A stretch of 64,000 bases of DNA from Tribonema minus (Eukaryota > Sar > Xanthophyceae > Tribonematales > Tribonemataceae). This document shows, one piece after another, positions 1 to 64,000 of this stretch. Below the pieces are notes generated by a model. That model saw nothing but the letters and a program-made list of their open reading frames with translations. It made no database searches and was not told the origin of the DNA. The position numbers and the translations under genes were made by a program. The DNA is taken from assembly GCA_017506865.1 (NCBI GenBank), contig JAFCMP010000525.1, forward strand, positions 1,302,001 to 1,366,000, in the 5' to 3' direction. How positions within the stretch are numbered: the stretch's first letter is position 1; each line of letters begins with the position of its first letter.

Positions 1-733
1 ACTAGACATCCAGGTTTATGTCCTTGTATTTTGTAGACGCGCCCTCCTTCCCCCCCCCTCCCCCCCCCCCCCGCCCGCAGCAGCCGCGTTGTACGCACCA
101 CCCCCCTTAACGACGAAAGCCACTTCGGCGGCCGTCGGCACTGCGCGCTGCCGCTGACATCAAACGCAGTGTGCAGCTACCGGCTGGCCCTGCGAGGGTA
201 GCTCGTAGCTCGCGCAGGCGCTGATGGCTGTGCTGTATTGGTATGTGTCTACTTGGGACTAAGGTTAGCAACACCGGCCACTTTCCGCGCCATGTGCTGG
301 CGGCGCGCTGCCCCAACTGCCCGCGCGGGTCTGTTGCATTTCAGTGCAGACGGCGGCGCCGCTGGGCGCACGGCTGGTGCATACCCTGACTGAATCACTG
401 CTGTGGCGCCTGCTCGTTGCGCTCCATCGCGTCCGCATATCTGCGGCACGCATGCGCGCCGACGACGGCCGCCCTCCGCGAGCGACCCCCGCGCGCGACG
501 ACGACGCGCATCGTAAATGCGACAGACGCGACGCGCAGCAGCAGCAGCAGCAGCGCGCCAGCAGCGTGCGCAAGGCGTTGCGCCGCGAGCAGCCAGAGCT
601 CCGGTGCGCGGCAACGCACCCGACCCGAAAACCCACAATCGAGGGGCGCTGCTCGTGAAGCGACGCGCCTTGCCGCGCTCACCAACCACTTGATCCATCA
701 ACAGACGCTTGCGAGGTCACGAGCCGTGCTCAC
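1..733. other. Left edge, no exon assigned
   Basis: It probably holds the downstream part of the minus-strand membrane-protein gene that begins at 2020. Open frames here are GC-driven and low in complexity (poly-Ala/Arg, a CAG run near 538-552). A degenerate copy of the 734 exon end and donor lies at 679-703. A C-rich homopolymer lies at 50-74. I see no convincing coding exon. Confidence 0.4.
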
Positions 734-2020
734 CAGCCACTTGATCGCGTAGCTGCTCGCCGTGGTGCGCCGCTTCTGCCGGCTGAGCGACGTTGGGTCC
801 ACGATCTCCCCCTGGTACAGCCGCACGAGCTCCGCGCTCATGAGGTTGACGCGCGGGAACGCCGTCTCCTCTCTGCGGCGCGCGGCACGCGAGAGAGGGC
901 GCGCGCGCGACGCGGCCATGTGAGAGCAGAATATCATTCTGAATATGCGATGCGTGCGCGACTTTCACGCATACTGCCGGCAATGTGAGAGCAGAGTATG
1001 CAATGCGGGCGCGATTTTCACGCGTACTGCCGACGAAGTGAAAGCAGAATATGCGATGCGTGCGCGGTCTTCACGCGCGCTGCGCACCGTCCGCGCGACG
1101 CGGTGCCAGGCAAGCAAGCTGCGTCTCCACCCGTGCGGCCAGCGAGCGCTGAATACTAGCCCTAATCGCGACACAGGTCGGCCGTGGCGCAAGCTCGAGA
1201 GCGGCGCCAACAGCTCAGATGGGCGCTGACGCAGCAAGTGCGCCACAGCTTCTTCCTGTCAACTGCCACATTTGCTGGCCTGCAAGAGCACCAGCAGCAT
1301 GACCCACCCACAACGTACTCAACTTCAACATCAATGACAAAACTGCCACATCGTGCACCACTGGCCTCCTGTCGCTAACACCAGCCCCACTGGCGCCCGT
1401 GAACGCAATGCTTACCACTGCTGCAGAAGGGGGGGGGCTGCTTCATCTGTGGTCGCAGAATCTGCACGCTCTACTCATCTGCTTCATCACATGCTGTGTC
1501 CTGGAACCCGGCTACAAAAATCATGCGTGCCAGTGTTGTGCCCTGCCCCCGCCTTGCCACCCCGCCGAGAGCTACCCACGCCTGTATGCTGCCAGTCGGA
1601 TGGGATCTCTGCGCAATACGCCGCCGCACCCTACATGCGTGCCTGTTCCATGGCAGCAATGGCGGCGCGCTCAGCGCGGCGCGCCAACTGCCGTAACAAC
1701 AAACCGCCCCCCCTCCTGCGCACCATCGCTACGTGTGTACTCTACTACACACGTGTGTTCGCGCGCCATGAGGGCCACGAGTTCAGTATTCGCAACGCGC
1801 ACGCAAGTGACGGCTGCCGACTCACATGACGGCTCCCCCGCGCACCATGGTCACCACGCAGTCCGTGCTGTCGCACGCGATGCGGCTGCTCTCGCTGTTG
1901 GAGCGGCACTTCAGAAACCCGAAGACGGACAGGAACAGGCCGAACAGGGTCCAGCACCAGCTCAGCAGCTTCAGGGGCGTCACCTTTGGAAGTTCCCGCA
2001 TCTGCTGCGACGGCCGCCTG
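734..2020 (-). CDS. Unrecognised single-pass membrane protein, internal exons only
   Basis: Two exons fit together: 1826-2020 (minus) and 734-872 (minus). The first ends with AT before a GTGAGT donor, the second follows a CGCAG acceptor, and the joined phase gives an isoleucine codon with no stop. The first exon encodes a hydrophobic segment (LSWCWTLFGLFLSVFGFL) that looks like one transmembrane helix, followed by a Cys-containing stretch (ACDSTDCVVT). The second continues as FPRVNLMSAELVRLYQGEIV and a basic SRQKRRTT segment. The second exon ends phase 0 at a GTGAGC donor, so more exons are expected, possibly off the left edge. I found no initiator Met; the start lies in an unseen upstream exon. 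I do not recognise the family. Codon choice is GC-rich like the neighbouring genes. Confidence 0.5.
941..1100. repeat. 53 bp tandem repeat, about three copies
   Basis: The word GAATATGCGATGCGTGCGCG starts at 941, recurs in altered form at 994 and nearly unchanged at 1047, each followed by a similar ATTTTCACGC-type segment. The repeat lies in the intron between the two membrane-protein exons. Confidence 0.8.
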
Positions 2021-3774
2021 CTGCGCGTAGCCAAGGTAGATCAGACATGAAGTATAGTCATGCAGGTGAATAAATCGGTAGAGTGGTGAGGAAGTGGTGC
2101 TGGTGCGTTTGCATGTTCGCCGTCATTTCGACCCTGCTGCACTCATCCTCAAAGGAGCGTGTACCTAAGTTTAAAGTTGAGTTTGCCAGCACATCAGGGC
2201 GGGCCACACGATTCCCCATGCAGCGCAGAGCCACCATATATGCCAACAGCAACAGTGGGGACGCAACTGCAGTTTGCGGCTGCGCATGCGCAGGCGTCGT
2301 TGTACAATTTGTGGGTGAGTCACTTCCCTCAGCATAACTTCAAGTGCAAGACCACGACTTGAGTGGACTAGTGGCCGTGCCAACGCAGCATCTTCTCAGA
2401 TTATTCTGCCATGTGCGCACTGCGTCGTAGAATCATTGCGAACAACGCAGCGTACTTCGTCGCATCTTGTACCGACTGAAGCGCATAAGCAGGCGGAGGT
2501 GGACTTGAAATTGAGCAAGCAGCGCTTACAGGCACGCTCAACTCTTCATGAGAGCGCAATCCAGCAAGCAGCTTCATGAGCAACACCAGCCTTCTAAGTG
2601 AGATTATATGAATCTGAGATGGAAAAGCACGACGCACTGTGGCTACTCGGGTCTGGTGTGCCATTTGAGTTTTCATTATGTTTTGTCACATTCATGAATC
2701 TTCAGTAGATGCCGTCGCGCCATGATTGAAAGCACGCCATCATGAGGTCTAACTGCTGCAGGCCACAATTTCTAGGTTAATCATCAATGACGAGGGTGCA
2801 GGAATGGGAGTCACGACATTGTTGAGCTGGCTTGCACAGTCCCTTTTTCTAAACAGGTTCAGTGGAGATTGTCAGCAGCGGCGTGACCAACAGCAGTTCA
2901 GTGCTGCACACCCTCTCACATGCAGCAGGTGATCAGTACTAAAGAGAACGAAGTCGTGCGTGAAAGCAGTAAAGATACAAGACAATCAAAGCCGACCCGG
3001 ACTCAGCTCCATCCGTGCTGCGCTGCCGCATGACAACACGACGCTGTAAATGGCTTTCTTCATAAAGCCGCAACTTAGAACATTACGCTGAAAGAGAAGC
3101 AGGTACATGCACCGGCCAGACCGACGATGTGCCTATTCTCCAGGGCGCGTCGCTCGCTGGAGATTACGTTCTATGGCAAAACACACCTGTACGCTCCGGG
3201 TAAATCAGTGGATTTACGTCGCAACATCGCTCCCGCTGCGTGCTTCCGTCCACAAGATAGTCTTCTTCTGGTGCGCCAGAGCCGCAGCAGCTCGCTTCTC
3301 GCTCTCCTTGCCAATCTTCTCGGCACATCAATGAATTGCTGAGCATCATCGCTTCCTCAATATGAAGTTAGCTCCAATTGGAGCTAGCTGCGAGGCGGAG
3401 GAGCTGTCCTGACCAGCGCAGGGGGGGTGCATTCGAATTGCTGCCAGCACTTGCAAAAATCTGTGAGGGCATCGAGGCAGGCCTGGAGAGTGCCGTCTTG
3501 GCTTCGGCTGTCCTAAGGGCGCTGTGAGGCACCAGTGAGTGTGCAACACCGGAGCTGCCGCCTGCTGTTGTATGCATGCCAATATAGCAATTTCCTTGTT
3601 GCATTGCGTGTCGATGGCCTGCGGTCTGCCGTGCCCAGCGTAAGTGCTCGAACACTCCCCGTGTTCTGGTGACAATCAACCTCAAGATCGGTGCAGCCAC
3701 TTTGGCATGAGATTTACTTGCTGCGTTTCGCTTTCGTGGATGCAGTGTCCGTGACAGGAAATGCCGGTATTGGC
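2021..3774. other. Unassigned region between membrane-protein gene and SmD3
   Basis: This segment is less GC-rich than the exons, with AT-richer stretches near 2440-3070. It must contain the upstream exons or promoter of the minus-strand membrane-protein gene and the promoter of SmD3. I found no exon supported by homology or phase. Confidence 0.4.
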
Positions 3775-5743
3775 ATGCCGGTCATATTGCTGCACGATGC
3801 GGAGGGAGCGGTTTGCACTGTGGAGGTCAAAAGCGGCGAGGTGTACAGAGGGATCTTGGACGAAGCCGAGGATAACATGAATATCCTCATGAAGGTCAGC
3901 AAAAGCTGCGTCTCTTGAACATGGTGCTTGCATCAGCAAACGCATTGGTGTAGCTTTTGATGGGCTGGCAAGATTTTGAGCATGATTTTTATCAGCAGTT
4001 GCCAGCGCGGCAACAGTGTCACAACACGGCGCGTTGCAAGGTCGTGCTGCACCACAGTTGTGGTCACCTGCAGGCTCACGATTCAAACGCGCATGCCGCA
4101 GGTAATGGCCGAATCCACTCATGCAAGCGTCTGGCCATGGAACTTGTCACAGGTTTGCAGTTGCTCGAGAAACCCTGCTTAGCGTGTAGTAGTGCCAGCG
4201 TGGGAGAAAGAAGCTGCGTCCATGTGTGCCATATTCTGGCCCCATTTGATTTGAATATGAACCGCAGGCCATTGCCACCAGTAAGCGCAAGAAGCGTGTT
4301 TGCCGCCTGCGGCACCTGCCGATGCGGTTCTCATGCGTCACGATCTTGAAGCTATCAGTAGCAGCGCTCACAATCGAGTGCGCGCGGTGCATAGGAGAAC
4401 TCATCGTCTGCTGCTGCGTGACATGGCACGCGATGCATCAAGACCACCACCGCAGGCCATGGCAGCAGCACCGTGTGCCGGCAGCAATGGTAGCGAAACT
4501 CGCATGAGAGGGCAGCTCCTCTGGTAGATGGCTCGCGCGGCATGTGCCAGCAGCCTCACTGCGGAGCGCTGCCGCAGCCGCCTCTGGACCGCTATAGTCA
4601 CGCTGTCGAGTCCGGCCGCTGTCAATGGTGCTGCATGCTACCTCATGCGCGCATGAGTACCATCTTGCCGCCCGCATCCAGCAGGTCATTCAAAGCCGGG
4701 ACGCGCCTGGTGCCCCAAGGCGCCGGGTTGCTCAGGCAGCGTTGCTGTCTCTCCACTCGCGCTGGGCCAGCAAGCATGCGCTTTCTCGGTCGAGTTGGCA
4801 GCTGGCGACACGCCTCCGCTCATTTGCGGCCACCAAGGACACGTTGAAGTTACATATGTCGGCCTTCACCTCCATGGTCAGCAAGATGCACGCCGCCGCT
4901 CAGACAGCGCTGCTGCCCCGTCTCTGGCCCCCTGACCCATTGACTGCAGTGCCCCCCCCCCCCCCCCCACCTCCCCCCCCCATCATTACGACCGCCACGC
5001 CAACGCCGCCGTCTCTTCTCTCGCGGACACGCAGGACATACTGAAGACGGACGTCCGCGGCAAGACGTCGACGCTCAGCAAGATGTACATCCGCGGCAGC
5101 CAGATCGTCCTCGTCATCGTGCCGGACATGCTGCGCCGCGCCGCCATGTTCAAGCGCATCGTCATGTGGCGCAAGTACAAGGGCAACCCGCCGTCGCTCG
5201 CGTCGTCCGCCAACACGGGGCAGCGCGCGGCGATCCTGCGCAAGGCCGCGGAGCGCATGTCGGGCAGGTGAGCGGCGCAATGCTGGGTGTGATTGCCGTC
5301 CCTCCCCCCCCGCGCTTTGCAGGGGCAGCATGAGCGGTTATCGGAGGCATGCCTCTCCTGCCCGTTATGCATGTGTAGCTTGCGTGCATCGCGATCGCCA
5401 GCGCGCGCGCGCTGTGCGCCGCGAAAATTGAGTTACGTCGTCGCGCCGTCGTCCTCGCGCGCGCAGGGGGCGAGACGCGGTCGGGGGACGGGGCGGCCCA
5501 CCAGGCGGCTCATTCAGCGCATACGGCAGCGGCGGACGGGGGGGCCCGCCCGGCGGCGGCAGGGGCGGGGGGTTTGGGGGCAGCGGCGGCGGCACGTATG
5601 GCGGCGGCGGCGGCGCCGGCGCCGGCGGGGGCTTTGGCGGGGGCGGTAGCGGGACTTTTGGTGGCGGTGGCGCCGGCGGTGGGGGGTTTGGTGGGGGAGG
5701 GGGCGGCGGCGGCGGGGGCGGACATTACGGCGCAGGGCGATGA
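3775..5743 (+). CDS. SNRPD3: Small nuclear ribonucleoprotein Sm D3
   Basis: Core spliceosomal Sm protein; it forms part of the heptameric ring on U1, U2, U4 and U5 snRNAs in the nucleus. Three exons: 3775-3894, 5035-5267 and 5467-5743, about 209 residues. Sm1 is seen as [18 protein letters not shown] and Sm2 as [17 protein letters not shown], both diagnostic of D3. After the Sm fold, D3-type residues ([10 protein letters not shown]) lead into a long Gly-rich tail with RGG-like units ending GHYGAGR and a TGA stop. Animal D3 is about 126 residues; the extra length is the Gly-rich tail and a short loop ([10 protein letters not shown]). The start is taken as the ATG giving [11 protein letters not shown]. 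The frame stays open upstream to 3691, and the preceding residues NAGIG resemble the SIG of other D3 starts, so a small upstream exon or earlier start is possible. Intron 1 is long (1140 bp) and ends in an oligo-C tract before the acceptor. Confidence 0.93.
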
Positions 5744-7069
5744 TGAGCGGCGTGCGTCGTCACAGTACCTAGTAGCAGCAGGTTGTAGTAGGGGGCCGGA
5801 GTTCACCGGCATGGTGATTCGGCGCATCGCCGCGTTAATGGACTCTCTGCACGAGGGCGCGCGTGTGGCTGCCTGCCGTTCTGCTTGGCGGCAAGCGTGT
5901 TGTGGTGGACTGCAATGTGCTGCTAGAATGTGCCTCCCGCCCTACACGATCGCAGCGGTTGTGTGCACGCCTTCAAGTTTGGGGACACTTTTGTGATTAC
6001 ACACGCTGATGCTCCCCACTGGTGTCACAGCGGTGGGAAGGCAGTCATGTGCATCATTGCAGCAACGCAGACCAGCGAGGGCACTTCAAGACTGGTATGA
6101 TGGTGTCAAGCAGCAGCCCCAGGGCAGACTGCTTGGGGATAAGGGTCTAGGGGCCTCAGGGAAGTTTTGTGGTACTTGGTCATGAACTTCTTGCCACAGG
6201 GTTGTAATGTTGCAATGTAACTTACACACATGTAAAACGCGCACACGCAGGGGACAGGAGCGTACGGACGTGGGCGTCAGTTCTGTTGCAGCTGCACTGA
6301 TGCAGTGAATGCTGGTAGCTAACACACAACTTTGCGCTCTCAGCGCTCTCAATGCCTTGTTGAGCTCTGTTCGATGAGTGAGAGGGAGGTTGTTGAAACA
6401 CTTTGTCTGCTACATAGCAGACACATGACTGTTGAAACACTCTGTCTGCTACATAGCAGACACATGATAGCGATTGGGTAGTTGACTTGCTGTCTCCCGG
6501 ACTTCAGTTAGAGTGCAGTTCATGACATGTTGGCATAAGCCTGCTGCTCTACTATCGTACACATCACAGATATTGTCAGTAAGATCGCTTGGAGTCTCCC
6601 AGGGCGTGGTGTTGACTAATGGCTTTTATGCCTTTCATACACATTGAGAGCTTTGGACAGTTCACTTGCAGTGTGCCCCGGGGCATAATTCTGCGCGTTC
6701 TGGACCGAGTTGATTCGTAGCTGAAGTGTGAAAACAATCCTTCATGTATGCAAATTCATGCCGCACTGTATCGAGCTGCCATACATGACAACGAGCAACT
6801 AGGGTTAGGTCAGAGATCCGAAGAAACGTGAAGTTGTTGCTCGACGCTGAAGATCCAGCTCGCTGCTAGTGGTCAGGCTCTGTCTCCCTGTAACATCCTC
6901 GTGGGTGTGAATCTCTTGACGGCAGCTCGTAAGCACAGGTGAGTCTACGGCCTGGCTGCACTCACTCGTCTGTCGAGGTGGATCGCCTGATGGGATTCTC
7001 TACTCAAACCCCTACGTGTGTGCTGGTGTACTTGCGGTCTTTGTGCGTTGTGCAGCAGCAGCGGGCACC
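5744..7069. other. Intergenic region between SmD3 and RPN6
   Basis: It holds the SmD3 3' region and the RPN6 promoter. No coding signal was found. The only structure seen is the hairpin-containing tandem repeat near 6390-6462 and a lone telomere-like word (AGGGTTAG) near 6800. Confidence 0.5.
6390..6462. repeat. 39 bp tandem duplication carrying a 20 nt hairpin
   Basis: The word TGTCTGCTACATAGCAGACA occurs at 6404-6423 and again at 6443-6462. It is a perfect inverted repeat (TGTCTGCTA/TAGCAGACA) with a two-base loop. Each copy is preceded by TTGAAACACT. It could be a small palindromic binding site or a cruciform-prone duplication; no function can be read from it. Confidence 0.85.
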
Positions 7070-10000
7070 ATGTGGGAAGAAAGGAAGGCGATGGAGGTGG
7101 ACCAGGAGGGGGAGGAGGTGAGAACATGTGTCCTTTGTCCAGCTTGTTCAACTTCTAGGACACATCGGCAATGTATCGATGGAAGCAACATAATGGTGGA
7201 GCGGCAATAGTTGCCGACAGGAGCGCATGCTGCACATATCTGATGAGCCGCACATCCGGAAGCTTGATTTGAAACCATGCCTGAGCCAAGGCAGTGAAGC
7301 GTCTTGAAGTTGGCACTTCTTGCTTTTTGCGCCATCCGGCCTTCATTGCACCTCTTCCTAGCCTGTGCATCTGCAAGCACCATGCCCTCTTCCACGTAGC
7401 CAGCACGCTCACGGAGGGCTTGACTATTGTGGCTGGAAGTACAACTCTGCGGAGAGCACAGCAAGCAACCAAATGCTTGCAGGGGATCAGTGTGGGTTGA
7501 CTGTTTGGTAATAAATCAGTATCCGCGTACGGCTGCGCAATCCACCTTCAACAGTGCCGACAGAGCGCACCGCTGTCGACGTCTGCGGCCAATGTGTCAG
7601 CTGCGCATGCCTGCACCAACACCAGCTGCCCCCGTTCACAGCGGCGATCCAATCACGCACCAGCATCACTTGCTCAGCGGCACCACTCCCGATGGTCAGC
7701 CTGCGACATTGCGCCGCCGCCGCCGCACGTGCTGCGCCGCACCATTCTTCACGACTTTTACTGTCTCATCCGCCATTTCATGGTGGCGACATGCGCATGT
7801 GCCCTGGCCGTCTCATCCGCCATCATCTCATGAAATCAACACGTATGCGCGCGCGCGCGCGTGCGCCGCAGGTCCCGGACGAGGGCCAGCTGCTGCGCGC
7901 GCGCCTGGAGGCGGCGGATAAGGTCGCGGAGACGGACGCGAAGGCGGCGCAGTCGCTGTATCGCGGCATACTGGACTACAAGGAAGGGGGGGGGGCGGAC
8001 GGGGGGGGGGGCGCGCACGAGGGCGTGCAGCGCGTGCGCGAGGAGAGCCTGTACCGGCTCGCCAAGACGTACGCGGACGAGCAGCAGTTCGACGAGGTCT
8101 CGGCGCTGCTGCGGAGCGCCAGCCCGTTCTTCAAGACGATTCCCAAGGTGCGCGCCGCATAGGCATGCATTTTGCGCCCTGCAAGGGGGTGGCCAGTGTG
8201 CGCGCGCGCCGCTGCCCCGCCGCCGCCGCCGCGGCAGGCAGGAAGCGCGCGGTGGTGGCATGCTGGCGCACAATCGGAAGTGCGGGTGGTCTGCCGCTTT
8301 GTGCTGCTGGTGCGTGGCGAGGACTTAGCACCTGCAACAATGCGTCCCGTTGGAGGCTCCACTTGTATATGCGTCCCACCAGATGCTCAACTTCAAGTGA
8401 CGTTAGCGCTGGGTCGCAAAGTAGCGTCGCCCTCCGCGCTGAAGCACTCTCACTCAAAGTGCATGTGTACACGCAGCAGCGCATCAGTTGAGCCTGCGGC
8501 GGCGCGGCGCAGCAGTGCGCCTTAGTCGCTGCCGTGTCGCCGACGCCAGCTTCGCGGATGCACCTGGTGCACTGAGCAGGCGCGAGCCGCCCGATGGAAA
8601 GCGCGGGGGGGGGCGGGGGGGGGGGGGGGGGGAGGGGGGGAGGAAGGGGAGGCGCTGCGTGCTCATACTGCACTTGTGCCGCACGGACTTTTTGTTGTGT
8701 GACTGCAGCTGGCAGTGTCTGGCGGTAGAGACGTCAGCTGAGCGCTGCCGCCTGCACGCCGCTTGAGCACATAGCGCACTTCAGCCGAGCACCGCGCCGC
8801 GTGGCCCGCTCCCATGATCCTCGCGTCCCCGCCGCTCAGTGCGCCGAGGCTGTGCGCATGGTGCTCTACGCCCCCGTGCCATGCGGCTCCACATGCTGGA
8901 GTCTTTGACCTGAACGCATGCGGTCTCAGACGAACACCCCCATTCACCGCACATCACTGTTGCGCCAATCAAAGGGGAGGCGCTGCGTGCTCATACTGCA
9001 CTTTTGCCGCACGGACTTTTTGTTGTGTGACTGCAGCTGGCAGTGTCTGGCGGTAGAGACGTCAGCTGAGCGCTGCCGCCTGCACGCCGCTTGAGCACAT
9101 AGCGCACTTCAGCCGAGCACCGCGCCGCGTGGCCCGCTCCCATGATCCTCGCGTCCCCGCCGCTCAGTGCGCCGAGGCTGTGCGCACGGTGCTCTACGCC
9201 CCCGTGCCATGCGGCTCCACATGCTGGAGTCTTTGACCTGAACGCACGCGGTCTCAGACGAACACCGCCATTCACCGCACATCACTGTTGCGCCAATCAA
9301 ACAGGCACGCCAAGCCAAGCAGCACGCACCGCCAAGGCTGTGCCCTCGGTGCTCGACGTCGTGCCCTTGCGACTCATTACGAGGGATAATCCAAACCCCC
9401 GCCGCTTGCAATCCCGACGAAAAGCGCCCGCAATGACAGTGATGATGACCATGCCTCTCTGCCACGCCGCGCGAGCAGATGCCGTGCCTTTGCGACTCAT
9501 CACGAGGAATGATCCAAACTCCCACCCGCCTGCCATCCCGACGAGCAGCACCTGCGATGACAATGACCATTTGCCGCGCCGCGCTTGCAGGCGCGGACCG
9601 CCAAGGCCGTGCGCACGGTGCTCGACATTGTGGGGCGCGCCGCGCCGACCGCGCTCGCGCTGCAGCTGACGCTGTGCGCGGAGGTCATTGACTGGTGCAA
9701 CGCGGAGAAGCGCACGTTCCTGCGCCAGCGCGTGCAGAGCCGCCTCGCGTCGCTGCTCTTCCAGCAGGGGCGCTACCAGGAGGCGGTCGCGCTCGTCAAC
9801 AAGTGAGTGCTACGTACTTCCGTTGACTCCTGATGTACCTCAGTATTGAAGTGTGTGTGACGCTCCTGCGCCAGCGCGCGCAGAGCCGCCTCGCGTCGCT
9901 GCTCTCTCAGCGGGGGCGCTACCAGGAGGCTGTCGCGCTCGTCAACAGGTGAGCGCTGCTGTCGGCTCTTCGCTCGTACCTCAATTGAAGCTACATAAGA

Positions 10001-13000
10001 GCGCGGCGGTCGGCTCTCAATGTACCTCAAGATTGAAGTTTATGCACAGCGCGTGGCCAAGTCGCCTGGCATCGCTGCTGTCCCAGCGGGGGCGCTACCA
10101 GGAGGTTGGCACATTCGTCAGCAGGTGAGCGCTGCGGTCGGCTCTCGCTGCGTACCTCAAGATTGAAGTTTATGCGCAAGGCTGCGCGTCCCAGAGAGTC
10201 GCCTCGCGTTGCTGCCATTTCAGTGGGGGAGCTACCAGGACGCGGTCGCGCTCGTCAACAGGTGCGCGGCGGTGCGTACCTCAAGATTGAAGTTGTTGCG
10301 CGGGGCAGCGCGTCGCAGAGAGTCGCCTCGCGTCGCTGCTGTTCCAGCAGCGGGCACTGCCCGGAGGCGGCTGCGCGCGTCAGCAGGCGAGACTTTGTAA
10401 TGGGCGCGCTTCAAAGTGCAGCTTTACTCATGCAGCATTTCTCAGCAAGTGGTGAGTGCTTCTGAAAGCACTGCGGCGCATGTGCCAGGAAGCGTAGAGC
10501 CGCCCTGCGCCGCTGCTGCTCCAGCTGGGGCAGCACCAGCAAGCGGACGCCGTCGCCCGCAGGTGGATGCGCAGTCGCTGCCGATACACTTTAATTGTGA
10601 AGTTCACTCGCCTTGCGCGCGCGCGTCCACGAGCTGCCTCCCTCGCGCCATCGCCGCTTCAGCTGAGAGACATCGCACATCAAGTACTTGAATTATGCAG
10701 CTGCCTCAGCACTCACGCCCGCCGCCGCCGCCTGAGACATAGCACTTCAAGTACTTGAAGTGCGCAGCTGCATCGGCGCTCACGCGCACCGCCGCCGCCG
10801 CCGCCGCCCCCCGCAGACTCCTGCGCGAGCTCAAGCGCCTGGACGACAAAGCGCTGCTGGTGGAGACGCACCTGATCGAGGCGCGCGTGCACCACGCGCT
10901 GAGGAACGTTCCCAAGGCGCGCGCCGCGCTCACCGCCGCGCGCACCGCCGGCAGCGCCATCTATATTGCGCCGCCCGTGCAGGTGCGCGCGCGCCGGCGT
11001 GACATGGAAGTACTTGTTTCCGGCGTTGTCATTGTGCCGCCGCCGGCGTCATTGATTCTCGGCGTACTCGAAATGACGCAGGCGACGGCGGGCCGCAAGC
11101 GGCCGCACGTGCGCTGCATGCACTCGCTCGAACTGCCGGCGTTTGTGGCTACGAGCAAACTCATGCACGTATGCCCGCCGGAGTCCGGGTAACGTTGAGT
11201 CTGAATAGCGCTGTCCGCGGCTCTCGTGCATGCTCGCCAGCGACAAAGCGCCGGACGTGCGCGGGCTGCGCTGGCGCGGCAGGCAGCCAAACCTCGTCAG
11301 AACAGTCATGCGTGGGGCTCCAGCGAGACCTCTTGTAGGCTCGCCGCGCTCGCTACACGAATGCGATCGTTGCGCTTTCGATCGCGCCTGGCAAGCAGAG
11401 CTGATTAGGATGAGCGAGTGGCTTGCTTGCTCACACTGCGGCCGTTGGAGGATCGCCAGTGATCTCACCCTAGGGTTGGGGTTAGATAGCTCGCCATACT
11501 CAAGTCACTGAAGTTCCTGCCTGACGGCAGCCTTTTGTATGCTCGTGACGCGATGCGCTCCTCCGCGTCTGTGCGCGCGCGCGGCAGGCAGAGCTGGACG
11601 AGATGAGCTACATAGGGTTAGGGTTACTAACCCTGCCCATGCTGATGTTGGCGGATCGCCACTGACCTCACCTTGTGTCCGATCCCCATCCTCAAGTCAC
11701 TCTAAGCAGTTTCTGCCTGCCTCACTGCGATCGTTTCGATGCTCTTGCACGCTAATGCGCTTCGCCGCGTTTGGCGTGCGCGCGCGGCAGGCGGAGCTGG
11801 ACGAGATGAGCGGCGTGCTGCACTGCGAGGAGTCGGACTACAAGACGGCGTTCTCGTACTTCCTGGAGGCGCATGAGGCTTTCGACGGCGCCGCGGACAA
11901 GGACAGGTGCGCATGGCTTTAAGCAGTTGATCGATGCCTCGGAGGCATGTCACATGTCGTAGAGGCACATGGGCATCCGATGGCGCAGGGGGCGCGGGGG
12001 TGGTGTGGGGGGGGGGGGGGGTAGCAGGCATCGGAGGTCCCGCCCATGAGCCTGTAAGCGACTCTGCAAGACGAGACTTCATCGGCCCCATGCGTTCCAC
12101 CGCGGGGCACCCAGTAGCATTGGGCCCATGAGCCTGCAAGCAGCTCTGCAAAACGTGAAGTGGTCGGTCCCATTGTGCCACAGTGATTCACTCGTCGATA
12201 CAAGACTTGATTGGCCCCGTGCATGTCACCGTGGGGCACTCAGCGGAACCCAGCATCGGGCGGGCGAGCGCGACGCCGCGGCGCTTGCTGACTCTGCGTG
12301 CGCTGCGTGCTCGTGGATGAAGCAGCGCTCCGCTGTGCATCCCGGTGACGCGGTGCATGTCCCACAGTACTTCAACATTGAAGTAGGAGGCCTTGCGGGT
12401 GACGTGCCCCGCACGTGCACGGCACACCGCTGCCTCAAATACGTGGCGCTCAGCACGGCGCTGCAGGGGCGGGCCACGCAGGCGGCAGCACGATTTCCAT
12501 GATGCCTGCCGCACAAGATTTCGCCATGCACATTCACATTGAGAGTCAGGATGCCACTATTTTCCAGAACCAACGCTCGGGTGCTCGCTTCACGCGCGAG
12601 GCGAGCGCTGCCTTGAGTACACGCTTTGCATCGATGTGCCGCAGCCGTTTCACTAACAACACATCGGGCTGGGGTACTTCAATACCAACACCCATGCCTC
12701 GAATGCTGAGAAGCTCGTACACAGAAGTCTTTGACTACTGTGAATATGGTGGCGCTGTTTGACTCGTGACCAATGGCTGCAGCAGCGGCGACCACGGTCA
12801 TCTGTGGAAGGCACCTGCGGCTAACCACACCTTGTCACCTAGAGCTGTACGATCTTTTGATTTGATTCCATGTATGTATTGCGGCTTACCACACCTTGTC
12901 ACCTGAAGCTCTACGTTCTTTTGAGTCCTTTCCATGTTTGCGTTGACTTCTTGATGCGCAGGGCGCGCCGTTGCCTCAAGTACATGATCATCAGCAAGGT

Positions 13001-16000
13001 GCTGCAAAAACGGGCCACGCAGGCGACAGACTGACTTGCATAATGCCCGCCGCACGAGACTTCGCCATGCACTCCCACCTTGAGAGTCAGGACGCCACTG
13101 AACCGACGCCGGCTGGTCTGTTGTGCTCGCCTCACGCGCGAGGAACAAATAAACAAAGAATGCCTCCTTATCTAAAAGTTCTTTTACATAGGTCTCGGCG
13201 ATGTCCCGCAGCCGTTTCACTCACAAAGCATCGGGCTGGGGCATGCATGTGTTGGCTTCTTGACGCGCAGGGCGCGGCGCTGCCTCAAGTACATGATCCT
13301 CAGCAAGGTGCTGCAGGGGCAGGCGGCGGAGGTGGTGGCCATCGTCGGCGGCAAGTACGGCCTCAAGTACGCGGGCGAGGACCTCGACGCGATGGCGCTC
13401 GTCGCGGCCGCCGCTAAGAACAGGTACGCATGTGAGACGCTCTTTCTTGCTTCGTAAAAGAAAGGCATGATTACACCTTCGTGCACGCGCGCGCATCCGT
13501 TGCGAGAGGACCTGGACGCCATGGCGCTCGCCGCGGCTGCCGCCGAGAACAGGCATGTATGTATGTATGTGTGTATGATTCTTTCTTTCCTTTACCGTAA
13601 GGGACAAGCATACGACCCTTGCGCATGCGCACATCTGCTGCAAGAGGGTCTGTATGCCATGGCGTTCGTCGCGGCCGCCACGAAGAACAGGTATGTATGC
13701 GTGCTTCTCTTTTCTTGCTTAAGACAGACATACCCTTACGCATCGCACGTCTGTCGCAAGATGCACTTATGTACTAGTCGATTTTCATCGTACGGGACAG
13801 GCATGACCCTTTCGCACGTACACATTTGTTGCGAGGGCCTGGCTGCCATGGCGCTCGTCGCGGGCGCCGCGAAGAACAGCTACATGCGTACGCGTGATTC
13901 TCTATCTGTTGCTTCGTACGGGACAGGCATGACCCTTGCTCCTGGTTGTGATTCTGACTCTTGTGACGGGCCGCTGGCAAACCTGGGCCTCCGACGGGTT
14001 ACTGGACAAGTCTGGATCTGACTCCTCTCTTGTGACAGAACGCTGGAGGACTCTGACTTTGACAGGTCGCTGAGTCTGACTCTGACTCATGTGGCGGGTC
14101 GCTGGCGGACTTTGCCTCGACCTCTCTCCCGATGCCCGCTGTCACGCAGCGAACCACATCAGCCTTGCGAGCCGAATTCGTCAGGTCACTGTGGTTGAGA
14201 GGTTTGAAGCTGACTCTGACTCCGACTCGTGTGGCAGGTCGCTGGAGGACTTTGACGCGGCGGTGGACAAGCACGGCGCGCGCCTGTCGGAGGACCTCCT
14301 CATCAAGCGCCACCTCGGCGTCCTGTACGACCAGCTGCTTGAGAGCAACCTCGCCAAAATCATCGAGCCGTTCAGCTGCGTGGAGATTGCGCACATTGCG
14401 GATCTCATTCACCTCCCCATTGACAAGGTATGTAGGTATGCCTGTGGCTATTACGTGCCGGCAGTAACACAGCCTCATACACCTCCCCATCGACAAGGTG
14501 TGTATGCACGCTGTGCCCGTTGCTGTTACGTGCCGGCATCTGCACGAGTCTGCACACACAGCGTTGACCATGTCCCAGCCCCCTCCCCCATAGGCAACTT
14601 TGGCATGTGCTCATTGCTGCTGGAGCTGCTGGCGGTCATGGCAGCTGTACCGATTGCTGACAAGGTGAACACGGGCCCACAGCTGTTGCATGCTGGCAGT
14701 TCCACGAGTTTGCTGGCAGTTACATCAGGTTGGGCTGAGCGTCAGTGGCAAGCCTACGGCGATAGACACGCACCTCTGACAGCGCGCCAGGTGGTGCTGG
14801 TCGTCTGGTGCCGTAGCCGTCGCGACTGACGCCGATATCTGGCGGTGCACAGCGATAGGCAGGCGAGCAGCAGCTGGCCACATAGCCGCAGCAATCCATT
14901 CAGTGCGTTTTCAGCATGCCAATAAAGTTATCTCCCACGCGGAAGCGTTTAATCTCGAGGCGGCTGCTGATGCGGGCGTGCTGACCTCGCCGAGCCGCAC
15001 ATCGGCATGAAAAATTGGCCAATGCCTGCAACAGCTGAAGTGTTCAACTTCACTTCAGAGCGTCACCTCTACCGTCCACCCACGTGTGTGGTGTGCGGGC
15101 CCCGCCGCCGGTGTCATCGCCGGTCTGCAATGCGCACTGGCAACGCTCTCTGCGACTCATCTCAGCGCCGCGCAGCTCATTCAGGGGTGGGGTACAGTCA
15201 GGCCTCAGCGCTGCTGCCGCTTGTGACGTGCCGGCAGCCGCCGCCTCAGCGCTGCTCCCCTGTCTACGCAGCACCAACAGCGGGGTAGGGTTTCAGGTGC
15301 GAACGCTGCTACTTTTCTGGTACGCGCGCGGCGGCGGCGGCGGAAACTGGCAGCAGGCTGACTTTTGGCGGCGGCGGCGGCCCGCAACATGCGCTCATGG
15401 ACAATGCATGCGTCTGCAACCAGGCATAGTGCTGCCGCAATTCAGAGCGTCGCAATGGTTGAAGTTGAGGTTGAGGGCCAGGACTGAGCGCTGCTGTTCT
15501 CTCTGTGTCCCGCGCGCGCGCCCACAGGTGGAGCGCAAGCTGAGCCAGATGATCCTCGACAGGAAGCTGCAGGGCATCCTGGACCAGGGCCGCGGGCAGC
15601 TCATCATCTACGAGGACAGCGCGTCAGACAAGGTGCGACCCCATTGCTTTTATTTATCTGAAGTTGGCAGTAGTTTACACCTGTCTTCGGTAGTCGCATG
15701 AGCTAGCTGCCTTGCGTTTCTCAAATTTTGCGAGCCACTAGGGCAGCCAGCTCATCATCTGCGAGGGCAGCGCTTCAGACAAGGTGGGACCATTGCTTTT
15801 ATCGGAATGAATTTGGCGGCAGTGGCTTACGACTGCTGCCTTTGGTATTATCATCCGGACGACATAAATGTATGACCAAATGGTTTTCGCTAGCCACCTG
15901 AGGCAGCTCATCGTCTACGCGGACACTGCGTCAGACAATGTGCGAGCATTGTACAGAGTGCATTTGGCAGCAGCGCATGACTATGTACTATCTCTGCTAG

Positions 16001-17159
16001 TCATGCGACCGTTGCAGAGCGCATTCGGTAGCGGCGTATGACCAGAGTAGTCCACTACTTTTTCTGGTCATACGGGGCAGCACACCGTACCAAGTAGATG
16101 TGGCAGTAGCTTGTGCGCGATGTTTTTCTCTGCTGGTTGCCGAAGGCGGCTCATTATATATGAGGACAGCGTGTCAGACAGGGTGCAGCTATTACAGAGT
16201 AAATCTGGCATTGACTTCATGACTACCTCACTTTTCTTATCATGTTGGGCAGCTCATCATCCAGGTTGAATTCTGCAGTAGCCTATAGCCATTTTCGTTG
16301 CCAGTCATATCGTGCAGCTGATCGTTTATGAAAACAGTGTGTCCACCAAGGTACACAATACATGACGATATCAGGGCTGAGGGACTAGCTCGGGCAGTAT
16401 GAAGAGATCATCTGTATTCGCGGTAAGCAACTGCATTGCAGCATTTATGAGCACCCAGCTCGCTCTCATACTGGTTGCAGAGCGGTACTGGTATTTGTCT
16501 GATGCTATGAATGAATACTGTAGTGAAAAATTGTATTACGAAGAACAACAAGTTTTACAAAGTGGGTGTGAATTGATATCCACAACTCACAAGGAGTCAA
16601 GCAGCTCACGACAACCTTGTGTCAGCGAAGGTGCAGACAAGATGGTCCACGTCCGCAATGGCGGCCGCATTGCGGCACATTCTTGTTACCGCCATGCATA
16701 CTGATGCCAGCATGCAAATGCCAGTTTGCATGCTAGTATCAGGGTGCCATCACCATTGTCATTGCTGGTTGCTTCAAGCAGGTCAGCACCTAAGGAGGAT
16801 AGAGTATGCACGCAAGTGCGACGAGCTGCTGCCGTGCTGCCGCATGAAGCAGCCAGATGAGTTCACGCACAGGAGCGGAGCTGCTTGGCGACCCTCCGCC
16901 CTTTCCTCACACCTCCTCACCCAGCTGCCACTGTGCAACACGTGTTCACGTGCCAATGCCGCAATCGTAGTCATTGCGCTGTGCTTCCGCGCCAATGGCG
17001 CAATCGCGTCTGTTCCGCTGTGCTTACGCGCCAACGCCGCAATTGTGCTCGCTGCGTCGTCCCGTGCAGGCATTTGCGGATGGCATTGAAGTTATTGACA
17101 ACCTGGGGACGGTCGTCACCAGCCTCTACCGACGGGCGCAGCGGCATCTGGTGCACTGA
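7070..17159 (+). CDS. PSMD11: 26S proteasome lid subunit RPN6 / PSMD11
   Basis: Non-ATPase regulatory-particle subunit that clamps the lid onto the 20S core and ATPase ring. Nine exons agree in phase: 7070-7117, 7872-8147, 9591-9802, 10817-10982, 11791-11906, 13271-13423, 14238-14427, 15528-15632 and 17070-17159, about 451 residues (human about 422). Family signatures along the protein are [116 protein letters not shown] and [19 protein letters not shown] (PCI winged-helix), with C-terminal VTSLYRRAQ. The N-terminal half forms alpha-solenoid repeats and the PCI domain is in the C-terminal third. The start ([16 protein letters not shown]) is chosen because this short exon joins exon 2 in phase 0. 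Exon 2 carries a Gly-rich insert (GGGADGGGG) where the family is variable. Introns are large and full of junction-copy arrays. The gene converges on the GGNBP2-like gene. Confidence 0.96.
8645..9300. repeat. 328 bp near-identical tandem duplication in RPN6 intron 2
   Basis: Copy one is about 8645-8972 and copy two about 8973-9300. They differ at only a handful of positions, for example CTTGTGCC versus CTTTTGCC and GCGCATGG versus GCGCACGG. Such high identity implies a recent duplication. A long oligo-G tract (8607-8640) lies just before copy one. Confidence 0.93.
9355..9600. repeat. Acceptor-side tandem copies before RPN6 exon 3
   Basis: A segment at about 9355-9475 (TGCGACTCATTACGAGG through a CCGCGCGAGCAG end) is repeated at about 9481-9590, where the second copy ends in the genuine acceptor CGCGCTTGCAG of exon 3. 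The two differ by scattered substitutions and small indels. Confidence 0.75.
9724..10562 (+). repeat. Donor-side exon-copy array in RPN6 intron 3
   Basis: The last ~80 bases of exon 3 plus its donor are followed by five degenerate tandem copies ending at about 9948, 10124, 10261, 10386 and 10562 (true exon end 9802). Each copy retains words such as GAGTCGCCTCGCGT, GCTACCAGGA and CTCGTCAACAG, and each is followed by GTGAGC, GTGCGC, GCGAGA or GTGGAT. Spacers share the line GTACCTCAAGATTGAAGTT (near 10023, 10153 and 10275). Spacing is 125-176 bases. The copies carry changes that disrupt the reading frame, so they look like pseudoexons. Confidence 0.92.
10742..10763. repeat. 22 bp perfect palindrome
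   Basis: The core ACTTCAAGTACTTGAAGT reads the same on both strands and extends by GC on each side. It lies 54 bases before RPN6 exon 4 and is built from the CTTCAA/TTGAAG word that recurs in non-coding DNA across the window. Confidence 0.9.
11225..11816 (+). repeat. Acceptor-side exon-copy array in RPN6 intron 4
   Basis: The junction GCGGCAG|GCGGAGCTGGACG of exon 5 (11791) is preceded by related copies near 11386-11412 (GGCAAGCAGAGCTGATTAGG) and 11578-11606 (GCGGCAGGCAGAGCTGGACG), and more weakly near 11225-11290. The upstream parts (GATGCGCT, TTCGATGCTC) also repeat. The array contains a telomere-like TAGGGTTAGGGTTA at 11613-11626. Confidence 0.8.
12417..13320 (+). repeat. Acceptor-side exon-copy array in RPN6 intron 5
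   Basis: The start of exon 6 (13271 on) has degenerate copies at about 12417-12484 and 12958-13027, both with the block CGGGCCACGCAGGCG in place of the true exon sequence. Segments after them also match (12497-12562 and 13040-13104, sharing TTCGCCATGCAC and GAGAGTCAGG). Spacing between the two copies is about 541 bases, which fits a larger unit. Confidence 0.8.
12742..12868 (+). repeat. Dispersed repeat, copy 1 (RPN6 intron 5)
   Basis: This stretch matches 51974-52100 in an intron of the MuiA-like gene, in the same orientation. Shared words include GCTGCAGCAGCGGCGACCAC, TGTGGAAGGCA or TGGTGGAAGGCA, CTTGTCACCT and TACGATCTTTTGATT. By eye identity is clearly high but not exact. The tail (CTTGTCACCT to TCTTTTGA) is repeated once more immediately downstream at about 12890-12928. 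Confidence 0.85.
13378..14257 (+). repeat. Donor- and acceptor-side copies in RPN6 intron 6
   Basis: Donor side: the end of exon 6 (GAGGACCTCGACGCGATGG through AAGAACAG, 13423) recurs with ends at about 13552, 13690 and 13879. Acceptor side: the start of exon 7 (GTCGCTGGAGGACTTTG, 14238) has degenerate forerunners at about 13935-13985, 14013-14063 and 14064-14122, each with a GACTCTGACTC-like lead. Thus one intron is made almost wholly of copies of both of its borders. Confidence 0.9.
14411..14670 (+). repeat. Donor-side copies in RPN6 intron 7
   Basis: CACCTCCCCATTGACAAG at the end of exon 7 (14427) is followed by GTATGT. It recurs as CACCTCCCCATCGACAAG followed by GTGTGT near 14481-14504, and more weakly as CGATTGCTGACAAG followed by GTGAAC near 14650-14670. 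The spacer word TACGTGCCGGCA is also duplicated. Confidence 0.8.
15598..16350 (+). repeat. Donor-side copies in RPN6 intron 8
   Basis: The end of exon 8 (CAGCTCATCATCTACGAGGAC to GACAAG, 15632) recurs with ends near 15783, 15939, 16182, 16265 (partial) and 16350. Copies decay with distance: the first retains GGCAGCGCTTCAGACAAGGTG, later ones keep only scattered words. Confidence 0.85.
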
Positions 17160-18885
17160 GGGACTCGCGAGTGACTCTGTGTGACTCATGACTCCCTTCG
17201 AGCGAGTCGACTCAGAGTGTAACGTCGTGAGAGCACGCAGTCATCTGGCGGATATTCTCGCGCAATACAATGAACTATACGCCCCATGTTGTTTTGAGGC
17301 GCGTTGTCTTCTTGAGCATTTCTCTGATGCATTTGCTGGTTGGATCATGAAATAAGGGTCACCCGCAGCGTGCTCCGAGGTGCACAAGCGCGGGCACGGC
17401 AAACGAGCATCGTGCTGCGTCAACCCATCCAGGCGCGCACATTCACTCAGTGCCAAATGAAATCATGGCATTTTGATGGTGATGACTGCGTCGCATGACA
17501 GCAGACCGCGCGGGATGCGTGGATGCCTCGGTCGCTCTCCGCCTGCACTGGCGGAGGGTCGAAATTCTGTAACATTGGCCGCCGAGCACTGCCAGCGCGG
17601 CTCACCTACTGCTGTCACGCTGTGACTGCAAAGCACCGGCACAAGCAAAAAGTGCATGTGCAGTCCAGAACTGCAAGTAAAAGTCCACCCTCGGTGTGGG
17701 CGCAAAAATTCTGCTGGTTGATTTCATTTCCTTGCACTGGGGTCGCCAGCACAAGCGCTGGACAAGGTGATCGGAGTCAGAGTCGGAGTGCCAGCCTGTC
17801 GCACCAAGTCATAGCCAGCGCACCCAGCGCCTCTGCCGTCTCTGCCTACCCACTCAGGAGATTGTGTTTCAATAGACTAGCAAGATGTAGCCCATATCTG
17901 GTCTGAGTTTTGTGCAGCATTGCTCAACTGAAGATGGGGTCTAGCACGACATGAGATTGCAGTGGCCGATAGTCATGGGCATTCAGAGCAACAATGCAGT
18001 GTAGCACCCGCTAGACCGTTTGAAAGCACAGAAATGGTCCTTGCAGTTCCGAGACGTACTCGAACCAGGTCGTCTAGTGATTGTGAACGAGCAATGGTAC
18101 ACTTTGCTTCAAGGTATTGAAGGCAGCTCGTTCTTACTGAATGCATGTTCCATACATGCTCATTGACGTGCATCAAAGTAATTGAGAACCAGCTTGTCAA
18201 CCTCATGCCGCTAGTCGCACCAGATAGAGGCCTTAAGAGATGCTGTGTGAAGTGCACCGTCAATTGAGACGTCATGGTGTGACTGCATTGTTTACACAAT
18301 TGCGGGGTAATGCTCCTCCAAAGTGCCCGGGAGATTACATGTTGAAGCCCCGGGGGAATTGGGATCTTCAACAAGCCCTCAGGAGATTCTTCATGCTTCA
18401 GGTAACTGTTCGCTGTTTGATAAAGTTGTTGGAGGGGGGGGGGGGGGGGCTCCCTCATCGCGTCCTAAAAACTGCATGACATCTCAGTGGAAGGAGGGGC
18501 GGCAGTGAAATGCAGCAGACGCGAAGCAGCAGCACGAGCAAACAGGACCAACTCTGTGACACGTGAGAGTTCAGCAAGTACTAGCGGTGAATCACCAATT
18601 GACATCCATTCAATGCTACCTCTAAGAAGCAGTGAAGACCGGGGGGAGGGGGGGTGAAAGGGGGACCACGTCGGCCGTAGGTACAAAGCGGCTCCTTTCA
18701 CGCACGCACGCGGACCACCACCGCTCACAGCCACTGACGCTATCACCGCCGCCGCCGCGGCGCCTCGGGCACGGTGTCTCCGTGCGCGAACAAACGCACG
18801 TGCCGATCCGAGCAGAACAGCACTGTCGCCCGCGCGCGCCGCCGCCGCTGCCGCCGCCGCCGCCGCAGGAGCGCGCGCGCGCCCT
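17160..18885. other. Convergent 3' intergenic region, RPN6 / GGNBP2-like
   Basis: Both neighbouring genes end here. It has ordinary mixed composition, an oligo-G tract at about 18428-18450, and GGGGGAGGGGGGG near 18640-18652. No exon, RNA gene or mobile element was recognised. Confidence 0.5.
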
Positions 18886-21800
18886 CTACCCGCGCTGCGC
18901 CGAAAGGAACTCGCGGAAGTTCTGGTGGAGCGTCGCGCGCAGCGACGCGCGGTCGCACACGTCGAGCCCCGCGCGCAGCGCCTCCATCTCGCGCAGCAGG
19001 TCCGGGTCGAGCGCGTCCTCGTCGCTGCTGTCCTCGAGCTGGTCCATGAGGCTCAGCCCGCCGACGCTGCCGCTGCCGCCGCCGCCGCCGCTGCCGAAGA
19101 GCGCCACTGCGCCGCCGCCGCCGTTGCACGCCGCAGCCGCGCCATTGCCGCCGCCGCCGCTGCCGTTGGTGTGCTTGGCGGCGGCGGCGCCGGCCTCGCA
19201 CGTGCAGTTGGCAGCAGCGCACGGCGTGCTGCCGCCGGCGCCGGCGTGCGCTGCCGCGGGCGGCGCTGCGTCCGCGCCGGTGTCAATGCGCGGCGGCGGC
19301 AGCGGCAGCGCCGCCGCCGCCGGCTGGCCCTTGCGCGCCGCCTTGCCGTCCTTTGGCTTACTGCAGTGTGCGGCGCGGCGGCGGCGATAGTGAGCGCGTG
19401 CCACCGTGAGTGTTGCAGATGCACAACACGGTGCCGCAAAAGAGCGAAGTGCGGAGCCCGGTGCGACTCATGCGCGGCGTCAGCGCGCGGTGCAACCCAT
19501 GGGCCAGGGCTGACACGGGGCATGACGCGCACGACAAGTGAGATGCTAGACGCGCCGCACACGCGTGCGTCGCTGCGCTTGGCTTCACCGTGCCAAGGAG
19601 GCTCCAAGATTATCGGCAGTGCTCAGCGAAGGCGGTTGTTGCTGTCTATTTGTGCGTTGAATAATATGCAGCAGGTGCTGCAAGCGCGCACCGCCGTCCG
19701 TGCATCTTCAGGCGATGCCCAACAGAGATAAAGTTGACTGGTGTTAACGACGGCGGTACCGGCGCCTTGTCCTGCCTGGTCCCTGCAAGCTGTCCGCTGC
19801 GTCCTCCTCCTCTACGCCTTAAGACACATCTGAATGCCGCAAGACAAGAGCTCAGAGCCTTCTATGCCTCGGAGACGCTCAAGACATCAGACGCCTTCAG
19901 CCGCAGAGCACGCACACTGCGCAGGTGCACCACTGCAGCTCCAGCTTCACCCTGCGTTGTGACACAACGCAGAGCGCCTTCTACACGCCCAAAACATGTC
20001 TCCAGCGGGGCCCTGACCTGGGTGCAACGGTCACCTGCTCCAGCTCCAACTTCAAGTTCAACTGTGACACAACGCAGGAGCGCCATCTACACCCAACCCA
20101 GGCCATGTCACCAGCAGCGCCTCACCTGGGTGCAATGGGCGCCTCATCCTTCTTGGCCTTGGCCTTGGCGCGCCGCTCCTTCCGGCGCTTGCTGGCCGTC
20201 TTGCGCGCGCGCCTGCTCTCCGCGCCGTCCGCGCCGTCCCCCTCTAGCAGCCCGTCGCCCATCAAATCGTCCTCAGCGCTTCTGTTGCGGGGCAAGGATG
20301 CCGGGCGGGGGGGGGGGGGGGGGGGGGGGTTCGTTGAACAGGCGGTGTCAAAGCAGCATGCATGCAGACATCACCAGACTGGTGTCTTGTGGTGTGGTGG
20401 CCCCGAGCGGGCGCGGGCCAGTGCAGCGTTCGAGCAGCTGAGCCCGCGAGGGACAGCAGCAAGACAGTGCTGAGCGAGGCGACAGCGACTCAACACGCAT
20501 GCACAGCATATGCGAGCGGCAGTGCCGGCCAAGCGGCACGGCACATTGACAGTAACCCCCTGACGACGCGCAGCCACGAGCACGCCGGGTGCTGCCACAC
20601 GCGGTGAGCCTGCGATGGCGCCCGCCCCTGCGCCTCCTGTACGAGCTCACACGCGGGCACGGTACCCCAGTGTGCATACATGAACCACCCGTAGTCTACT
20701 CATATGCGCAATGAGGACAAGAGCATACCACGCAGCAGCGCTCACCTCAGTGCGGTGCGTATCGCGTCCACCGCGAGGCCAAAGAGGTACTGCTCCGCCT
20801 GCGCGCGCGCATTGTGCGCCGTCCACGCCGCGCGCAGCTGCGACAGCAGCATGCTGCCGACGATGCTCCGCAGCTCTCTGCAGAAAATTGACGGGAAAGG
20901 GACCGGGACGGGGGGGGGGATGCAATAGCTCAGCCCTCTAGACATACTTGTGCCACCCGCCAAACAAGTTGACCGCATTGCGAGATGCGGCCGCAGCGCT
21001 CAAGTCTGCAGTGCACGCAGGGGCCCCCCGTGCTGCGGCCACAGAGAGGCAAGGCATTCAGCGCCATGTCGAAAATGGGTGACGCGGCGCAGCGGCAGCG
21101 CGACAGCGGCGCGAAGACAGCGGCGCGACGACAGCGCACGCCCCGGCTGCGGGCCCAGCAGGCAAGATATGATTGTGGGACGGACGCGCGGCGACGCGCG
21201 TGTCGGCAAAGCTGCTCGCACGCGACGCCGCTGCTGTGGTCACGGGCAACACTGCTTCGGCACCGCCGCCGTGAGAGGCGACGGGGAGGGCCAGCCGCGC
21301 ATGGCGATGGGAAAAGTTGCGCGTCGTGCAGGGGGGGATGGGGCCTGCGCACGCGGAAGCGCGGCCTGCGAGAGCAGCAGTGCTCTACGATGCCGCAATC
21401 CACTATGGGCGCGAGAAGACGCGTGGCGCAGGGGGCGCGCGGCTGCGTCGCGCTTTTGCGCCAGCACGATTTCATGAACCCAAACATTGTTGTTTTGCGG
21501 CTCACCTCTGTCCATGCTCTAGCGTCGCCGCGTGCCGCTGCCCTGAGCTCGCGTACTCCTGCTGCGGGGGCGGTGGGGGGTGGGGTGGGGGCGGGGGGGG
21601 GGGGAAGCAAGGTCGCATGTTGATGCATCTGCTGCTCCTACGCTGTGTGTTCGTGTCAACAGTCGACGACGCAGAGACGCAGGGCACGCCTGACAACGTT
21701 ACGACGCTATCTAACTTCAACAGTATGCCACCAACTTCAACAGTGGTGGCACAGCGGCGACTCTCAATCTCGGGGCAGCGCCGGCCGTGCAAGCCGCCTG

Positions 21801-24800
21801 TGGCGCATGCACCGAAATGCGCGCCTCGTGCGGCGGCGGCGGATGTTTGGCGTGCGCTGCAGCCGGCATGTGCCGCGGCGCTGCGTGGCGGCCGCGGCGC
21901 CATGGCGACTGCGGTGCCGCTGTTGTCAGCAAGCCTGCGTGCAGCGAGCCCACAACAGGCGCGCAGCCATCTGCGGGCCAGCCCCATCTTAGCCTTCAAA
22001 CACTGGCGCCGCCCGCTCAAAGCGTGCATCCACTACACGCTCAACACGCTTCAACACCGCCGGACGCCCCCGCCCGCCGCAAACCAGCAGCGCCTGCCTG
22101 CTTCCAAGGCCGAGTGCGACTCTGGCATCATGCCTGACAGCCCCACTACAGCAGAGCTCAGCGCGCGTGCACTGTGCGCACCTGTGAGTCAATGTGCACA
22201 AGCCAGCAAACAGAGCCCCCCCCCCCCCCCCTCCCCCTCTGCTGACCACCAATGGATTACCAGCGCTCAGCACCCCCGCGTGGCTTCTTGGGACCGGTGA
22301 ACGCTGCGCGCCCTCGAGAGCCCTGCGCTGTAACGTACTCCCCCAACGCTGCAGCACGCACGCGAGTGTCAGAGTCCGCGTGCCAGCAGACGAGCTCACA
22401 CATGCATCGCTCCCGCCCGCCCCCCCCCTCCCCTGGGACCCCCCCCCCCCCCCCCCCCCCCCCAAAGAGAGCAATCGCTCAGCGCTCAGCGAGCGTGCTC
22501 CATGCCCCCCCCCCCCCCCCCACAAGAGCAATCGCGCAGTGCCCAGCTGCGCACGCGCCCCGTGCGCACCTGTGAGTCGAAGTCCTCGTGCCAGCAGATG
22601 AGCTCCTCCACGTCCTCTACGGCGCACACGAGCATCTGCCGCCCGGCGCGCCCCGCCCCCCCGCTGCCCTCCGCGCCCCCCTCCATCGGCCGCATGCGCC
22701 CGATGAACGGGCGGAACAGCTCCGCGTTGTACTCCTCCGCGTTGTCTATGCCGGAGGCGTCATACCTGTCGAGGGGGGGGGGAAGAAATTGGGGAAGGTC
22801 GCAATAGCTGATGTTAAACTTTGCATGCGGCCAAGCGTTTTGAAGCGTTCAAATTGGGGTACGATGAGGGGTGAATGCTGCACCACATGAATAGTAACAG
22901 GTGTAAGCATCTGCAAAGCGAAGCGTCACAGGCGCGCATCGATGCTGAGATGTGCAGCAGCCAGAACGAGACCAGTCAAAGCGCGCTGCACTCACTTGTG
23001 CACTCACTTGTGCTGTGCACGTACGTAACGGACCGCACCGTCTGAAGGACTGTCGATCACATCGCTCTCACACCAAGGCGTTGTCACAGCGCGGAGCACT
23101 GTTGTGTCGCGGACAGCGCTTGCTGGCTGAGAAGTGAGCGCGTGGACCATGCATCATGCTAACCCTCACCGCGTGACCACTTCGCTCACCTCTGCGTTAG
23201 CAGGTCGAAAGCGATAACCACGTTGTGCTTGCAGTCCGCACAGAACCTGCACCAGAGGAGACCAACAAAGCAGGGCAAGCGCCCAAATGAGGAAGCGCGA
23301 CAGGCACGGAGCGCTGCGGTGAGACCAGCTTCACTTTGAGTGGCGCAGGCAAAATACCGCATGCGTGCGCATGCACAGACCACATAATGTGCACCTGGAG
23401 AGTCTCACTGACCGCATCTACATAGCGCACCTGCGAGCGCAGCCACACCAAGAGTGAGCCGCCTCGCAAGGGGCCTGCAAGGGGCCTTCGGTGCGGAGTG
23501 TCCGCACAGGCACCGGCGCTTTCCAAGTGCGGGGCCAGCGCGCCAACACGCACTACCTATATTGACTCAATCGTTGCTGCGCAAGAGCGCCTTACAGGTG
23601 ACTGCGTACCCCATGAACGTGTAATGCAGGTGACTACGCAACAATCCAGACCGCAGCGGCCCACATTTTACGTCACATGCGCTGCTGCGGCGGCAGGGGT
23701 GTGTGCTGCTCCTGCGATGGCGCAACTGCAACGAGCGCACCGTGGTCAACGCCTGAACCTTGAACTTCAACTTCAATGCCAAGCACTGACAGGCCAGCCC
23801 CATACACCTGATGCCATGCACCACACAGCTGCAGCTACAGCTGTCTCTCGCGCCCTATTGTAGCAGCACTGTCATGATCACATTTGCGAGTCACTGCGTT
23901 CAAGTGAAGTTGAAGTAGGTAAATATGCAGGAATGACCGTTGTGCTTCAGGGGGCCGCATGCGGACGCCTGCCTCACTGCGGCGCACAGCGGCGCACCGT
24001 TTCTTAATCGCCGCCGAGCGCGCGCGGCACCGTCACATATGAAGTTGCACCACAACTTCAACTGAGCCCTGACGGTGTCGCCAGCTGAAACTGTTTGGTG
24101 TGTCGGGGCGGCCACAATGTACCTAAAGCCGACTCCCCGCGTCGCAAATTGCCGCCTTGCACTGCTCTTACGCATCATGTCGCACTGCAATATGAAGTGG
24201 AGCCGGCAAAACTGTGCTGCGCCACTGATCGCCAACTTGCACCGCTCTTACACATAAGTTGCACTGCAACATGAAGCGGAGCGCGGCGGTTTTGCCAGAT
24301 GTAACTGACCGATGGTTGGAGGTGGCCACATGCAACGCCGACTCCAGGCCCGCCGCGTCAATGGTCGCCACCTTGCACCGGTCCTGCTGCGGCAGCCGAT
24401 CCCACGCGTCCATCCATTCCCAGCCGTCCAGCGCCGCGACAGTGCTGCAAAGGTCACGCGGCGCGCAACGGAAGAGGCGGTGGGAATGTCAGATGCAGGG
24501 GGCGCCTGGTGGCGTGCTGCTGCTGCTGCTGCTGCTGCAAGGACAGAGCGCTGCTGTGGTCAAGCAGCGCGGCAACGGTTAATTGAGGTACGAAGGGCGA
24601 GGGCAAGGGGCTGGCTGCCTCGCAGCGGCAGAGCTGCTGCTGGTGGTGGTGCTACCGCTGCACAATTGAAGTGCTACGGTGTTCGCACAGTGCGCATCTC
24701 GAGGCTTGTCAGGGAGGGGCTGCCTCGTGGCCACTCTGCTGCTGCTGTTGCGACATGATTCTGCTTACATTCAGGGTGCGGTGCGGGAGTGCTTTGCGGC

Positions 24801-26667
24801 GCGAAGAGCTGTGCGTGCAGGCGGCGCGCCGCTCGACGCTTGGCGCATGCACGCCTGGCAGGTGCGCGAGGAGCGCAGACCACTGACACAATGACGCGCG
24901 ACCTCTGCAAGTGCGGCCGTTCGCAGCGGCTGCAGCAGCCGCAGCTACTCAAGCAGTATGCCACAAGATAGCGCCGCCAACAGCTTTGCCAGCTGCGCCA
25001 GCGGTGCCAGCAGATTGGGAAACGTCAAAGCCCTTCTAACGCGCGTCGCAGACCGTGACAGCTGGCGCATCAGCGGCGCCGCATTGCGCACACACACATC
25101 CCCAGATGATCAATGTGGTGAGTCCAAGAGATGACACATACCTGCTGCTGTTGTTGGCGCTGCTGCCGTGCCCGCTGTTGCTGTTGTTGTTGTTGTTGTT
25201 GGAGTTGGAGTTGCTGGCGGTCAGCGGCGTCGAGCACGCGGAGCGCCGGTGCAGCGGACACCGCAGCGACGAGCTCGGGGGTTGAACCTGCAGTAGCAGC
25301 AACACACGGCAGTTTCATGAACTGCATCTTGACTGTCCTGATTGTGCATGACTTTTGCGTTACACGACAGACGCCGCTGTCATGTTCAGACTTCTCGGTA
25401 GCTCCTGCTCCATGCCACCGACCACCAGCAAAGCTCCGCAGGCGGACGCAGCGCTTTTGCATGCCGCGAGTGCTACGTGCTGCTGGCTGCCCCCTCCCCC
25501 CGCCCGCCACCCCCTCCGTCCCCCCCCCCCCCCCGCAGACACGTGTAAACTTTGAAGGCACCCTTGCTGAGGTGCTGATGTCCCCTTTGCATGGTGCTGT
25601 AGCCACCGCACTACACAGGCAGGGCCACATCGTAAGCGACTTCTCTCAGTGCAACGCCGCATCAGCCGCGCGCAGCTGCAGCCGTCGTGCTTGCGTGGGC
25701 CGTTTGGTGTCCTGCACCAGGGCTTCAGTGCCGTGCTACAGCGCTGCAGTCCGGAGCGCATCAATCCTTGACATCCAGACCCCGAAGAGACTGCGTGCCT
25801 GTCTTGAGGGTCAGAGAGCGTGCACAGGATGATAGCATCGTCGTGTGCCCCTTTCGAATGTGTCCTTGCGTCTGGCATCCAAGCACTGGCGTCCCGACAT
25901 TGAGCGCATGGCCAGCACATGCAATGCCAAGAAACTCAGGCATGGATTGAGGTTTCAGTTGTCATGAAAACGTAGCAGTGATCTGCAAGATGCGACACAG
26001 CATGCCCGAGCTCCAGCCCCCGCAATTCTCGAATATCACGACATGCTGACAGCAACTCACTGTCACCACCCCTGCCTGCTGTTGCCCATTCAAACGCTTC
26101 AACATACCTTTTTAAGCACCGCATTGAGCGGAAACGCCTCCAGTAGTAGTGATAATCGCCTTTCATCATTTTGATACGCTTCCTTTAGGACCAGATTGCT
26201 CCCATCATCGTCCATGATTGCCGCCAGCATGCGCAGATTGCTGCAGGCAAGGGGAATTGCAACAGTTTCGATTAAAGGCAAACATTACACATCGTACTAC
26301 TTTTGTTGAATCCTGCACGTTCATGGTATTGTGAGTTTGACTTGCCAACTGCCACCTGGTGCGTGGCACTTGAGCGGCATGGTGATGTAGCTTCGATCCA
26401 CGCCAACAGGCGTACATGGCGAAAGACAGACATGGAGCGGCCCTAGATTGATTGCGTGTGGCATGCTCAGAGCCGCAGGCCTCACCTGAGGGGCTGCGTG
26501 ATGAGAGCTTTGACCGCAGCGACACAACCCGCGCAGGATGTATGTTGCGCCGCCATCTGGACAATGTGCTTTTTCGCCACCACAATAGGCTCCACGTCGC
26601 TAAGTGACTCATTCAAAGCCTCCTGCTGCTGCACCACCATGTCTGCCGCCGCCGCCGCCCTCCTTGC
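18886..26667 (-). CDS. GGNBP2: GGNBP2-like (gametogenetin-binding protein 2 family) protein
   Basis: A conserved eukaryotic protein with paired-cysteine motifs and a basic nuclear-localisation stretch; its biochemical role is not well defined. Minus-strand exons, 5' to 3': 26486-26667, 26108-26240, 24310-24444, 23190-23246, 22570-22765, 21506-21558, 20746-20877, 20126-20281 and 18886-19360 (TAG). Family matches in order: HTSCAGCVAAVKAL (animal PCVGCRRSVERL); EWMDAWDRLPQQDRCKV (CWMDVWELMSQECRDEV); NHRFCADCKHNVVIAFDLL (KHRFCTDCKNKVLRAYNIL), which spans an intron in correct phase; LRSIVGSMLLSQLRAAW and QYLFGLAVDAIRTALR; a basic SKRRKERRAKAKAKK; and an acidic SSDEDALDP before the C-terminal helices. 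All joins agree in phase except between 26108 and 24444, where at least one exon (perhaps carrying the family's C-x-x-H) is missing from my model. A possible first exon is 26884-26952, in phase, starting MRCSQGH. The C-terminal exon has Gly/Ala runs. Confidence 0.85.
19735..20140 (-). repeat. Donor-side copies in a GGNBP2-like intron
   Basis: On the minus strand the end of exon 20126-20281 and its donor (plus strand CTCACCTGGGTGCAATGGGC) is copied at about 20022-20042 (CTGACCTGGGTGCAACGG). The units share GTGACACAACGCAG and CGCCTTCTA-like words with a further, weaker unit near 19855-19960. Confidence 0.7.
23950..24310 (-). repeat. Tandem copies next to GGNBP2-like exon 24310-24444
   Basis: GGTGGCCACATGCAACGCCGA within the exon end has a degenerate partner near 24105-24150 (GGCGGCCACAATGTACC, GCCGACTCC, CGCGTCGCAA). 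Between them GCTCTTACGCATCATGTCGC and GCTCTTACACATAAGTTGC are further tandem partners, each followed by an AACATGAAGCGGAGC-like word. Confidence 0.7.
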
Positions 26668-27089
26668 CTGCGGAAAAGCAAGTGCGTTTAGAATGGAGAA
26701 GCACCCGATAGTGCATCCCAAATGCTCAAGCAGAAGCAGTGTAGCAGTGCCAAGGTCTCTCAACCAGTTGATACTGCAATCATGCGACGCAGGCTCATGT
26801 GCCAACAGCGCGGGCAATCCTGCTGCTCTGCCGCCGTGGGAACATCCGAAACTCAAGTGCGACTGAATGAACGTGCAACCCACCTCCTGGTGCGCAGCCG
26901 CTGCCCGGTGATGTTCGCTCCTGCAATTCGCGTGTCCCTGAGAACATCTCATGCCGCCTAATACCAATGGCCGGCGCGCTGGCTACACACATCGGTGAGA
27001 GAGCCCTGTAATACCTACCTACCCTAAAAATGTGGAAAACAGAAAGGCTCTCCTTAGATGTATGATTCATTCGCAGTTCGCACACAGCC
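26668..27089. promoter_or_regulatory. Divergent upstream region, GGNBP2-like / plastid SRP54
   Basis: The two genes are transcribed away from each other with about 420 bases between the recognised exons, or about 140 if 26884-26952 is the first GGNBP2-like exon. No TATA box or other core element stands out. A bidirectional promoter is inferred from layout only. Confidence 0.45.
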
Positions 27090-30000
27090 ATGGCGCCGCG
27101 ATCTCTGCTGCCGCTGTGCGCGGTCCTGTGCTGCGTGGCTGCATTCGTGCCCTCGAGCACTCACATCAGCCAGAGCTCCTTCGCCGTCCGGAGAGCCGCC
27201 CACGCACCAACATGCCTGGCGCCTTCAACCACTCAGCAAAGACGAGCAGCAGTGGTTCCGCGTATGATGTTCGACCAGCTGACTGAAAAGATGGCTGGAA
27301 TAGGGGAGATGCTGCAGGGGAAGAAGAAGATCACCGCGGCCAGCGTGGAAAGAGCGCTGGGGGAGGTCAAAAGGGCTCTCCTGGATGCGGATGTCAACCT
27401 GAAGGTGCTGTGCGAAACATGCACACAGACTTTTGTCTCAGCCCGCTTGTTGTGCCAACAAGGGGTCCACAGACGCATGTGCAGGCCACTTGCGGCGTGC
27501 TTTCGTGTTGGCATGCGTGCTTGCGTTGTGGTCGTTCTGACGCACTTACCCTCTCTGCATGATTATCACTTCGTGACAGGTGACCAATGGCTTGATCGAG
27601 TCCGTCAGAAATCAGGCGGTGGGAAAGCTGCTGATTGAGGGCGTGACACCCGACCAACAATTTGTAAAAATCATGTACGACGAGCTTGTCAAGGTCATGG
27701 GCTCGCAGCAGGCACCCCTGGCGCGCAGGTGAGACCTAGTTACTCTCGGAGCTTGTTCATTGTTATGCGCCAACGGATTGCAAAGTACATTTGCTAACCC
27801 GTCATACTGCTCCAGATGCTTCTCTGTATATGCGTCCAGCAAGCAATGTGCGAGCAACACTTCCTGAGCTACGGCCCGCATAGGTGCTGCTTGTACCGTC
27901 ATGTGTTCACCATGTTTGTCAGACAAATAAACTCCTCATGACGGCCTGTCCTACATGCACAAATGCTCTAACACGACCGTGCAACCATCGAATTGATTTT
28001 CACTTTGCTGCCTCATGAATCGCCTGCCGCGCACGCGCCGCATGCAGCACCAAGGAGGGCGAGCCGGTGGTAATACTGCTGGCGGGACTGCAGGGCGCGG
28101 GCAAAACGACGGCGGCCGCCAAGCTGGCCAAGTTCTGTCAGGAGCGCGGCGCGGGTGTGGCGCCGGCGGAGGAGCCCCAGCCGGAGATGAAAGAAGGTGA
28201 GCGTGCACTTTCAACAACAAAAATATTGCAGTCTTGAAGTTACGTGGCAGCGCCAGAAGAATCGAGTCTGCCCTGCGGCAATTCTGTAGCTGCATTGCAG
28301 GAGTTTGTCACGTAGGTGGTGGGAATGGGGAGCGCCAATGGCGCAGGCTAGGGGAGGTGCTGACGCAAAGGGAGGTCCAGACGGTGATGCACTTGAAGTT
28401 GTGGTTGCGGTTGTCGCAGATGCGGGCGCATCGCTGCGGTAGCATGCACACGTGGGTAGGGTTCTACATGGCAATGCATGTGTCCAGTCAACCGCAGTTT
28501 GCCTATTGCTTCGGAGCGCAGTTTGCCCATTGTATCGGTGAAAGCAACCGCCGAGGCAACTGTTGAAGTTGACCAGCTACGAACGCCCAAAGGCACAAAA
28601 TACCAGCGGTGTGCAGACGGCGTGTTACTCCGTCAGGGCACACCCTGAACCTCCCTCACTTGAAACCTAATTGCAACGATAGTAAGTTTCACCGGCCAAA
28701 TGCGGACCTGCCGCAAACACAGAAAAGCCCAATCGTCTTCGTCGCAAAGCACACGCTTTTTGCAACAGCGGCTCATGTGCACGTTAACGCTCAGCCGCCG
28801 AACTGACACGCACCGCCTCCTGAACCGGCCATGCGCGGCGCGCGCGCGCACCGCCCCCCCTCAGGTGAGGTCTGGACCCCCCCGCAGCGCGAGGGCCCCC
28901 CGGGCAAGGTCCTCCTCGTCGCAGGCGACGTCTACCGGCCCGCGGCCATAGAGCAGCTGCAGCGGCTCGGCGAGAGGATCGGCGCGGAGGTCTTTGCTCC
29001 GGGGCGCGACGTGGACCCGGTCGACATTGCGCGTGGCGGCGTGCAATACGCGCGTGACGGCGGCTTCGACGCCGTCATCGTCGACACGGCGGGACGGCAG
29101 GTGAGCGCTGCTGCCGCCGCTGCTGCTGCGGCCGCGCGCGCCGCTGCTGCTGCGGCGTCGTGCAGGGGGGGGGGGCGTCGTGCTGCGTCGCGTGAGCGCG
29201 CCGCTGCTGCGCCACAATGCTGTTTTACTAGAGCGCTGGTATGTCAATTGGGGGCGGTAGGCTGGCGCTGCTGCGCTTGGGCGCTGCTGTACCTGAGCGT
29301 TGTTGTATCGTGTGGCGGACAGCTGAGCGCTGCTGTATCTGGGGTGCGCGCTGCTGTAGCTGGGGGGCGAGTGCTGCTGTTCCTGAGCGCTGCTGCAGCG
29401 CGCCGGGCCGGCGATTTGGCGCTGCTGCTTCAGAGCGCTGCTGAGCCTGAGCACTGTAGCTGAGCACTGCACGCATGCGAGTGATGCCGCAGCTGAGGGC
29501 GGGCAGTTCCGCACGCAGTGAGGGAGTGAGTACCAGTAGCAGTGTGCGACTGCAGACTTTGCGCACAAGGGAAAGCGCTTTTGTGCAATAAGGCAAATTT
29601 GCACGTGTGCAAAGAGCGTGCTGCAGCGTGCTGGATGCAGTTGATCGGGTGCAATCATCCACCGATCCGTATTGCAATCGATCGCACTAAAAGAAAAGTC
29701 TGCGAGTACACCCGGTGCAACAGCTCTACCTACTGCGGGGCGTGCAGCCGCCGCCGACTCGCGTCGTCGCAACCGACGCAACCCTCACCCTGCACCTTGC
29801 TCGCCCGTTTCGCCGTGTAACTGCCGCGCCCGCCAGGTCACTTGACTAGCGCCTCATGAACAAGCTGTCAACTCGCACCGTTGCGACCGACGCACTGCTC
29901 GCCCGTTTCGCTGTGTAACTGCCGCGCCCGCCAGGTCATTGATGAGAAGCTCATGGATGAGCTCGTCAAGGTCAAGGGCGCGTGCGAGCCGGACGAGGTG

Positions 30001-33000
30001 CTGCTGGTGGTGGACGCCATGACGGGGCAGGAGGCGGCGACGCTCACGGCGGCGTTCAACGAGCGCGTGGGGATCACGGGCGCGATCCTGACTAAGGTGC
30101 GCGCGCATTGTCTTGCGGAGCAGCTCAAGATGGCGCTGTATGCGCGTGCATTGTCTTGCGTAGCAGCTCAAGACTGCGCTCTGTACCGTATCTGAAGGGC
30201 GCAGGGCGGCTTGCAGCGATGCTCGTCTTGGTGTTTTGCGGCAATGCTCATTGCGGCGTTCAACGAGCGCGTGGGGATCACGGGCGCGAGTCTGACCGAG
30301 GTAAGCCTCGCGTAGCTTTTGATGTCGCTCAATGGCATCAACGCTCCCTGCGGCAGTCAGCGAGCGCGTGGGAAATACAGGCGCAGCGCCGAGAAAGTGC
30401 GTCGCGCGCAGCAGCTGGGTGCCCAAGGGCGCAGGGCAGCGGCAGCGATGCTCAGCGTAACCTTAGGCATCGGGAACGCTCACCGCTGTGTTTGATGCGT
30501 GCGTGGGATCTCGATGGCCGCGCGTCGTGCGCAGCAGCTCGAGACATTCATTCGCTGCCGCGCTCGAAGGGCGCGATATGGGAGGCCGCGATGAGCGTCG
30601 CCGCCAAACGCTGAGACGAGCACCGCTGACCTTGGCGCGTTGTGCGCAGCAGCTCGAGGTGCATGGATGGTCGTCGTTCTGAAGGCCGCAGGACGGGAGG
30701 CAGCGACGCTTGGGGTAATGCTATGTAGGGCAGCCGAGGCGCCAGAATGCAGCGCGATGAGAGGGGCGGTGGCGGGCGGGCGCTGAGCCATGTTGCGCGG
30801 ACCGTTTTGGAGGTCGAGAGAGTTGGCAGGGCTCTGCGGACATTATGACATCGAACGTCGGCGATCAAGGACGCGAGACAGGTGGAACTGCTTGTGACGG
30901 GTTACTTCGCGCATGCACGTCTCTATGTGCCAATGTTGCTGTGCGTTTTTGCTCCGCTGCAGCTGGACGGCGACTCGCGCGGCGGCAGCGCGCTCAGCGT
31001 GCAGGGCGTGTCCGGGCGGCCCATCAAGTTTGTGGGCGTGGGCGAGCGCATCGACGACCTCGAGCCCTTCTACCCCGACCGCATGGCGAGCCGCATCCTC
31101 GGCATGGGCGACATCGTGAGCTTCGTGGAGAAGGCGCAGAAGCAGGTGAGCGCTGCTGCCGCGTGAATGCGCTGCGCATTGGGGTCCGCAAGTGCACGCG
31201 CGCGCGCATGCGTGTGTGCTGGTGGATAGGCCGCTCGTCGCGTGTGTGCCCAGGTTTGCGAGTGAGTCGCGTGTGTCACGAGGCGGGTGGAGCAGGCGCA
31301 GAAGCAGGTAAGCGCTGTCGCCACCGCAAGTTTCCGCGCGCGCGCGCACGTGCGAGTTGTAACCCTAACCCTAAGTGCGCGTCGTGCGGCGGACAGGGCG
31401 CCTGGCACATTCCCTCCGTGTGCGCGACCTTGCGACAGGTGGTTGGTGGAGCCGGAGAAGCGGGTGACCACTGCTGCCACGTGGATGCGCTGCGCGCCGG
31501 CATCCGCAAGCGCGCGCGCGCGCATGTGTGTGTGTATGCTGGTGGATGGGTCGCGCCGGGCGCGCCTTTCCCCATGTGTGTGAGTCACGTGTGTCGCGTG
31601 GCTGAATGGCGACACAGTGTCGCGTGGTGAAACGGTGCGGAGGCGCGCGGAAGTCAGGCACGCGCTGCAGTCGGGATGAGTGTGACAGCATGAAAAACCG
31701 CGCACGTGCTCGCGTGCATGTGCAAGTTGCGTGCTTGTCATTGGGTGGACAGGCTGCGGGGCGCATTCCCTCTGTGCGTGCGCAATCGCCTTCGTCATGC
31801 GGTGAAGTTGTGGCGGGGCGCGTTCTGTTGAACTCGAGGCGCTGTCGGACCGCGCGCAGGCACGGCAGGCTGCGGATTTGCCATGTCGGGAAAGGAGTTT
31901 GAGCATTGCTGCAATCAGAGTACATTGCGTTTGCACCTGTGCTCGGCTACTTGAACTAGTTCAAATGGGCAGGTAATTACTTCAACTGATATGTACGCGG
32001 ACGAGCTCTTTCTGCCCCTGGAACAGGTGACTTTGTGGCCTGCGTTTCGCCGCACACGCGCACATCAACGAAGCAACGGTTGCCATCAAATGTTTGGGGC
32101 GCGCTGCTGTTTGCTGGCGGCGCCAACTGCCCTTCAGTGCTGGCGCGCGGGGGCAGGCGGTGTCCGTACATGCTGCCGACAGTGTTGAAGTCAAATAGCG
32201 CGCACGTCAGACGCGCAACCGGTGGCGTGAGTCTGGCAGTCTGGTCCTCGGGTGTAGGTGATAGGCAGCGAGGGCCCACAACGCCCGTCATTGCCTGAAG
32301 GGTTGTGGTGCCGGCCGAGCGTGCAGTCGCTCACCGATGTACATGCGATGTCCGTAGACGCTGAGTCACGCGCTCTGTCGTCTGCGACGCACGCGTGCGC
32401 GGCGAATTCTGCAGAAAATGCTTTAATGCTTTGCAGCACGACTCGATAGCAGAAGGGCTGGACGAGCCAAGGCGTATCAGCTCTTGTAGATCATCGACAC
32501 CCGGAGAATCCAGAGTGCAAATCTCAAGAAGCAATACCGGACACTCGCCAAGACTGACTTGCGGGCGCGGCAGCCCATCAAAACTACATCATGTGCTTGC
32601 ACTGCTCTTGCTGCAACTCATCAAAACTACATCACGGTACTGCGCTGCTCCTGCTGCAACTTATCAAAATTGCATCACGGTGTTGCGCTGCTCCTGCTGC
32701 GGCTCATCAAAACTGTGTCTTGTGCTGCGCTGCTCCTGCTGCAATTTATCAAAAGTATACAACGTGCTGCGCTGCTCCTGCTGCAACTTATATCAACACT
32801 ACATCAATGTGCTGCGCAGGTCTCGGAGGCGGAGATGGCGCAGCTGTCTCAGAAGATGATGGACGCGACGTTTGACTTCAACGACTTTCTGGAGCAGTCC
32901 AAGGTGGTGCGCAACATGGGCAGCATGGCCAACGTCGCCAAGATGATCCCCGGAATGGCAGGTGCGCGCTGCTTTACTTTCCGAGTCATCCCAAGCTGTC

Positions 33001-35644
33001 CGATCAATCACCTCTAGATACGTATGAAGACATTATACCAAGTAGCTGAAGTACACTTGGAATGTACCAACAGCAAACCAAACTTTGTCACCACATGAAG
33101 TTATGATTCTAGGGGTGACGAGGCTTCGCGCCGTGATGCCGTGGAGCGCGTCACAGCTTGAAGCTCGTTGAAGCTCTTGAAGTTGACATGTGCGATCGCT
33201 CGCCAGATAAAGTTGGTTTGCCACCTCCCATATATTGGGTCGTGAACAACAAAAGCCACGTCACGGCTGATTGTGCTCGCGTTCACGTGCCGCTCGCGGC
33301 GGCGGCACTGCAATCAACACTTGCGCAAGACCGCCGATGATGCTGGTCCGTACTGCACTAAACTAGAACCCCCCTCCGCCCCCCCCCCGAAGGGCTAGGG
33401 TTAGGGTTTGTGGCATGGGCCGCACAGTCGCAATGGTGCAGTGCTCCAACATTGGCGTATGATCACGCCCGAAACATGCTGGGCTTGTGGTTGACGCTGT
33501 CCAATGGCATGGCCACGATGCGCTGCTGTTATTACCCGCTGCTGTTACATCTTTGAGTGTCTAGCCACGTTGCCATCTGCACTTCTGCAGTCCTCGCTGC
33601 CTCGCCGTTGATCTACCCTACAGACGGGTCGTCAGCACTGATGACCATGCTGGCCAAATAAATGCGCTTCTTGCACTTGGGTGCTGCTGCCGAAGGCGCA
33701 GTCGGCATTGGCGGACGTTGCCATCCCCACCCATCCTTTGTATCCGTCACTCAGGCTCGTCAGCTTCATTTATGATGAATCGCCATACGCTAAGCCACAG
33801 GTAAACTGAACCACAGCAACACTTGATAGTGTTGAAACACGCAAAAACTCGGTAGGTCAGAAACCGACACCACTTGCCCAAGCATTGCCCCCCCCCCCCC
33901 CCTCCGCCTCTCGCACCAGGCAAGCTGAGCCAGAAGCAGATCGACGACACGGAGCGCCGAGCATGCGGACCTCTTCATCTCGCTCATTTCATCTCGCTCA
34001 TGCTGCCCTAGTATTGCCCCCCCCTCCCCCCCCCCCCCCCCCTCACCTTCCACCGTGAACCCCCCCCCCCTGCACCCCCTCCCATTCTGCCCCCCTGTAC
34101 CAGGCAAGCTGAGCCAGCAGCAGATGGACGACGCGGAGGACCGCGCCGAGCGCGCGGACCTCTTCATCTCCCTCATGCTGCCAGAGGAGCGCACCAACCC
34201 GGACCTGCTCATCCGCGACGCGGCCGCGCTGCAGCGGCAGCGCCGCATCGCCAAGGCCGCGCAGGTGCGGCCGCAGGACGTCGCGGCGTTCATCAGCGAC
34301 TTCCAGACGATGCGGACCATGATGAGCAGGTGGGTGGGGCGCGCCGCTGTACAGAGGGTAGGTGTGCTCACCGGTGTGTTGCGTACCCTGCCTCGCAGCA
34401 GCGTGTAGTGCGTTCGCGCTGCAGCGGCGGCGGCGCATCGCCAAGGCGGCGCAGGTGCGGCCGCAGGACGTCGCGGCGTTCATCGGCGAGTTCCAGACGA
34501 TGCGCACCATGATGAGCAGGTGCGGTGGGGTGCGGCGCGCGGCGGCTGCAGTAGGCGTCGAAGTTAGAGGGTACGCTCGCAAGTGTGTGTGTGTGACCTG
34601 GCTCGCCGCATTGGGTATGCTCACGCGTATGCGGGGGCGCACACGCGCGCGGCTGCAGTACAGAGGGTAGGCATGCTTGCCAGTGTGTATACGTACCGTG
34701 GCTCGCCGCAGTGTGCATGCTCACCTGTGTCCGGTCGGGTCTGGGAGGTTTGGGCGGCTGCGGCATGCATGAGGCTCTTATGCGAGGCCGCGAGCGCTGC
34801 TGTTTTTGAGTGGTTTGGTTGTTGACGAATGTAAGAGTTGAGGCTCTGGGACTGGTGTTGCAGTCAGTGTCTGCAAGACTGGGCTCATGCAACTCTGTAC
34901 AACAGGGAACAGGATTGAGGCTTTGGTTGCATGCTTATTTCATTTTTCAAGGCAATGGCTGTGGTTGTTGCTCTGAATCCAGCTCCTGCGCGTGGGTGAG
35001 GCCCCCCATTTTGTTGCTTTCTGCGCAAGGCAGATGACGGTACTCTCTGATGCACTGACATGCAGACATTGTGCTTTGCTGATCTGCGTTTCACTCAAGG
35101 CATAGCCAAGTTTTTCCAGACACCCATGCGCAACCCATAAATTACACAGCGCTGCTCGTGCGCGTGCACGATTACAACGCCGCTGTGAGTTGATTGTTGC
35201 ACGCCGGTCACACGCGCTGGGGCATGGCGCAACATGCACCCACCCACAGTCACAACCAGCGAAGGCACCCAGGCCAGTATTTATCGACAATAAAATTCCC
35301 TTGTCAACAAATTGCTGCAGAATTTCAGTTGTTTGATTGATTTCGCATTACAGTCCCACTGCCCAGCCCGTCGTGCTGCTGATGTTCTTTCAAGCCCTCC
35401 CCTCCTCCCCATTGTTCTCACTTGAAGCCCCCTAACTCCGCCCCCCTTTTCACGGCGCAGAATGAGCAAGCGCATGGCGCCGGGCGGCGACATGGGGGGC
35501 GCGCCGGGGGGCGGCGCACCAGGCCCCGGAGGCCCCCCCTCAGAGGAGGACATGCTGGCCATGGGCAACCGGCAGCAGCGGCGGCGCGCCGCCAAGACGG
35601 GCAAGAAGCCGGCGGGCCCAAGCAAGGGGTTCGGCGCCAAGTAG
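27090..35644 (+). CDS. SRP54: Plastid signal recognition particle 54 kDa protein (cpSRP54/FfhC)
   Basis: GTPase that targets thylakoid membrane proteins inside the plastid. Nine exons agree in phase: 27090-27404, 27580-27728, 28048-28196, 28865-29100, 29935-30096, 30963-31145, 32820-32961, 34104-34329 and 35461-35644, about 581 residues. The N-terminus has a hydrophobic core [14 protein letters not shown] then a Ser/Thr/Arg/Ala-rich stretch ending RRAAVVPRM: a bipartite ER-plus-transit presequence with the Phe typical of complex red plastids. The mature N domain starts [20 protein letters not shown]. GTPase motifs: GLQGAGKTT (about 168-176), [22 protein letters not shown] (split by an intron after TK) and GVGER. 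The M domain ([29 protein letters not shown]) follows. The tail ends [13 protein letters not shown]. The C-terminal exon carries a Gly/Pro-rich linker. An insert of about 28 residues rich in Pro/Glu sits between the P-loop helix and [14 protein letters not shown], and is itself interrupted by an intron. Confidence 0.96.
29780..29936 (+). repeat. Acceptor-side copy before SRP54 exon 5
   Basis: GCTCGCCCGTTTCGCCGTGTAACTGCCGCGCCCGCCAG and the following GTCA occur at about 29799-29840 and again at 29898-29938, where the second is the true acceptor of exon 5. The first copy diverges after GTCA. The preceding CGACGCA words are duplicated too. Confidence 0.85.
30050..30400 (+). repeat. Donor-side copies in SRP54 intron 5
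   Basis: GCGTTCAACGAGCGCGTGGG at the end of exon 5 (30096) is copied almost exactly at 30256-30300 and followed by GTAAGC. A third weaker copy (AGCGAGCGCGTGGGAAATAC) lies at about 30356-30398. Spacing is about 204 then about 100 bases. Confidence 0.88.
31126..31660 (+). repeat. Donor-side copies in SRP54 intron 6
   Basis: GGAGAAGGCGCAGAAGCAG with a GTGAGC donor (exon end 31145) recurs as GGAGCAGGCGCAGAAGCAG with GTAAGC (31307) and GGAGCCGGAGAAGCGG with GTGACC (31463), and more weakly near 31640. Spacing is 162 and 156 bases. Intron spacer words (GATGCGCTGCGC, CATGTGTGTGT and GGTGGAT) repeat as well, so the unit covers exon end plus intron. Confidence 0.88.
31361..31375. repeat. Interstitial telomere-like motif
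   Basis: AACCCTAACCCTAAG in SRP54 intron 6, two and a half units of CCCTAA. Similar short tracts on one or other strand lie at 11613-11626, 33394-33408, 61452-61464 and 63543-63557, all in introns. Confidence 0.85.
32590..32819 (+). repeat. About 44 bp tandem repeat abutting SRP54 exon 7 acceptor
   Basis: Five to six units of the form GCTGCTCCTGCTGCAACTTA plus TCAAAACTACATCACGGT run directly into the acceptor GTGCTGCGCAG of exon 7. Every unit carries a GTGCTGCGCTG or TACTGCGCTG version of the same segment, so the array is built from the 3' splice-site region. Confidence 0.9.
33889..34150 (+). repeat. Acceptor-side pseudoexon before SRP54 exon 8
   Basis: An oligo-C tract, CACCAGGCAAGCTGAGCCAG and then AAGCAGATCGACGACACGGAG appear at about 33889-33955. 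The true exon 8 start (oligo-C, ACCAGGCAAGCTGAGCCAG, CAGCAGATGGACGACGCGGAGG) is at 34050-34140. The GCGGACCTCTTCATCTC block is also shared. The upstream copy loses the frame soon after the junction. Confidence 0.9.
34226..34519 (+). repeat. Donor-side pseudoexon of about 105 bases in SRP54 intron 8
   Basis: The last ~105 bases of exon 8 (about 34226-34329) are repeated at 34416-34519 with few changes, including GCCAAGGCCGCGCAGGTGCG, GACGTCGCGGCGTTCATC and ACCATGATGAGCAG, followed by GTGCGG in place of GTGGGT. This is the longest and best preserved junction copy in the window and retains an open frame. Confidence 0.95.
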
Positions 35645-36478
35645 CCCCCCGCGACAGGGCTGCACAGGCGGCGGCGGGCGGACCGTACGCTGAGCTCGAT
35701 GCAGTTCTGCGCCTGCTCGTGTGCTGCCGCGTGTCGCCACGGCGCCCGTGTGCCAACACGCCGCGCGCCGTCGTTGCAGTGCGCGCTGCTCGAGCTGCGC
35801 CCCCCCCCCCCCATCATGCCCCAGGGGTGCGGCTGCTGCACGTACTTGGTAATTTCGGCCCAGAGCTGCATGCGTGGCTGGGGCGTGGGGCATGCGGCCC
35901 GCGTGCGCGGACAATACACACTCACATCACATTTACAAGCTGTAATAGAACCGCATTTTATCTCTTGTTTCCCCGACCGCGCTGCACTGCCTGGTGCTAG
36001 TGCTGTGTGATTGGGTGTTGCTCTCTGCTGCGGCTCTCACGCAATCATTTGCATGTGCTCAATGTCCTGGCGCCGTGCTGTGTGCGGGCTTCCCTGTGTC
36101 AGACTCCCAGCCAGCTGTCGCTCTCGTACAAGTGTGTGCAAGTGCCGACTGCCCTCGGCGGGCGCGGCGTACTGTAGCTCCCCTAGGACATGGCCGCTGC
36201 GTCATCCGGCATCACCGCCTCGGTGCACCCCCATGGCTACATTCCGCCGATTGTGCAACCAGGGCTTATGGCACAACGCCGAAACACCCGAGACAGCCGC
36301 CGTCACACCGCCTCAACCCACTCCGTGTCACCGCTAGACGCACTGCAATGCGCTGTCTCGGCTCAGCGCAGCAGCAGCAGTAGCAGCAGCAGCGCTCAGC
36401 ATAGTCACGCAAAAGACTCCCACAGCGTTCCACCCGCAACAGCTCGGCGTCCTTTGGCTCCGCGTGCCACGAGCGCCG
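35645..36478. other. Convergent 3' region, SRP54 / helical protein
   Basis: Both neighbours end here. The segment has GC-rich sequence to about 35900, then mixed sequence and a CAG run near 36369-36393. No further gene was recognised. Confidence 0.5.
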
Positions 36479-39400
36479 CTAGACGTGGGAGCGCCGCAGC
36501 AGCCACGCGACCGCGCGCTCCGCAGCGATAGGCGCCGCGCCCTGCCACGCGCACGAAGCGTACTGCTCCAGAACGCACTGCGCAGCAGCGTGCACGGCGC
36601 TCGCCGCTGCACCGCTGCCGCCGTCGTTGCCGCCGCTCCTGCTGCCAACGGCGCCGTGCGCGAGGCCCGCCAGCAGCGCCAGCTCCCAACGGCAGTCCCT
36701 CGTGGCTTGGTCGAAGATGAGCTCCGCTGCTTGCAAGCCTGCTCCTCCCTGTGAACAGCAAATTACAGGTGTCCCAACTCTGCATTAGGTGGTGCAGAGC
36801 GCAACAGGCAAATAGACCTCGCTCCCGTTGCTGAAGTGCCGTGACAGGCAAATGTGGTGGACCTGGACGCAAGCAAGGGGCTAATAACAATGAGCAAGGT
36901 TGAAGAAATACTTTAGCCTACTTGAGTAGCGTTAGATAGAAGTGCGTTGCAATCGAGCCTGCAGTCAGGCCACCGTACCAAGTCTTCATTCAACCAGCTA
37001 CACGCATTGAGGCTAGTAAACATCAGATGTACTGCAAGACTCTAAGGCAAATGTTTAAAAGTGCTCATACACTCCGAATGCGTCCAAACATGCTGCTGCG
37101 CGACTGCTGCCACCAAACCGCCTGCTCCTACTGTCCATGGTGTGAACTTGCGCTGCGCACATCGCACACCCTCTGAGCCCCTTCACACGCTGCATGCCAC
37201 ACCATCAATGCCACGTACAGCTGCAGGTCTAGGTCCAGGGTTGCGTGTGAGGGCACTTCCGTGCAGAGCTGAAATGCTGGGCCGTGTGGCAGCACCAAAA
37301 TCCAAGCTCTTGACGTCCGGCGCAGACCGGGGTACTGTTCGCCGTGTGACTACTCAGTACGTGCGTACCCGAACACCCAACGTCTCTTGGGGCTTTCATA
37401 AACCACGCCCACAAGTACACCTACACCCACCTCTGGAAAAGCGTCCTTCAGCGCTTCGAGGTCGCCGCTGTCGAGCGCGCAGCCGAGGCGGTGCGCGACG
37501 GCCGCCGCGGCGACGGCCTCCCTCGCCTGAGCGTTGCTGCAATCTGCCACAACGCAGAGCGCCGTCTCCAGCGCTGCAGCCGTGCGGCGGCACCGGCGCG
37601 CGCGGCGCAGCGCACCCGCCAGCGCGCACAGCAGCGTCGCCGCCGCAGGGTCGGCCCACGGCTGCGATTGGCGGCAGCGGACGTTGGGGCATTGCCGCAG
37701 GGCAAGCATGGCTTACTGAATCGCTGCCCTTGCTGTTCTTGCGTACTTGTACTTGTGGTGCTCGCAGTCTGCCCATTCATTATTCAAAGTAGCTTGAGCG
37801 CAGCGTGAAATGCGCAGCGCGCGTCTCGTGGAAAGGCAGCTCGGTGTCCGCATGCCCCCGCCGCCTTTGCGCAAACCCACACACACACCATCGCCGCTGC
37901 ACGTGCAGCACCTTGTTTCCTTCCATGTGCAGAAAAGCACACACCGAATGCCGTGCATCCCACACCAACAGTTGCCCGACATAGTCATACGTTTGCTGCT
38001 CGCTAGGGAAGTTCCACAGTCAAATATGCTTCTGTACACGCGCACAGCAGCTGATGACACTGTCAGAGATGCCTGCAGGTGCAGTCGTCTGTACGCAGCA
38101 GCAAGAGAGTGGACACTGTGCTTCCTCAACGACCACCGGCTGGCCCCTATGACGCTGACCACCGCTGAAATGTGACACACTACGTACGGACAGCTGAGTC
38201 TGTTGTGGCTGCATTGATCGGTACTCTTGACATCTTCGAATTCTCCTCTGTAACATCACCGCTTGGCATTTTCCTCCAGTTGGCGCGTACGACGCAGCAG
38301 CACATACCTGCCCCCCCCCGCCCGACGCCGGCGGTGCCCTGGCGCTTGCCTCCTCCAGCACGGCCTCGAGCACGTCGCGCGCACCGAGCGCTGCCACAAC
38401 GCGCGTCACCACGTCGCGCGCCACCAGGTCCTGGCAGCGCACCACACACACGAGCGGCGCAACGCGCGGCACAGCGTTTCTCAGCGAGGAAGGCAACCGC
38501 CTGTATCATGCGCCCTCAATGGGTCAGCATGTTGCGTGCCACCAGGTCCTGACAGCGCATCGAGTTGCATACACAGAAGCGTGTTTGGAATTCATTGAAT
38601 GTGAAGCGCATACCCGGATGAGAGCATGTAGTTGCATAGAAGCGTGTTCCGGATTCACTGAATTCGTAGTGCATACCCGGATGAGATTTCTAATTGCCAG
38701 CAGACATATTCCGTAAGAGCATCTCCGCCGGCGCCTTCTTCGCGGCCGACAAGCAGCGGTTCGTGGCAGCACAAGTCCTGGCAGGCACGCACGCGCGTAC
38801 ACACGCACGGCGCGACACGCGACGCGGCGTGTCTCAGCAAGGCAAGCGAGCGCTTGTGATATGCGCCGTCGGCGGGGCAGCGCTGAGGATGCGGCGCCGC
38901 CGACCGCTGCTGTGCCGGGTGGCGCCCCCGAGTGTGTGGTGCAAGTTGGTACTGTATGTCGCTTCCGCCGCGGGCGCTATTTGGCACAAGTGCGAAAATG
39001 CCCGCTGCTCGCACACATCGTGCGCCAGCGAGCAAATTGCTGCAGCTACGCATTGTCTGTCGATTCACGCCATGCAGCCGCCCCGCAGGCGTGTAGGCGC
39101 CGGTGGGCTGCAATCAACGCAATGCGTCGTTTACACAATGTTACATGGCGCAGGCACATGTGTCCGCCAATCCGCAACGCACGGCAGCGACGAGCGCCTC
39201 ACAGCAACTCAGCGCCCCCCCCCCCCCCCCAGCTGTGCGCCATCTGCATGCCTCACAGGCGCACATGACGCATGCCCCGCAGGCCTGCGCCTGCCGTCAA
39301 CGCTGGCATATCACCATGCTCTCGACACGCGGCGCAACAGCAGCGGCGGCGCAGCAGCGCCGTCCCCCCCCCCTCTACCTGCTTCATGCAGTAGCCCGCG

Positions 39401-42400
39401 GGCGCGCTGGCGGCGAGCACGGCGCGCACTCCGCACACGGCAGAACGGCGACGGCGGCGCGGCGCAGCACCCCCCCTCACCTGCGTCATGCAGTAGCCCG
39501 CTGGCGCGCTGGCGGCGAGCGCCGACGTCAGCGCGGCGCGCCGCAGCTGCGCCCCGGCGGCGAGCGCGCCCCACGCGAGCGCGCACAGGCGCGCGCGCAG
39601 CGCCGGGTCGGGCTCGCCGGCGGCAGCGCGGCGCCCGTCCGCCGCCGCCGCCGCCGCCGCCGCCGCAGCGTCGAGGCGCGTCCTGAGCAGCTTGGCGAGG
39701 GGGCGCGTGCCCAGCGCTCCGCGGCCGAGCACTGCGCAGCGCGCGAGGGCCCCGTAGCCGTACTGCCGCACCTGCGCGGCGCGGCGCAGTGCGCATGGCG
39801 CGGCGGCGGCGGCGGCGGCGGCAGTGTTGTGTAGGGCCCTTGAGGTGTGCGGTTCATGAGGGTGGTAGGTTTTTTGTGGTATGTGTACTAAGGACGGGGG
39901 GGGGGGGGTGCACAGCGCCCCGCAGCTGGAGCATTAGACACTGGTGCAGAGCACGGTAGCTGGCTGGCGGAGCCGCGTCGCCGCGCCTGACGAGAAGCAA
40001 GGAGCATGACGATCCCTCATACCGAGCACATACTTTCAAATTTGATGCAAGCATAGTGATCCCTCATACCGAGCACATCTTAAAAGATCTGTGCATGGGC
40101 GTCTGTGATTTGACGCAAGAGCGGTGCGCACGTACGCAAACCAGTTGCACGGCTGGGGGTGACAGGCCCTCCTCTATGGGCAGACACGTGTACTCAATCA
40201 CACAGCAACACCCCCTGGTTCACGCAGGTGCACCTTCGCTGCTTGATGCCTGCGCGGCGCAATGCAGTGAGTTCAATGTTATTCACACAAAGCTGGTCAT
40301 GGCCGCTGCAGTATGCAGCTCGTGACGCCGAGCAACCCGGAGCGTAATAGTGGTGAGCAGCAGCACAGCCAGCGGTCAAGCAAAACATCCATTGTTTGCC
40401 ACTATGACACCGGTGCAATGCTTTGTGCTGCCTGTCGCAAACATGTCTGATGGATGTCTGCCAGTCTTGCAATGGCCAAAGCTCAAATGAGAGGTTGCTG
40501 AGAGGTGCTGACGTGCGGCGAGAGAGCGAGAGGCGCTGCTGCTGTACTCGGTCACAGAGCCTTGTGTGCATACATTCATGTGTATATATGTATACATATA
40601 TGAAGGAAGATCAGGCCCGAGCTCATCGTTCTGCAGGAGCAAATCAGTTGCAAAAGTGTGCACATTCCCGGATGGTCCAAAACATTTATGATCGAACGGA
40701 AATAAAATTCATTGGTGTTGGCCGTTTGTCTTCTTCATACATGCATGTGCCCATGTGTCAACTCAAGAAGCAGCAACGATGCGTCGTTGAATCGACTCCT
40801 GTGACAACAGCGGTAATTGCACGATTTGAAGCTCACAAGACCCTTTCTTAAGACAAACAAAAGCCACCGACACGATGTTTGCTCACACATGATGTGCCTT
40901 ACCTGCCAGTGATTGTGGCTGCAGCATGTGCTCACCACCTGCACCATTGAGGCAAAGGAAAGTGAGATGAGCGCATTTGCAATAGTGACCAGAGTTTACA
41001 GCCTGCAGTGTCGCAGCACCACAGCATTACAGGTCATGAGGTGGATCGATGTACTGCGAGAATATTCTTGCAGAAATCAGAATCAACACGAGCTCACTTG
41101 AGCGTACAGGATTACTTGCAAACCTTTACATGAATAGCTGCAGATGAAACTATCATGAAAGTGGCATTGGATATCAGCAAACACCATCATGAAGCACAAC
41201 ACCGTGAGTACAGTTGCTGAAGTGCATCGCTTCCTCATGACACAGGCATGCTATCCGACGCACGAGCGCACGCCGGCAACGCCATTGGCATCAATCTTCA
41301 ACTTCAACATGTCAACTTCAACATGCACGAATGAAAACAGCGCTCACCGCCGCGACGCGGGCGTAGTCGCGCCGCGCGTCCACCAGCGCCTGCGTACGCC
41401 GGGCGATGCAATCGCCATCAATCTTCATCTTCAACATGCGACAATAAACACAGCGCTCACCGCCGCGACGTGGGCGTAGTCGCGCCGCGCCTCCACCAGC
41501 CTCTGCGTGGTCTCAGCGCTCAGCGTCGCAGCAACGCTCAGGCGTTCGTCGGCGATGTTGAGGTACAGGAACTGCGCCAGCAGCTCGCCGTGCGTGCCGG
41601 TGAACAGGGTGTCTGCAAAGGGGAAGGGCGCAGTAAGGGTGGGTGGGAAGGGGGGGGAGGCTGAAGTTAGGGTGTGAAGGTTGAGGCACGGGGGGGGGGG
41701 GCGGGGGGCGTAGTGATGATGGATGGGGCTGAGGCAAAGGCTGTTCGTCACTTGAAGTGCATTTGCCTACACGGTGTAGCACACCAAGAGATGGCATGGT
41801 TTTCGCCGCCGCAGACAAACGAGTGGCAACGAAGGCGCAGATGCAGCATCGATGAGCTCACGTTTCACGCCCCAATTAAGATGACATCTAGCGCTTGTAC
41901 AGCAGCTTATCAGCGAAATGACTGTTATATTCACAAATTCCAGCACTCTCCAACCTCATGTCAACTCATGCGGTGCCGTGCATGGCATCTGTTTTAGGAT
42001 TCCATATGCTTTGACCAATGTACATCATTCTTCAAATTAGTTTTGATGCATTATCTGCAGCAAATTCCACAGTTGTGTCATTTAGATAAAAAATGGGCCC
42101 GTGACAAAATTGTAACTAAATCTAAAGAAAGTTGTAGAAGTATTGAACTGAAAGGTCATGCTGATAAAGTTTAAAAAACACAAAGTCTATCATCTCAACC
42201 CGCTGCAGACGAGGCTTTAGGAGGGAACCTTAGATGTTGGACGTAGAATATAGGGTCCGTACAAACACATTTCAATATTGAAAAAAGAATTGATTACTTC
42301 AAAGGCAGGTGTGTCAGACGGCTATTTGAAAGTTCTGTGAAGCTACTGTTACGATGAGGGTTGGTGCCCACGCATTACACAGCGCGCGTTCACGCAGCCT

Positions 42401-44529
42401 GACAGAAGATGCGTGCAAGCATGCATTGAAGGGCCGAGACATGCGCGTGACGGTGTCTTCACTGCTTGTGCGCACTTGCATGCACATGTACTTCTTGTTA
42501 ATTCTTGCGTAGGGTGCCACAAGCGCAGACGGTGGATGTCCCGCTTGCCAGCGAAATCTACAGGTATATTGTATTCAAAAACTTGAAGGTGTCTCAAGCC
42601 GCACTGACGATCACTTCTGAATGCATCGTCCATTGGCATCTCCCCCATGTACAGTAGTTGGCAGTGTCCACAAAGGTGAATCATCTGCTGCTGTTGCTAG
42701 CGCCACAAGGTATGAACGCTTATTCTCAGCTGGCGTACCTGTAAAGTGCTCAATGGCGCGTCCCATGCCTAGCAGGTCCGGACTGGCGCGGCTGCAGCGG
42801 CGTGCAGGGCATGAGCAGCACACACAAGGTGCGGTTGGGACACCTCCTACCTGTGTGAATCACGTACTGGTCTTTGATGTGTGCTGCTTTCAGGCAGGTG
42901 TCTCATAGAAATGCCTCAGTTTTGGGGGAAAGTCCGCACTACACTACATGCATGGAATTGTTTGAGCTCTGACTATGGACCCTCATTGCTTGCGTACAGT
43001 ATGATGCAAGCAAACGCGCGTGGACAATACGACGGTGCTGCACATGGCTTACATGCCATGCAACAGAGCTGCTGAGCACGCAGTTCCTGGGGAGCAAACC
43101 AGCGGTCGCATCTGCTGACTATAGCAGAATGGCAACACAGCAAAGTGCCTCAAAAGTAACGCAAATGAATGTGTCAGGCACCAAATATTCGCATCTGCAC
43201 TTCCCCCCACCCGCCCCTCACCTCTCGTCCCGGTCGAACTGCTGGAACTCCCACTGCCATGCGACGCGCGAGCGGTACAGCCGCAGCACCGCCGCCACCG
43301 CGCCCGCCGCCGCACTAAACCCCCCTTCCTCCCCCCCCTCCCCCCCCTCCTCTGCCCCCTCCGCCCCCGCTGCTGCCGTCGCCGCCGCGCACGCACTCCG
43401 CGCCTCCGCCCTGACGACCTTCACGACGGCGTCCAGCGCGGCGCGCGCGACGTCGCGCGGGCAGCGCCGCTCGCACGAGACGCCCACCAGCTGCTGAGCA
43501 ATGCGGCGGCGCTGCTGCGCGTCGCCGCGCAGCCACGCCGCCGGCGCCAGCTTTATGATCGCCTTGGCGGTCTCTGCCGCGCGGGGGGGGCGGGTGTGTG
43601 CGCAGGGACACCCCGGGCGGCGCGCGGGTGGGGGGGGGGGGGGGGGGGGGGGGGAGCCGTGGTCAGGGCGGCATGCTGCGATGTCACCTCTGCGAGCGAG
43701 CATATTGGTGAGCAATGGGACGGGTGCTGGTAGCATCACGCAGCCATGCCACTGCTGTGAGTCCCATGGTCAAGGTCCAGGCTACTGCGGGCTCTAGAGG
43801 GGTCGAAACCTTTGTGAGAGCACCTCAACGATCCATCGGTGGAAGCACACAAGCTGCTGAGCGATGCGGCGGTGAGTGTCTCCAAATATGCACTCACCAC
43901 AAGTGCTGCCTGTTTGCGCATGCAAATGTGCATGTGCACGAGCGCTTATGGCAATAGCGTCATGATGGGGGCAGCGCGCCAGTCGGCTGCTATGGCTCGT
44001 GTCACAAGGGAAGCCTCAAGATTCGCTTGTCGTTCCGGGCAGCCGGGTGCTGCAATGGACGCTACAGATCATGCATCATCCAGGCAAAAAAACTGCCGGT
44101 TCGTGACTTAGCCAAAAGCAGTGCAGGCGCATTCCTGCGTAAAGTGGGCCTCGCGTGGGGTGACAGCACCTGCTTGCAGTAGAGCAGTCGCGTCCTTAGT
44201 TGCCAGGAATTTGTACAGGAGGGGCTTGACCATCTGTTTTTTTTGTAAGAGTCGGGAAACTCACCAGCAAAGGCAAAGATCTGAGGCGATGAGTCCGGCT
44301 CCTCGATGCTGCCATCAGATCTCTTCTGCGGCCCCAGACAGCAAGTGCAGGCCCAAGCCAGGTCCCGCAGCAGGACATCCACAGATAGTGCTGGTGGATC
44401 TCCACCTTTGGAGGCTACTGCCTGGGCCTGTTTCAGCTGCAAAAGCCAGAACCAGACCTTAGCATCTGTGTCTGCCGCTTGCTGCTGCTGTTGCTGCTGC
44501 TGTTGAGGTGGCTGATGACGCTGGTGCAC
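36479..44529 (-). CDS. Unrecognised alpha-helical (solenoid-like) protein
   Basis: Eight minus-strand exons join in consistent phase without stops: 44265-44529, 43222-43573, 42739-42791, 41461-41612, 39481-39771, 38308-38430, 37431-37661 and 36479-36748 (TAG), giving at least 578 residues. An upstream exon with the start is expected in 44530-44980, since the first exon opens phase 0 after a TTGCAG acceptor. The protein starts with poly-Gln (CAG/CAA, Q9), then WFWLLQLKQAQAVA, DVLLRDLAWACTCCLG, ETAKAIIKLAPAAWLRGD, QQLVGVSCERRCPRDVARA, an acidic Gly/Glu linker, GTHGELLAQFLYLNIADER, VRQYGYGALARCAVLGRG, ARDVVTRVVAALGARDVLEA, ATLLCALAGALRRARRC and AAELIFDQATRDCRWELALL. Repeated Ala/Leu amphipathic helices suggest a HEAT/ARM-like solenoid. 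I do not recognise a family. The short 53-base exon at 42739-42791 rests on phase agreement only. Confidence 0.72.
38308..38790 (-). repeat. Acceptor-side copies upstream of exon 38308-38430
   Basis: On the minus strand the acceptor plus exon start CTGCCAG|GACCTGGTGGCGCG (38430) has copies near 38530-38556 (CTGTCAG then GACCTGGTGGCACGC) and 38762-38785 (CTGCCAG then GACTTGTGCTGCCACGA). Copies weaken with distance from the true exon. Confidence 0.8.
39372..39510 (-). repeat. Donor-side copy of exon 39481-39771
   Basis: Plus-strand CACCTGCGTCATGCAGTAGC with CGCGCTGGCGGCGAGC at the true exon end (39478-39515) is matched by TACCTGCTTCATGCAGTAGC with CGCGCTGGCGGCGAGC at about 39376-39418. Spacing is about 102 bases. 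Confidence 0.88.
41340..41515 (-). repeat. Donor-side copy of exon 41461-41612
   Basis: CGCTCACCGCCGCGACGTGG with GCGTAGTCGCGCCGCGCC at the true exon end (41454 on) is copied at 41341-41395 as CGCTCACCGCCGCGACGCGG with GCGTAGTCGCGCCGCGCG. The spacer ATCAATCTTCA plus TTCAACATG is duplicated with it, so the unit is about 113 bases. Confidence 0.9.
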
Positions 44530-44980
44530 CTGCAAGGGCACACGTCCGAGACATGTTCAACTTCAGGATGCTTTAAAAGTCCGATATGTTCGCGAGTTTG
44601 TGTGTCCAATAACAGCACATGGCCGGCCTGGCCTCACGCAGCTGTGCTTGACTGGTCACTACGTGACCAAGCTGCAATCACCGCAGGCGCCGCCTCTCAG
44701 AGCACAGGGCAGGAGAAGAGGATCCAAATCTATCGTAAGCGCAGTGGAGAATTTGTGCATGACGCACCGTCGCTGCAGGCTGGCCCGTTCGAAACTGAAG
44801 CTGGCTGCCGACCATGTCGCCACTGCGCACAGGACCTGCGCAGCCTGTGTCTGTCTCTGCAAAGACAAAGAGAGTTTCTTCCACCACCATTTCGCGCCAT
44901 CCAAAGATCAACAGCAACTTGAAGTTCGGTTCCTGGAGCGTTCCAAAGTCATCGCACAACAAAACACTTACTTTGCAAGC
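44530..44980. promoter_or_regulatory. Divergent upstream region, helical protein / MuiA-like
   Basis: About 450 bases lie between the first recognised minus-strand exon and the chosen ATG of the plus-strand gene. The initiator exon of the minus-strand gene should lie here. The plus frame is open back to 44600, but that N-terminal extension has no homology-like features. No core promoter motif is evident. Confidence 0.4.
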
Positions 44981-47900
44981 ATGGTGACGCTGCCTGCAGA
45001 GAGAGCTGGGGCTGCGAAGACGGAGATCATAAAAATTGCCGATGCGCCCATCTCGAAGGTCACAGTGTACAAGTCCGACAGGGCCGAGGTCACTCGCCAG
45101 GTCCACTTCGAGCCCGACGAGCCTGGGATCTATGAGCTGAAAGTGCGAGGGCTGCCTCACACAACAGAGAGGTCAGATTGTATGTTTTTATTGCTTTTTT
45201 TCCTGCCGCTGCTGGTTCTGCATTTGGTCCCAAACCGTGGATGAACAGGTGCGATGATTCGTGATCACTTCGCGATCTTTATGGCATAGGTAGACTGGTC
45301 CTCTGCTCTGTCAACTAGCAGCCTCCGAGAAGGTCGTTGTTGTGCAAGGCTATGCTGGCACGTAATCCTCGAGCGGGCAATCGCTCGTTTATGACTTCTT
45401 TTCGTTGTGCAGGTGTGTGTGAAAGGGAGCTTGTTTATTCTCCGCTTTGTACTCCGACGACCGCCGCGACTACGACGTATTTATAAGGCTATAGGGTGAT
45501 AGCATGTTCGGAAGGAAAGGGTTTATCAGCTGCTGTGTATGGCATTTTTGCCGCATGATTTAGGTCGTAGCAAAGTTGTGATCATTTCGTTGTCAATTCA
45601 ATGACTCACTTGCCATTCGGAGTAATCTGGCAATAGCAACATGTGCCACCCAGAGATGTCACTGAGCAAACTGGCGCGCTTTCATGCGAGGCAAGAGTGG
45701 CCTGCCTCTTTGATACCATTTGAATGATTTCTTGAACTGGCGGACATCATTTTGCATTGGCACACGCTGGGTAAGGCAGCCTCAGCATCAGAAGGTCTGT
45801 TTTGTGCAAGATTGGTGGATGTTTTACTGCAGTGCTTTTCGTCTGCTTCAGGATGAGCCTGGCTCAACCTGTCTGTCTGTTACAAGCCATAAATGCTTGG
45901 CGATGATTTGGTCGAACCATATTGTCACACGTGACGTGAGAGGCATACATGGCAACTGATAGATTTTCTTGTCACACCACTTGAAGCTATCACTACCCTT
46001 AGGTGCTGTGCGTATGATAATTTTTTTTAATTTACCATGCGAGCATTGTTGCCACACAGTCTGGCCAGCATTGTCACGATGCGGGTACCTTCTTGAAGTG
46101 CTTGCAAGAATCTAGCACTTGGCACACAGGCGTGCTTCAGAACCTGGACGTCCCATCAGCAGTTACAGGCGTTCTGTTGCTGTGCCGTGATCAGCTACAG
46201 TCCAAATGAGTGTTGTGACCTCAAGTACTTTGCCAAGCTTTCATCTCCTCAACAACCAAATTACGGCACTATACGCATCGCTTCCTGCTCACTGCTGTCT
46301 TCACCCGCCCCATTGCCGATCCGCCCCCCCCCCCCCATTGCTTGCAGCGACTCGGTGCGGCTGGAGGGCACCGGGCACTGCACCATACTGCACGTCAGCT
46401 ACGCCGAGGAGCACATCGAGCCCGATGATGACGCAGACGCGAAGGCCACGTCGGACGTCGCGGCTCAGGTCAAGCAGCTGGAGGAAACCATACAGGTACG
46501 TAGGTATGTGGCCTGGCATTGACGGCGCCGCCTGCGCGAACGTGTTGTTCTGCTTTTTATTGGAGTTTGCCGGCACTTGTCCGCCTGACACCGTGCGCCG
46601 ACACGACCTCATGCGTCGCCTTTAGCTCATGCTGAGGTGCCATGTCGGCCGCAGTAAGGAGTTGGTGCTGCGCAGCAGCAGCAGCATTGATCAGTACAAC
46701 TAATGCAGGCTCAAGGCGACCATGCAGATGGCGGACGCCGTGCCTTCGGCGAGCGAGGGGGCGAGCGCGGCAGGGACAGCCACCGGGCTTTCAGCCGTAG
46801 CAGGAGCGGCAGCAGGGGCTCCTCATGGAGCCGGCACTGCGGCGACCGCCGGGCACCCACGGGCGCGCACGCGCAGGCCTGGAACGTGGACATGGCACAA
46901 GGAATCTGCGCGGCCTTCCGTGCGCAGTACAAGAAAGCGCCGACTCTGCCTACGCGCCAAGCATTCGCGGAGGCGCGTACCACGTCGGAAAATATCTCCT
47001 TGCTGGTGCAAGCAACCGCGGCAACGGCGGAAATGACAGCAGTCTGTTCTTTAAAAGCATCAACAGGCTGCAGCAGGGCATCGACCACCTTGTCGAGGCC
47101 CAACGCACCAACTCTTAGTCCCGCCTTGACGAGGAGCGGCGCCTGCGCACGAGGCGGCGCAGATTCCTTTTGCCATGTCCACGTTCCAGGCTTGCGCGTG
47201 CGCGCCCGTGGGTGCCCGGCGGTCGCCGCTCTGCCGGCTCCATGAGGAGCCCTGCTGCCGCTCCTGCTACGGCTGGAACCCCGGTGGCTGTCCCTGCCGC
47301 GCTCGCCCCCTTGCTCGCTCGCCTTCGGCGAGGAATGAGCCCATGTACTCGTTGTGGTGGGCTTGGGGCTCAGCAGCACCCTCCGTATACGGTTCAAGGG
47401 CTGATTTGCATGTGCACTGGAGGCTGCCTCAAGGCACGCTCTTGGCCAACGAGCTGAAGATGCCGTTGAAGAGCTCTGGCACATACATAAGCAGGGCCGC
47501 GCGAGTGTTGTGAACTGGTGTTCTCAACCACCACTTTTGCCGTGAGCTCGTGTCAGTGCTTGTGAGTACGTGCAAGCGCGATTGACAACTCGTACACAAG
47601 ATGCGCAACGGCGACGATGGCACGTCTCGCAGCAGCGCGCGCCGCATCGCCGCCACCTGCCTCGGCGGAGACACGCTGCGCCGACATCACCGCGCCGCCG
47701 CATTGCGCCGCCAAGAGCCCCTCTGTCAACCCATCACCCCTGCTCGATGCCATGCTCGTAGTCTCTGCGCGTGACGGCGGCGCGTGCCGCATCGCCGCCA
47801 CATCGGAGGTCTGCTGCGCCAGTCTCACCGTGCCGCCGCGTCGCGCCGCCAAGAGCCCCTCTGTTACCCCTCGATTCGCTGCTCACTGCCACACGCTCCC

Positions 47901-50900
47901 TCTCCGCCGCCGCGGCGCAGGACCTCACCGACAGGCTCGCCGCCGCCGCCAGCCACCACCGCCGCTCCGAGGCGCTGCAGAGCCTGGTGTGCCAGTATGC
48001 GGGCGTCGTCGTCGGGGGCGCCGCCTCCCCCGCCGCCAACGCCGCCGCTGGCGCCTCAGCAACGGTCCCCGCCGCCGCCCCCGCCCCCCCGCCCCCCCTG
48101 GACGCCTTCGACGCGGTCCTCGCGTACACGCGCAAGCACCTGGAGGGCGCGGACGACGAGCGCGCGGGCATCGAGAAGCAGCGCCGCGCGCTCAACGCGG
48201 AGCTCGCGAGCGCGCAGGAGAGGCTCAACAAGCTGCGGTTTGCAGCGGCGCCGCGCGGCGGCGGCGGCGCGGCGTTCGTGCGGCAGATCGTCGTGTCGCT
48301 GGACGTCGCGCAGGCGGGCGCCGTGGACCTGGTCGCGCGCTACGTGACGTGCGGCGCGCGCTGGACGAGCTCGTACGACGTGCGCGTCGCGACGGCGCAC
48401 AATGCGATCTCGTGTGTGTACTACGGTGAGCGCGGCGGAGGCGCCTCTGTGGCGCGGCCGCGTACTCCGTCCTGTTCAAAAGCAAGCACACTGGACGGCT
48501 TTCTTGTGCAGGCGTAAAAGGGGGGGGGGGTGGACGTCCTGTTTGCGCTCGTACGACGTGCGCGTCGTGACGGCGCACAATGCGATATCGCGCGTGTACT
48601 ACGGTGAGCGGAGGCGGCGCCTCCGTGGTGCGGCTGGGTGTTGGTGAGTGGCGCTGCCGGTGGCATGCGCTCAGTAACCCGTGGCTCTGTTGTATGATTC
48701 CATGTTTGCCGACAAAAGCATAGTTTGTGTACTTCTGTTTTTTTTACTTGTGCGGACGCACGCATGTCCGCAATTATGTCGGCCGACTTCACCCCAACCT
48801 ACGACGACCCCTACTTGCAGCGCGCTGTTCTCGTGTTCTGACCTTCTCGCACGCCGCCGCGTCGCGCCCGCTGCTGACGCTGCCGCCGCCGCCGCCGCCT
48901 TTCGCCTTGCAGGCGAGGTCGTGCAGGGCACCGGTGAGGACTGGGACGACGTGCGCCTCACGCTGTCCACGGCGGAGCCCGCCATCTCTGGCACGCCGCC
49001 GGCGCTGGCGCCCAAGACGGTGCGCTGGCGCGCGCCGTCGCGGCGCCCAGCCATGATGATGATGAAGACGCGCGCCATGCCGGCCGCGATGGACATGGCC
49101 CCGGGGGCCGAGACGTATGGCTGGTCGCCGACGACGCCGGCGTTTGCCGCGGCGCCGCTGCCGCCGCCGCCGCCGGGTGAGCGCGACGCTGCCGCCCGTT
49201 CATGTCTGTACACGATGCGCTTGCCGTGCAGGCCTTTGAATGGCTTCAATGCAAAGCTCAGGGTTCTTGCGCGCCTCGCTTCCGAAGAGCATTTGGCGCC
49301 GTGTGTCATGACTCGTCAGTGCTGGTGGCAGGTCGTGAGTCGTGCGTCACGAGCTGCGCGCCGCCGTCCGCCGCAGTCGCTCAGCGGGCTCCTCGCTCAA
49401 CCACTTGCGCGCGTGCTCAAAGCAGGAAACAGTGCCAACAAAAGCTACCCGACGTCCTCGTCTGCTCAACGTACTGACTCAACGCCTTCATGTGCTCAAC
49501 ACACTGATGCCGCTCGCACTGCACTGCCGCAGCGCCCGTGGCGACCGCCGCGGTGGACAGCGGCGGCGCGCTCGGCGCCGTGGCCTACGAGATTGCCGCG
49601 CCGGCGTCCGTCGCGTCCGACTTCACCGCCAAGAAGCTGACCGTCGGCATCCTGGAGCTGTCGGCGGACGTCACGCACTACGTGGTGCCCGCGCTGGAGG
49701 CGGCGGCGTACCTCAAGGTGAGAGCCGGGGGGGGGGAGCTGCCCCTTGCGCAGCGTCAAACAGGTGCTCCTTGTGAAGTGTCACATGTCTTGTGGAGGTT
49801 GCTGGGGGCTGTATACGTCGGTGCCCGCGCTGGAGGCGGCGGCGTACCTCAATGTGAGAACGGCGGGGGGAGCTCTGCCTTTTGCTAAGAAGTGTCATGG
49901 CTCGTGGAGAGTGCGGGGGGGGGGGGAGGTGCTCTCTGCGAACTGTCACATGTCTTGTGGAGGGCGCTGGGGGCTGTATACGTGGTGCCCGCGCTGGAGG
50001 CGGCGGCATACCTCAAGGTGAGGGCGGCGCGGGAGGCGCTGCCCCTTGCGAAGCGTCACGTCTCGTGGCGAGTGCTGAGTATGCTCGATAGCGTGCTCTG
50101 TACACTTACTTCTATGATTGCTGTGCTATCAGCGAGGCACTACGTCGTGCCCGCGCTGGAGGCGGCGGCGAACCTCAAGGTGAGAGCGGCGGGGGGGAGC
50201 TGCCTCTTACTGAGAAGTGTCATGGCTCACAGAGGGTGCGGAGGGGGTGAGAGGTGCTCCTTGTGAAGTGTCACACGTCTTGCGGAGGGTGCTGGGGGCT
50301 GTATACATGGTGCCCGCGCTGGAGGTGGCAGCGTACCTCAAGGTGAGAGCGCCACGGGGGAGCTGCATCTTGCTGAGAAGTGTAATGGCTTGTGGAGGTT
50401 GCGGGGGGGATGGCAGGCGCGGCTCGTGGAGATGGTGGGGGGGGGGGGGAGGTGCTCCTTGCGAAGTGTCACACGTCTCGTGGGGAGTGCTGGGGGCTGA
50501 TTGACGAAAGCGCATGCGTGCTCCGCGTGCTTCCTTATCAAGTGCCATGGCTTATGGAGAGTGCGGGGTGTTTTATGAAAAAGCGTCTGCGTGCGCCACG
50601 CGCGCTGGGGATCGGGCTCTGCATGGCCCTGGTGCCATGAGCAGAGGTACATGGGGAATAATGCCTGCATGTACTTTAGTGTGTGCTTTCAGAGCAGCAT
50701 CAATGAACTTCAGGTAACCAGTCGAGGTTTCGTACCCCTTGCCGCCGCTTGCGGCAGCTGTACACCAACAAACCCTTTCACTGTCGCGTTACCACAAATC
50801 TGAAACTGAAGCACGCTGCGTGCGCCCCCCCCCCCACCTCCCCGCAGGCCAAGGTGCTCAACACGACGGACTACCTGCTGCTGGCGTCCGACGACGTGTC

Positions 50901-53900
50901 CATCTTCTTCGACAACCGCTTCGTCACCAAGACGTCGCTGCGCACCGTGAGCCCGGGCGAGGGCTTCGACGTCTTCCTCGGCGTCGACCCCGCTGTCAAG
51001 GTGAGCACTGGCGCACGCGAGGGTGGATGCTCGACGTTGTGTGGTGCACGTAACGCTCTCGCGTTGCTCTTTGTGCAAGGGGTGGTGACGTCTTTCTGGG
51101 CGTCGACCCCGCCGTCAAGGTAAGCGGGAGCACTGACGCGCGTGCGAGGGTGGATGCGTGACGTTGCGGAGTGCACGTGGCGCTCGCGCGTTTCTTTTTG
51201 TGCGAGAGGTGTCGACGTCTTCCTGGGCATAGACCCCGCCGTCAAGGTGAGCGGAGCGCTGTCGCGCGCGCGAGGGTGGATGTGTGCTCATAAAGACAAA
51301 TCCTTTCATACTCGAAGTATGTTACTGAAGCTAGTTGTTTTGCACTGTTCACATTGTGCTTCCCGTAGGAGTTGAACTCGTGTTCAAGGCGTTAAGAGCC
51401 CACACGCATGCGTAGCACATGGAGCGCGCTCGCGTTTCTTTTTGTGCAAGGGGTGTCAAGGTGTGCATCGACATACGTCTGCGCTGGCGCGCAAGGGTGG
51501 ATGCATGCCAGTAAGGGTAGATGTAGTGTGTTGCGTGGTGCGCTTGTGCTTCTCTTTTTGTGCAAGGGGCGTCCAGGTTTGCACACGACCTACGCCGAGA
51601 GGACGCATTCCAATCAGTAGTGCACTCGCGTTTCTCTTCGTGTAATATGTGCTGAGGTCTGCATAGCAACTCGAGAGCGAAGGCCTGCTTGCACTCATGA
51701 GGCTGCACGAATGAACTAGTACGGCGGCGTCGGCAAATGTATTGGGTCCTTCAGGAACTCACAACGAAGCGAATGGAAGCACTGGCCTTGTGTGCCTTGC
51801 ACAGTGCTCTGTGACCCCGTCTTTGGAAGCATCGCACCTTCAGCATCTTTCTGATTCGCGCAAACTCGAGGGCCGTGCTGCGTAGCCATTGCGCAGCTCA
51901 TACATACATGCCCGCACCCACACCTGCCTCGTGCACTCACTGCGCGCCTTACCACAACATACGAATGTGGACATGGTGGTGCTATTTGACTCATGGCCAA
52001 TTGCTGCAGCAGCGGCGACCACGGTTATTGGTGGAAGGCAGTTGCGGCTAACGATCCCTTGTCACCTCGAGCTCTACGATCTTTTGATTCCTTTTCGTAC
52101 GACATGCGCGCCGCCGCTGGCCGCACCGCAGGTGTCGTACGCGCCGCCGCGCAAGACGAGAAGCTTTTTTTATAGATTTGCGCAAGTATGAGGGCCATGC
52201 TTTGGAGTCGTTGCGGAGCTCACGCACATCCCCCTTGCATTCATTGCGCGCTTCAATAGGTGTCGTACGCTCCGCCGCGCAAGACGACGCGCCGCCGCGG
52301 CCTGCTGAGCAAGACGCAGCTGGTGACGCACGCGCACTGCACGACGCTCAACAACGCCAAGGCCGTGCCGATCACGGTGGCGCTTGTGGACGCCGTGCCG
52401 CGCAGCTCGGAGGATCTCATCAAGGTGAGAGCGCGCCAGCGGCGTGTGTGCTATCCCCATCGATTGCTTGTAACAGCACAGCTCGGAGGATCTCATCTCA
52501 AGGTGAGCGTGCCGGCGCTGCGGCAGGCGGCGTGTGTGCGTGTGTGTTGTCCGCATCGATTGTAACATACAGCTCGGAGGATCTCATCAAGGTGAGTGCG
52601 CCGGCGCCGCAGCAGGATGTGATTCAAGCTGAGACGTTATTATGAAATCGTCTTTGCGTTTTTGTAAATTAAATGCGATGAACTCAAGTTGCGGCGTGTG
52701 TGCTAGCCCCATCGATTGCTTGTAAAAGCACAGTTCGGAGGATCTCGTCAAGGTGAAGTGCCGGCGCCGCAGAGGGCGATGTGTGTGCTCTCTGCATCAA
52801 TTGCTTGTAAAACCTCGGAGGATCTCATCATGGTGCAGGCGCCGGCGCTGCAGCAGGCGATGTGTGTGCTGTCCCGATCGATTGCTTGTAAACGCATGCC
52901 GTGGGGACATGTCATTGTTTACAGTACAAGCACTGAGGTGTTGCACATGGGGGACCAGGAAATGAAGGCCAGCAGCTGGAGGTGCAACTGCTGCTTCGCG
53001 GTACTAATGCCGTTTGATGCTGTTGGCGGTTGCACTTGTGGTGGGTGTTGAACGGCTCCGAGCATCTCGTGAAGCCACATTAATGTAATCCACTTGTTGA
53101 CTCGGCTTCGTGTAGACGAGGCAGCCAACAGGCCCGTGCAGCTGACAGTAGCCATGTAGCGAGAAATCAGAGCCACCATGTTAGTGACCTGCCGCTGGCT
53201 TGGGTGCGCTGGCTAGCAGGAAGCACTTCTGCTCCACGCTCACGTCAAATGGCCGCTGCTGGCCATCGCTGTTGTGGCGTCGGCACACGACCAACGCGCG
53301 CCACTTTTACATCAGCGCGTGCTGGTGTATCACTCTAACACTGGCGGCATGAGGTCCGCAACAGACACCGCGGCTGGACTGGGCCCCTGCGTCAGCATGC
53401 GCATTACGCACTGTCGAAGGCCGCAAGGTCGAGGGGTGCGCTTTGATGCGCAGTTGGCCCATGGCGCGTCACCTCCGGCCACTGGGCGCGGCCGTCGCTG
53501 CGCTACTGCTCGCCTGCACGTCGCCCGTGAACCTGATACACACACGCTCAGCCAATGCCGCCATCTCATTGCACTGCGTGAGTGCGCGCTCGAGCTGCAG
53601 CGGCGCTGGTGTATTCGCATACTGCGCCATGCCTCGCCCATGCCTCTTTTCGCAGGCAAGTTCGCCGCACAGTCACAGTCTTCCAGCAAAGCACTCAACA
53701 GAAGCACGCCTGACACCCTGCGCGTGCTCGTGTGCACAGGTAATGCTGAAAGACCCCGCCCCCAACACTGTTACGGACGTCAGCGTCGACGCCAATGAGG
53801 CGCTCGTCTCCGCCGCGCTGGAGCTGCTTGAGGGCGAAGGCGGCGGCGGCGGCAGCAGCGCAGCAGCGGCGGCGGCAGCGGCGGCGGGGACGCTGCGCGT

Positions 53901-54021
53901 GGTGCAGAACGAGAGCGGCAAGCTTGTGTGGATTGTGCGCGTGCCGCCGCACACGGATGCGCGTGTGCCCTTTGAGTACTCCATCGAGTGGCCCGCCGAC
54001 AAGAACATTGAGATGGACTGA
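44981..54021 (+). CDS. MuiA/DUF4139-family protein (DUF4140 plus DUF4139)
   Basis: A conserved protein of unknown biochemical role, related to bacterial mucoidy-inhibitor MuiA-like proteins and nematode F37C4.5. Eight exons agree in phase: 44981-45171, 46348-46495, 47921-48425, 48913-49176, 49533-49717, 50848-51000, 52260-52424 and 53740-54021, about 630 residues. Residues about 15-110 form the N-terminal DUF4140 (ISKVTVYKSDRAEVTRQVHF, GIYELKVRGLP, SVRLEGTGHCTILHVSYAEE). A short coiled coil follows (VKQLEETIQDLTDRL, with a second heptad-rich block KQRRALNAELASAQERLNKL). The DUF4139 beta-rich part carries VARYVTCGARWTSSYDVRV, GEDWDDVRLTLSTAEP, FDNRFVTKTSLRTVSPGEGF, RSSEDLIKVMLKDP, and ends VPFEYSIEWPADKNIEMD. 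The middle holds a Met-rich RRPAMMMMKTRAMPAAMD linker. No signal peptide is seen, so the protein is probably intracellular. An alternative donor six bases downstream of exon 2's end breaks homology and was rejected. Confidence 0.92.
46743..47331. repeat. Foldback element with ~180 bp inverted arms in MuiA-like intron 2
   Basis: The left arm (about 46743-46924) and the right arm (about 47152-47331) are reverse complements with few mismatches; matching blocks include GCGAGCGCGGCAGGGACAGC, CGACCGCCGGGCACCCACGG and CTGGAACGTGGACATGGCA. The 227-base middle (46925-47151) is unique. Both arms end in GCCTTCGGCGAG or its complement. No transposase and no clear target-site duplication is visible, so it could be a foldback/MITE-like insertion or an inverted local duplication. 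Open frames over it are by-products of its GC content. Confidence 0.9.
47600..47880 (+). repeat. About 160 bp tandem copies before MuiA-like exon 3
   Basis: Segments at about 47630-47730 and 47770-47870 share CGCATCGCCGCCAC, CTGCGCC and CGCGCCGCCAAGAGCCCCTC, then CTGT and ACCCC. The array leads into the acceptor of exon 3 at 47921. Confidence 0.8.
48365..48605 (+). repeat. Donor-side copy in MuiA-like intron 3
   Basis: AGCTCGTACGACGTGCGCGT with GACGGCGCACAATGCGAT at the end of exon 3 (48425) is repeated as GCTCGTACGACGTGCGCGTC with the same block at 48545-48603, again followed by GTGAGCG. Spacing is about 178 bases. Confidence 0.93.
49678..50342 (+). repeat. Regular donor-side array in MuiA-like intron 5
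   Basis: GTGCCCGCGCTGGAGGCGGC plus GGCGTACCTCAAG|GTGAGAG ends exon 5 at 49717. Copies end near 49853, 50017, 50179 and 50342, each with a GTGAGA or GTGAGG donor. Spacings are about 136, 164, 162 and 163 bases. Between them CTTGTGAAGTGTCACATGTC- and GTGGAGGTTGCTGGGGGC-like lines repeat, so exon end and intron body were copied together. Confidence 0.95.
50966..51246 (+). repeat. Donor-side array in MuiA-like intron 6
   Basis: GACGTCTTCCTCGGCGTCGA plus CCCCGCTGTCAAG|GTGAGC (exon end 51000) recurs with ends near 51119 and 51246, with GTAAGC and GTGAGC donors. Spacings are about 119 and 127 bases. A GCGAGGGTGGATG word in the spacer repeats with it and continues in degraded form to about 51640. 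Confidence 0.93.
51974..52100 (+). repeat. Dispersed repeat, copy 2 (MuiA-like intron 6)
   Basis: This is the partner of 12742-12868. It ends about 30 bases before an acceptor-side copy of exon 7 (GCAGGTGTCGTACGCGCCGC at 52129-52148, true junction 52259). Confidence 0.85.
52400..52832 (+). repeat. Donor-side array in MuiA-like intron 7
   Basis: CGCAGCTCGGAGGATCTCAT plus CAAG|GTGAG (exon end 52424) recurs with ends near 52502, 52591, 52752 and 52832. Spacers share CCCCATCGATTGCTTGTAA and GCCGGCGCCGCAG words. Spacings are 78, 89, 161 and 80 bases, suggesting units of about 80 and doubled units. Confidence 0.93.
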
Positions 54022-55383
54022 GGCTGTCACGGCAGCGGCTGCGGCGGTGGCAACGGCGACGGCGGCACTGGGAGCAGCTGCTGCGGGGGGGGCGTGACGA
54101 CGGTGGCAGCGGTTGCCTTGGACAGCCGATGCCATCATGCGGTCGGCTGTTGTGTCAAGGCACTGCATGAAAAGGGCATCGTGCGGCTTCTTCAATGTGC
54201 TAAATGCACGGGATAGACTGTGAAAACCTTGATTATAAAAAAGGGCTGGCAGCTTCAAATACTCATTGTGGTGCTGGCTTGGGGGCTTCAATGGCAACAA
54301 GACAACTACAGCTGCTGCAGCGCAGAGTGCTTGGGTAGAGACGTACTTCAGCATGCAAAACACATACGGCCGTGTCTGCAAGCTATGGACATTAGTTCAA
54401 AAAACAAGGCAAAGTCGCCTCCACCTTCATCGTCACAAGCGGGGCATACACCGAATGAGCGCAGCGTCTGCAGCCATGGTGACTACAACATGAACTCGTG
54501 TTTCTTGTCGTGGATGGAGAGCTGGCACACGGGGGTGTTTCGGTGCCGGTGTCATGGGGCTGCATCCTGGGGTTCTGTGCACTTACAACCTCAATGCAGA
54601 ACATCGACACGCATACACGTGTCTTTGTTTGTCACAGTTTTGTACAGTCTGCTACTATGCTGGCAGTGCGTGCCTTTGCAACTTATGCTTGGTAGTGCGG
54701 TGAGTTTCCAGCGCTTCTTGATTCGTCATGCTGCGTCAGGGCATTCTCAACGGACACGTACGGCGCGCCGCGAAGGCGGTGAACTGCTACTTTGGGCAGT
54801 GCACATTGCATTGCGGTCGTGCATGTCACAGTGCGCGATGTGGCGGTTCAGTGTTGCACCGCGCACCGCCACGCCTCGCGCCTGAGTGGGCTGTAGTTAG
54901 ATCTCAAGTGGTTTGTTGTCATTCGTGGCATGAGAAAATCCCTCATGGCCAGATCTCAAGTCTTGTTGCAATTTGCACCATGCTCCACCACCTGCCGCCC
55001 CCCCCCCCCACCCCACTCCACCTTGTGGGGCATAATCCGCAAACAGCATGCATGTAGAGCACTGCATTTGGACTGGACCGCATGCGGCCAGTGCATTGCC
55101 CTGGGTTCCAAACATCGATAGACATCCAGCCTTCAGTGCTACATGTAAGCTGGCAATATATCAGGGCTCCAGCGTCGTCCTTTTGAAGGTGATATTGCGC
55201 ACGTGGTATTCATCGCTTGAGAGAACGCTGGGTGTGGTTCTTGCAGGCTAAGTATGCACCCACATCGGTACTTCAAGTTCAAGTTGATGCGTAATGCTGA
55301 ACTTTGCCCTACTGTTTGTAAACAATGTTTGTTTATAAAAAGATAAATCGATGTCGATGTCCCCCCAAAATCCTGCGCAGCTC
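54022..55383. other. Intergenic region after the MuiA-like gene
   Basis: It has GC-rich triplet-like sequence to about 54110, then mixed composition. No exon was recognised. An oligo-C tract lies at 55000-55014. The promoter of the following secreted-protein gene should be near the right end. Confidence 0.45.
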
Positions 55384-56938
55384 ATGACGGAAATGTAAGT
55401 TGAAGTTGAAGTTTCACGAGAAATCTCTCTCTGTGAGGAAGTTATTTGGGATATTAAGCCGAGTCGCACCTGCCCCGTATCACTTGCCTAGCTAGCACCT
55501 CCGCCGTCCTATCGCACCAGCCTCCAGCCATAGCCCTTCTCCAGAGCGCAGCCGTCCTCCTCTTGCTGATTGCCAGCTCGAGAGCAACACCTGCTCCCAC
55601 CGCCGCCCCTCCTTCTGGCAGCTCTGGCGGCACATCAACCACTTCGACATCCTCAGCCAGCTACCAAGATGGCTGGTGAATGCTGCGCATCTGCCACACC
55701 ATGCCGCCCTTGCGGGGCAAGCTTCACTTCGAGTTCCGTAAGGCCGTTGTACAAGAGGGTCAGTGCATGTGCTCAACGTCAGCAAGCTCCATGCACAAGC
55801 AATACGGCTGTCGACACAGTAGACGAGGCTACACTTGTTGCACTGTGCGAGCACGAATCGAATGCTGCGATGCAGGCAACACCTCCCTACCCTTCTACAA
55901 CACCCACTGCTCGTGGTCTGATTGGCTGCAGCCTTTCTTGAAAGATAGATCACTTGAGCACCAGTTTGTGAAGATAATGACTTTGTGACGGAGCCCTTTG
56001 CCACTCACCATCAAGCAATCCACTGTATCAGTGCATATGCACTGAGCTGCCAAGGCCGGTTTGTAACTGGGAATGTGATGAAGAAACTCATCCTGTTACC
56101 ATTTCATGTCATGGACAATGAAGTGAAAGTTGACAACGCACAAAACAAAACAAACTTGCAACCACCACTTGTCTGCCCTGTGCTGGCGCGTGTCTGACGC
56201 GCTCTCGTGCGGTGCGCCGTGCCGCAGGGCCTCAAACGACTCGGGCGCGGGCCTCACCTTCGCGTGGACCGATGCGACAGCCGTTACAAAAGCCGACTGC
56301 AGCGGCGTCTGGAAAGCCCTAAACGCGTACGGCACTGCGTCCACCTCCGGCGGCAGCAGCGGCCCCTCCGACCCTACCACCTTCATCACCGTGTCCTACA
56401 CCATGGAGACACTACGCCAGTGCACCCACGCAGAGAAGAACGCCCCCAGCTCCAGCACCTCGAGCGGCTGGAGCGACGGCCCTTACAGCATGGCTGCTGA
56501 GGGGTGCTGCGCCGACAAGATCATCCTCAGCGGCGAGGGCGAGCTGCGCGACGGCGAGCTGAGTGTCGACGGCTACGGGGCGCACCCGTTCACCGGCACG
56601 CTGAGCCTCACCATCCCTCTCAAGGGCTCCACCCCCGATGACGCGAACGCTAGCGGCAGCGCCGCGATCGACGTCACCGTCGCGTGCGGCTCCGTCGTCG
56701 CGAGCGCCGGCGGCAGCAGCGACGAGCGCTGTTTCGCGGGCGCCTGCGCCACCGTCACCGGCGCCAGCAGGCACAACTACTGCGACAGCACGGGCGACGG
56801 GGGGTCTGCAACGGTGACCGGCACGTTCACCCTCGCTGCGCTGACGAGGAGTTTGACTTCTCCGCCGCTCCCGCTGGCGTGGAGGTGTACGGCGATCTCG
56901 ACAAGAGGGAGACCTCCCACAGCACAAACGTGCAGTAG
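55384..56938 (+). CDS. Secreted Ser/Thr- and Cys-containing protein of unknown function
   Basis: Model: exon 1 55384-55394 (ATG ACG GAA AT before GTAAGT), exon 2 55496-55675, exon 3 from 56228. Phases agree at both joins. Exon 2 encodes a hydrophobic run (AIALLQSAAVLLLLIASSRA) that reads as a signal peptide core, then a Pro/Ser/Thr-rich segment. Across the second intron the sequence reads SYQDGW-ASNDSGAGLTFAW, followed by DATAVTKADCSGVWKALNAY, several beta-strand-like lines (TTFITVSYTMETL, ADKIILSGEGELRDGELSV, FTGTLSLTIPL, AAIDVTVACGSVVAS, SATVTGTFTLA) and paired cysteines (EGCCADK, ERCFAGACATV). It looks like a beta-rich extracellular domain; I do not recognise the family. Near 56838 the frame that continues (to 57023) becomes atypical, while the +1-shifted frame gives ADEEFDFSAAPAGVEVYGDL and stops at 56938. 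A frameshift, sequence error or tiny intron is likely. The first exon is tentative. Confidence 0.6.
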
Positions 56939-57789
56939 GCAGTGCTCGGTGTATATGTTCTGCGCCGACCCTTCTCAGGCAGCTTCTGTGTGCTTCAAGT
57001 ATTTTGTGTTCCTTGCTGATTAGTTGTGGCGAGAGAGGGATTCCATGGGTCATTCTGCCCCCAGGGTGCCTTTCAGGTGCTTTGATGATGCTGTAAGTTG
57101 GTGTTTTGTCTCCTACACAGCCATTGCACATGACCTCTTCCAGCCTGAAGTTCCAGGCATGCTGCGATGCAGCAGTAGGTGTCTGATGATGTAGTGGTGC
57201 AGTGAGCCAGTGAGCTCTTCAAGTTGATCTTGAGTTTGCAGTGGAAGTGTTTCCCACCAGTTGTACAGTACCTCCACAGAGATGTTCAGTGCTGCGCCCG
57301 CATGCTCAATGTTGGCTGAAAGTGTCTGAAAAGAACGCATGCTCAATGTTGGCTAAAAGTGTCTGAAATGCAAGTACATCACAGGTCCCATTTCAGCATT
57401 CTGGCACACAGAGTACTTCCCAACAGCGCATCTTGTCCAGGGGCGGCCTTTTGGCTTTTACTTCACTACAGAGAGCAACTTAAATGCAACAAGCATTATG
57501 CGTGCTTGGTGACGACGGATTTGTGTTTGTTTCTCGTTGGGTGTGTGCCTGCCTTGCGCTTGTGCAACACACCATTACGTTTAGCTTGGGGCTGCTCCAC
57601 TTGGTGGTGTGGTCTTTTGGTGCTGTATGTATAAAGCAATACTTGGTTGGCTGTTGCACGTGATGTCAAATTGTTCACAGCATGCTTTTTTTAAATCTCG
57701 CAGTGCTCGTAGAATGCCGGCCCAGGGTCATCAGCCACGATGCACCAGGGGTAGAGGCACGACCTGTGGGCAGGCCCTGTGCTGAATTG

Positions 57790-57996
57790 TATCAATTTTT
57801 CTGGGACAGACACAGAGTAGGGTTCGTTGCCTCCATCTTCGTAGAACTTCTTGCATCAAACAAAGATGGGCAGCTGGATGCGCCGATGATCCCGAGCCCA
57901 CCCCCCTCTTGGGGGTCCTGCTGGTATCAATTTTTCTGGGACAGACACAGAGTAGGTTTCGTTGCCTCCATCTTCGTAGAACTTCTTGCATCAAAC
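57790..57996. repeat. 135 bp-spaced tandem duplication
   Basis: TATCAATTTTTCTGGGACAG through CTTCTTGCATCAAAC (about 72 bases) occurs at 57790 and 57925 with one visible difference (GTAGGGTTCG versus GTAGGTTTCG). The spacing equals that of many intron arrays although this is intergenic. Confidence 0.93.
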
Positions 57997-58033
57997 TCAC
58001 AACTGAATGCAATGCTCACCCCAGCGTTCAATC

Positions 58034-58249
58034 CAAGTAGCATCACGACAAGAAAGGTTGAATTGATGGCATGAAGTTTTGTTGCTGGGTGTGGCATGTC
58101 ATTTTCAAGATTGGACTTTGTAATTCAGCAGTGTTCAGTGTCAAGTAGCATCACGACAAGAAAGGTTGAATTGATGGCATGAAGTTTTGTTGCTGGGTGT
58201 GGCATGTCATTTTCAAGATTGGACTTTGTAATTCAGCAGTGTTCAGTGT
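58034..58249. repeat. Exact 108 bp tandem duplication
   Basis: CAAGTAGCATCACGACAAGA to GCAGTGTTCAGTGT is present twice in direct tandem (58034-58141 and 58142-58249), with no difference seen except at the first base boundary. It is a very recent duplication, polymorphism or assembly effect. Confidence 0.95.
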
Positions 58250-59605
58250 TCATGCTCCTGCTGTGTAAACAAGTCATGTGCTTGCAAGACAAACCAGCAG
58301 GTCTGCAACGTGTCAAAGTTACAGATTGGTAAAACAAATAGAATTGTTGCAGTAGCAGTCAACATTTGAACAAGCCATGAGTGCGTCTGCACGAGTGCAA
58401 GTGCACCTGTGCACTGCTTGAAGAGAGTGCCAAACATGCTTACAAAGGGCAAATGAAGGGCAATTTTGGCTCAAGCAGGTGGGCAGCTTGATCCGTGCTT
58501 GCGGTTCTCCAACTGCGTTGCATCACCCAGATGTTGCTATTAGCGAATGGAAACATGTTGTGTACATCAGCGGATAGGCAAGATGTTGTGAAGCTATGAA
58601 GCGCAACACTGTCAGTTACTCAGGTGCCTGATGTTTGACATTGACACCCGCTGACCAGAATAGAATTGTGAATACTGCTTCAAGTTCTGCAGCGGGAGAC
58701 CAGGTGCACAAGGGAGAATGCTGGTTGACAATGTGTTGTTTGCCCAACTGGATAGATAGCCGCTTCTTTGCATTGACCCCACCCCACAATACTGACGCAG
58801 TCACACGTAGTCAGCGTGACTCCACAAGGGCATTGCAAAGACACCTTTGTCATCCACACAACAAGTCCACGCTGGACATGATGAGATGCACTGAGCGCGC
58901 TCTGTCATGCATCCGCTCGTGGCTGCACTCCACAGACACTCTCCCCGGCCCGACGTAAACTGCTCGTTGTCCTGATGCAACACCGTGACGCTTGCACATG
59001 CATGTTGACCGCTCATGCACCTGTGCCACACCGCTCTGCGCGCCTCACAGCAGGGCGATGCAGAGTGTGCCGGGCGCGATTGGCAGGTGCTATGTGCGTC
59101 ACAGCTTCTGCTGCGGTCTGCTGCCCCCTACCACCTGCCACAGCTGGCTGCCCGCCAGGCGCCTGTTTACCGTTCAAGTGACCAGACCCGGCGGCTGCCG
59201 CCGCCGCCGCCACTGCCGCTGCTATCGGACGTCTTTCTTCAGCAGCAGGCGCATGCGCAATGACAGCGCTTTGTTGCACCAAGCGGTCACTGGCTCGCAT
59301 ATGGATGGGTAACTACAGCTGCTGCTGCAGCTCCATAGTAGGCTGTGGCGTATGATTGGCTTTGGTATGTTGGCATTGCGAGTTGTCGCTTTGGTCACCG
59401 GATTCCGGGAGCGCACATGATGTCGGCTGCAAGGCGCGCATTCGAGCATCACCAGCAGCATCGGCGTCGCCAGGTCATGCAACAGCCGCTGCAGCTGCAG
59501 GTGTCTTCATGCAGTGCAGCTCGCAGCAGCAGTGGCCACTACGCAGCAGCCGCAGCAACAAGCGCAGCGCTGTGCTCTCGCCGCCTGCCGATTTCACAAT
59601 GCCGT

Positions 59606-59811
59606 CTAAGCGGTGTCCGATGCCGCCCGAGCGCGCTTTGAAGGCGCGACGCGACCCCCCGATGCAGCAGCAGCGGCGGCGGCAGCGGCGGCAGCAGCGG
59701 CATCTGCAGCAGCAGCTGCGGCAGCGTCTGATCCGTCTCCGTCATGTGCGCCTCCGGTGCGCGCAGCAGAGCTGCCAGCGCTGTGTCCCTCGCTTGGCGG
59801 CACATGCCGCC

Positions 59812-59842
<31 letters not shown>

Positions 59843-62800
59843 AGGCTGAGCGACTCCACTTGGGGCTGTGCGCCGCTGGCTGGCGGCCTGCGGCAAACAC
59901 CGATTCATAGTTGTGTCAATAAATAAGCAGCAGCAGATGAAAACCTTGTGGTTGCAGGCACAGCCACGCTGGAGTTGGCGTTCCGTTTGCTTGGTGTGGC
60001 TCAGCAACTTGCCGCCTACTCAAAGCGCGCGCAACTCTCACGTTTGCCATCATTGTTTCAGGAGCCACGTAGCCTGCCCGTACAAACACCTTGAGGGCAA
60101 GAGTTTGTGCGATGGCCGTGAAAGTTGACAATACTGCCATCATAGCCAGCATCTCTGGCGCTGCGATGCACTGAATTCAAGAAAAGCGAGACCATTGATA
60201 TGTAGCAACAACAGCCACTTTACTACACCGTTATGCAGCACAATGGGAACAATGTGTTGCACTCGTAGTACTTGCACACAAGGCACGAGCGCCTATTGAC
60301 CTACCAGCTAACAATGTGCAAAGCAAATGGCCAACAATTTGCAAGATCAACGACTAACACTCCAAAAAGCGCGATTTTCGGTTGCCGGAGCGACGTGCCA
60401 CCGGTTGCAGCTGCAACTGACGACAGCAGCGCTGACTCTCGCTCTCCTTCTAGTTCACTGTGAAACGCAGTCGTTCTTCACCTGTGACGCTCTCGTACGC
60501 CTCCTAGTTCAACTGTGAAACGCAGTCTCGCTGGCGCTCACCTGCGCGTCAGCGGCAGCGGCGGCGGCGACAAGCCCCGGCGGATTGTACGCATCGTCCA
60601 CGGCGCGCGGTATGTACTTGAACACAAAGTCCGGCAGTTCGGTGCCGCGGCGGTGCCACAGCTGCAGGTCCATGGTGGGCTTGCGCCGGTCCCACAGGTT
60701 CGCCTGTGGCGCACGGGGAGGGGGGGGGGGGGGGGGGGGGGGGGGCAGCGCGCGCACGCACGTCAGCGAGCATGGACACGCACTGCAGAATCTGTGCTCA
60801 GTGCTCAGAGTGTGTACGTGTCGACAATTTTGTGCTGCTGTGGTGCCACCCACTGGGTGGTTGTGTCACCTGAGTGTAATCGTCTGTTTCTGGCACTTGC
60901 AGTCGCTTAGCAGTTTCAACTACTGCTGTCGGCGCGAATTCCTCTGGTCACAGCAGAGGGGCAGCCTGATGACACACACGCATACACCTTGCTTGTGTGC
61001 GGTTGTGAAGTGTCAGCGCCCCCTTTCTGCCTGTCATTGGTCAGCGCAACTGCAAGCACCTCAACAGGCGCCCATGACAGTGCGGCACGCGCACGTTCAC
61101 CACGGACAGCCGCGGTACCCAAGGATGGATCAATCCGGTGCAGCGCTGAAGGCAAGTATTGTCCAACCGGAGCGCTGTCGAGGTGCAAAACGCCATGACC
61201 AGCCCAGGGCAAGGTTAAAACATCCGTCACCAGATGGACAGACTACCTACGCACCTTGAAAACGAAGTCCCGCACGGCAGCCGTGAGGTCGACGGTGCCG
61301 GGCTCCGGCGCAGCTGGCACAACAAGACACACACACAGCGCACGACAGTCGTTGGAGGGGTGAGGGCATGAGCCGGCCAGACAGTGAGCGCAATGCAGGC
61401 GGCGTGAGGTCATCATCAAAGCCCGCTTGAGCGCTGATGGCGTGTCAATGTGTAGGGTTAGGGCTGGCCACTGCAGGTGCCACGTGCTCATGACTGCAGG
61501 GGGGTCGCAGTGTCAAACACTGTTTCATCTCCACGCAAATCACGGACAAGTCGGGGGCGACCACAACCAAAGTGAGCATGCAACTCCACAGACTTGTATC
61601 ACAACATGAGGCACCGCTGTCCTTGCCTTGCTACACCAGGGCTCAGGCTGCCCGCGGTCCCTTGCGCACAAATGATGTAAAGGTCACTTGCGCACAATGA
61701 TGGGAAGGGCAACAATTAAGTTCGACACGTGCTGGACTTATCGCAGAGCGCGGACAGTAGTGAAAAACTTGTGCCAAGCTGTGGCAGCGCAGGGGCGGAA
61801 CCGCAGCAACGGTGGCTCGCCGTTATACACCGGTCCCGTACAGATGCCCCAGCCATACTTGCAGATGCGTACAGCACCAGCCACGTCTGGGCGTTCATCT
61901 CTGGACACCGCTCAAAAGTCTTCACGACGGGTCACCGTTCCTCGTCCGGGCGCAGGCCCATGACAAGGTACCGCAACGAGCGCTCGCAAGAGGTCTCGCA
62001 CAGGCGCGAGCGTACAACTCGACGGGGGGCGCGCACACGCCGACTCGGCGTTGCAGCTGGAATTTCCGATAATGCAGCTCACGAGATCAAGGACGCACGG
62101 CGCGCGCAGTGCACGCGTTTGCAGCCCCCCCCCCCAGCCTCGAGCACACCCACGCGCTGACAAGCCCCCCACGTGCCAACGTAAGTACGCTCGCCACGTG
62201 CCCCTCACTCACATGGGAACGACAGCCCGATGAAGAAGCTCGTGCACAGCTGCGGCGGCCCGGAGGCGGCGGCGACGCGCTGGAAGATGGTGTTGGCGTA
62301 CGGGTGCGCGAGCAGCTGGGGGGGACGCTCCAGCGCGAGCGTCAGGTGGCGCAGGCGGCTCTCTATCCAGCCAAACCAGCGCCGGTGGTCCTCCGGGTTG
62401 TCCGCCAGGACGTCCACCTGGCGGCATTGTGGGGGCGCAGCGGGGGTTTTGGGGGAAGGGGGGGGGGGGGGGGTCACCAGCAGGCACGTGTGTAGTGTTT
62501 GACAGAGAGGGTGGGGGTGGGGGTGGCTTGGTCCACCTGGTGGCACCATGGGGGTGTAGCGGGGGTTTTGAGGGAAGGGAGGGGGGGGATATACTAAAAG
62601 CAAATGCACAGTCTGACAGTAGAGGGTGCGGTTGGAGGTGGGGGTGGCTTGGTCCACCTGGCGGCATCACGGGTGCGGCGGGGGTTTTGGGGGACGGGGG
62701 GGGGGCGTTCACCAGTAAGCAAATGCATAGTGTCTGACAGTGGAAAGGGTGGGGGTGGGGGTGGCTTGGTCCATCTAGCGGCCTCATGGGTGCAGCGCAG

Positions 62801-63517
62801 ATTGAGGGAGGGGGGGGGTCACCAGTGACCACGTGCATAGTCTGACAGTGGAAGAGGGTGGGGGGTGGGGATGGGGGGACTTGCAAGGACTGGCATCGTC
62901 TGACAGTGGTGCCGCTGGGAAGGTGCAGTGTACACTGTTCAGGAGCAGATAAGGTGCATTCCGGGTCGATGGCTGCGAATACGAACAATGGGTTGCAGTC
63001 CATCGCAATGTTGAGCGCAGCACTAAAGTACACAGGATCTGGTAATCAACAGTGTTTGCTGCGCACAACTCATGCGTCCTCGTGTTCATAGCAAAAGTCA
63101 CATACTTGTTGATGTATGCCATATCAAGAACCCAAGCTTGACAATGACGGCTCAAACAGCGTTCTGCATCGCGGCTGCGCACCAACGCATGCAATCAATG
63201 CCGCAGCTGACGCACTGCAGCGCACTGCGAAGACGCGTCGCGCGCACGATGCTTCATTGAGCGAGCAGCAGCATCACCTGCTCTGCAGCGCATCGACGCG
63301 CGATCACAGAAACTTCAACGGGAGCAATTCTGCCGCTGGCGCGTCGAGCGCTGCTGCAGCGATGGGCAACGCACGCGCGCGCATGCACCTTACCTGGACG
63401 TAGTGCTGGAAGCGGTAGAAGAAGTCGCTCGGCTCAAAGAGCTCCGCCCAGTGGCTGCGCTCCTCCTGGATCTTCTCTGTGAGCTCGAGGCCGCGTGCGA
63501 TCTCCTCCTTCAACAGC
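59606..63517 (-). CDS. PAPOLA: Canonical poly(A) polymerase, C-terminal part (5' end beyond window)
   Basis: Nuclear enzyme that adds poly(A) tails to pre-mRNA 3' ends. Minus-strand exons in phase: 63394-63517, 62213-62417, 61255-61313, 60542-60703 and 59606-59887 (TAG), about 277 residues. They match the PAP C-terminal RNA-binding fold: LLKEEIARGLELTEKIQEER with WAELFEPSDFFYRFQHYVQ (animal EEFKQGL, KLFEAPNFFQKYKHYI), then EDHRRWFGWIESRLRHLTLA with LERPPQLLAHPYA, then LCTSFFIGLSF, then a DFVFKV segment and WHRRGTELPDFVFKYIPR. The first exon starts in phase 2, so the central and nucleotidyltransferase domains must lie right of 63517, mostly beyond 64000. The last exon is low complexity: poly-Gln, poly-Ala, then SGGRVAPSKRARAASDTA, a likely nuclear localisation signal, as in animal PAP tails. 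The last exon rests on phase and position rather than similarity. Confidence 0.9.
60420..60560 (-). repeat. Donor-side duplication next to PAP exon 60542-60703
   Basis: On plus, CTCGCTCTCCTTCTAGTTCA then CTGTGAAACGCAGTCG at about 60438-60476 is repeated as CTCGTACGCCTCCTAGTTCA then ACTGTGAAACGCAGTC at about 60492-60530, just outside the exon's donor. Unit about 54 bases. Confidence 0.75.
62405..62800 (-). repeat. Acceptor-side array upstream of PAP exon 62213-62417
   Basis: Plus strand GGACGTCCACCTGGCGGCAT at the exon start is followed by GGTCCACCTGGTGGCACCAT (62531), GGTCCACCTGGCGGCATCAC (62653) and GGTCCATCTAGCGGCCTCAT (62769). Each is followed by a GGGGGTTTTGGGGGA-like line (minus-strand pyrimidine tract) and a CACCAG-plus-CTGACAG line. 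Spacing is about 118-122 bases. On the coding strand every unit is a 3' splice site (CCGCCAG|GTGGAC). Confidence 0.93.
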
Positions 63518-64000
63518 CTGTTAATGTATACATACATGGGAGGTAGGGTTAGGGTTTGAGCCGCGCGCGCATCTCCTCGGTCAGCAGCCCGAGGCAGCAG
63601 TATCGCAGCGCACGACGGTGATTGGGAAAAATGACACTTTACCTGGTGTTTGATTGTGATCGTCTGCGTTTGGATGTACCGAGCGCACTGTGTTGCAAAA
63701 AGGATGCATGTGGTCAAATCCGCGCATGCCTTGCCGTGCGCTTCGTGCGCTGCGTGATCGTTGTTCTGCAGCCCGCACAAGCAATGTCGGAACACAGTGC
63801 AGTGGTCGTCTCGTACCGCGCCGTCGGTCTTATTGCAACGTGCGACAATCGTCAAACAGCAACATTGGCTGCTGGCACAGCACACCGGCGCGTGGGGCAT
63901 ACTGCCAGCATCGCATCAAATGCGCACCAGTAATGGCCCATGCTCGTAAGTTCAGTGCCAGTCCCTAGCGACAGAGGCACCAGCGCAACATGCGAGGCAC
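63518..64000. other. Right edge, within an intron of poly(A) polymerase
   Basis: No further PAP exon was recognised. An acceptor-side copy of exon 63394-63517 lies near 63560-63597 (minus strand reads LLTEEMRARL where the exon reads LLKEEIARGL). It abuts a telomere-like GTAGGGTTAGGGTTT at 63543-63557. Confidence 0.5.

Follow-up and report, generated by a model that had tools for sequence, protein, structure and literature searches.

Tandem copies of splice junctions in long introns of Tribonema minus point to intron growth by local duplication

Results

The window analysed here is a 64-kb stretch of Tribonema minus DNA of eukaryotic nuclear type (GC 52–69%). RPN6 was recognised by its homology to proteasome Rpn6 (tblastn matches and PDB hits), and its exons were traced with Arabidopsis RPN6 as the guide protein, a sequence that was checked through those matches and hits. 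The SRP54 gene is of the chloroplast type: its frames match Ffh and plant cpSRP54 structures, and its spliced model gives one continuous protein reading. The N-terminus looks like a signal peptide followed by a transit peptide with an A-F motif, an arrangement that would place the gene among algae with a secondary red plastid. The window also holds a MuiA-like gene containing DUF4139, a minus-strand gene with the RNA-binding domain of poly(A) polymerase (PAP), and a minus-strand open reading frame, provisionally called a helical protein, whose exons have no family match. A scan of genome contigs for RPN6 returned two bacterial loci only, with short or weak matches and no eukaryotic relatives, and viral contigs scanned for RPN6, the MuiA-like gene and SRP54 gave no match. 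Exon borders were fixed by homology, frame and GT-AG, and the main tests drew on the 21 introns of RPN6, SRP54 and the MuiA-like gene, the three genes whose exon models are backed by homology. The MuiA-like model is partial: its introns 1, 3, 4 and 5 are introns 3, 5, 6 and 7 of the preliminary description, whose numbering is kept below.

RPN6 intron 3 (9803–10816) is the type case. Exon 3 (9591–9802, plus strand; Rpn6 homology, frame and GT-AG) contributes its last ~89 bases to a repeated unit, and the whole array (9714–10598, plus strand) consists of the exon end, its donor and a spacer, followed by five decayed copies. The preliminary description, made from the letters of the DNA, had reported five degenerate copies of the exon end with its donor, and all five were located. 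These copies of ~90 bases plus donor span 9860–10570 and are 70–92% identical to exon 3. They occupy, on the plus strand and in order from the exon, 9860–9957 (82/89 exon bases identical), 10038–10136 (67/86), 10168–10282 (73/87), 10292–10391 (75/87) and 10481–10570 (58/82). The shared spacer line that had been noted is also present (GTACCTCAAGATTGAAGT). Two details needed adjustment: the unit begins at 9714, ten bases before the 9724 given earlier, and the unit lengths of 146, 182, 148, 111 and 185 make the measured range of 111–185 slightly wider than the 125–176 first proposed.

Donor-side repeats of the same kind recur on the plus strand in all three modelled genes. RPN6 has an array with the exon 6 end in three copies in intron 6 (13375–13932), a duplicate in intron 7 (14404–14538; 22/24 exon bases) and an array in intron 8 (15583–16352), while SRP54 has copies in introns 5 (30034–30548) and 6 (31125–31673) and a duplicate in intron 8 (34225–34538; 102/110 exon bases). 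The MuiA-like gene contains a duplicate in intron 3 (48369–48634; 53/57), four exon-end copies in intron 5 (49675–50499; 92–97%), two copies in intron 6 (50957–51286) and four in intron 7 (52400–52897; exon part 88–100%). When exon sequence alone was used as the probe, 11 exon tails beat all 100 dinucleotide shuffles, and these are exactly the eleven donor-side introns listed for these genes in the preliminary description. Two donor-side introns had also been assigned to the helical protein. The repeats are real (at 41.3 and 39.4 kb in the minus-strand frame, the former a duplicate at 41266–41508), but the exon call depends on open frame and codon bias, with open frame as its sole basis at 41266–41508.

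Acceptor-side copies lie upstream of exon heads. In RPN6 (plus strand) they derive from exon 5 in intron 4 (11367–11811; near copy 20/21, far 36/46), from exon 6 in intron 5 (12413–13335; near 53/58, far 50/65 and 33/45) and from exon 7 in intron 6 (13942–14119), and exon 6 is flanked by both acceptor-side and donor-side arrays. SRP54 (plus strand) has a duplicate in intron 4 (29798–29969) and one of the exon 8 head in intron 7 (33892–34176; 62/68). On the minus strand, one PAP intron carries a ~119-bp array whose units include CAG|GTGGAC (62412–62877), and the intron upstream of it a decayed exon-head copy with a telomere-like tract no more than ~6 bases behind it (63518–63610). The acceptor-side list of the preliminary description therefore stands for RPN6 introns 2, 4, 5 and 6 (intron 2 being the weakest), SRP54 introns 4 and 7 and the two PAP introns, but not for SRP54 intron 6, where a 43-bp array is intronic and essentially without exon sequence. 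A case absent from that list was added in MuiA-like intron 6 (52130–52287, plus strand), where a copy of the next exon's head lies at 52130–52159 (27/28). The pattern, announced for seven unrelated genes, was verified in four to five. More than half of the introns examined hold junction-derived copies.

Self-BLAST of the window gave 62 direct repeats, 60 of them pairing sequences no more than 850 bases apart, and self-comparison gave one local inverted pair. Probes of at most 100 bases taken from exon tails or heads were scored against the 21 introns. The preliminary description had offered as its own test whether exons resemble their own introns more than other introns, and within the window they do: the own intron ranks first for 12/21 tails (p 3e-11) and 8/21 heads (p 3e-6), with 1 expected by chance in each case. 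The copying is also one-sided. Tails exceeded Z 5 against the intron on their proper side in 10/18 cases and against the wrong-side intron of the same exon in 1/18, the single exception being a CCG-repeat tail; for heads the figures were 6/18 and 0/18. Save for that one repetitive tail, copies of an exon's tail occur solely in the intron that follows it, and copies of its head solely in the intron that precedes it. Local base composition is ruled out as the cause of the matches because the same exon end fails against the intron on its other side.

Each unit comprises ~20–110 exon bases followed by the splice site and a spacer of intron sequence. Unit boundaries fall 20–110 bases inside the exon and are not tied to the splice site, and unit lengths are not multiples of three. 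The copy-to-copy spacing (median 154, IQR 127–165) is suggestive of nucleosome-sized units. Junction homology in little-decayed founder duplicates amounts to 0–2 bases, and in some of them unrelated filler separates the copies. Short telomere-like tracts were seen at two copy ends.

On the donor side, similarity to the exon falls with distance (concordant minus discordant pairs, 26 of 43; p 0.0006 by permutation). Acceptor-side copies follow the mirrored order in RPN6 introns 4, 5 and 6, where the copy closest to the exon matches it best, but not in RPN6 intron 2. Differences from the exon that are common to most copies fall at third codon positions in 11/17 cases (p 0.009) and are therefore mainly silent changes of the exon itself. 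Differences private to single copies show no significant bias (47/118 at third positions, p 0.14), so the copies decay without coding constraint. An exon under constraint beside neutrally decaying copies is thus supported, as are the earlier claim that copies decay into pseudoexons and outward growth of the arrays from the exon. The donor GT is kept in most copies and lost in several, and selection on copy donors was rejected, GT retention being about what background identity predicts. Between intronic copies, the exon-derived part is 77% alike and the spacer 63%, the spacer alignments being noisy. Serial copying from a slow-changing exon beside a fast-changing spacer would predict such a difference, which conversion or noisy alignment may also fit.

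Are borders duplicated more often than other sequence? Defining a junction-spanning cluster as a local repeat cluster with at least 8 exon bases, 16/24 clusters in the three genes qualify, 14 labelled by script and two ambiguous ones counted by hand (SRP54 30034–30302 and MuiA-like 52130–52287) because they contain 63 and 28 exon bases, respectively. A placement null puts this share at 0.23, rising to 0.37 when junction pairs are allowed to remain visible for twice the time. Uniform duplication was also simulated forward in time on random sequence, with slowly changing exons and with substitutions, deletions and indels but no homology-driven expansion. At matched cluster number these gave a junction share of 0.34–0.37 (sd ~0.09), with 0/330 replicates reaching 0.66 or more; at lower cluster numbers, 1/75 replicates reached 0.67. 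Multi-hit junction arrays number 8, against simulated means of 1.4–3.6, and 0/150 replicates reach 8. A uniform, memoryless model thus fails on both the junction excess and the multi-copy arrays, which indicates a missing step or biased detection.

Discussion

We consider it probable that introns in this DNA grow because sequence across the exon-intron border is duplicated locally again and again, the copies then decaying into pseudoexons. The preliminary description had proposed local duplication of a junction-spanning unit, and that proposal is supported within this one 64-kb window. According to this model, a short stretch, typically ~75–200 bases, spanning the border would duplicate locally and repeatedly. 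If the stretch holds an exon end and its donor, the copy would land in the intron behind the real donor; if it holds an acceptor and an exon head, the copy would land before the real acceptor. Duplication inside an exon would usually be harmful and duplication inside an intron neutral, whereas duplication across the junction would leave the message unchanged, and so be nearly neutral, while the exon-proximal site stays in use. The exon-proximal splice sites are probably the ones used. The exon itself would stay under coding selection, and each new copy would become a decaying pseudoexon pushed outward by the next duplication. Decay would be ordered with distance because each new junction duplicate arises adjoining the exon. 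The junction-spanning copies, their one-sidedness and the polarity of their decay are plain in the DNA, as are the constraint on the exons and its absence from the copies; that each copy is a new duplication from the exon, not a product of conversion, is what we infer from them. At the DNA level we favour replication template switching or double-strand-break repair as the probable cause, and the 0–2 bases of homology, the filler and the one inverted copy suit these better than unequal crossing-over.

The copies might instead have a function, either as exons used alternatively or mutually exclusively or as decoy splice sites under selection. Many copies do retain a donor GT, and in SRP54 intron 8 the copy combines its 102/110 matching exon bases with an open frame. 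Most copies, however, are partial exons without a partner splice site, and with private changes lacking third-position bias, unit lengths that are not multiples of three and donors lost at about the background rate, we judge such functions improbable. A stronger alternative, though still rather unlikely in our view, is that the exon serves as template for gene conversion or repair that refreshes old tandem copies and adds no new ones. This would account for the better preservation of the exon part than of the spacer, and for the MuiA-like copy at 50137, whose exon stretch is longer than those of neighbouring copies; the fall in similarity with distance is more simply explained by serial addition. 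That the repeats are introner-like mobile elements is scarcely credible. Algae commonly carry introners, and the window contains one dispersed pair (12739–12862 and 51966–52089, 86%), but each unit matches its own exon and intron only, exon tails find no match in other introns, and nearly all direct repeats are local. An assembly artefact is very improbable as well: two arrays are 98.8–100% identical (8644–9301 and 58034–58249), yet copies that differ by 3–30% with ordered decay in many introns are not a misassembly product.

Duplication across junctions may or may not be targeted to them. Untargeted micro-duplication could occur everywhere at a high rate, with junction cases merely easier to see against an undecayed exon copy, which would be a rival to targeting and not to junction-spanning duplication itself. 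Interior and intergenic arrays exist (8644–9301, 10632–10799 and 58034–58249) and junction-anchored pairs remain detectable for longer, and we give this reading appreciable weight, if short of an even chance, since both the share of junction clusters and the number of multi-hit arrays exceed the simulated values. Homology can add copies once a tandem exists but does not explain the junction excess, which calls for targeting or for a detection bias outside the model. The excess of junction arrays over the simulation hints at targeting. More tentatively still, in this lineage double-strand-break repair or replication repair may repeatedly duplicate sequence at exon-intron borders, so that borders are hot spots and introns grow from their junctions; this is suggested because junction arrays exceed the uniform model and because the telomere-like tracts at two copy ends resemble repair scars.

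How introns grow long without transposons is poorly understood. With the exon as a slow-changing reference, the age and order of duplications can be worked out, and intron growth becomes readable as a record. If the pattern extends across the genome, it would provide a direct measure of duplication rate, of splice-site choice after duplication and of pseudoexon birth, and a way to examine whether DNA breaks are drawn to splice junctions.

Several known systems resemble the one described here. Intronic minisatellites share the head-to-tail tandem units (seen here by TRF and self-BLAST, with some copies split by unrelated filler), but here the first unit is a functional exon end and decay is ordered outward; the array is not homogenised and its anchor is fixed. 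Tandem exon duplication also leaves exon-derived copies in the neighbouring intron, but mutually exclusive exons are whole exons with both splice sites and coding constraint, whereas the copies here hold part of an exon, carry one splice site and show no sign of coding constraint. The tandem genomic duplication model of intron gain, reportedly due to Rogers and to Hellsten, likewise involves local copying of exonic sequence with splice signals that leaves the protein unaltered, and a tandem duplicate of exonic sequence beside an intron is present here. That model makes a new intron from the GT and AG of two copies, whereas here an existing intron is lengthened by units that straddle one junction, a pattern shown by the majority of the introns examined. 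For these introns, an origin by AGGT duplication was rejected on the absence of head/tail homology: the 40-nt scores of intron heads against downstream exon heads, and of intron tails against upstream exon tails, were as a set not above those of other introns.

For intron gain by tandem duplication, potato offers isolated examples (PMC4974935), Drosophila a few (PMC2891723), and fission yeast two introns in which a 24-nt exon unit resembling the flanking exon is tandemly repeated (PMC3629103). Introners and introner-like elements of Micromonas, Aureococcus and dinoflagellates also build intron sequence from repeats in algae, but they are dispersed mobile families (PMC9860276), whereas here each repeat is private to one junction, so the contrast drawn earlier between dispersed introners and a local process is upheld. 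The system had further been called undescribed. Local tandem duplication is in fact known from the single intron-gain cases, but open-licence papers yielded no account of introns being lengthened systematically by duplication across their junctions. The underlying process was thus previously known from a few isolated cases; here its apparent traces are found in more than half of the introns.

Other repeats and short motifs in the window

The exact telomere-like tract CCCTAACCCTA occurs five times in the window, at 11613, 31363, 33396, 61453 and 63544, against an expectation of 0.00 from shuffled sequence. Two of these five tracts, at 11613 in intron 4 of RPN6 and at 63544 in an intron of the minus-strand poly(A) polymerase gene, each lie about 6 bases or less from the end of an exon-head copy (a duplicated piece of the downstream exon's start together with its acceptor). 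These two tracts are possibly scars of break repair.

The window also holds near-identical direct duplicates. A recently duplicated 73-base segment is present twice at 98.6% identity (57789-57861 and 57924-57996); 62 unrelated bases separate its copies, so it did not arise as a plain head-to-tail duplication. Inside RPN6 intron 2, two adjoining 328-base copies (8644-9301) are 98.8% identical, reflecting either a very recent duplication or a matter of assembly. A local inverted repeat (46749-46927 and 47143-47318) matches at 94% over 179 bases, with its arms 215 bases apart.

Further sequences lie at or near splice sites or copies of them. A 43-base tandem array of 5.6 copies (32576-32817) abuts the acceptor of SRP54 exon 7 and is essentially free of exon sequence. 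The extended donor word AGGTGAGCGCTG (9947, 10123, 29099, 31144 and 20736) is shared by donors, or by donor copies, in different genes. Finally, one dispersed element occurs both in an RPN6 intron (12739-12862) and in an intron of the MuiA-like gene (51966-52089); its two copies share 86% identity across 124 bases, and each lies a short way upstream of an acceptor or acceptor copy.
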